A stretch of 31,849 bases of DNA from a virus, in the IMG/VR virus record IMGVR_UViG_3300037193_000547, positions 1-31,849 of that record, one strand, 5' to 3'. How positions within the stretch are numbered: the first letter of the stretch is position 1; every line of letters begins with the position of its first letter. The translations under genes were made by a program, and so were the position numbers. This document shows positions 1 to 31,849 of this stretch, piece by piece. The notes under the pieces are model-generated. The model saw nothing but the letters and a program-made list of their open reading frames with translations. It did no database searches and was not told where the DNA came from.

Positions 1-225
1 GAGGCTAGGCTGAAGCTTCTCTGATTTGTATTTGGCGTATGCCAACAATTCAGCGGTTTTAAGATCGGTAATTGCCCGGGCTTTTATCTCAGAAGAAAGT
101 CCTATTAAGTTCACTAATCTTAAAAGCTTACCTTGCAAGCCGTCCAAGTCATCTTTGTCGACTTCAAGTTCAATAGCTGATCTGATTGTTGCCGCCTTTT
201 GGTTAAATGTTAAATCTTTTTCCAT
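1..225 (-). CDS. Hypothetical protein, C-terminus off the window
   Basis: An open frame of 75 codons starts at an ATG at 225 and runs without a stop to the left edge, so the C-terminus is missing. The product starts MEKDLTFNQKAATIRSAIE and is rich in Lys, Leu and Ala, probably helical. It overlaps the end of the preceding gene in the leftward operon by 16 nt, which fits translational coupling. I do not recognise a family. Lying downstream of a Bet recombinase it could belong to a recombination or replication module, but nothing seen proves this. Confidence 0.6.
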   Translation of the reverse strand, partial: MEKDLTFNQKAATIRSAIELEVDKDDLDGLQGKLLRLVNLIGLSSEIKARAITDLKTAELLAYAKYKSEKLQPSL

Positions 226-497
226 CTTGATTCTTGGAAATTATCTCTTTCAACTCTTAATCTTGTGGCCTCAACACACTCTGAAACATCTTGCGGTATT
301 GAATGATAACCCATAATAGGCATATACTGTTCAAGTTTCGATATGTGTTCCTTTGCTTCAGTTTCAGTTAGCTTGAATGCGTTCATTTCATACCAATATT
401 TTTCTTCTGGTGAAATCAAGGCCACCGAGATCATATAACAAAGTCTCCTATAAGTGGTTTCATTTTGCTGATCCGTTAGTATATCCAGGAAATCCAT
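210..497 (-). CDS. Hypothetical protein, 95 aa
   Basis: A small acidic-to-neutral soluble protein with no visible signal peptide, membrane segment or metal-binding motif. Its start overlaps the end of the Bet recombinase gene by 38 nt and its end overlaps the next gene by 16 nt, so it is embedded in the leftward operon. The sequence is mostly helical in character (for example TETEAKEHISKLEQYMP). No family is recognised. Its position just after bet makes a recombination accessory role conceivable, which is inference only. Confidence 0.6.
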   Translation of the reverse strand: MDFLDILTDQQNETTYRRLCYMISVALISPEEKYWYEMNAFKLTETEAKEHISKLEQYMPIMGYHSIPQDVSECVEATRLRVERDNFQESRWKKI

Positions 498-1227
498 TCA
501 AGCGTTTTTTAATTGCTTCAATTGCCTTTTTATAGTTTTCTGCATTCTGCTCCTTTTTCCAGTTGTCTGGATGTAGTTTAGTGGCTTCAGGATCATTACT
601 GAAGATAACATATTCATTGTATAGCGAAATATATTCAGCGTGCAGTTCGTCTATGTCAGTAGTTATAATTTCTGGTTCCTGTGGCACATTGTTCGATTGC
701 TGCATTTCATCGTTCGTGTACAATCCACTTAAGTCTTGTGGGTATGCTTTTCGTAACGCCAGAGCTTCAGCTACTTTTGATAACATGGTGTGAGGCATCT
801 TTTTCCACATATGATCCTGTCCGGATTGCGGCACATACTCACTCCAATAAGCCACGCCTACAGCCGCCTGATACCTGATATCGCCACGAAATTTGTATAC
901 ACGAACCTTGCAGCACAATAAATTACCATTCTCATCGTTTAAAAATTCTGGCTCGTCTTGCCCTCCATAATCCCCCGATCTTTCAGCAATAACTCGGAAG
1001 CCATCAATTGATGTTTGTATAGTCATTTTGCTTCCTTGGTTTTTGTCGTAGCGATGGATGCAATATATTTGCCTGGTAAGAGGATCTAGTCCGGTACGTT
1101 TAGCCTGGTATAAAAACAATTGCAATTCATCAATAGTGGCCTTTGGCGCTATTTGCTTTTTAATAAGTGTTACCTGCTCATCTGTGAAAGTGATTCTTTC
1201 AGTTGTAGTAGTTAATAGTTGGCTCAT
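460..1227 (-). CDS. bet: RecT/Bet-family single-strand annealing recombinase
   Basis: Proteins of this family bind single-stranded DNA and anneal complementary strands during phage replication and recombination, usually with a partner 5'-3' exonuclease. The 255-residue product matches the lambda Bet branch. An N-terminal segment (roughly residues 15-50) holds the helix QAKRTGLDPLTRQIY, followed by IQTSIDGFRVIAERSGDYGG (about residues 70-89), both very typical of Bet proteins. The length is normal for the family. The C-terminal third (after about residue 185) is less conserved and charged. It lies in a leftward operon and its ATG overlaps the stop of the 40-aa gene upstream. No exonuclease partner is visible in the window; it may lie beyond the left edge. 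The function call is firm. Confidence 0.9.
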   Translation of the reverse strand: MSQLLTTTTERITFTDEQVTLIKKQIAPKATIDELQLFLYQAKRTGLDPLTRQIYCIHRYDKNQGSKMTIQTSIDGFRVIAERSGDYGGQDEPEFLNDENGNLLCCKVRVYKFRGDIRYQAAVGVAYWSEYVPQSGQDHMWKKMPHTMLSKVAEALALRKAYPQDLSGLYTNDEMQQSNNVPQEPEIITTDIDELHAEYISLYNEYVIFSNDPEATKLHPDNWKKEQNAENYKKAIEAIKKRLNGFPGYTNGSAK

Positions 1228-1346
1228 ATCTCAATGGTTAATATTTTGGCATCCCAATATTCCGCGAATAACTCGAAGTCTTTGGAAGTATCGAATATAG
1301 ATTCGTAATATTTTGTAATTCCATTTAGTGTAATGTAGCGTATCAT
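1224..1346 (-). CDS. Small hypothetical protein, 40 aa
   Basis: A 40-codon frame beginning MIRYITLNGITKYYES. Its TGA stop overlaps the ATG of the Bet gene by 4 nt (ATGA), the same coupling used throughout this operon, which is the main reason to believe it is translated. It fills an otherwise empty stretch between two genes. No family is recognised. Confidence 0.5.
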   Translation of the reverse strand: MIRYITLNGITKYYESIFDTSKDFELFAEYWDAKILTIEI

Positions 1347-1349
1347 TTT

Positions 1350-1538
1350 TTAATTTTGAATTATCCTTTCTTGTGCCTCAACTTGAATTTTAGCGTTAGC
1401 AATTTGAGTGATTAGCAAATCTATATCTTCTCGTTCAGAATCCGTAACAGTCTTTAATTCAAGTTTGCAGTACATCATTAGTTCACCGTATAGACTTAAT
1501 TGCTCTTTGGTAAAATCTGTTAGCTTAGTGATCTTCAT
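1350..1538 (-). CDS. Small hypothetical protein, 62 aa
   Basis: A short helical protein (MKITKLTDFTKEQLSLYGEL at the N-terminus; alternating charged and Leu/Ile residues near DIDLLITQIANAKIQVEAQE). It has no Cys and no membrane segment. The ATG overlaps the stop of the upstream 123-aa gene by 4 nt. Function unknown. Confidence 0.55.
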   Translation of the reverse strand: MKITKLTDFTKEQLSLYGELMMYCKLELKTVTDSEREDIDLLITQIANAKIQVEAQERIIQN

Positions 1539-1906
1539 TTGCTTTGCTGGTTATAGTAGTTGATGCCTTTGATCGGTTCAATCAGATTTGCATACACCTC
1601 ATTCAAATCCAGTGTCTGTATTGCGTGCAACAATTCCGCCCTCCATAGCTTACAATTATGCAGGATGTCACCATCTACTATTTCAGCGGTCTTTATCTTA
1701 TGAATCCATTCATCCAGTTCCAAAAGAACCTTCTTGCACACCGGTATAGTCCAATCCCAAGAGGTGTGATATTTAAGTTCATTGGCTTTAATGCAATGTA
1801 TAATACGGCTTGACTTTTGAAAGTCATACCATTTCACGCCTTTATCTTCGATAACTGGCATGTCCATAAACCTTGCAATGATCTCGTTATTGTATATAGT
1901 GTTCAT
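1535..1906 (-). CDS. Hypothetical protein, 123 aa
   Basis: Soluble protein rich in Trp, Ile and Lys. Several Trp residues (WYDFQKSS, TSWDWTIPV, ELDEWIHK, CKLWRAELLH) suggest a compact helical fold. Both ends are coupled to neighbours by 4-nt overlaps. No motif is recognised that would give a function. Confidence 0.6.
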   Translation of the reverse strand: MNTIYNNEIIARFMDMPVIEDKGVKWYDFQKSSRIIHCIKANELKYHTSWDWTIPVCKKVLLELDEWIHKIKTAEIVDGDILHNCKLWRAELLHAIQTLDLNEVYANLIEPIKGINYYNQQSK

Positions 1907-2100
1907 ATCAATTCTGGTTTAGTGAAGGAACCGCCAAATTTCTCTTGCCATTCGTACACCTGCTCAAATCCAACCTCATTTTGAAGAAACTCGATGAAGT
2001 CATAATATTCTTGAGTCATAATAAAATTAGCCTTATCAGTTTCTAAAAGAGGCGGTCGGCTTACTCTATCCCAGTCAGTAACGTTATTCATAGTGTTCAT
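1903..2100 (-). CDS. Hypothetical protein, 65 aa
   Basis: Small acidic protein with aromatic residues (EYYDFIEFLQNEVGFEQVYE). Its ATG overlaps the TGA of the coiled-coil frame ending at 2097 and its TGA overlaps the next gene, so it sits inside the coupled operon. No family recognised. Confidence 0.55.
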   Translation of the reverse strand: MNTMNNVTDWDRVSRPPLLETDKANFIMTQEYYDFIEFLQNEVGFEQVYEWQEKFGGSFTKPELI

Positions 2101-2255
2101 AAGGGTTTAAGAGCTTGTAATTCTTTTTTGATTTCTATAACCGTTGATTCATGCACGTAATCCGCACAGTTTAAGGCCTGAATAACAAGCTCCCTCAGTC
2201 TTTGATTATCTTCTTTTAATTCTTGATTTCCGGTAGTAGCTAAAGCATGATGCTT
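2097..2255 (-). CDS. Coiled-coil segment lacking its own start; probable -1 frame part of the gene at 2317
   Basis: This frame encodes about 52 residues with a heptad-like stretch (ELKEDNQRLRELVIQALN) and its TGA overlaps the ATG of the next gene at 2100. It has no ATG, GTG or TTG start of its own after the upstream gene ends. A longer reading from an ATG at 2420 exists, but that part lies antiparallel in meaning to a better-supported gene (2314-2604), read in another frame. A -1 shift at the A5 run (2254-2258) would join it to the membrane segment starting at 2317, giving a 73-residue anchored coiled-coil protein. Recoding, mutation or a sequence error are all possible. Confidence 0.4.
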   Translation of the reverse strand, partial: KHHALATTGNQELKEDNQRLRELVIQALNCADYVHESTVIEIKKELQALKPL

Positions 2256-2317
2256 TTTCCTGATAAGTAGATCAGGAACAACACAACGAACACGATGAAG
2301 GTGATGATCTTTTTCAT
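2240..2317 (-). CDS. Membrane microprotein, 25 aa (or N-terminus of a frameshifted protein)
   Basis: The ATG at 2317 overlaps the TGA of the upstream gene by 4 nt. The product MKKIITFIVFVVLFLIYLSG is a positively charged start followed by one strong membrane helix, and it stops at TAG at 2240. Without a shift it is a 25-residue membrane peptide. With a -1 shift at the A5 run near its end it continues into the coiled-coil frame to 2097. The start is well supported by the coupling pattern; which of the two products is made is uncertain. Confidence 0.5.
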   Translation of the reverse strand: MKKIITFIVFVVLFLIYLSGKSIML

Positions 2318-2604
2318 GACTGTAATCGTTTGATCTTCTCCTCCAGAATGATGTTGTATTCAAGAGTACGAGCGAGCTCCAACGCAAGCTCAGTTGGTTG
2401 AATCTCTCGCACCAAATCAAAATGCTTTACTCTGCCTTCGAATCCGTTTTCCCATTGTACCCGACAAATGAATTCGCATGATGGATAAGGGATCGGAACA
2501 GCGTCAATACTCTGACCTAATTCGTTCTTGATCTCTACCAATTTTCCGTTGAGAACGGTATCTCTGAGGCGCACTCTCGAGCCGATTTTTAGTTGTGTGA
2601 TCAT
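2314..2604 (-). CDS. Hypothetical protein, 96 aa, small beta-barrel-like N-terminus
   Basis: I chose the ATG at 2604 because it overlaps the TGA of the upstream gene by 4 nt; an ATG 33 nt earlier would add 11 residues inside the neighbour. The first 60 residues (LKIGSRVRLRDTVLNGKLVE, then VQWENGFEGRVKHFDLV) look like a short beta-rich fold of the KOW/SH3 kind, often seen in phage accessory proteins. The C-terminus is helical and charged. Function unknown. Confidence 0.55.
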   Translation of the reverse strand: MITQLKIGSRVRLRDTVLNGKLVEIKNELGQSIDAVPIPYPSCEFICRVQWENGFEGRVKHFDLVREIQPTELALELARTLEYNIILEEKIKRLQS

Positions 2605-3059
2605 AGTTGGCTTGATGTTTGGTAAGTGAAGCGGCAATAAGAAAGGCCAGCCGCCTGAAGCAGCTGACCTTCTTGTTTACCTCTACAATGGGACATCAAT
2701 TCGCGGTTGACATGACCAGCAACTGTAGGAAAGGTGTCGTTAAAGTCTTGAATGTTTTTTTCCGTGTGGGGAGTTGCCTTCATAATGTCAGTGCGAATTG
2801 ATAGGATGAAGTAAAACAAAACTTTACAAAACGACAAATAAAATGCCATAGTGTTTACGCTCTGAAATTCTTTTCTAAGCATTTCTTTTTGTCTTTGCTG
2901 ATAAACCGAATAAAGATTATTACAGGTCTTACAGGTTACATGTTCAATTCTATCCGTTGATGGACTGTCTGTTTCAACAAGTCCACATAGTGTGGGGCCT
3001 GAATACTCATGGTTATGTGACTCATTAGTCCTTTCAATCTCTGCGAAATGCATTTTCAT
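2601..3059 (-). CDS. Hypothetical protein, 152 aa, with Cys-based N-terminal motif
   Basis: The N-terminal part holds TLCG and later VTCKTCNNLY (Cys at about residues 25, 43 and 46), an arrangement found in small phage proteins thought to bind zinc. A hydrophobic stretch follows (around residues 71-86, MAFYLSFCKVLFYFIL) that could be one membrane segment. The C-terminal region is unremarkable and ends in an ATGA overlap with the next gene. An alternative start two codons in (at 3053) is possible. The combination may mean two short domains; no function can be assigned. Confidence 0.5.
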   Translation of the reverse strand: MKMHFAEIERTNESHNHEYSGPTLCGLVETDSPSTDRIEHVTCKTCNNLYSVYQQRQKEMLRKEFQSVNTMAFYLSFCKVLFYFILSIRTDIMKATPHTEKNIQDFNDTFPTVAGHVNRELMSHCRGKQEGQLLQAAGLSYCRFTYQTSSQL

Positions 3060-3112
3060 ATGTTTTTATAAAAGCCCTCAATAACTCGTAAAGAGGGCGT
3101 TGATGTTCAACT

Positions 3113-3337
3113 TTAATCTCTATCAAGTGGAAGTTTAAGCCACTTCATTTTCTTCTGATTGATCTTCACGGCTACTACATCCGTTACCCATTTCTTTTCG
3201 TCAAAGTCGTACCATCCGACCACGAACTTTTTACGCATACCATCGATGTCTATTAAAACATCTTCTGAAAAGCCATCACCAGTATTTTCAGGTAATTGAT
3301 GACTTTCGAAAGCGGGCCAACCATCTAGAATGTTCAT
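3113..3337 (-). CDS. DUF551-like small protein, 74 aa
   Basis: The pattern of LPENTGDGFSEDVLIDIDG, a central WYDFDEKKW and a C-terminal KMKWLKLPLDRD resembles DUF551 proteins, small phage and prophage proteins of unknown role that end in a W-x-P-LP motif. The resemblance is by eye. Its ATG overlaps the stop of the upstream 113-aa gene by 4 nt. Confidence 0.55.
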   Translation of the reverse strand: MNILDGWPAFESHQLPENTGDGFSEDVLIDIDGMRKKFVVGWYDFDEKKWVTDVVAVKINQKKMKWLKLPLDRD

Positions 3338-3675
3338 CGTACTGACCCCTCGTTCGTTGCTAAATCCTTCACTTCAGGATTACCTATAAATTCAGTTCGG
3401 CAGTTGTGGCAGAAATCACACCATGCATTAAAGAACGCGGCTGAATAATTGTAAGGGTTGGCAGACTCCATAGCATAACTATGGCGATCAATTGAAACTT
3501 TTATGATCTGCTTTGTGCCTTTCATGTACTCATAATTGAACCAGTTATCACTGTGCGTGAACTTTACCTCATAACCGTCTTTTTCAAGGTCAGCAGGTAA
3601 TGTTCTACCATTTGTAAAGCAACCCCACATAGACATCTGTAGTGCTTTAAGAGAAATGTTAATTGAGATATTCAT
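3334..3675 (-). CDS. Hypothetical protein, 113 aa
   Basis: A soluble protein with many aromatic residues (SDNWFNYEYMKGTKQ, NPYNYSAAFFNAW) and a short CDFCHNC cluster near residues 86-92 that might bind a metal. It follows the 24-aa frame at 3677-3751 by one base and is coupled to the DUF551-like gene. No family recognised. Confidence 0.55.
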   Translation of the reverse strand: MNISINISLKALQMSMWGCFTNGRTLPADLEKDGYEVKFTHSDNWFNYEYMKGTKQIIKVSIDRHSYAMESANPYNYSAAFFNAWCDFCHNCRTEFIGNPEVKDLATNEGSVR

Positions 3676-3676
3676 A

Positions 3677-3751
3677 TCATTTGTTGTTCAGTTGTCCGCT
3701 GTCCCCCGGTTTAGTTTTCATAGTAGGTGTTGTATAATAGTGTTCTGTCAT
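3677..3751 (-). CDS. Possible microprotein, 24 aa
   Basis: An ATG at 3751 opens six bases after the stop of the upstream 61-aa gene and the frame closes one base before the ATG of the next gene. It begins MTEHYYTTPTMKTKPGDSG. The exact fit between neighbours in a compact operon is the only support; the sequence is low in information. Confidence 0.35.
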   Translation of the reverse strand: MTEHYYTTPTMKTKPGDSGQLNNK

Positions 3752-3757
3752 GAGGGG

Positions 3758-3943
3758 TTAACGATTCGCTCTTCTTGAAGCCTTTGCCATTTCAAGTCTG
3801 CGTTTACGCTTCTTCCATTTCTTGTCAGACATTGTGAATTGTTTTGGACTCGAAACCTCATAACTTGTCAATGAAATATCCGGATCATCCATTATTGTAG
3901 CTGTGATAATTGCCATCGATTTTACTTTGTCAATAAGTTTCAT
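3758..3943 (-). CDS. Small basic protein, 61 aa
   Basis: The C-terminal half is strongly basic (KKWKKRKRRLEMAKASRRAN), which would suit nucleic acid binding. The N-terminal half is neutral. No fold or family is recognised. It lies in the leftward operon, 31 bases after the stop of the upstream gene. Confidence 0.5.
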   Translation of the reverse strand: MKLIDKVKSMAIITATIMDDPDISLTSYEVSSPKQFTMSDKKWKKRKRRLEMAKASRRANR

Positions 3944-3974
3944 ATGGGTGTTTCTTTTTATTCTGTCATTTGGG

Positions 3975-4136
3975 TTATTTCGCGAACATTAAAATGTAAC
4001 TGATGCTGGTGAAATGAGTAAGCAGCAACTGACACTCAACCCAAACAGGTATTTCCTCACCTGAATAGTGACACAGTAAAACATAGTTGATTAATTCGTC
4101 TAGTTTCAGTTTATCATTATCTGTAGTCATAGACAT
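3975..4136 (-). CDS. Small hypothetical protein, 53 aa
   Basis: I chose the ATG at 4136, four bases after the TAA of the upstream gene, over an ATG at 4175 that would lie inside that gene. The product begins MSMTTDNDKLKLDELINYVL and is mostly helical, with one Cys pair. No family recognised. Confidence 0.5.
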   Translation of the reverse strand: MSMTTDNDKLKLDELINYVLLCHYSGEEIPVWVECQLLLTHFTSISYILMFAK

Positions 4137-4140
4137 GTTT

Positions 4141-4443
4141 TTATATCTTAGTTCCAGCACATTCGAAGTTGACATTTAATCCAATCGTCCATATAATAGA
4201 CTCTCGCACGCTTTCATCCATTGATTCATCGGTCATATAATATAACCCTTGAGGTTTGTAAGAGTATTTTACAACTCTTCTCTGACCATCATCCCAATAG
4301 TATTCCAGTGATACGCTGATCCTGAAGTCATTTCCAGCATCGTCTTCAATGGTGTCGGTGTAGTGCTCTTGTTGAAAATATAATGCAGGATCAGGCCTGT
4401 AAGTTATGTTGTTCGGGTCGTGTAAGTCTCTGTTGGTTTCCAT
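4141..4443 (-). CDS. Hypothetical protein, 100 aa
   Basis: Soluble protein rich in Tyr and Asp with alternating polar and aromatic residues (RISVSLEYYWDDGQRR, VVKYSYKPQGLYYMT), suggesting a beta-rich domain. It starts six bases after the stop of the 46-aa frame at 4450-4590. No function can be assigned. Confidence 0.55.
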   Translation of the reverse strand: METNRDLHDPNNITYRPDPALYFQQEHYTDTIEDDAGNDFRISVSLEYYWDDGQRRVVKYSYKPQGLYYMTDESMDESVRESIIWTIGLNVNFECAGTKI

Positions 4444-4449
4444 AGCGTG

Positions 4450-4590
4450 TTACTGATCTTTAAATCTTGCTACCGTGTAGTCCAACTGTAAGCAACTGCG
4501 GTAAGTTAATACCGTCAGCAGTAAACCAGGTCTTTTATGCTGGCCTCTCCAAGTTATTGTTTTGTGGATCTGCTTTTGTAAGTGAGTCAT
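4450..4590 (-). CDS. Possible small basic protein, 46 aa
   Basis: An ATG at 4590 opens a frame (MTHLQKQIHKTITWRGQHKR at the start) that stops six bases before the ATG of the 100-aa gene. It fills the only gap in this part of the operon. A competing 21-codon frame starts at 4600 and overlaps it. The spacing favours the 46-codon frame, but the sequence alone is weak evidence. Confidence 0.4.
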   Translation of the reverse strand: MTHLQKQIHKTITWRGQHKRPGLLLTVLTYRSCLQLDYTVARFKDQ

Positions 4591-4607
4591 AGCGTTTCAT
4601 TTTTATT

Positions 4608-4657
4608 CCACGTGTGGCCGCTGGTGAACTTATCCGTGAGTCCAGCGGCCAGCGTGG
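4608..4657 (-). repeat. Inverted repeat / RNA hairpin directly after a stop codon
   Basis: A perfect 9-bp stem (GGCCGCTGG at 4616-4624 with CCAGCGGCC at 4642-4650, 17-base loop) is extended by CCACG (4608-4612) pairing with CGTGG (4653-4657). It begins one base past the stop of the 67-aa leftward gene. No T run follows in the leftward direction, so it is not a standard intrinsic terminator; it may process or stabilise the leftward mRNA or lower expression of later genes. Confidence 0.6.
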
Positions 4658-4658
4658 A

Positions 4659-4862
4659 TTATGACAATGGGTTGGTACGTGCGTATTCCTTAAACTGTTG
4701 AATTCTGTATCGAGCATCTTGTGAATTATTCTCGATATAAGAACATTCTTTGTTCCTTGTTCCGCGATACATCATTGTGCCGGGAGTAATCTTTGCAAAG
4801 TACAAGCCGTTAACTTGTTCCAGTGTGATTGTATAACCGTTAATTTGCTCTGATCGTGTCAT
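4659..4862 (-). CDS. Hypothetical protein, 67 aa
   Basis: A small protein starting MTRSEQINGYTITLEQVNGL with a beta-rich first half and a helical, charged C-terminus (SQDARYRIQQFKEYARTNP). It lies four bases after the first gene of the leftward operon and is followed at once by a strong hairpin. No family recognised. Confidence 0.55.
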   Translation of the reverse strand: MTRSEQINGYTITLEQVNGLYFAKITPGTMMYRGTRNKECSYIENNSQDARYRIQQFKEYARTNPLS

Positions 4863-4866
4863 GTTT

Positions 4867-5052
4867 TTATCTCAGTTTAAGACCCTGTTCGATAATTTGA
4901 CCTTGTAACCAGTTAATGCCACGAGCGGCAAAAAATCCACGTCTCCAGCATTCACTTTTACCAGTTTTATAATCTACTCTTATTTCAGTCTCTGAATAAG
5001 CAGAATTTCTGATTATTGCGTTTGCGAGGATTGCGGTGCTTTGTGTTTTCAT
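4867..5052 (-). CDS. First gene of the leftward operon, 61 aa, unknown
   Basis: I chose the ATG at 5052 (MKTQSTAILANAIIRNSAYS) because it lies about 20 bases downstream of a good Bacteroidota-type promoter; the upstream ATG at 5103 would place that promoter inside the gene. The C-terminal half carries CWRRGFFAARGINWLQG. No family recognised. As the promoter-proximal gene it may be an early regulator or host-takeover protein, which is inference. Confidence 0.5.
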   Translation of the reverse strand: MKTQSTAILANAIIRNSAYSETEIRVDYKTGKSECWRRGFFAARGINWLQGQIIEQGLKLR

Positions 5053-5073
5053 AGTGTAGTGCGTTTGATGAAT

Positions 5074-5104
5074 CAAAGGTAATAATAATTTAATTACTGT
5101 CAAT
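5074..5104 (-). promoter_or_regulatory. Leftward promoter, Bacteroidota type
   Basis: On the minus strand ATTG (5104-5101) is followed after exactly 19 bases by TACCTTTG (5081-5074). The known Bacteroides consensus is TTTG, 19-20 bases, TAnnTTTG, so only one base differs. Transcription would begin near 5070 and leave a leader of under 20 bases before the ATG at 5052. Confidence 0.65.
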
Positions 5105-5162
5105 ACTTACCAGTAAAAATATTTTAATTATTTTTTATTAGGATACTTCAAAGTAATTTAAC

Positions 5163-5170
5163 TACCTTTG
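5163..5170 (+). promoter_or_regulatory. Rightward promoter -7 element, possibly leaderless
   Basis: TACCTTTG matches TAnnTTTG and ends four bases before the ATG of the 60-aa gene at 5175, so the transcript would begin at or next to the start codon. No good TTTG lies 19-20 bases upstream, so the promoter may be weak or need an activator. Confidence 0.5.
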
Positions 5171-5174
5171 AACT

Positions 5175-5357
5175 ATGAAAGGAAGAAAACCAATATACCA
5201 GCCAGAAGGCCTTGAAATAGGCGAAAAAATTCAATTAAAAGGCAATAGCAAGGGTTTTGCGAATCAGTATGCATATCAGTTCAGGCGTAAACACCCTGGT
5301 AAAATCTTTAAAAAGATTACCGAGAACGGGAAAATATATATAGAACGAATAGCATAG
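5175..5357 (+). CDS. Small basic protein, 60 aa, possible regulator
   Basis: Begins MKGRKPIYQPEGLEIGEKIQ and is very rich in Lys and Arg (RRKHPGKIFKKITENGK). It is the first rightward gene across the divergent control region, where phages often keep regulators, and its basic charge would suit nucleic acid binding. No helix-turn-helix is clear. Function is inferred from place and charge only. Confidence 0.55.
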   Translation: MKGRKPIYQPEGLEIGEKIQLKGNSKGFANQYAYQFRRKHPGKIFKKITENGKIYIERIA

Positions 5358-5382
5358 AGATATACACTTTAGCGAGTAAGAA

Positions 5383-5520
5383 ATGATGACGCGTAAACAA
5401 TTATATAAAGCTCTTTCCTGTCACAAGTATGTTGCCGCTAGATGGGATGATGGTGATGTCACTGGTGTTAATTGTACGGTCGCTTTTATTGGGTTTGAAA
5501 TCACTTCCAACAGACAATAA
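5383..5520 (+). CDS. Small hypothetical protein, 45 aa
   Basis: A 45-codon frame (MMTRKQLYKALSCHKYVAAR at the start) with a plausible A-rich start region (AAGAAATG). It lies in an otherwise empty stretch between two genes. The sequence has a helical start and a beta-like end (NCTVAFIGFEITSN). No family recognised. Confidence 0.4.
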   Translation: MMTRKQLYKALSCHKYVAARWDDGDVTGVNCTVAFIGFEITSNRQ

Positions 5521-5589
5521 ACGGACGCGTATTGTAAGCTTCAGACCGATATCATTTCAGGAGTACATACGGATTAAAATTCCATTCAA

Positions 5590-5766
5590 ATGACTTCAAA
5601 AGAATATCAGGAATTAATTAAAAGTAAGAAGGTGCCCGAACCGGTACTTGAGTTTGGCAAGCTTACAACAAAAGATGCGCTAAAAGCTATGGGTGCCTAC
5701 TTCGATCTTGACAGTAAGAAGGTAAGTTTCTGGATCAGGCAGATGGAATTAAACGGTAAGATATGA
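5590..5766 (+). CDS. Small hypothetical protein, 58 aa
   Basis: A frame starting MTSKEYQELIKSKKVPEPVL whose TGA overlaps the ATG of ninG by 4 nt (ATGA). The C-terminal half (TTKDALKAMGAYFDLDSKKV, then SFWIRQMELNGKI) reads like a small helical DNA-contact domain, although I cannot name it. The coupling to ninG supports translation. Confidence 0.55.
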   Translation: MTSKEYQELIKSKKVPEPVLEFGKLTTKDALKAMGAYFDLDSKKVSFWIRQMELNGKI

Positions 5767-6200
5767 GCTACTACAAATTCGCTGTACGTAAATCACCTGT
5801 AACCGATCGGCAAAAAGCTATCCGTAAACTGGATGATATTTTTTCTGAGTATATCCGGATACGCGATTGTGATTCAAATGGAATGGTAACATGTATTACC
5901 TGCCCTGATTATCAACACTGGACAGACATGGATTGCGGACACTTCGTCAAACGTGGAAATTCATCAGTAAGATGGGAACTGCAAAACGCCCACGGGCAAT
6001 GCCGCCTATGTAATTCAACGCATGACGGTAGAGAAGATGAACATGCTAAAGCTATCGACAGATTGTACGGAGAAGGAACAGCAGAGAAACTACGCAAGCG
6101 CGGAGCGGAGGATGAAAAGTTTATGATCCATGATCTTGAAGGCATGTACCAAGAATTAAGGAAAGAAGTCAAAGCATTGAAAGACGAAAAGTTTAAGTAA
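5763..6200 (+). CDS. ninG: NinG/Rap-like recombination protein
   Basis: Lambda NinG (Rap) is a structure-specific endonuclease acting on recombination intermediates. This 145-aa protein shows the typical layout: a helix KLDDIFSEYIRIRD (residues 22-35), a CITC knuckle (Cys44, Cys47), then DCGHF (58-61, like the GHY/GHF core of NinG) and CRLCN (Cys80, Cys83) that would complete a zinc site in an HNH-like fold. The C-terminus is a charged helix. It is shorter than lambda NinG (204 aa). It overlaps the preceding 58-aa gene by 4 nt. A general HNH-like zinc nuclease is the alternative. Confidence 0.8.
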   Translation: MSYYKFAVRKSPVTDRQKAIRKLDDIFSEYIRIRDCDSNGMVTCITCPDYQHWTDMDCGHFVKRGNSSVRWELQNAHGQCRLCNSTHDGREDEHAKAIDRLYGEGTAEKLRKRGAEDEKFMIHDLEGMYQELRKEVKALKDEKFK

Positions 6201-6226
6201 AACTACTTTATAATAAAAAGGTTCCT

Positions 6227-6733
6227 ATGGGAAAAGAGATTAAAGAAGTACCCTGGCATTTGTACATGGATTGCAATTGCAAGGTTACGACAACGGAATA
6301 CGGAGTACAAGGCCCTCCAAAATCATTCATGGGATCAATACACGGTGTTTACTATGACCGATGGACTACTGACGCAATGGAGCTTTCTATTCAGGTAATG
6401 ACAGAGCATGGAGGCCGATGGGCTTATAAACCTGATCAAGTGCAATTGGTATTACGCCCACTATCAGACCTTACGGAAGAAGAAAAAATCGATTTATACA
6501 AAATTGTTAGGATGCCATGCCCCCCTTTTATAGAACCTGATTATGATGATCCAAAGGTAAAAAAGGAAATGGTCATGTGGGCAGAGATGCTTGTGTCTCC
6601 TGCTTTTGGATTGAATTTAAAGCCAGATCAGTTTATCTACCTACTCTCCAGGCACTGCGATCTTTTTGGACTCATAGACTCAGGTCAGGCAATAGACCTA
6701 TCAACACTAGAAGGTAAAGACATTATCTCTTAA
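6227..6733 (+). CDS. Hypothetical protein, 168 aa
   Basis: Soluble protein with a short Cys pair (DCNCK) near the N-terminus and a hydrophilic centre (LRPLSDLTEEEKIDLYKIVR). Its last third (LVSPAFGLNLKPDQFIYLLS, then RHCDLFGLIDSG) looks helical; the DLFGLIDSGQAIDL stretch resembles the end of small phage proteins found near recombination genes. No function can be assigned. Confidence 0.6.
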   Translation: MGKEIKEVPWHLYMDCNCKVTTTEYGVQGPPKSFMGSIHGVYYDRWTTDAMELSIQVMTEHGGRWAYKPDQVQLVLRPLSDLTEEEKIDLYKIVRMPCPPFIEPDYDDPKVKKEMVMWAEMLVSPAFGLNLKPDQFIYLLSRHCDLFGLIDSGQAIDLSTLEGKDIIS

Positions 6734-6765
6734 CCCCCACTATGAAAGAATAAAAAACTAAAGCT

Positions 6766-6957
6766 ATGAGATACATAATACGATTTTTGGGTCTTAGATT
6801 CTGGGTTACTCAGCACCAATGGGGCCGCAGGTTATTTGGAGGACGTTGGTATTTGATAGAGACTGGTTTGCCTATGTCTTCATTTTGGACAGATAAGCAG
6901 GTAACAAGTTGTCAGGCCGTAATACGTGAAATAGAAATATACCCTACATCACTCTAA
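6766..6957 (+). CDS. Small basic hypothetical protein, 63 aa
   Basis: Arg-, Trp- and Phe-rich (MRYIIRFLGLRFWVTQHQWG at the start). No clear membrane segment despite the hydrophobic start. It sits alone between a 168-aa and a 171-aa gene. The bases after its stop repeat a TAACCCCCA motif seen after the previous gene. No family recognised. Confidence 0.5.
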   Translation: MRYIIRFLGLRFWVTQHQWGRRLFGGRWYLIETGLPMSSFWTDKQVTSCQAVIREIEIYPTSL

Positions 6958-6968
6958 CCCCCATAGAA

Positions 6969-6974
6969 AGGAGG
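6969..6974 (+). promoter_or_regulatory. Strong ribosome binding site AGGAGG
   Basis: AGGAGG lies ten bases before the ATG at 6985. Most genes in the window have no such motif, as expected for a Bacteroidota host, so this full match stands out. The spacing is a little long, and its use is uncertain. Confidence 0.5.
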
Positions 6975-6984
6975 ACAAAAGAAT

Positions 6985-7500
6985 ATGAAACCGATAGATG
7001 TAAAGATTACACGGGCCGAGAAAAGAGGCCGTAGGATAATTGTAGTATTTGAAAGTGACCTGTATAGCGATGAAGTGTTTGCTGTTACACCTTTTTATGA
7101 TGAGGGTGACGCTAAAAATCAATTGCAATGCATCAGATTTGACTTAAACATAACCGAGCAATCCGGTCAGGTCAAGGCTCAGGTGGGGTTTGCCAACTCG
7201 TTATCTCATTTTACCAAGGGACATTCTCAGCTTCATTATCCAATAAACACATTCTTCCTTGATAAGAAAGATTGCGCTCGGAACTGGTTTCTAACAGAAA
7301 AGCAGGAATATTTTACCGATGAAAGGATAGATCAAATACTTAAGCTATGGGAAGCTGATCCTAAGTTTCATGAAGAACTAATAGACATTACAAGGAGGAG
7401 AAGACATTCTTTTAGAGTTGATAGGCTTAACACAGCAAAATTAAGGCACCAAAAAGCCTTACTAGAATTAGAGGAAGCAATGAGTGAATTATTGCCATAA
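6985..7500 (+). CDS. Hypothetical protein, 171 aa
   Basis: The first half is beta-like (ITRAEKRGRRIIVVFESDLY), the last third helical and basic (RRRRHSFRVDRLNTAKLRHQ). It is preceded by one of two full AGGAGG sites in the window. No membrane segment or metal motif. Not recognised. Confidence 0.6.
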   Translation: MKPIDVKITRAEKRGRRIIVVFESDLYSDEVFAVTPFYDEGDAKNQLQCIRFDLNITEQSGQVKAQVGFANSLSHFTKGHSQLHYPINTFFLDKKDCARNWFLTEKQEYFTDERIDQILKLWEADPKFHEELIDITRRRRHSFRVDRLNTAKLRHQKALLELEEAMSELLP

Positions 7501-7533
7501 TCTAATAGAGTAAGTAATAAAGTAAACATAGCT

Positions 7534-7959
7534 ATGGAAAAGTGTCCTAAATGTCGTACCACGGATTGGAGTAACTGTCATTCGATGCGTTGCCCGATGA
7601 GAAAACTAGAGCCTGAATCTCCCTTAGAATCAAAAGAGGTTAAGAGCGCGGAAGACTTTTTCAAAGAAAGACATGCTACCGAGCATTGGGATAAACATGA
7701 TAAGAAAATACATCGATACGATTATTATGACATGGTTGATTTCGCAAGTCAATACGCTAGTCAATTCAAGCATACCAATGAGTGGGTAAGTGTGAAAGAG
7801 CCAGACTTTAAAGCCTTAGCAAAAGAAAAATTAGACCTAATTCTAACGAATTGGAAGCTTGGCGAGCAGGCTCAAATATATGCGCTCGTAGCATTAGAGC
7901 AAGCATTCCGACAAGGGTTCAGATTAGGGAAAGAGCAGGCAAATAGGAGTAAATTATAA
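7534..7959 (+). CDS. Hypothetical protein with N-terminal zinc-ribbon-like motif, 141 aa
   Basis: The N-terminus carries CPKC (residues 4-7), Cys15 and Cys21 (MRCPM), a plausible four-Cys metal site. The rest is helical and charged, with WVSVKEPDFKALAKEKLDLI resembling small phage proteins of unknown role. It lies in the accessory run between ninG and the terminase. Confidence 0.6.
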   Translation: MEKCPKCRTTDWSNCHSMRCPMRKLEPESPLESKEVKSAEDFFKERHATEHWDKHDKKIHRYDYYDMVDFASQYASQFKHTNEWVSVKEPDFKALAKEKLDLILTNWKLGEQAQIYALVALEQAFRQGFRLGKEQANRSKL

Positions 7960-7972
7960 CAACCAATAGGAT

Positions 7973-8263
7973 ATGATAGATAACATAACAACGTTTAGGA
8001 TTCAACTTGATGTAGCTGCACAGAAGGTCATTCATCAGTTCATGATCAACAACGACCATATAGAAGAACAGCTTCGTAATGCTATTCAAAAGACAGTGGA
8101 GGAATTTGATTTTGAAGCTGAGATCAGGGTAATAGCTACTGAACAGTTGCGTAAAGCCGTAAGGGACGCCATGAGCTACGGAGAGCTTCAAAAGAAAGTT
8201 CAGGAAGTAGCTGGTAAAATTTATGCTGACTTAATTGAAAAAGAATTTGCTAAATACAAATGA
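7973..8263 (+). CDS. Hypothetical helical protein, 96 aa
   Basis: All-helical, highly charged (EEQLRNAIQKTVEEFDFEAE and then EQLRKAVRDAMSYGELQKKV). It has no membrane segment. Its stop overlaps the start of the next gene by 4 nt. It may be a small oligomeric coiled-coil protein; function unknown. Confidence 0.6.
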   Translation: MIDNITTFRIQLDVAAQKVIHQFMINNDHIEEQLRNAIQKTVEEFDFEAEIRVIATEQLRKAVRDAMSYGELQKKVQEVAGKIYADLIEKEFAKYK

Positions 8264-8877
8264 AATGCACTAAGACATACTACCACAAAGGAAGATTTCT
8301 TTTCTTACCAGGGGATCAATGGCCGGAGAAGCCAGAGCATGTAAACGTTTGTCGCCTTCAGTGCGGCCAATGGCTTTGTGCCTGCCAGCTATATGTGGAT
8401 CAGGTCAATGAATACCTACAACACATGTCCTCAGCACTCGACCAAGCTAAACCGTTCGAAGATCAGGATGAAATTTCAGTCATTGTTGCCGATACTGGTT
8501 CAGGCCCTTTTGATGAAGTCCTCTATACCATACCAGAAATTGACGTAGAATGGCATTGGGTTAATCCCTGTATTCCTGAAAGAAGATGTTTGAAGGACAT
8601 TGAAAACCCATGTAAGCAAAACTGTGAGAAACAATATCTGACTGCTCGTATCGCCCGTATAATTCCACAGGAAGAAAGCAAGAATGACATACTGTTGGTA
8701 AGCTCAACAAATAATGACACCAGCAATCCACAGCCTATCAATTTCCCTGAAAGCAAGGAAGAGCAGGAGGAGCTTTGGAATGAATTAATGGACGAATGGA
8801 GAGAGGCTTCTGAAAGACTTTCAGGAGAAAGGACGTTAGAGTATATGAAAAAGAAATTCACCATAACTCGTAAGTAA
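8260..8877 (+). CDS. Hypothetical Cys-rich protein, 205 aa
   Basis: The N-terminal half has Cys residues at about 3, 31, 35, 40 and 42 (VCRLQCGQWLCACQ) and more around 104-125 (NPCIPERRCL, NPCKQNCEK), which could bind metal. The C-terminal 50 residues form a charged helix. Coupled to the upstream gene by an ATGA overlap. No family recognised. Confidence 0.6.
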   Translation: MKCTKTYYHKGRFLFLPGDQWPEKPEHVNVCRLQCGQWLCACQLYVDQVNEYLQHMSSALDQAKPFEDQDEISVIVADTGSGPFDEVLYTIPEIDVEWHWVNPCIPERRCLKDIENPCKQNCEKQYLTARIARIIPQEESKNDILLVSSTNNDTSNPQPINFPESKEEQEELWNELMDEWREASERLSGERTLEYMKKKFTITRK

Positions 8878-8881
8878 ACCA

Positions 8882-9211
8882 ATGGAGACAGACAAGTTAA
8901 TTTTTGATGATGTGTACAAATTCTTAGCAAAGGAATTTGAGGGCGGTCTATTCGTCAATGTATATATTTCTGGTGGCGATTTCTTAGGCGAATTAAGTGT
9001 AGTAAAAGATTATTACACTTGTCTAGATGGTGAGGTATACCTTCTGGAAGATGGCAGAAAAAACAAATCTAATGATGATCTTATGCATCTCAGAACTCAA
9101 TGTTTCCGGGTTGGTGATTATGATCCAAAGCAACGGTATAAGCGAGTCATCAAATATATGTCGTTTAAAGAGTTAGAAATAAATTTAAACTTAAATGGAG
9201 ACAGACAATAA
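8882..9211 (+). CDS. Hypothetical protein, 109 aa
   Basis: Compact, mixed composition (FLAKEFEGGLFVNVYISGGD, then FLGELSVVKDYYTCLDG), probably a small alpha/beta domain. The first 15 bases of its start region are repeated exactly at the start of the next gene. The end overlaps that gene by 17 nt. Confidence 0.6.
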   Translation: METDKLIFDDVYKFLAKEFEGGLFVNVYISGGDFLGELSVVKDYYTCLDGEVYLLEDGRKNKSNDDLMHLRTQCFRVGDYDPKQRYKRVIKYMSFKELEINLNLNGDRQ

Positions 9212-9845
9212 CAAACATACTAAGCCGGATTTGATTGACGAATTGTGTTCATTCCGACTTTCTTACACTTTTGAGGGCCCTGATTATGATTCAGGCATCT
9301 CGTTACTTGATCATCTGACCCCAGATGAAGATGAGGATATTTCGAGAGGGCGTGATGAAATTAGTTTCCTTGCTGAACACATTGAGGAAACATTTATACT
9401 ACCTCTACAGAAAGAGAATGAAGTTCTAAATGAAAAGAACGAATTACTGAACAATGAAGTAGAGATTCAAAGAGGGTCTATAAGACAATGGAAAGAAGAA
9501 AATCAACTTTTAAAGAAAGAGAATGCAGAATTGAAGAAGAATTACGGGATTGTTCATGAATTGCTCCCGGTTATGCACGCTGATGGAGGTCACTATGTAG
9601 AGAAGCATGGTTTGGAAAAGGCCACTGAGGATGCAATAAATATTTATTACCAACTCCGATCAGACAAAGAAGAACTACTACAGGCTTTGAAGGAAGCTGA
9701 TACATTAATCAGGGACGGTCTGCCGAACCGTTGTTTAAGAGAGTACGAAATCAAGTTTTGTGATCATCGAAACGGGTCTGGCAACAAGTGCCTTGAATGC
9801 TATAGCTTTAAGGAACTAATCAATAAACATACTCCAAAGCCTTAG
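9195..9845 (+). CDS. Coiled-coil protein with Cys/His-rich C-terminus, 216 aa
   Basis: An acidic N-terminus is followed by a long coiled coil (about residues 70-120; KENEVLNEKNELLNNEVEIQ and on to QLLKKENAELKKN). The C-terminus holds CDHRNGSGNKCLEC (about residues 189-202), a small possible metal site. It lies just before the terminase small subunit. The coiled coil suggests oligomerisation; function unknown. Confidence 0.6.
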   Translation: METDNNKHTKPDLIDELCSFRLSYTFEGPDYDSGISLLDHLTPDEDEDISRGRDEISFLAEHIEETFILPLQKENEVLNEKNELLNNEVEIQRGSIRQWKEENQLLKKENAELKKNYGIVHELLPVMHADGGHYVEKHGLEKATEDAINIYYQLRSDKEELLQALKEADTLIRDGLPNRCLREYEIKFCDHRNGSGNKCLECYSFKELINKHTPKP

Positions 9846-9888
9846 CCAGAGCAGGTTTTTAAAGAATTTTTTAACTATATTTACTCAC

Positions 9889-10341
9889 ATGGGAGCAGGA
9901 AGACCTACAGATTATAACGATCAGGTATTAAAAGATTCTTTTGGGTACATTCAAAGCTGTGAAGACTCATATATAACTGTTGGTGAGGCAGTTATAAAGA
10001 AAGTTAGCGTTCCAACAATAGAAGGATTAGCGATGTATCTGGAAGTGTCTCGATCAACGATATACACATGGCAAAAAGAACACCCTGAATTTCTGGACAT
10101 TATTGAAACCTTGTTGCAAAAACAGATCACTGCTTTGATCAACAATGGACTCGCAGGAAACTATAATTCAACCATTGCAAAAGTCCTTTTAGCCAAACAT
10201 GGATATACCGACAAACAGGAAATAGACCAGAAAACAGAACATTCAGGTTCAATAACCCACAAAATAGACCATTCAAAATTATCTGATGAAGCCCTCAGAG
10301 AAATTGCTAAACTCGATCAGCCCGAAACTAGCCAAGATTGA
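9889..10341 (+). CDS. terS: Terminase small subunit
   Basis: Binds phage DNA and hands it to the large subunit for packaging. The 150-aa product starts GAGRPTDYNDQVL, then has a helix-turn-helix (EGLAMYLEVSRSTIYTWQKE, about residues 45-64), a pattern shared by many phage terminase small subunits. A helical oligomerisation part follows (FLDIIETLLQKQITALINNG), then a lysine/acid-rich tail. It overlaps the large subunit gene by 56 nt, a normal arrangement for translational coupling. Clear by position and domain order. Confidence 0.85.
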   Translation: MGAGRPTDYNDQVLKDSFGYIQSCEDSYITVGEAVIKKVSVPTIEGLAMYLEVSRSTIYTWQKEHPEFLDIIETLLQKQITALINNGLAGNYNSTIAKVLLAKHGYTDKQEIDQKTEHSGSITHKIDHSKLSDEALREIAKLDQPETSQD

Positions 10342-11689
10342 ATTAGCAAGGCGTCATTTCGCTGATTTTGTATCCTACACAAAGCCTGATTACCAGTTTA
10401 ACTGGCACCATATATTACTCTGCGATAAGCTGGACCAGTTTGCTAAGGGGAAAATAAATAAGTTAATGGTATTCATGCCTCCTCAACATGGTAAAAGTCA
10501 ATTAACAACCAGGCATTACCCATCCTACATGCTTGGATTAAAACCAGCTACAAAGATTTCGGTTTGCTCATACTCAGCCACGCTGGCACAGGCATTCAAC
10601 CGTGATATTCAGCGAATAATTGATGATTTGCCATACCATGATATATTTCCGGAAACACTCCTAAACTCATCAAACGTAACCACGGATGCCCATGGTGCAT
10701 ATCTTCGCAACTCCGACATATTCGAAACTCTTAAATTCAGGGGATTCGTTAAAACAGTTGGCGTTGGCGGATCACTGACCGGCACCCCGATAGACATCGG
10801 CATCATTGACGACCCGTTCAAAGACCGAGAGGAGGCGATGTCGATACGGATCAGGGATAAAGTGTATTCATGGTACACAGATGTGTTTAAAACCCGCCTG
10901 CACAATACATCTCAAGAGCTTATAATTATGACTCGGTGGCACGAAGATGACCTTGCGGGCCGTATTTTAAAGACCGAGAACGATTGGGAGGTGATCACAT
11001 TCCAAGCAATCAAGGAAAGAGATATTCCAGGAGATCCCCGGGCAATAGGTGAAGCCCTTTGGCCAGATAAACACAGCCTGGAAAGGATATTGGCCATTAA
11101 AGAAACCAGTCCCTTTACCTTTTCAAGCCTTTATCAGCAGGAGCCCAAGCCCTCTACCGATGCTTTAGTATTCCCGGAATGGAGCGAATACGATCAGGAA
11201 CCGGACATAGCCCCGATTTACGGCCTTGATTTCGGGTTCAGTAATGACCCTAGCGCCATAATTCAGGTTAAAATTCACAAACAAGACATGTATTTGCGGG
11301 AGATGCTGTATAAAAAAGGACTAACAACTCCAGATCTGGATCAGAACATGAGGTTTGTTATGCCGCAGTGGGCGCGCATCGCTGCTGACAGCGCAGACCC
11401 GCGCACTATTGAAGACCTCAGACGCAAGGGCTGGAACATTGTCCCCTCAGTAAAAGGCCCAGACTCAGTTATCAATGGTATAAATTGGATCAAGGGCTTC
11501 AAGCTGCATGTGCATAAAGACAGCCATAATCTGAAAAACGAGCTTTTTAACTATCAATGGCTGATGTACGGAGGCAAACCGACAAACAGCCCCATAGACT
11601 CCTATAACCACCTGATTGACTCAGCGCGCTATACGAAGACGTTATACAAAGTAAACACCGGCTTAAAATACAGTTTCCATAAATCATAA
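10286..11689 (+). CDS. terL: Terminase large subunit
   Basis: ATPase and nuclease that translocates and cuts phage DNA at the portal. In the 467-aa product, Walker A is PPQHGKS (residues 65-71) and Walker B is IGIIDD (171-176) with the following acidic residues; IIMTRWHEDDLAGRI (213-227) is the typical coupling motif. The nuclease half begins at GLDFG (313-317, Asp315), with Asp368 in AADSADP and Asp445 in LIDSARY completing a likely metal site of the RNase H-like fold. The length is normal. It has no in-frame alternative start after the ATG at 10286. It is followed by a structured intergenic stretch rather than a portal gene, which is unusual. Confidence 0.95.
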   Translation: MKPSEKLLNSISPKLAKIELARRHFADFVSYTKPDYQFNWHHILLCDKLDQFAKGKINKLMVFMPPQHGKSQLTTRHYPSYMLGLKPATKISVCSYSATLAQAFNRDIQRIIDDLPYHDIFPETLLNSSNVTTDAHGAYLRNSDIFETLKFRGFVKTVGVGGSLTGTPIDIGIIDDPFKDREEAMSIRIRDKVYSWYTDVFKTRLHNTSQELIIMTRWHEDDLAGRILKTENDWEVITFQAIKERDIPGDPRAIGEALWPDKHSLERILAIKETSPFTFSSLYQQEPKPSTDALVFPEWSEYDQEPDIAPIYGLDFGFSNDPSAIIQVKIHKQDMYLREMLYKKGLTTPDLDQNMRFVMPQWARIAADSADPRTIEDLRRKGWNIVPSVKGPDSVINGINWIKGFKLHVHKDSHNLKNELFNYQWLMYGGKPTNSPIDSYNHLIDSARYTKTLYKVNTGLKYSFHKS

Positions 11690-11861
11690 AAATATTTTTA
11701 TTTTGATTTGTGTAACAAGAAGGCCTTAAAAGGCGACTAGCTAAAGATTGAAAAGGAACTTGAAAAGGTTCGCGGGTGCAGCCCACTGACTCACAATTAT
11801 GTATAGAAAAGCGGGGAATTCTATACATGTTAGAGCAACATATAAAATAATTATACATAAT
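11690..11861 (+). other. Intergenic stretch with several potential RNA hairpins
   Basis: After the terminase stop there are 172 bases without a convincing gene. They hold GCCTTAAAAGGC (a 5-bp stem), GAAC with GTTC (either side of TTGAAAAG), GGGTGCAGCCC, and a perfect 10-bp stem at 11799-11828. No tRNA cloverleaf, intrinsic terminator or known ribozyme core is evident. It may be a leader for the genes that follow, or a small RNA. Confidence 0.4.
11799..11828 (+). repeat. Perfect 10-bp inverted repeat with 10-base loop
   Basis: ATGTATAGAA (11799-11808) pairs with TTCTATACAT (11819-11828) around the loop AAGCGGGGAA. It lies 33 bases before the ATG of the next gene and has no T run after it. A G-rich loop is open to pairing or protein binding. 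Confidence 0.65.
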
Positions 11862-12059
11862 ATGAAGGTTGAGCTTTTTAGTTTTTGGAATGATCGTGAA
11901 TATTGTCAGTGGTGGATTGTCATTTTAGACATTACGTTTTATGGTAGAGATTCAAATAAAAATTACTGCCTTTTTAACATTCAGAAGGATCGATACAGGT
12001 GGATTGTAGAGATTCTATTCATCCGATGGGATTTGTTGTGCAGGAAGCTTAAAAAATGA
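11862..12059 (+). CDS. Hypothetical protein, 65 aa
   Basis: The likely start is the ATG at 11862 (MKVELFSFWNDREYCQWWIV), because an upstream in-frame ATG at 11799 would take a hairpin into the coding region. The product is rich in aromatic and Ile residues, with short alternating strands (VILDITFYGRD, YRWIVEILFIRW), typical of small beta-rich phage proteins. Its TGA overlaps the next gene by 4 nt. Confidence 0.5.
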   Translation: MKVELFSFWNDREYCQWWIVILDITFYGRDSNKNYCLFNIQKDRYRWIVEILFIRWDLLCRKLKK

Positions 12060-12199
12060 AAGCTAAACCCACCCACGGAGGCAAGCGTAAAGGAGCCGGA
12101 AGGCCAAAAAAGGAACCCACTAAAATATTAAGGGTTCCTGCATCTATAATCCCAAAGGTTAAAAAACTGATTCATGATCACATTCAAAATCAAAAATAA
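12056..12199 (+). CDS. Small basic AT-hook-like protein, 47 aa
   Basis: The product starts MKAKPTHGGKRKGAGRPKKE and continues PTKILRVPASIIPKVKKLI. The KGAGRPKK stretch is of the AT-hook type, and the ILRVPASIIPKVKKLI part resembles the ribbon end of small DNA-binding proteins of mobile elements. It overlaps the gene before by 4 nt and the gene after by 26 nt. A DNA-binding role is inferred. Confidence 0.6.
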   Translation: MKAKPTHGGKRKGAGRPKKEPTKILRVPASIIPKVKKLIHDHIQNQK

Positions 12200-12815
12200 A
12201 AGCTATAACCTACCATCATCATGGTACGATTTCAGCTTCGACCTATACATGCGGTATTTGAAAGAAATCAAAGAAACAGACGATTCTTTGAAAATCATTT
12301 GTCTCCTTGCTTCTGTGGATTACGAAATTCTTAAAAACGCCACGGTTAAAGGCGCTGATAATATAATTCGGTGTCTGTCGTTCTTGTCCAATGCTCCAAA
12401 GTTTGACGGTGTAACCGACCACATCGGCCCATATAAGCTGCCGATAAACCACAAAGGTCAGTTCGATATTCAGTTTGAAAGCTTGGGCCAGTTCGAAGAT
12501 ATGCGCGGCATTGTAAAGAGCATACCCCAAGGCAATGCAATTGAACTATTGGAAGCTTATCCGAAGTTCTGCGCGCTGTATCTCCAAAAGATCAGAGACG
12601 GTGAATACAACTACGGTAATGCAATGGAAATGGTGAATGAGGTTAGGTCATACCCATTGTCGGACATATTAATTGCAGGAAGTTTTTTTTTGCTAAGTTC
12701 AACGAACTCACCGATTGGCACTCGAACCAGCTCCCACCAACAGAAGAAGACCCGCAAGCGGAGGAAGCAGGATGGTCGCAATTCCTCCAAACGTTCGGCT
12801 CGTACGCGCAAATAG
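12174..12815 (+). CDS. Tail assembly chaperone-like protein, zero-frame product, 213 aa
   Basis: The first 172 residues form a helical domain (MITFKIKNKSYNLPSSWYDF at the start). After the T9 run the zero frame turns into 41 residues of Ser/Arg/Lys-rich sequence (HQQKKTRKRRKQDGRNSSKR), unlike normal coding and overlapping a much better -1 frame. This suggests the zero-frame tail is the minor or incidental reading, as for lambda G versus GT. The protein resembles Bacteroidota phage tail chaperones by size and place, upstream of tail genes; the call is inference. Confidence 0.55.
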   Translation: MITFKIKNKSYNLPSSWYDFSFDLYMRYLKEIKETDDSLKIICLLASVDYEILKNATVKGADNIIRCLSFLSNAPKFDGVTDHIGPYKLPINHKGQFDIQFESLGQFEDMRGIVKSIPQGNAIELLEAYPKFCALYLQKIRDGEYNYGNAMEMVNEVRSYPLSDILIAGSFFLLSSTNSPIGTRTSSHQQKKTRKRRKQDGRNSSKRSARTRK

Positions 12816-12958
12816 ACCGCGTTTCCAGAAAGATAAATATTCCGGAAGATGAGCTTTACAAATGGTCGGCTAAAAGGTTTTGGTTCAAACACCTGTATCT
12901 TGCTTGGGAGTCACATAACGAATCCAAGTATTATAAATTGATTATGAACAAGAAATGA
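12174..12958 (+). CDS. Frameshift fusion product, 261 aa (tail chaperone GT-like)
   Basis: A -1 shift in the T9 run (12683-12691) joins residues 1-172 to an 89-residue -1 frame (FAKFNELTDWHSNQLPPTEE, later WSQFLQTFGSYAQIDRVSRK and WFKHLYLAWESHNESKYY) that ends at TGA 12956-12958, touching the start of the next gene. The -1 frame has no usable start codon of its own before its last residues, so it can be made only by recoding, by transcript slippage, or if the true run has one more T. Lambda G/GT proteins use the same strategy to make a short and a long tail chaperone. The C-terminal part reads as a normal protein. Confidence 0.6.
12683..12691 (+). other. T9 slippery run (probable -1 frameshift site)
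   Basis: Nine consecutive T residues, read AGT TTT TTT TTG in the zero frame, contain the heptamer T TTT TTT, a classical -1 slippery pattern in which both tRNAs re-pair perfectly. Such a run is also prone to polymerase slippage and sequencing miscounts, so the count needs confirmation. Confidence 0.6.
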
Positions 12959-13435
12959 GTGATATTTGATTTCGTGAAAGGGCATGAATCAATCCACACT
13001 CTAATTAAAGACACCGCACAAAGCCTTGCGGACAATGTTGAATTCGCTTATGAAACCCCCGCTGGATTTGACCAGATCAGAAACCAACGCTATCCATTCG
13101 TTGTGTTAGACCCGCCCAGGGCAGTACCTGGATACACTGTTAATAACGTTTCAAATTACTCTAAAATCTGGCTTATCCAGATGGCTTTCTACGCTGCTGA
13201 TAAAGCGGCTGCAACTGGCAATGAGTCTGCTAAAATCCTTGACGACATGGACGCATTCGTGGACGACTTCATTAACAAGCTAAACTTTTATTCCGATCAG
13301 GCCAGTGATATTGTTTTAACCTCATTCAGTCAGGAGCCGTTTATTAAAAGTACGGCCAATATTCTAACAGGCTACATCCTTACATTTCAAATGCAGGTGC
13401 CGGATAATTTTGATTATTGTAAAATTGAATGCTGA
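12959..13435 (+). CDS. Putative tail terminator or head-tail joining protein, 158 aa
   Basis: The start is a GTG directly after the TGA of the frameshift gene; no ATG is in frame nearby. The middle (ESAKILDDMDAFVDDFINKL) and the C-terminal ILTGYILTFQMQVPDNFDYC resemble small structural proteins placed before gp10-like proteins in Bacteroidota phages. A tail terminator is the likely role by position; the family is not certain. Confidence 0.5.
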   Translation: MIFDFVKGHESIHTLIKDTAQSLADNVEFAYETPAGFDQIRNQRYPFVVLDPPRAVPGYTVNNVSNYSKIWLIQMAFYAADKAAATGNESAKILDDMDAFVDDFINKLNFYSDQASDIVLTSFSQEPFIKSTANILTGYILTFQMQVPDNFDYCKIEC

Positions 13436-13920
13436 TGAACGCTGAGATATTTACCATATTGCAAAACGCAGGCACCAGCGCAATACAGCAGATCAGAAAC
13501 AACATGTCGGCAACCGGCACCAATTCGACCGGTAAAAGCTCAAAGTCATTAACATACGAAATTGAGGAAAAAGGAACCTCTATATTTTTGAGGGTGTTGG
13601 GCCGTGAATACTTTGCCGTAGTGGAAACTGGAAGACGGCCTACCCCTCAATACACCAAACCCTCGCGGGAGTTCGTTCAATCCATTAAAGAATGGGCGCA
13701 AGCCAAAGGCAAACCAGAAGGATCAGCATATGCGATAGCTAAGTCTATTCACCAGAAAGGCACCAAGCTATTTCGTGAAGGCGGTCGTAGGGATGTATAC
13801 TCAAACGTGGAACAGAGCTTAGTTGATCAGGTTGGTAAAGACCTACTTGATAAATACGCCAATTTGTTTTTAGTTGAAGCAGTGCAAATTTTAGATAATG
13901 GCAATAACCGTAATCAGTAG
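13435..13920 (+). CDS. HK97 gp10-like head-tail joining protein, 161 aa
   Basis: I prefer the ATG at 13435 (TGATG overlap with the stop before it) to an ATG at 13429. The pattern VVETGRRPTPQYTKPSREFV, then SIKEWAQAKGKPEG and AIAKSIHQKGTKLFREGGRR, is very like HK97 gp10-type proteins, which join the tail to the head. The N-terminal helix (FTILQNAGTSAIQQIRNNMS) and a helical C-terminus agree. It overlaps the next gene by 23 nt. Confidence 0.65.
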   Translation: MNAEIFTILQNAGTSAIQQIRNNMSATGTNSTGKSSKSLTYEIEEKGTSIFLRVLGREYFAVVETGRRPTPQYTKPSREFVQSIKEWAQAKGKPEGSAYAIAKSIHQKGTKLFREGGRRDVYSNVEQSLVDQVGKDLLDKYANLFLVEAVQILDNGNNRNQ

Positions 13921-15673
13921 ACCAATAGGCAACAAACTCAACACCTCATTAGTGGATGGGGTTATTGTCGATGACGGTACAGGCGATGCGAGAGTATACG
14001 TAGCCAGCGGCCACGGGCTTCAGGATGGTGATTACGTTTACATAATCTCAAACTTTGATTCATACAACGGGTTTAAATACGTTGACTCTACGGCTTACGA
14101 TTACTTCAAAATAAAAAATAGCTCGGGCGAGGACTTCGTTAGATTCGTTCAGGAATCAGACATAGAGTTTTATGTATCCGCGCTGAACCACGGCTGGCAG
14201 TGCGTGCACTTACCCATCGTTTATGAGCTTGAGTCGTCATTATTCCCAAACAACACAGCCGACACGGAGCGTAAAATAACGGCCGTAACTGATTCAAACG
14301 GATATTGTAATATTACTGTAGACGGAGATATTAAGGCGACAGGATCAGCAGCAGAACTTGAGTACATATCAATTGACGGTGTAAGCATTGAGGGTGTTAA
14401 CGGGGTTTATCAGATCATAGACTACATATCAGATACAAACTTTGTTATTGACTTAGCCTACTCATCAGCCGTTGACGGAGACCTAACTATAAACGGATAC
14501 GCGCATTATTATTACAATAACTATCACTTCCGGGTCAGAGTTTATGCTGGCTTGACTGCGGCCCATCGATGGGAGGATGAAAAACCTTATGAACTTGCCG
14601 GTGAGTTGAAGTTGATTCCCGATGATAACAATCGCGCCAAATTTTCAATATCAGAAATACTTAAAGGGTACATAAATTTAAGAAACAATCTTACGCTTGA
14701 TACCCTTCCGAATAATCTTGATTTCTACACACAGTTTTATATCTCGTACAGTGAGAATTATGATGACAGCGATGGCACGACAATAACAATAAGCGAAGGC
14801 GCATTTACTTCAGACCAGGCCAATTTCGAAGGCCACGCCATTAACGCTATGCTGCCTTTCAAATCACAAAACATTTCATTTCTGTCTGATTACCTTAATG
14901 AGGATGACTTACTAGCACAGTGGCTAACGGTGATGGATAGGCCAGTAATGGTTATCGGCAGGTTCTTTGATTTATCATTCATAAATCAGTACAACGGAAC
15001 CGACATACATGTGGTGGTGAATAAAAGACTTAACGGGCTATTGCAAAACGTTGAAGTTATCATACTTGAAAACCCAGGTACAGGAATATTAAGAGTTCCG
15101 TTTATTCCGGAAAGCGGATACGATGAATATTGCATTTACGCTACCGCGCCTGGTGAAAGCGATGCGGAACCAATAGTTTTGCCGGAGTTAAGCACATTCG
15201 TTAACGTGGCTGTACCAAACGAATTAAGCTGGACAACCGGAGCAACCCCGAGTGTTTTGCTTAATGGTGCCGCTGACGAATCCAGTAAATCTATCACTGG
15301 ATTGTACAACTTTGTAAACGGTAGCGAATACGATATAACGATTCGGGTTTCTTCGAGTGCTGCATGGATAGATACGTCAATAACTGTAAGATTTTTCGAT
15401 AATGCCAACTCTGTTATCACCTCTCAGATATTTAGCGGAATAACAGGAGCAGCAGGTTCAACAATAGAAAGAACTGCTGGTATAATGGGTTTTGGGAATA
15501 TAACCAAAGTTGGAGTAGCTGTTAATAGGCCGCCAACAGCAGCGGGAACATCCACTTATACCTTGCTTTCAATTTCAGGAGTTGAGTATGATGGCGAAGT
15601 CAGTTCAACGCAAATAACAGAACAGATTTGCTGTGATGTAGTTGAGGAGTGCGATACATTTGTAGAGTCATGA
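13898..15673 (+). CDS. Large tail structural protein, 591 aa
   Basis: A long beta-rich protein with no membrane segment. Its N-terminus contains VYVASGHGLQDGDYVYIISN then a YNGFKYV block, and residues about 130-200 (AVTDSNGYCNITVDGD, VNGVYQIIDY) repeat that pattern, resembling the FCCH-like or GHGL modules common in phage tail proteins. The C-terminal 40 residues hold a Cys cluster (QICCDVVEECD). It lies between gp10-like and tape-measure genes; tail adhesion or baseplate component is likely but not proven. Confidence 0.55.
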   Translation: MAITVISRPIGNKLNTSLVDGVIVDDGTGDARVYVASGHGLQDGDYVYIISNFDSYNGFKYVDSTAYDYFKIKNSSGEDFVRFVQESDIEFYVSALNHGWQCVHLPIVYELESSLFPNNTADTERKITAVTDSNGYCNITVDGDIKATGSAAELEYISIDGVSIEGVNGVYQIIDYISDTNFVIDLAYSSAVDGDLTINGYAHYYYNNYHFRVRVYAGLTAAHRWEDEKPYELAGELKLIPDDNNRAKFSISEILKGYINLRNNLTLDTLPNNLDFYTQFYISYSENYDDSDGTTITISEGAFTSDQANFEGHAINAMLPFKSQNISFLSDYLNEDDLLAQWLTVMDRPVMVIGRFFDLSFINQYNGTDIHVVVNKRLNGLLQNVEVIILENPGTGILRVPFIPESGYDEYCIYATAPGESDAEPIVLPELSTFVNVAVPNELSWTTGATPSVLLNGAADESSKSITGLYNFVNGSEYDITIRVSSSAAWIDTSITVRFFDNANSVITSQIFSGITGAAGSTIERTAGIMGFGNITKVGVAVNRPPTAAGTSTYTLLSISGVEYDGEVSSTQITEQICCDVVEECDTFVES

Positions 15674-16089
15674 CAATAGAACCTATATATATAACTTGGC
15701 TAAATTATCTTGGCGGCTTTGAATATTTTTTGTTCACTGCAAGGAAGGACTATGGAACAGAAGTTGAGGAAGTTGTCGAACAAGATAAAAACATTTTCAA
15801 TAACTGGCCTTCATCTTATGGAGCTTTTGCAGACACGATTAAGCGTCAAGTGTATCGTAAAACCCGGGATTACATTATTGTAAGAAGTCAACATCTTACC
15901 AGAGATCAACTTGACGCTATTCAGTGGATAAAGAAAAGCCCACTGGTTCAGATTATAGAAAGCAGAACAAACAGGCGGACGGTTTTAGTTGATGCAGATT
16001 CATTCATTAAATATTCTGAGAATGATGATTTATATTCAATTCAATTTGTGATTCGGTTCACAGATAACAACCCAAGTCAAACGGTATGA
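15670..16089 (+). CDS. Putative tail protein, 139 aa
   Basis: I chose the ATG at 15670, which overlaps the preceding stop by 4 nt (ATGA). The product begins MTIEPIYITWLNYLGGFEYF and continues with mixed alpha/beta character. The surrounding genes are tail genes and it is coupled to both neighbours. The C-terminal ADSFIKYSENDDLYSIQFVI is beta-rich. No family recognised. Confidence 0.5.
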   Translation: MTIEPIYITWLNYLGGFEYFLFTARKDYGTEVEEVVEQDKNIFNNWPSSYGAFADTIKRQVYRKTRDYIIVRSQHLTRDQLDAIQWIKKSPLVQIIESRTNRRTVLVDADSFIKYSENDDLYSIQFVIRFTDNNPSQTV

Positions 16090-18218
16090 TCCTTAAAGCA
16101 AATGGAACCATATTAGACTTCAGTGGTGATATTGATATGCAAAGACAATCCAAAGTCTTTGAGGAAATCGATACCACTATGGGTGATTTTTCTTACTCCT
16201 TCTCACTTGACCCAACTGCTCATAATCTTAAAACACTCGGAATACAATCGGCAGATATTCGCAATAAGAGAATTTATTCACAGGTAGATTCTGAGCTGCT
16301 TGATGACGAAGGCTTGCTATTGCATCGTGGTATGTTGCGAGTGGAACGAATTACCAATGTTATCGAGTGCTCTTTTTTTTCCGGAAACTACAACTGGATT
16401 TCCCAACTGACTGGAAATGTTTCAGATCTTGACTTTTCAGAATACGATATAGATATAACGGAAGCTAACATTATAGCCTCAAGAGCTAACACAGAGGGTA
16501 TAACATTCCCATTGATCGACAATGGGCCGCTTATAACGCGGTCTAGACCTAACCTAAAGGTAGAGGATCTGAATCCCTGCATGTATGTTAAAACTATATT
16601 CAAAAAGATATTTCAGAAAGCAGGAATAAAACTAAAGGGTGAACTTGTTAACGACTTCCTGTACAATAACACGATTGTTTGTAAGAACAACAAAAGCAAG
16701 TCAGATATTGACGACAGGTCAACATATGCTAATTTAACATCAGCTCAGACTCTTACCAACAGCACTCCGTCCATAATAGAATTTGATGACGATTCCACAT
16801 TCCCGTTTTTTGATGGTTCGGAGAATAACTACGATCCGACAACATTCGAGTATACGGCTGACGTGAGGATGAATCTCAGAGTGCAGGCTAGTTTGAAAAT
16901 GGAGGATAATTTATTTCTGATTGTAATAGCGATATTTAAAAATGGAGTTTTGTATTCAGGCAGCGGATCGCAGTCACGCAATGCCTCCATAAACGAAATT
17001 GTTCCATTGAACGCAGGTGATGTGGTTGACATTCGCGCAGAGTACGCAGACGGATCACACGCAACGTCAGATATACAAACCGCTACAGTTAAATTTACTC
17101 CCACTTTTCTTTATCGTGCCAGCGGATCTAATGCAGTGCCGAACTGGCCTAAGCAAGAATTTGTAGCTAACTTTTTAAACCTATTTAATGTCGTCACTGA
17201 ATATGATCCTGTATCCAGGGAATTAACATGTAACTTTTTCGACAACATAAAGACTAAAACACCTGTTGATATATCTGAATTTATAAAAGTTCAGGAGCAG
17301 GATTTTACTGAGTTCATTTCCAATTATGGAAGGCGGAATGTATTCACCTTCGATGAGGGCAGCGATGAGGAGTTGAGGGAGTATAACGTGACTGAATTTA
17401 TTAAATATGGCGCAGGTGTTATCTCGGTTAATAACGACTTTATTGAAGAAACTGCGGACGTGATTCAAAGTAAATTCAAATCCCCTATAAGCTATATTAA
17501 CCCCGCATTTGATGCCAGCTTGGAAAGGGTTGATATTATATCATTATCTGAAGATGACCAAACTAATTTTACCGCTGTTACTGATTCATCAGGTCTCGCA
17601 AGATTTACAATAGACGATGACTTTTTCGCTGATGGTGATGTGGTCAGAGTTAAGGACAGCTCAAACTCAAATTACAATGGTGATTATGTTGTGGAGTCGA
17701 TAAGCGCTGGATTTGTTACGTTAAAAGGTTTGGCGTATGAGGGCAGCGCCACAGGAAGGATAATAAAACTTAATTACGAATATTCAGATAATGATGACGT
17801 ATTTTTATTTGTTAACATTCCTAATTACAGCCTGTCCAACTTCAGCGGTGTTACTCAGTTCACACTGCAAGACACTGCGTATACTTCGATAGCGTATGCA
17901 TACTTTAATTTATTAAGTACCGGACGAGCTGTTAATGATGCTTATAAGCAATCTTTGAGCTTCGGAGAAATACTAAACCCATTAACCTATCAGCGGACTT
18001 TGCTTGAAAGTTATTGGAGTAACTTCGATGACATACTGAACGATCCGGTAAAGCTTAAACTGATAGCAACGATGCCTAAAAATATTTACCTATCATTAAG
18101 TCCATTAAACCCTGTTTTCATAAAGACATTGGAAAGCAGTAACTTATACTATCTTAACCTGGATCGGAGCTATAAAAACAGTCACAAGCCCTTTGAAATT
18201 GAGTTAATCAAATTGTAG
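16086..18218 (+). CDS. Large tail or baseplate protein, 710 aa
   Basis: A large beta-rich protein beginning MILKANGTILDFSGDIDMQR. Residues about 495-560 (AVTDSSGLARFTIDDD, FFADGDVVRVKDSSNSNYNG) repeat the module seen in the gene at 13898. Its size, place just before the tape measure and coupling to the gene before fit a baseplate or tail-tip protein. Which one is not clear from sequence. Confidence 0.5.
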   Translation: MILKANGTILDFSGDIDMQRQSKVFEEIDTTMGDFSYSFSLDPTAHNLKTLGIQSADIRNKRIYSQVDSELLDDEGLLLHRGMLRVERITNVIECSFFSGNYNWISQLTGNVSDLDFSEYDIDITEANIIASRANTEGITFPLIDNGPLITRSRPNLKVEDLNPCMYVKTIFKKIFQKAGIKLKGELVNDFLYNNTIVCKNNKSKSDIDDRSTYANLTSAQTLTNSTPSIIEFDDDSTFPFFDGSENNYDPTTFEYTADVRMNLRVQASLKMEDNLFLIVIAIFKNGVLYSGSGSQSRNASINEIVPLNAGDVVDIRAEYADGSHATSDIQTATVKFTPTFLYRASGSNAVPNWPKQEFVANFLNLFNVVTEYDPVSRELTCNFFDNIKTKTPVDISEFIKVQEQDFTEFISNYGRRNVFTFDEGSDEELREYNVTEFIKYGAGVISVNNDFIEETADVIQSKFKSPISYINPAFDASLERVDIISLSEDDQTNFTAVTDSSGLARFTIDDDFFADGDVVRVKDSSNSNYNGDYVVESISAGFVTLKGLAYEGSATGRIIKLNYEYSDNDDVFLFVNIPNYSLSNFSGVTQFTLQDTAYTSIAYAYFNLLSTGRAVNDAYKQSLSFGEILNPLTYQRTLLESYWSNFDDILNDPVKLKLIATMPKNIYLSLSPLNPVFIKTLESSNLYYLNLDRSYKNSHKPFEIELIKL

Positions 18219-18220
18219 TC

Positions 18221-20137
18221 ATGGCCAAACAGCAAGCAATATTAGAATTACAGGTAGATCAAAGTGATCTTTTACGGAGTGCTGCGAGTTCTAAAAAGGC
18301 TTTGCTTGATCTGAAAGAGGAACAAACTGAGCTCAACAAAGCGCTTAAGACCGGAACAATTGATACTCAAAGATATGCCGAGGAGACCGTTAAACTTGAA
18401 CAGAGATTAAAAAAAGAGCAAGCTACATACCAGGGCCTTACCAAAGCGATCAATACCAACTCTGGATCGTTGGACGCTCAACGTCTGAAACTTGCGCAGC
18501 TTACCCGGGAGAGAAACAGTCTAAATAAAACAACCGAGCAGGGGATAAAGGATTTTGATAGGCTTACCAAGGAGATTAAAGAGCTTAATACTGAAATCAG
18601 CAAACATGAGCAACAATCAGGTGATTTCAGAAGGAACGTAGGTAATTACGGAAATACTTTTAAAGAAGCCGCTGGCAACATACAGATTGCGGGAACTTCT
18701 ATTAGTGACATTACCACAAAAATAGCCTCGTTTGCCAACCCCGCTACTGCGGCAGTGGGCATTCTTGGAGGTCTGGCCGCTGCATATTCCAGATCTACTA
18801 TCGGAGCTAAAGACTTGGAGTTCGCGCAGAATCAACTCGCGGCCGCAACAACCCTGGTGACCAATAGTTTTGCCAGTATGATTTCCAGCGCTGAGGATGG
18901 AGAGGGCATTGTCAGCACTTTTGTTACTGCACTAATAGCATCAATTGATGGCATAGGAACAGCTTTAGAAGCCAGAGCGCTTGCACTAACACAGGAACGT
19001 TTGGAAGACCTTCAGCGCGAAGAACTATCTATCCGTGATCAGATCAATGAACGGCTTGAACGCAATTCCGAAATCATGACGGAATTACAAGACGAGCAAA
19101 TTGAATACAATGATAAAATAGGACTTACAAATGAAGCAATTGCCAATATCCGGGCGAACGAAGAAGACATAACAGCTAATTTACAGGAGCAGTTAAAAGG
19201 CCAACAAAGGCTTTTAAGCAGTGATAAAGAGAACGATGAGTTAAAGACTGCGGTACTTCAAACCACATTAGAAATCGGTAAAGCTCAAAAAGACGCAGAA
19301 AAGAGGGTTCAAGCTATCTTAAGAATAGAGAAAAACTTAACCGAAGAGTATAATAAGCAGCAGGCTGCGCTGGCTTTTGTAAGGTCTCGCACGGGTCTAT
19401 CCGGAACCGTGTCCGGGATCACCACAGGCCCAACCAAGCAAAGCATTTCAGGTGATCTACAAAGCGCAGGGCAGACACCAGTAGACGCAGCAACTCAAGC
19501 GATTGAGAAAGCCAAAACCAGCATTGAAAAGCAAGAATCTGAGAAACGTATCCGGCAAGCCGGAGATGAATTCAGAGCCAAACAGCTTTTAAGAGAGAAG
19601 GAGATAACAGCAATTGCAGATATTTCCAGCACGGCAGCGGGTATTTTTGATGAGCAGAGTGCGGCTTTTAAAGTACTGTCCACGATAGAAGCCACAATAA
19701 ACACGTATAAGGCGGCAAACCTTGCCCTGGCGTCAGCTCCGCCTCCATTCTCCTTTGCGCTCGCAGCCGCGACAGTCGCAGCAGGGTTGGCAAATGTGGC
19801 CAAGATCAACGGACTCGAATTCGCTGAAGGTGGCTGGACTGGTCCAGGCTCAAAGTATGATGTGGCCGGAGTGGTTCATAAGGATGAGTACGTTACTCCT
19901 AAACACGTAGTACACAACCCTATGGCGCAACCCCATTTAAAAGCACTTGAAAAAATACGTACTGGGTACGCAGACGGTGGATTTGTTGTGCAGCAGAATA
20001 CCGGGCCAGCTCAACAAAACGTTATGCTCATGAACGCAATAAAAAACTTACCACCTTCGGTTGTTGATATTCGTGAGTTTATTTCGGTAGAAGATCGTCT
20101 AAACAGCAAAATCAACGTTGTAAAATTACAGCCATGA
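18221..20137 (+). CDS. Tape-measure protein
   Basis: Sets tail length during assembly. The 638-aa product has a long coiled coil at the N-terminus (SSKKALLDLKEEQTELNKAL and onwards) and again around 250-380, two hydrophobic Ala/Gly-rich segments (residues about 170-190 and 500-530), and a C-terminal GGWTGPGSKYDVAGVVHKDE segment plus YADGGFVV that is typical of tape-measure proteins of this type. If about 0.15 nm per residue applies, the tail would be near 95 nm. Small for a tape measure, but within range. Confidence 0.8.
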   Translation: MAKQQAILELQVDQSDLLRSAASSKKALLDLKEEQTELNKALKTGTIDTQRYAEETVKLEQRLKKEQATYQGLTKAINTNSGSLDAQRLKLAQLTRERNSLNKTTEQGIKDFDRLTKEIKELNTEISKHEQQSGDFRRNVGNYGNTFKEAAGNIQIAGTSISDITTKIASFANPATAAVGILGGLAAAYSRSTIGAKDLEFAQNQLAAATTLVTNSFASMISSAEDGEGIVSTFVTALIASIDGIGTALEARALALTQERLEDLQREELSIRDQINERLERNSEIMTELQDEQIEYNDKIGLTNEAIANIRANEEDITANLQEQLKGQQRLLSSDKENDELKTAVLQTTLEIGKAQKDAEKRVQAILRIEKNLTEEYNKQQAALAFVRSRTGLSGTVSGITTGPTKQSISGDLQSAGQTPVDAATQAIEKAKTSIEKQESEKRIRQAGDEFRAKQLLREKEITAIADISSTAAGIFDEQSAAFKVLSTIEATINTYKAANLALASAPPPFSFALAAATVAAGLANVAKINGLEFAEGGWTGPGSKYDVAGVVHKDEYVTPKHVVHNPMAQPHLKALEKIRTGYADGGFVVQQNTGPAQQNVMLMNAIKNLPPSVVDIREFISVEDRLNSKINVVKLQP

Positions 20138-20358
20138 GGTTCATCAATAAATACAACATATCCCAGGAAGCCTATGATAAAATGCTTAAGGATGGCGTAA
20201 TCGGAATACAATGGCCCCGATGGGAAAGCATTTACGAAGACTTTAAAAAAGGCATGGCAATTCCCGGGGCGGTCAAAAGCCGTGTGATCATGGCTATATC
20301 CGATAAAGAGAACATTTCTGAGAGACATATCCGGGAAATAATATCGCGTCTCGAATAG
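20134..20358 (+). CDS. Small hypothetical protein, 74 aa
   Basis: Begins MRFINKYNISQEAYDKMLKD, with a mixed helical profile and KENISERHIREIISRLE at the end. Its ATG overlaps the tape-measure stop by 4 nt. No family recognised; it may be a minor tail or head protein by position. Confidence 0.55.
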   Translation: MRFINKYNISQEAYDKMLKDGVIGIQWPRWESIYEDFKKGMAIPGAVKSRVIMAISDKENISERHIREIISRLE

Positions 20359-20393
20359 GGAACTAAATACCCCTATCATATTAGTATTCATAT

Positions 20394-20411
20394 TTGGACA
20401 TTAGTGTCCAA
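20394..20411 (+). repeat. 7-bp inverted repeat at the start of the protease gene
   Basis: TTGGACA (20394-20400) and TGTCCAA (20405-20411) are separated by TTAG. The last base of the repeat is the A of the protease start codon, and CTGGACAC follows a few bases later. It could be an operator or a hairpin covering the start region. The upstream CATATTTG is one base from a TAnnTTTG element. Confidence 0.5.
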
Positions 20412-21550
20412 TGACTGGACACATTTACATTTATGGTTTTATTGGCACAGGAAAAGGGGAAATTTCCCTTAAAAACGTAATTTCCCAAGTTGACGATTTA
20501 GCTGATAACTATGAAGTCCATATTTTCTCTTACGGTGGCGATGTGTATGAGGGGTTTGCAATTTACAATTTCCTTTCTCAAAAGTTAACAAAACCGAAAG
20601 TTGCGAAGATTGAAAGCGTATGTGCTTCAATTGCAACGTTGGTGGCTGGCGCATGTGATACGATAGTGATGAGTGAGAAGAGCCAGTTTATGATCCACAA
20701 TCCGAAAATTACGGAACTTGCATCGCCCTCAGATGCAAGGAACTTAAGAAATATAGCCGATCAGTTAGACCAGATCAAAACGCTTTTGATCGATGTCTAT
20801 GAGAAAAAAACCGGCTTACCAACCAATAAGCTATGGGAGCTTTACGATAAAGAAACCTGGCTTACACCTCAGCAATGCTTAGAAATGGGATTCGCTGACG
20901 AAGTAGAAACCGCCTTAAAGGCCGTGGCAAAAATTAACCTCAATTCATTACCCATGGAAAAGAAACATGAAAATCTTTTTCAGCGGTTGATCAATGCTTT
21001 CAGAGCAAACCCGCCTAAAAACGAAATGCGAGAAACCTTGGAGGATGGACGAATCATTATTGTGCTTACTGAAGATGGAGATTGGACAGGCAAACAGGTT
21101 ATCCAGGAAAACGGAGAAGCCTTGGAGGCCGGTACTTATAAACTTACATCTGGAAAAACATTCACAGTAGGGCCAGATTCAACTATTACCGAAGTGCAGG
21201 AAGCAACACCGCCTGAAAACAAGGAAGTAACACCACCAAACGAAGAAGAAATGGAAAAAGATAAAAAAATCGCAGAGCTCGAAGCGCAATTGACCGCTTT
21301 GAAAGCTGAAAAAGAAACTGCTGACGCTGCCACGGCTGAAGCCAAGGCAAACGCAGCTAAGATCGAAAACCGTGTTAAAAGCATGGAATCTGATTTCCTC
21401 AAGATGAAAGAGGAAATGACAAAAACTTTTGGCGACACCACATCGCCAGGGAAAGGCCCCGTGAATAAATTCTCAGCTCCTAAAATTGAGGATTATGACC
21501 CAATGGGCGAAGAAGCATTGAAAATTTTGAAAGCACAAAACAGAATCTAA
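20411..21550 (+). CDS. ClpP-type prohead protease fused to a scaffold-like domain
   Basis: The first 180 residues are a ClpP/S14-type protease that would trim head proteins: catalytic Ser73 in ESVCASIATL, His96 in MIHNP and Asp146 in ELYDKETWLTP, with the spacing normal for the family (Gly-Gly-Asp at 42-44 forms the substrate groove). From about residue 181 the protein is acidic and then coiled coil (IAELEAQLTALKAEKETADA), like a scaffold. An internal ATG at 20954 (MEKKHENLFQR) could start a separate scaffold, as for lambda C/Nu3, but has no ribosome site. It is followed directly by the capsid gene. Confidence 0.8.
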   Translation: MTGHIYIYGFIGTGKGEISLKNVISQVDDLADNYEVHIFSYGGDVYEGFAIYNFLSQKLTKPKVAKIESVCASIATLVAGACDTIVMSEKSQFMIHNPKITELASPSDARNLRNIADQLDQIKTLLIDVYEKKTGLPTNKLWELYDKETWLTPQQCLEMGFADEVETALKAVAKINLNSLPMEKKHENLFQRLINAFRANPPKNEMRETLEDGRIIIVLTEDGDWTGKQVIQENGEALEAGTYKLTSGKTFTVGPDSTITEVQEATPPENKEVTPPNEEEMEKDKKIAELEAQLTALKAEKETADAATAEAKANAAKIENRVKSMESDFLKMKEEMTKTFGDTTSPGKGPVNKFSAPKIEDYDPMGEEALKILKAQNRI

Positions 21551-21554
21551 GGCC

Positions 21555-22598
21555 ATGACAAAAATAATTAACTCCATGTATACACCGGATTTCAGTTTCA
21601 CTTATCCGGGCAAGCTTAATACCGAACTGGTAAGAAAGCCAAAAATACAGACACCGGCCTTGAGTGAACTGTTTACCATCAAAAATGGTGTGCGATGTGG
21701 TGAATACCTTAACTTGGTTCAGCCGCTTACCACGGTATTAACCAAAGGTACTGCAGATTGTTCTCCAACATACACACAAGCGGGCTCAATCACAGATAGG
21801 AAACTGGAAACAGGCCTGTTTGAGATCAATCTGGAATGGTGTAAAAAACACTTTGCTGCAACTTGTAACCAGCTTTCAGACTCCGATCTGATTGGTGATG
21901 GCATTAGCGGCTATGAGCTTGGCGGCCTCCTGCGTTCGATGATCTTCGAAGAAGTTCTAGAAGCTGCGAGACTTGATATTTTCAAGGTAATCTTCTTGTC
22001 AGACAACAGCCTTGGCGCTGGATCAACAAACAAATATAGCAATATCGATGGCGTATTTGTAAAGTTCACCGATGCGGCAACAGCTTATTGTGTTAAGACT
22101 GTAAGCAACACACTTCCAAACCAACACAACTCGGTTCTGAGCACAAACCAAGCCCGCGACACATTCCGGACTCTTTGGGGCAACGCTCAAACACTGCTTA
22201 AGCAGATGCCAGCAAGCCAGAAGCAAATATGGACAACTGGATCAATGTGGGAAAACTACTATGACTCAATCATAAACGATTGCTGCACTGAGGGATCATG
22301 GAAAGCCGGACAGGATGGTTTAGGTGATCGTCTCTTTTACCGTGGCGTGGAAATCCTGCCTTTGTGGGTGCTTGACGATGCGCTGGAGAACGATACTGAT
22401 AACCCTTGGTATGATGAGATCAGGCACTTTGCAGTTTACACTGCTAAGTCAAACCACCTGTTTGGTACTGAGAACGCAGCAGACCTGAACAATCTTGAAA
22501 TGTGCTACGATTGCCGGACAAAAACAACCTTGATCCAGGGTGAAATGCGTCTCGGTTACAACTTTGCACAGTGCGATTTGATTTCATGGGCTTACTAA
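21555..22598 (+). CDS. Putative major capsid protein, 347 aa
   Basis: It lies four bases after the protease/scaffold gene, the normal place for a capsid gene. The sequence is a soluble mixed fold (GEYLNLVQPLTTVLTKGTAD near residue 50) with a likely long helix around YELGGLLRSMIFEEVLEAAR, and C-terminal TKTTLIQGEMRLGYNFAQCD. Many Cys are present. I do not recognise a specific signature, so the call rests on position, size and context. Confidence 0.7.
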   Translation: MTKIINSMYTPDFSFTYPGKLNTELVRKPKIQTPALSELFTIKNGVRCGEYLNLVQPLTTVLTKGTADCSPTYTQAGSITDRKLETGLFEINLEWCKKHFAATCNQLSDSDLIGDGISGYELGGLLRSMIFEEVLEAARLDIFKVIFLSDNSLGAGSTNKYSNIDGVFVKFTDAATAYCVKTVSNTLPNQHNSVLSTNQARDTFRTLWGNAQTLLKQMPASQKQIWTTGSMWENYYDSIINDCCTEGSWKAGQDGLGDRLFYRGVEILPLWVLDDALENDTDNPWYDEIRHFAVYTAKSNHLFGTENAADLNNLEMCYDCRTKTTLIQGEMRLGYNFAQCDLISWAY

Positions 22599-22605
22599 AA
22601 TAAAA

Positions 22606-22611
22606 AGGAGG
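22606..22611 (+). promoter_or_regulatory. Strong ribosome binding site AGGAGG
   Basis: AGGAGG is placed five bases before the ATG at 22617, an optimal spacing. Together with the site at 6969 it is one of two full matches noticed, in a region where most genes lack one. It would suit a gene needing high expression, such as a tail tube subunit. Confidence 0.55.
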
Positions 22612-22616
22612 AAATT

Positions 22617-23171
22617 ATGCCTTTAGAATGCGGTATAAGTGCGGGGGTTGACGTTAATTGCGACAACCTCCGAAAGCCTGGTGGTTTATTTAGAGACGTT
22701 TGGGTATTCAATTTATCCGATCTTAGAACGCCAATTCCAGTGGAGCTGGCCGACTACGTGACGAACTTAGACCTACTTACATACCAATCTCTTTATAAAT
22801 TCTCAGGCACCAAGTTTTCACACGAGGCAACATGGACAGAGCAGACCAGCGATGGGGGCAACAAATCATATCAGCAGCAAGTTATTCTCAGGTTGTTTAA
22901 CAATGACCCTACGGATGACGCGACTATTGAAGATTTGGGTGTGGCTGAAGTTGGAGTTATTGTCCGTACAAATGCCGGTGAATTCTTGATATATGGAGCA
23001 GAGAACGGCTTAACGTCCGATGGCTCAACAGGCGGAGCAGGAAGGCAAGCAACTGACGCCACGACTTCACAGATCACTTTAACGGGGGTTGAAAGATTCC
23101 TGCCTAAGCGGTTGTTGATTGGCGGGTCAGCATCGAATACATTAACCTATCTGGAAGCAAGAACAGCGTAA
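22617..23171 (+). CDS. Putative major tail tube protein, 184 aa
   Basis: A beta-rich soluble protein with a C-terminal segment GRQATDATTSQITLTGVERF that resembles the end of Bacteroidota phage tail tube proteins. The N-terminus (LECGISAGVDVNCDNLRKPG) contains two Cys. It has the best ribosome site of the region and is the last gene before a strong terminator, consistent with a highly expressed structural gene. A head decoration or connector protein is the alternative. Confidence 0.5.
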   Translation: MPLECGISAGVDVNCDNLRKPGGLFRDVWVFNLSDLRTPIPVELADYVTNLDLLTYQSLYKFSGTKFSHEATWTEQTSDGGNKSYQQQVILRLFNNDPTDDATIEDLGVAEVGVIVRTNAGEFLIYGAENGLTSDGSTGGAGRQATDATTSQITLTGVERFLPKRLLIGGSASNTLTYLEARTA

Positions 23172-23195
23172 TCGTTTTTTGTTGTCAGTTCATAA

Positions 23196-23224
23196 AAAAA
23201 GCCGGGCTAAAAACCTGGCTTTTT
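23196..23224 (+). terminator. Intrinsic terminator, likely bidirectional
   Basis: AAAAAGCCGGG (23196-23206) pairs with CCTGGCTTTTT (23214-23224), one G-T wobble, loop CTAAAAA, with a T-rich tail to the right. Reading leftward, the stem ends in a run of seven T, so it could stop transcription both ways. It closes the long structural gene operon. Confidence 0.85.
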
Positions 23225-23273
23225 GTTTTTACACTATTTTAAAACACTGAAATTGGAAAGACTTTAAAACAAT

Positions 23274-23319
23274 TTAAAGAAACACCTGCCACAACGATCA
23301 TCCGACAGGTATTCTTTAA
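23274..23319. repeat. Hairpin between terminator and leftward promoter
   Basis: TTAAAGAA (23274-23281) pairs with TTCTTTAA (23312-23319), and ACCTG (23284-23288) with CAGGT (23306-23310), separated by a small asymmetric bulge. No T run follows either strand, so it is more likely part of an RNA structure than a terminator. Confidence 0.55.
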
Positions 23320-23359
23320 TGCTTTTTCACGGGTAGTTGATGACTTTCCCCCGGCAATA

Positions 23360-23390
23360 CAAAGGTATAAAAATATCATTCCGAAGCAAA
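23360..23390 (-). promoter_or_regulatory. Leftward promoter with full Bacteroidota consensus
   Basis: On the minus strand TTTG (23390-23387) is followed after exactly 19 bases by TACCTTTG (23367-23360), a full match to the known consensus TTTG-N19-TAnnTTTG. It faces away from the sugar-modification operon and toward the terminator, with no gene of adequate length in its path. Confidence 0.7.
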
Positions 23391-23423
23391 CAGGCACTTT
23401 TTAAAATATTTTTTAAGGATTTT

Positions 23424-23454
23424 TTTAAAATTTGGGTATTTTGAGGTACGTTTA
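23424..23454 (+). promoter_or_regulatory. Weak candidate rightward promoter
   Basis: TTTA (23424-23427), 19 bases, TACGTTTA (23447-23454) differs from the consensus at the last base of each element. A rightward promoter is expected here because the terminator at 23196 would cut off the upstream operon from the genes starting at 23486. Confidence 0.25.
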
Positions 23455-23485
23455 AATCATGAACGCCAGTCGAATTAACCATTAA

Positions 23486-23704
23486 ATGACAATCAACTTA
23501 CCATATATATCTATGAATATTCAACTTGAAATGGACAAGCTTAAAACGGAGAAATCCGATCTTGAAGCAGTGATTGAAACGCATAAAGAGCGAATCAAAG
23601 CCATTAATTTAAAGCTCCGTAAACTTGACACCGTGCTCAAGCACGCGCAAGGCATTTTAACAGATCAGGAGGGAGTCAGAGAACACGAAGAGTCAGAGGC
23701 ATGA
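23486..23704 (+). CDS. Small coiled-coil protein, 72 aa
   Basis: Almost all charged helix with heptads (MDKLKTEKSDLEAVIETHKE, then RIKAINLKLRKLDTVLKHAQ). An alternative start at 23513 (MNIQLEMDKLK) would remove nine non-helical residues and is plausible. It is the first gene after the terminator region and its stop overlaps the next start by 4 nt. A dimerising coiled coil is likely; function unknown. Confidence 0.55.
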   Translation: MTINLPYISMNIQLEMDKLKTEKSDLEAVIETHKERIKAINLKLRKLDTVLKHAQGILTDQEGVREHEESEA

Positions 23705-23877
23705 GCAAGGCAGAACTAAAAGCCGCTATTGACGCTGATGGAGGTGTAAAAAACCAACGTTCTAAACATTGGGATGCTGCTTTTACGCTTCACAATTCGC
23801 AGCCAGGAGTCAGAAGGCTTAAACGTGGTTGCGGTTCTTGTTATCGTGAGCTTTATGAATGGTTAAGTAAAGTATAA
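23701..23877 (+). CDS. Small protein with CGSCY motif, 58 aa
   Basis: Starts MSKAELKAAIDADGGVKNQR and ends RRLKRGCGSCYRELYEWLSK. The CxxC with a C-terminal amphipathic helix is common in small Bacteroidota phage proteins of unknown role. It couples to the gene before by ATGA overlap. The two Cys could bind metal or form a disulfide. Confidence 0.55.
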   Translation: MSKAELKAAIDADGGVKNQRSKHWDAAFTLHNSQPGVRRLKRGCGSCYRELYEWLSKV

Positions 23878-23882
23878 CTGAT

Positions 23883-24152
23883 ATGTGGATAGCAATTTTG
23901 ATAGCCTTTATAATCAGTTCCCCTTTTGTGGTTGGTATAATTACATGCTTTAGTGATAAAAACATCAGAAATGCCGGGAAAGCAATTATTGTTGAGCCTA
24001 AACATCAACATGAATGGAAATTGCAATACCAAACTGGCAACGCTGTGGATGGTAAAAGTGATGTGGTTATATGTGATTGTGGGCAATGGGCTGTGTATCA
24101 CAGGAATCCGGCCTTCGGTGAATTGCATAAATACCATTTGATAGATAAATGA
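23883..24152 (+). CDS. Membrane protein with cytoplasmic Cys/His tail, 89 aa
   Basis: An N-terminal membrane helix (IAILIAFIISSPFVVGIITC) is followed by a polar tail with HQHEW and CDCGQW, and HKYHL at the end, which could bind a metal. It overlaps the next gene by 4 nt. No family recognised. Confidence 0.55.
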   Translation: MWIAILIAFIISSPFVVGIITCFSDKNIRNAGKAIIVEPKHQHEWKLQYQTGNAVDGKSDVVICDCGQWAVYHRNPAFGELHKYHLIDK

Positions 24153-24802
24153 GTGCGGAGCTTTGGCAAATTTGGTACCAAGACTCGCAAAAAGTGGAAT
24201 GTTTTCCTTTTGCTAATCTATATTTTAATGAAAAGCTCACCATTTTCTTCGAGAACGACCCGATTGTCAGACTTGTTACGACCACTAAAGCAGAAAAAAT
24301 AGCCGTGTGTAGCTGGAAATTACGTCAGAAGATGAGATTAAGGGTTGGTAAGCGCGGAAAACTTACGGAAGAAGCATTAAACTCGAATTATGAAGTACTT
24401 TCTTTCACTTCAAATACAAAATATCACCGTATGTTAGCCGCTGCCGAGGCGTGGCATCCAGGATTTAAGCCAGCGATGCAGAAAATTTGTGATCAAATAG
24501 GCGTTACACTGCCAGGAGAGGTTAGGAGCCCAATCTATCAGAATCATTTTTCGGCCAGGGCTGACATTTATTTGGATTACGTGAATACATATTTGCAACC
24601 TGCTATGGAGGCAATGATATGGTTTAGTGATCTGCATCAAATCGTAATGCAGGACAGCCACTACAGCGAATTATCTAACCAAAATCCAGATCATTTGAAA
24701 GATAAAATAGGAGTGCCATATTATCCGCTCGCGCCATTCCTTCTTGAAAGACTGTTTTCTATTTATTGTCACAACAAAAAAATTAACGTTACATATTTAT
24801 GA
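24149..24802 (+). CDS. Probable sugar-modification cluster protein, 217 aa
   Basis: Soluble protein beginning MSAELWQIWYQDSQKVECFP, with TTTKAEKIAVCSWKLRQKMR near residue 50 and SPIYQNHFSARADIYLDYVN in the second half. I have seen similar patterns in phage proteins lying beside glycosyltransferases, but cannot name the family and see no DxD motif of known use. It is translated in a tight operon with the sugar transferases. Confidence 0.5.
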   Translation: MSAELWQIWYQDSQKVECFPFANLYFNEKLTIFFENDPIVRLVTTTKAEKIAVCSWKLRQKMRLRVGKRGKLTEEALNSNYEVLSFTSNTKYHRMLAAAEAWHPGFKPAMQKICDQIGVTLPGEVRSPIYQNHFSARADIYLDYVNTYLQPAMEAMIWFSDLHQIVMQDSHYSELSNQNPDHLKDKIGVPYYPLAPFLLERLFSIYCHNKKINVTYL

Positions 24803-25077
24803 ATTTACATGACATGCCGGATTGTAATCATCACATGAGGCCCAATCTAAAGGTCGCATCAAAAGTGACTGGTATTGACTTGGAAAATCCGATAAATTTA
24901 TCCGAGATGGAAGTGTATGAGTGTATATGCAGACCAGAGAAGACACAATACGGAATGAAATTCGAGTTGACGGCACAATTGAAAGGTTGGGATTTTAATA
25001 CGGACACAGGGGAAACCGATGAAATCACTGTGACTATTGTTAGGATATCATCAAAAAGACCAAAAATCGATCTATGA
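24799..25077 (+). CDS. Hypothetical protein, 92 aa
   Basis: Begins MNLHDMPDCNHHMRPNLKVA with Cys/His residues at the N-terminus and a beta-rich second half (KFELTAQLKGWDFNTDTGET). It overlaps both neighbours by 4 nt. No function; the cluster suggests an accessory role. Confidence 0.5.
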   Translation: MNLHDMPDCNHHMRPNLKVASKVTGIDLENPINLSEMEVYECICRPEKTQYGMKFELTAQLKGWDFNTDTGETDEITVTIVRISSKRPKIDL

Positions 25078-25775
25078 TTAGTGTAATCCATCCGAGCCGT
25101 CAACGCCCGCAGAAAAGCTTTCACAATGCTGTAGAATGGCTTAACAAAGCCCAGTGCGAAGTTGAACTAATCGTGAGTATCGACAACGATGACAAAACAA
25201 AAGTCGAATACAGCAAGCTATACGCACCAATAGCAAATCATTTTCTCGTTAATAATAACCGATCAGCAGTTGACGCAATCAACAAAGGCGCTGAAGTTGC
25301 AACCGGTGATATTCTGCTAGTTCTATCTGATGACTTTCGTTGCCCTGAAGGATGGGGCAAAAGGCTGGTCGAATTAACAGGAGGCAAGAAATATTGGATT
25401 GCCAAAACTCCTGATGGTATTCAGCCGTGGTTAATCACTATGCCTATAATGGATCGTGAGTATTACAATCGATTCGGGTATGTTTATTTCCCTGATTATT
25501 TGCACCTATTTTGTGACACGGAGGTGTCTTGTGTTGCCGATCTCACCGGCAGGAGAATTAATTTAGACATTCCATTTGTGCATGATCACTATTCGGTAGG
25601 TAAGTCAGATAAAGATGCAGTAAGCAAAAAAGCCGATGCAACTTGGGAGCAAGGTGAAAAACTTTTTCTTGAAAGATTTAAAAATAAATTCTACTTGAAA
25701 GACACACCTGGGAAAATAACAGATCCGACATATATCAATTGGGCTAAAATGAAAGGGGTAACAATTATACAATGA
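25074..25775 (+). CDS. GT-A-type glycosyltransferase (family 2-like), 233 aa
   Basis: Transfers a sugar from a nucleotide donor. It starts ISVIHPSRQRPQKSFHNAV, a GT2-like N-terminus, with ELIVSIDNDD (31-40) and ILLVLSDDF (80-88) giving an acidic DDF metal-donor site. A later DTEVSCVADL and HDHYSVGKSD (about residues 147-180) fit the acceptor half. It is shorter than many GT2 enzymes, and acceptor and sugar are unknown. Coupled to both neighbours by 4-nt overlaps. Confidence 0.7.
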   Translation: MISVIHPSRQRPQKSFHNAVEWLNKAQCEVELIVSIDNDDKTKVEYSKLYAPIANHFLVNNNRSAVDAINKGAEVATGDILLVLSDDFRCPEGWGKRLVELTGGKKYWIAKTPDGIQPWLITMPIMDREYYNRFGYVYFPDYLHLFCDTEVSCVADLTGRRINLDIPFVHDHYSVGKSDKDAVSKKADATWEQGEKLFLERFKNKFYLKDTPGKITDPTYINWAKMKGVTIIQ

Positions 25776-26395
25776 AGTTAGCTATTCTCATACCGACCTT
25801 ACCTGAGACTCGCAACATAAACCTGTTGCAGAGATTACGTGATCGTATTGATAAACAGGTTGAAAAGTATCCGGATGTAAGAATAACGATCAATGACGCG
25901 CCAAGGTCGATGCCTACCGGAACAAAGCGAAACCAATTGATAAGTATTAGTGGTGCCAGTGAATACTTTTGTTTTATAGATGATGATGACATGGTATCGC
26001 ACAATTATGTGTCGTTGATCATGGAAGCTATTGAAAAGAGTCCGGACGTTATAACTTTCAATGGATGGATGACCACAGACGGAAATCGCAGGCAGGATTT
26101 TGAAATAAGATTAGGTGAAAAGTATGAAGAGCGCAATGGGAAGTTTTATCGGTATCCAAATCATCTATGCGTTTACAAAAGAGAAAAAGTATCTCACGTG
26201 AAGTTTCCCGCAACCTGGCAACAGGAAGATTACATATGGGCGACAGAAATAAAAAACAAAGGACTTCTTAAAACCGAGGTTCATATCGATCAAGACTTGT
26301 ACTGGTATGATTTCCAAAGCAATAAAACGGATAAGCCAAACACTGGTTTGAAAGTCAGAGAAACAAGACTAAACAGAAGGTATAGATACAGATGA
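25772..26395 (+). CDS. GT2-like glycosyltransferase, 207 aa
   Basis: Starts KLAILIPTLPETRNINLLQR, and has PTGTKRNQLISISGASEYFC then FIDDDD (68-73), a classical GT-A donor and metal site, followed by MVSHNYV. QQEDYIWATEI in the C-terminal half is a common acceptor-side motif (the ED of GT2 enzymes). It is a close paralogue of the gene at 27063. The sugar and acceptor are unknown. Coupled to neighbours by 4-nt overlaps. Confidence 0.75.
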   Translation: MKLAILIPTLPETRNINLLQRLRDRIDKQVEKYPDVRITINDAPRSMPTGTKRNQLISISGASEYFCFIDDDDMVSHNYVSLIMEAIEKSPDVITFNGWMTTDGNRRQDFEIRLGEKYEERNGKFYRYPNHLCVYKREKVSHVKFPATWQQEDYIWATEIKNKGLLKTEVHIDQDLYWYDFQSNKTDKPNTGLKVRETRLNRRYRYR

Positions 26396-27066
26396 CAGCA
26401 GTAGAATACGCGTTAAATTACGCCAAACAAATAGCATACTCTTCAAAAGAAACATTATTGTCTACCCATAAATCCGCTTTAGAGATGCGGAATAGGCGCG
26501 GGGTGTTTATTGAGTGTGGCGTGGCTGCTGGCGCTCAAATTATTATGATGGCTGCCGCTGCGCCTGAAAAGATGATATACGCTTTTGATTCATTCCAAGG
26601 AATACCTTTACCATCAAACAAAGACGATCAGTATCCAGGCATAAGAAAAATATCCAAGGAAGAACAATCCAATTTACCTCAACCAGGCGAACAGATTTTA
26701 GAATCTTCCGGGGCTACTGTTGTAAGTGAAGAAACATTTTGGGAACATGTTAATAAATCAGGCGTAGGCACAAAGAATATTAAAACCGTTCCAGGCTGGT
26801 TCGAGCACACTACAAAAATGTTCGGCAGCATGCACACACAAATAGCTTTGCTTCGGCTTGACGGAGACCTATACAATTCAACAAAAGTATGCCTTGAAAA
26901 TCTTTACCCGCGTGTTGTAAGTGGTGGCATTGTCATAATCGATGATTGGGCTTTGCCTGGATGCCAACAGGCCGTATGCGATTACTTTAAAAGTATTGGA
27001 GCCTTTTTTCAAATGCAATTCTACGGGCATGTAGATAGTCAAATAGCTTACTTCTATAAACCATGA
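26392..27066 (+). CDS. TylF/MycF-type O-methyltransferase, 224 aa
   Basis: Methylates a sugar hydroxyl using S-adenosylmethionine. Motif I is FIECGVAAGAQIIMM (39-53), followed by YAFDSFQGIPLP (63-74), both typical of the TylF family (macrocin O-methyltransferase). RLDGDLYNSTKVCLENLYPR and IVIIDDW supply the metal and acceptor part. Length is normal. It is inside the glycosyltransferase operon with 4-nt overlaps, so the acceptor is probably a glycan. Confidence 0.8.
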   Translation: MTAVEYALNYAKQIAYSSKETLLSTHKSALEMRNRRGVFIECGVAAGAQIIMMAAAAPEKMIYAFDSFQGIPLPSNKDDQYPGIRKISKEEQSNLPQPGEQILESSGATVVSEETFWEHVNKSGVGTKNIKTVPGWFEHTTKMFGSMHTQIALLRLDGDLYNSTKVCLENLYPRVVSGGIVIIDDWALPGCQQAVCDYFKSIGAFFQMQFYGHVDSQIAYFYKP

Positions 27067-27704
27067 GCACTACTTTATCCATACTCATACCGACCACGCC
27101 AGACAGAGGTGAAATGTTCACCGGTTTGTATAACGAACTGCAAAATCAAGTGGAATACTGCAAAACATTTCATCCGTCATTAGGTAATGTTCAAATATTG
27201 GTTGATGACTCGGTAAAATTTCTTGAAGGTGGTTTAAGCATAGGGAAGAAAAGAGAGGCTCTTGTAATGCGTGCGCAAGGTAAATACTTATGCTTTGTGG
27301 ATGACGATGATTTAGTAAGCGGTAATTATTTGGAGACGCTACTAAGACTTTGTCAAAATGATGCGGACGTAATAACATTCAGATCATTCTGTATGCTAAA
27401 GCAATTCTTATCAGTGGTTGACATGAGCTTAAACCACGAAGAAAACGAGCAAATGAACCCCGACTTTATTGTCAGGCGAAAACCCTGGCATATATGCCCG
27501 GTGAGGAGTGTGTATGCAAAAATGCACGGATTTTTAGACATAAGTTATGCTGAAGATTGGGATTGGTTTGGCAGAGTTTTGCCAATGTGCGCTAATGAGG
27601 TACATACAAACGCAATACTTCATGTTTACAGGCATGGCGATCATTCAGAAAGCGATAAAATAACACGTTACTTAAATGGCGATGAAAAACTATTCTCAAA
27701 ATAA
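27063..27704 (+). CDS. GT2-like glycosyltransferase, 213 aa
   Basis: Begins STTLSILIPTTPDRGEMFTG, with IGKKREALVMRAQGKYLCFV then DDDD (80-83) as the donor site and LVSGNYLETL after it; YAEDWDWFGRVLP in the C-terminal half is the probable acceptor-side ED motif. It closely resembles the enzyme at 25772 across the first 110 residues. It overlaps the next gene by 29 nt. Substrates unknown. Confidence 0.75.
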   Translation: MSTTLSILIPTTPDRGEMFTGLYNELQNQVEYCKTFHPSLGNVQILVDDSVKFLEGGLSIGKKREALVMRAQGKYLCFVDDDDLVSGNYLETLLRLCQNDADVITFRSFCMLKQFLSVVDMSLNHEENEQMNPDFIVRRKPWHICPVRSVYAKMHGFLDISYAEDWDWFGRVLPMCANEVHTNAILHVYRHGDHSESDKITRYLNGDEKLFSK

Positions 27705-28290
27705 CGAGCAGCAAGTAATTCTTGACTACTTCAAAGGCAAGGTGGGAACATTTATTTCTTTAGGTGAAAACGATGGAGAAACATTTTCAAACGTTCGCGC
27801 ACTGGTTTTATCGGGATGGCGTGGTGTAATGGTTGAGCCTTCGCCAAAAGCTTTTGAAAGACTCAAAGCTCTATATAGAGGGCATAAAGGCATTTACATT
27901 TATCCATACGCAATCAGTGGTCATAACGGAAAGGCTATACTACAGGAGTCAGGCCCGCTGTGTTCCGCTGCTGATGTTGGGTTAGTGAGTACATTTCACG
28001 CTCACGAAATGGACAGGTTTAAACGAAGTGTTTCCTACGAACCTGTTGAAATACGATGCTTCAAGTGGAAGACTTTTTTGAATAGGCTTTCGATCAAAGA
28101 ATTTGATTTCATTTCACTCGATATTGAAGGCGAAGAAATGAACGTACTCCCTGATATGGACTTAAGTAAAACATCCATGATCTGTATAGAATGGAATTCA
28201 AACGCGAACCTTAAATCAGCGTATAAAGAATATCTGGATGGATTTAATTTACTGTATGTTTCGGCAGAGAACCTGATTTATGCAAGATAA
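27676..28290 (+). CDS. FkbM-type methyltransferase, 204 aa
   Basis: Class I S-adenosylmethionine-dependent methyltransferase. FISLGENDGETFSNVRAL (26-43) is motif I, VMVEPSPKAFERL (51-63) motif II, and DFISLDIEGEEMNVLPDMD is the conserved end of the FkbM fold. ATG codons at 27676 and 27682 are both possible. It overlaps the preceding glycosyltransferase gene and the following membrane protein gene. A sugar methyltransferase is likely; the target is unknown. Confidence 0.75.
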   Translation: MAMKNYSQNNEQQVILDYFKGKVGTFISLGENDGETFSNVRALVLSGWRGVMVEPSPKAFERLKALYRGHKGIYIYPYAISGHNGKAILQESGPLCSAADVGLVSTFHAHEMDRFKRSVSYEPVEIRCFKWKTFLNRLSIKEFDFISLDIEGEEMNVLPDMDLSKTSMICIEWNSNANLKSAYKEYLDGFNLLYVSAENLIYAR

Positions 28291-28501
28291 AGGACTTATA
28301 TTAATGATAGGCATAATGTGGATATTGTTATTATCTATTCCGACCTACATTATAACGATGTTATGTTACGGACATACTTATGCATATATACTGCGATCAG
28401 ATATAATGATTGTGTTAATATGTTTGTTTGGCGGATACTTAGGAGTTATCGGAACAGTAGGTGGAGTGCTGGAAATTATAGATAAGAGAAAATCAAAATG
28501 A
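28280..28501 (+). CDS. Small membrane protein with two helices, 73 aa
   Basis: Two hydrophobic segments (LILMIGIMWILLLSIPTYII and IMIVLICLFGGYLGVIGTVG) and a short basic end (EIIDKRKSK). It could be a holin, an anchor for the sugar enzymes, or a host-membrane factor; sequence does not decide. Overlaps the genes before and after. Confidence 0.55.
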   Translation: MQDKGLILMIGIMWILLLSIPTYIITMLCYGHTYAYILRSDIMIVLICLFGGYLGVIGTVGGVLEIIDKRKSK

Positions 28502-29130
28502 TCATTGTAAACTTTTCCACTAGCCAATACCTGAAAGGTCAAAAAAGACTCTCTGACAGCATATCAGAGCCTTATTTAAAACTGATGTTCACCCAATACG
28601 AAATAATTGGAAGCCCAACACATCAGCAGAGCCCTTACGAGTTTAAAATACATGCGATAGAAAAAGCATTTGAAATCGATCCGATTGTATTATGGGTTGA
28701 CTCAAGCATGTGGCGTGTAGGCGATCTTTCTATAATTGAAAACTTGATTAAACAAGACGGATACTTTTTAAGCGAAGCTGGCCATTATGCAGGACGTTGG
28801 ACAAATGATTTTGCACGAAGCTACTTCCAGGTAACTGAAAAAGAAATGAAGCAGGAGCAAGGGGGAATAACAATGTTCAGCGCGGGATTACTCGGACTAA
28901 ATATAGAATCAGAAATTGCTATGGAATTCTTTCGTCAATGGAAAGCCTCTGCAATAGCAGGCACATTTAAAGGTGATTGGAGTAATCACCGTCACGACAT
29001 GACGGCAGGCAGTATTATTGCTTCGCGGCTTGGTATGAAGTACCAAAGGGGTGGCCAACATATGGCATATATTGGCCCTGGTTACTCTGAGCCTGAAAGC
29101 AATGTAATATTTTATTTACAAGGCCTATGA
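28498..29130 (+). CDS. Glycosyltransferase-like protein, 210 aa
   Basis: Starts MIIVNFSTSQYLKGQKRLSD, with FEIDPIVLWVDSSMW (58-72), where VDSS stands in the place of a DxD site, and GGITMFSAGLLGLN (122-135) and KGDWSNHRHDM later. The layout resembles GT-A enzymes found with phage sugar clusters, but the acidic site is incomplete. Function is likely but not assured. Coupled to the spanin-like gene after it. Confidence 0.5.
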   Translation: MIIVNFSTSQYLKGQKRLSDSISEPYLKLMFTQYEIIGSPTHQQSPYEFKIHAIEKAFEIDPIVLWVDSSMWRVGDLSIIENLIKQDGYFLSEAGHYAGRWTNDFARSYFQVTEKEMKQEQGGITMFSAGLLGLNIESEIAMEFFRQWKASAIAGTFKGDWSNHRHDMTAGSIIASRLGMKYQRGGQHMAYIGPGYSEPESNVIFYLQGL

Positions 29131-29672
29131 TTGTTATTCAATCATTCATTAGAAAAATAAATACCGAAAATAAGGTTGTATGCTTTTTTAAGGGTAAATA
29201 CTCGTCACAAACGTGTGAAAAAATTCATGAATTTTTAAAGAGAAAGATTGAATACGCGCCATATGTATTAATATTTCTACTATTATCCTCATGCTCTGCA
29301 AGGTGGCACTTAAGACAAGCTGAAAAGCACCTGAAAAAAGCCGAATTAAAAGGCGCGCAAGTTAAAGCCGATACAATATTCGTTAAAGATACGGTTGTCA
29401 CCCAATACGTAACACATGACACGCTATTCAGATCAGCAGTAGGCGATACAATATTAATCGAAAAAGAAAAGCTGCGCATAAAGTACGTAAGACTTGCTGG
29501 CGATACGGTTCACATACAGGGCGAGTGTTTGCCTGACACTATAATACGCGAGATACCGGTAACCATTCATAAAGAAATAAAAGCCCCTGATCGGTGGTAT
29601 CATTCATTGCCTTGGTTGTTGTTGCTTGTGGCAATTGGGATTGCAATAGGAATTTTTATTAAATCAAGATGA
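29127..29672 (+). CDS. Putative unimolecular spanin (lipoprotein with C-terminal membrane helix), 181 aa
   Basis: A u-spanin joins inner and outer membranes at lysis: a lipoprotein end in the outer membrane and a C-terminal helix in the inner one. Here a hydrophobic stretch ends in LLLSSCSARW with the lipobox Cys at residue 56, and the C-terminus is WLLLLVAIGIAIGIFIKSR. The periplasmic part has repeated DT motifs (KADTIFVKDTVVTQYVTHDT), typical of Bacteroidota phage spanins. The 47-residue leader before the signal is long; no other start is in frame. The role is inferred from topology. Confidence 0.6.
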   Translation: MIVIQSFIRKINTENKVVCFFKGKYSSQTCEKIHEFLKRKIEYAPYVLIFLLLSSCSARWHLRQAEKHLKKAELKGAQVKADTIFVKDTVVTQYVTHDTLFRSAVGDTILIEKEKLRIKYVRLAGDTVHIQGECLPDTIIREIPVTIHKEIKAPDRWYHSLPWLLLLVAIGIAIGIFIKSR

Positions 29673-29962
29673 GCACACTAACCGAGTTTGTTATTTATTG
29701 GGCCGTGCTACTTATTGCAGTGGCTTGGATTTGGGGTTTTGAATTCTGCTTTCAATCAGGGGAGATATTTGGTAAGCTCGGGGATTGGATGCGTGCGATA
29801 TTTCCGGAATGGATCAACAAGCCGTTATTTGATTGTAAATTTTGCATGTCTTCAGTTCATGGATCTCTGATATTCGTTACATTCCTTTGGGGATGGCCTG
29901 TTTACGTATGGGTGATATTTTGTTTTTGCTGCTGTGGTGTAACTGCAATTTTTGATAGATGA
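29669..29962 (+). CDS. Membrane protein with CxxC motif, 97 aa
   Basis: Two or three hydrophobic stretches (VIYWAVLLIAVAWIWGFEF, HGSLIFVTFLWGWPVYVWV) flank a polar loop with FDCKFCMSSVHG. Similar proteins sit beside lysis genes in Bacteroidota phages. It overlaps both neighbours by 4 nt. A holin-like or membrane-bound accessory role is possible; not established. Confidence 0.55.
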   Translation: MSTLTEFVIYWAVLLIAVAWIWGFEFCFQSGEIFGKLGDWMRAIFPEWINKPLFDCKFCMSSVHGSLIFVTFLWGWPVYVWVIFCFCCCGVTAIFDR

Positions 29963-30177
29963 AAGCACCACTAATTATTTTAGCGATATATTATTGGATA
30001 GGCTTTATATTCTTCGCCATATTTTTAATAATCGACTTAAAGAAAAATGGGTTAACAATAAAGGAGATTCCTGGATATTTGGCAATGCTTTTTATTATAC
30101 CGTGGATATGGATCTTATTTGTTGCAATTCAAATACACGAATGGTGGGAAAATATCGAAGATAAGAAAATTTTTTAA
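29959..30177 (+). CDS. Small membrane protein with two helices, 72 aa
   Basis: Hydrophobic segments PLIILAIYYWIGFIFFAIFL and PGYLAMLFIIPWIWILFVAI, with a Lys-rich loop between and a charged C-terminus. A class II-like holin would look like this, and its place after the spanin-like gene agrees, but the data do not prove it. Confidence 0.5.
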   Translation: MKAPLIILAIYYWIGFIFFAIFLIIDLKKNGLTIKEIPGYLAMLFIIPWIWILFVAIQIHEWWENIEDKKIF

Positions 30178-30178
30178 A

Positions 30179-30955
30179 ATGAGATTAGCTGCAATTTTTT
30201 GCGTGTGGGACGATTACGATCTATTAGAGCACTCTGTTAAAAACATCGAGCCTTTAGTTGATGGAGTTATAATAATCGCTTCAGAGACTAGTAATTACGG
30301 CATACATTCGGAAATTCCTGATCAATGGAAAGACGTTTTTAAATGGGAGCCGTCCTTAAGGCTTAAGCCGGCAGAGAACGAAACCAGGAAAAGAAACTAC
30401 GGATTAGATATCGCACGTAAAGCCGGATATACGCATTTCATATGCATGGATGCTGATGAGTTTTATAGACCGGACGAATTTCTACATGAGAAAGAAAAGT
30501 TCCACGTGAATCCCGATTTGGCCGGACTTGTTTGCGGCTCTCGGGTATATTTTAAGTCACCCACATTGACGATTGGAATGGATATTACTCGGGTTCCGTT
30601 TATTCATCGGATAACACCGACATTAAAACATCAATTTAACTCTAAATATCCGTTTGCTTTTGAAGGCAGAGGGATAAGAATCGATCCGACTAGGCAGTTG
30701 AATATAAATTACGGTGTTGAATGGTCTGAAATCGTAATGCACCATATGTCGTATATACGAAAAGACTTTAAAAAGAAGATTAAAAACTCAACTGCTCGGT
30801 ATAATCTCGAAAACTCAACCATAATGCAAGACTTAGCCCTTGCGAATGAAGGGGTTTATTGTAACTTTTACGGGAAAGTGTTAGAGCGCGCGCCTAACTA
30901 CTTCAATATCCCAGAATATGGCGTGGAGGTTCAAGATATTCAATCAAATCCGTAA
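30179..30955 (+). CDS. GT-A-type glycosyltransferase, 258 aa
   Basis: I chose the ATG at 30179 (two bases... short gap after the preceding stop) over one at 30119 inside the upstream gene. MRLAAIFCVWDDYDLLEHSV leads into FICMDADEFYRPDEF (87-101), a DxD donor site, with ETRKRNYGLDIARKAGYTH before it, the usual pattern of GT2-like enzymes that work on lipid or protein glycans. The C-terminal half (MHHMSYIRKDFKKKIKNS) is charged. It overlaps the portal gene by 38 nt. Confidence 0.75.
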   Translation: MRLAAIFCVWDDYDLLEHSVKNIEPLVDGVIIIASETSNYGIHSEIPDQWKDVFKWEPSLRLKPAENETRKRNYGLDIARKAGYTHFICMDADEFYRPDEFLHEKEKFHVNPDLAGLVCGSRVYFKSPTLTIGMDITRVPFIHRITPTLKHQFNSKYPFAFEGRGIRIDPTRQLNINYGVEWSEIVMHHMSYIRKDFKKKIKNSTARYNLENSTIMQDLALANEGVYCNFYGKVLERAPNYFNIPEYGVEVQDIQSNP

Positions 30956-31849
30956 TGTTTACCGGCAGGTAACCGAAAAGTCACAGGTAAACAACGAAAA
31001 GTACATTCCATATTTTGATTATCAAGGAAACCACTATGATAATTTCCCGCTGGAATGGTCCAAAATCATCAGAGAAAGCCCTTCCGGATCGGCATGTCTC
31101 GGCACTGTTCAGGATTTTTTAAAAGGCCATGGGTTCTCTATCACAGGTGCAGAGATCGATCTTGAAAATCTGGTCATAAATTCCAAAGGGCAAACATTTT
31201 GGCAATTTCACCAAGAAACAGCAGATTCATTTGCAGAATACGAAGGATACTATTGGTTGATTCGGTATAACAAAGCCGGCAGGATAACCGAAATGGAGGT
31301 CTTGCCTTTTGAAAATTGCCGCCTCGGGGAGCCTGATAGCAACGGATGGATAGATAAAATTTATTACAACCCGTTTTTCGGAACTGTTTTCTATAAAACC
31401 TCTGACAAAAGGCAAACAACATGGTATCATGCTTTCCGGCCTGAGAGTGTACAGGCCCAAATGCAAAAAGACGGTGACAAATACCGGGGCCAAGTGTACT
31501 TTTTCGGAACTACAAACGCTTTAAGCCGATTTTACCCGGTTCATTCAGCATACTCTGCTAAAAAATGGATGAAGATCGAAGCCGGAATTTCAGACTACCA
31601 CGAGGACAACATCAACAACGGCCTTTTACAGCCTTATATTCTGGTTATGAAGGGTAATCCGGACGCCCCGAGCACAAACCCTGATTACCAAAATGTCAAC
31701 GATGGCCAGCCCGCCACGGTTGCCCAGGAATTTGACGAGGTAATGGGGAATAATTTTATGGGGGCCAAGCGCGTGGGCAATGTTTGGGTGCAGTGGGTGA
31801 ACCAAGGAGAGGAGAAACCAGAGGTTGTTCCTCTACCGACCAATGCAAA
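30918..31849 (+). CDS. Putative portal protein, cut by the right edge
   Basis: The frame opens at ATG 30918 (MAWRFKIFNQIRNVYRQVTE) and runs open to the end of the window, more than 310 codons. The N-terminal part with FPLEWSKIIRESPSGSACLG, TVQDFLKGHGF and WLIRYNKAGRITEMEVLPFE resembles portal proteins of Bacteroidota phages, where a dodecameric ring joins head and tail. The frame overlaps the glycosyltransferase gene by 38 nt, so it is coupled to it. The C-terminus is missing. The identity is by pattern, not by motif. Confidence 0.6.
   Translation, partial: MAWRFKIFNQIRNVYRQVTEKSQVNNEKYIPYFDYQGNHYDNFPLEWSKIIRESPSGSACLGTVQDFLKGHGFSITGAEIDLENLVINSKGQTFWQFHQETADSFAEYEGYYWLIRYNKAGRITEMEVLPFENCRLGEPDSNGWIDKIYYNPFFGTVFYKTSDKRQTTWYHAFRPESVQAQMQKDGDKYRGQVYFFGTTNALSRFYPVHSAYSAKKWMKIEAGISDYHEDNINNGLLQPYILVMKGNPDAPSTNPDYQNVNDGQPATVAQEFDEVMGNNFMGAKRVGNVWVQWVNQGEEKPEVVPLPTNA

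Follow-up and report, generated by a model that had tools for sequence, protein, structure and literature searches.

Frameshifting in tail chaperone genes is textbook knowledge. In lambda G/GT, the long product is a -1 extended one and the shift takes place on a slippery heptamer (PMC5009743), and some tailed phages frameshift without a stimulator (PMC5009743). Among phages of Bacteroidota, Flavobacterium sp. phage 1/32 carries an annotated two-product chaperone (F132_37/38, KJ018210), with an apparent -1 shift at a homopolymer of ten A's, directly before the tape measure gene, i.e. in the usual place. Runs of nine A's or T's are furthermore known as sites of polymerase slippage in IS elements and in Thermus dnaX (PMC1088944), and slippage of the polymerase on an A/T run in mxiE is cited in PMC3711429.

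The gene described here lies in an IMG/VR virus record of 31,849 bases, referred to below as the window. It is probably a lambda G/GT-like gene of the tail-assembly-chaperone type, in which part of the expression events enter the -1 frame at a run of nine T's (T9). Like lambda G/GT, it is a single gene with a short and a -1 extended product, a heptamer and no clear downstream stimulator (PMC5009743), and inasmuch as it works like lambda G/GT it belongs to what is known. Unlike lambda G/GT, to which it has no sequence similarity, it carries the T9 run, it is located beside the terminase and about 5 kb before the tape measure, and in most of its relatives it contains a dual-coding overlap of 37-50 codons, where the short product's own tail is under selection. 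It shares with F132_37/38 the two products and the apparent -1 shift at a homopolymer, T9 here as opposed to A10 there, but not the place before the tape measure. With the IS elements, Thermus dnaX and mxiE it shares a conserved run of about nine A's or T's that joins two frames; those, however, are not phage tail genes, and slippage of the polymerase is putative in the present case.

The features of the locus are collected in Table 1. Reading of the sequence bears out the initial annotation, which had placed the T9 run at 12683-12691, after 172 zero-frame residues, and had described both a 41-residue continuation of the zero frame and an 89-residue reading in the -1 frame. The zero-frame ORF (12174-12815) encodes 213 aa and its codons at the run read AGT TTT TTT TTG; residue 172 corresponds to the second TTT of the slip site and is followed by 41 further residues before the TAG, which in the window form a Ser/Lys/Arg-rich tail. 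The -1 frame had also been said to end directly before the next start, and this holds for the GTG at 12959 but not for the probable true start, GTG 12974: the relatives of the next gene start at the equivalent of the latter (VKGHESIH vs MSHKGIR), hence the gap between the two genes is probably 15 nt. No homopolymer in the window is longer than this T9. Nonetheless, 0.77 runs of nine or more T's are expected per window of such composition, so that the T9 of the window taken alone would be weak evidence, and it is the retention of the run in 35 relatives that makes it more than a chance occurrence.

Table 1. Features of the frameshift gene and its neighbours (positions in the window)
Feature	Coordinates	Strand	Evidence or remark
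N-terminal domain, 172 aa, common to both products	12174..12689	+	predicted strands then helices; AlphaFold2 pLDDT 85.0
T9 slip site with in-phase heptamer T TTT TTT (12683-12689)	12683..12691	+	conserved run, codon bias
Zero-frame tail of short product, 41 aa + TAG (12813-12815)	12690..12815	+	stop avoidance, amino-acid conservation
-1 frame extension of long product, 89 aa + TGA (12956-12958)	12689..12958	+	predicted all-helical; pLDDT 86.5
TAA closing the +1 frame one codon past the T run	12694..12696	+	+1 frame is reached by losing one U
Terminase large subunit	10286..11689	+	phrog_38 E 8.7e-78; Pfam Terminase_6N, Terminase_3C
Next gene, ~155 aa, unnamed; probable start GTG 12974	12974..13435	+	directly after the frameshift gene in all relatives inspected
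Tape measure protein, presumed chaperone client	18221..20137	+	phrog_1506 E 6.9e-15

The relatives, 35 loci in all (designated L with a number; some are near duplicates), were found by scanning viral contigs, and together with the window they make 36 rows of comparison. The T run occupies the same place in every row, with a length of nine in 34 rows and eight in two (L011 and L017), which leaves 33 T9 and two T8 among the relatives alone; in L041 it begins one base further downstream but keeps the length of nine. All 36 rows, including the T8 variants, have the heptamer T TTT TTT in phase. This constancy persists while the identity of the fused product to that of the window falls as low as 27%. 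The -1 extension, 85-93 aa long in the intact relatives, is conserved in 23 loci, and that of the window is 60% identical to that of L002 across all 89 residues. The zero-frame tail measures 37-50 aa in the 23 loci first compared, and two more distant relatives have shorter tails (24 aa in L051 and 21 aa in L061). L049, L050 and L053 are cut or rearranged loci; compared with L052 and L054, L053 (3507-3656) has an internal deletion in the extension whose ends are joined in frame, possibly an assembly artefact. In 200,826 plus-strand bases of 18 loci, 16 of the 17 T9 runs fall at the slip site, and A9 occurs once. The N-terminal domain, the run, the tail and the extension are thus kept together in the relatives, which strongly supports the earlier proposal that a change of frame at the T9 leads to a product of 261 aa; among the relatives found by sequence there is no homologue with an uninterrupted zero frame, nor any with a run of ten T's. 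Homopolymers are prone to error, and one could therefore regard the layout as an artefact of sequencing or assembly, or the gene as decayed. We consider the probability of this to be practically nil: the same run and layout recur in 35 loci from many metagenomes, by which an error of sequencing or assembly is ruled out, a similar arrangement exists in the sequenced isolates P12024S and P12024L, and selection acts on both frames.

The evidence for selection comes from a null model in which the genes were recoded synonymously with the codon usage of each genome and codons 2-41 of the extension were read in the zero frame. Statistics were based on 18 lineages (the 35 loci comprise at least that many), 14 of them in clade A and four in clade B. 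Stop codons are avoided in the zero frame of both clades (two seen against 23.0 expected in clade A, none against 7.1 in clade B), while in the control shadow frame, taken from the N-terminal domain and the end of the extension, their counts match the expectation. The similarity of the zero-frame amino acids also exceeds that of the recoded controls, with z = 12.5 for codons 1-24 and 11.0 for codons 25-36 in clade A, and 6.3 and 9.8, respectively, in clade B, as compared to -2.2 to 0.5 in control segments. These tests take the lineages as independent, and given the shared ancestry the z-scores should not be read as exact probabilities; the control segments come from the same genes and have near-zero values, which argues against shared ancestry as the source of the signal in the tail. 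The tails of clade A approximate to FF-x-x-KL-x-SLLTGT followed by a Ser/Lys/Arg-rich stretch, which contains more Ser and has a lower hydrophobicity than the recoded controls, and those of clade B have a common RLKRLLQDLPGYQKSLDFLL-like sequence without the Ser bias. The test of tail length at individual loci is suggestive only. Stop avoidance and amino-acid conservation rule out that the tail is passive debris, and judging from these sequence comparisons the two frames share a dual-coding overlap of about 41 codons, with both C-termini under selection; because of this, the short and the long product each have a C-terminus of their own. The long tail had been remarked upon in the initial annotation, but selection on it, revealed by the stops and the z-scores, had been overlooked.

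Selection is evident at the slip site itself. The Phe codons of the slip site are TTT in every case, compared to 41% of Phe codons elsewhere in these genes and 57% in the long ORFs of the same contigs, and the codon preceding the run is NNT in all 18 lineages, whereas a T in third position is found in 28% of Ser, Gly and Ala codons. Codon conservation relative to the synonymous expectation is 1.97 at the slip site, 1.37 in the overlap and 1.08-1.11 elsewhere. A shift to the +1 frame is ruled out, as this frame closes within 0-7 codons at every locus, a closure more frequent than expected from recoding (product of null probabilities 2e-4).

Whether the ribosome or the RNA polymerase slips on the run is a question that the initial annotation had left undecided, and on which we judge the two mechanisms close to even. 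The ribosome alone could slip by -1 on the in-phase U UUU UUU, as in lambda G/GT, and we rate the chance of this just short of one half. The heptamer is in phase even in the T8 variants, and ribosomal -1 frameshifting is classically associated with tail chaperones. On the other hand, selection for a heptamer alone leaves unexplained why nine T's are present in 34 of the 36 loci and why the run of L041 is shifted with its nine intact, and no downstream structure was found. Such a structure is common but not required; RNAalifold gives no pairs downstream of the run, fold z-scores scatter around zero, and neither supports a hairpin based on the AAGCT..AGCTT palindrome that is prominent in several relatives. 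Alternatively, slippage of the RNA polymerase on the T9 would add one U to some mRNA molecules, on which the ribosome would read on unshifted. T runs longer than eight are cited for polymerase slippage (PMC3711429), and in many bacterial genomes A and T runs that reach nine are under negative selection (PMC1088944). The homopolymer of the frameshift gene has about this length in all rows, the length of nine is conserved though the position can move (L041), and the frame that would result from the loss of one U is closed everywhere, as described above. It is the conservation of nine T's that makes polymerase slippage a serious option. It must be noted that two relatives have only T8 and that slippage of the ribosome on this run would leave the same picture. 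Moreover, we know of no tail chaperone for which polymerase slippage has been demonstrated, which counts against it here. On balance, we give polymerase slippage, acting alone or together with the ribosome, an even chance. We also propose, tentatively and with somewhat more doubt than belief, a chaperone family in which the long form arises mainly by polymerase slippage on a fixed T9, the overlap is dual-coding, the short form has its own selected tail, and the isoforms do two different jobs.

In the scheme that we favour, a switch to the -1 frame at the T9 in a fraction of expression events would yield two products: a short one of 213 aa, composed of the 172-aa domain and the basic, Ser-rich tail of 41 aa, and a long one of 261 aa, composed of the same domain and a helical domain of 89 aa. 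If the analogy with lambda G/GT holds, binding of the tape measure would be the task of the shared domain, and the additional domain of the long form would recruit the tail-tube protein. While the layout, its conservation and the selection on both frames can be read from the sequences, the chaperone role, the partners and the ratio of the products are what we infer from them. The proposed identity of the gene as a tail chaperone is probable from the position at the head of the tail block and from the layout, in which two products via a -1 change near the end of the first frame are evident at the sequence level, but it found no backing in profile matches: neither PHROG, Pfam nor PDB sequences provided a named chaperone family, and the -1 extension and the N-terminal domain had no significant match in Pfam, PHROGs, PDB sequences or INPHARED phage records. 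Nor does the gene occupy, in the window or in the relatives, the place directly before the tape measure, which is usual but not universal for genes of the G/GT type. With profiles that do not match and a position that differs, the sequence does not place the gene in a named chaperone family.

The position beside the terminase and about 5 kb before the tape measure, pointed out in the initial annotation, is confirmed, the distances being 0.5 kb and 5.3 kb, respectively. In seven relatives the frameshift gene heads a fixed block, in which it is followed by genes of ~155, ~160, ~600, ~140 and ~720 aa and then by the tape measure (the ~140-aa gene was not seen in L010, and the tape measure is seen only where the locus reaches it). 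In the window, the tape measure is directly adjoined by a 710-aa gene with no gene between them, so the usual slot of the chaperone is empty. A protein of the virion or the connector made in two forms would be compatible with the vicinity of the terminase, the distance from the tape measure and the failure of chaperone profiles, and -1 frameshifting is also used by other phage genes, which counts against the chaperone reading; we nevertheless find such a protein unlikely, since in all relatives inspected the tail block starts with this gene and there is no rival candidate for the chaperone slot. Several types of large terminase are found ahead of the tail block (L006, L007, L010, L014, L018, L023, L024), which suggests modular exchange at the junction. 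Between the terminase and the frameshift gene, a small ORF (12057-12199) with an AT-hook-like motif KGAGRPKK overlaps the start of the latter in a different frame. The order in the window (12174-23171) is terminase, tail block, tape measure, a ClpP-like head protease (20411-21550) and a probable capsid gene (21555-22598), and no portal gene was recognised within the window. The capsid genes are followed by a cluster of glycosyltransferase- and methyltransferase-like genes (25074-30955), which may act on surface sugars. The terminase and the tape measure resemble those of Flavobacterium and Bacteroides phages, though other phages match too, and this similarity suggests a host from Bacteroidota; two scans of bacterial genomes revealed no prophage relatives. 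A Bacteroides phage EMB2 gene in the same place was considered as a counterpart and rejected, as no similarity and no T9 run were seen in it.

The N- and C-terminal domains were folded separately with AlphaFold2, and both were modelled confidently (Table 1). The top fold matches of the N-terminal domain are unnamed phage proteins, and the first named organism among them is Nonlabens phage P12024S, with its gene 38 (I6R9M9, JQ823122; E 0.013, probability 0.99); for matches that carry the name tail assembly chaperone, E is 0.74 or worse, and a search of PDB structures returned no solved structure similar to the domains. Matches to both predicted domains, with weak scores for the C-terminal one, were obtained with four viral proteins of 220-258 aa, as would be expected of a single-frame version of the product. 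Gene 38 of P12024S has no detectable sequence similarity to the gene described here and its zero-frame tail is shorter, but the predicted fold is similar, it also follows the terminase, and it too combines a T9 with a -1 extension, which speaks for a chaperone role, as does the constant place of the frameshift gene in the seven relatives. In the gene 38/39 region of P12024S (L035, JQ823122; 23136-23830), the T9 lies at 23578-23586 and the -1 reading runs to 23830, taking in the annotated gene 39. Genes 38 and 39 have the appearance of a single frameshifted gene; they are annotated as two unrelated hypothetical genes without the T9 and the -1 extension, and PHROGs splits the pieces into two families (32199 and 38404).

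What we regard as new is the T9 signature across a group of uncultured viruses, the unusual position of the gene, the selection on both C-termini in a dual-coding overlap, and the unannotated counterpart in Nonlabens phages; a literature search, covering mostly open-access papers, yielded no publication about this T9 site or about dual coding in tail chaperones. The signature, i.e. a T9 after two Phe codons in a gene that follows the terminase, aids in finding chaperones missed by annotation, such as those of the Nonlabens phages P12024S and P12024L. That the run is kept at exactly nine T's permits a clean test of the ribosome against the polymerase in a phage gene, and selection on both alternative C-termini across some 40 overlapping codons is likewise testable.
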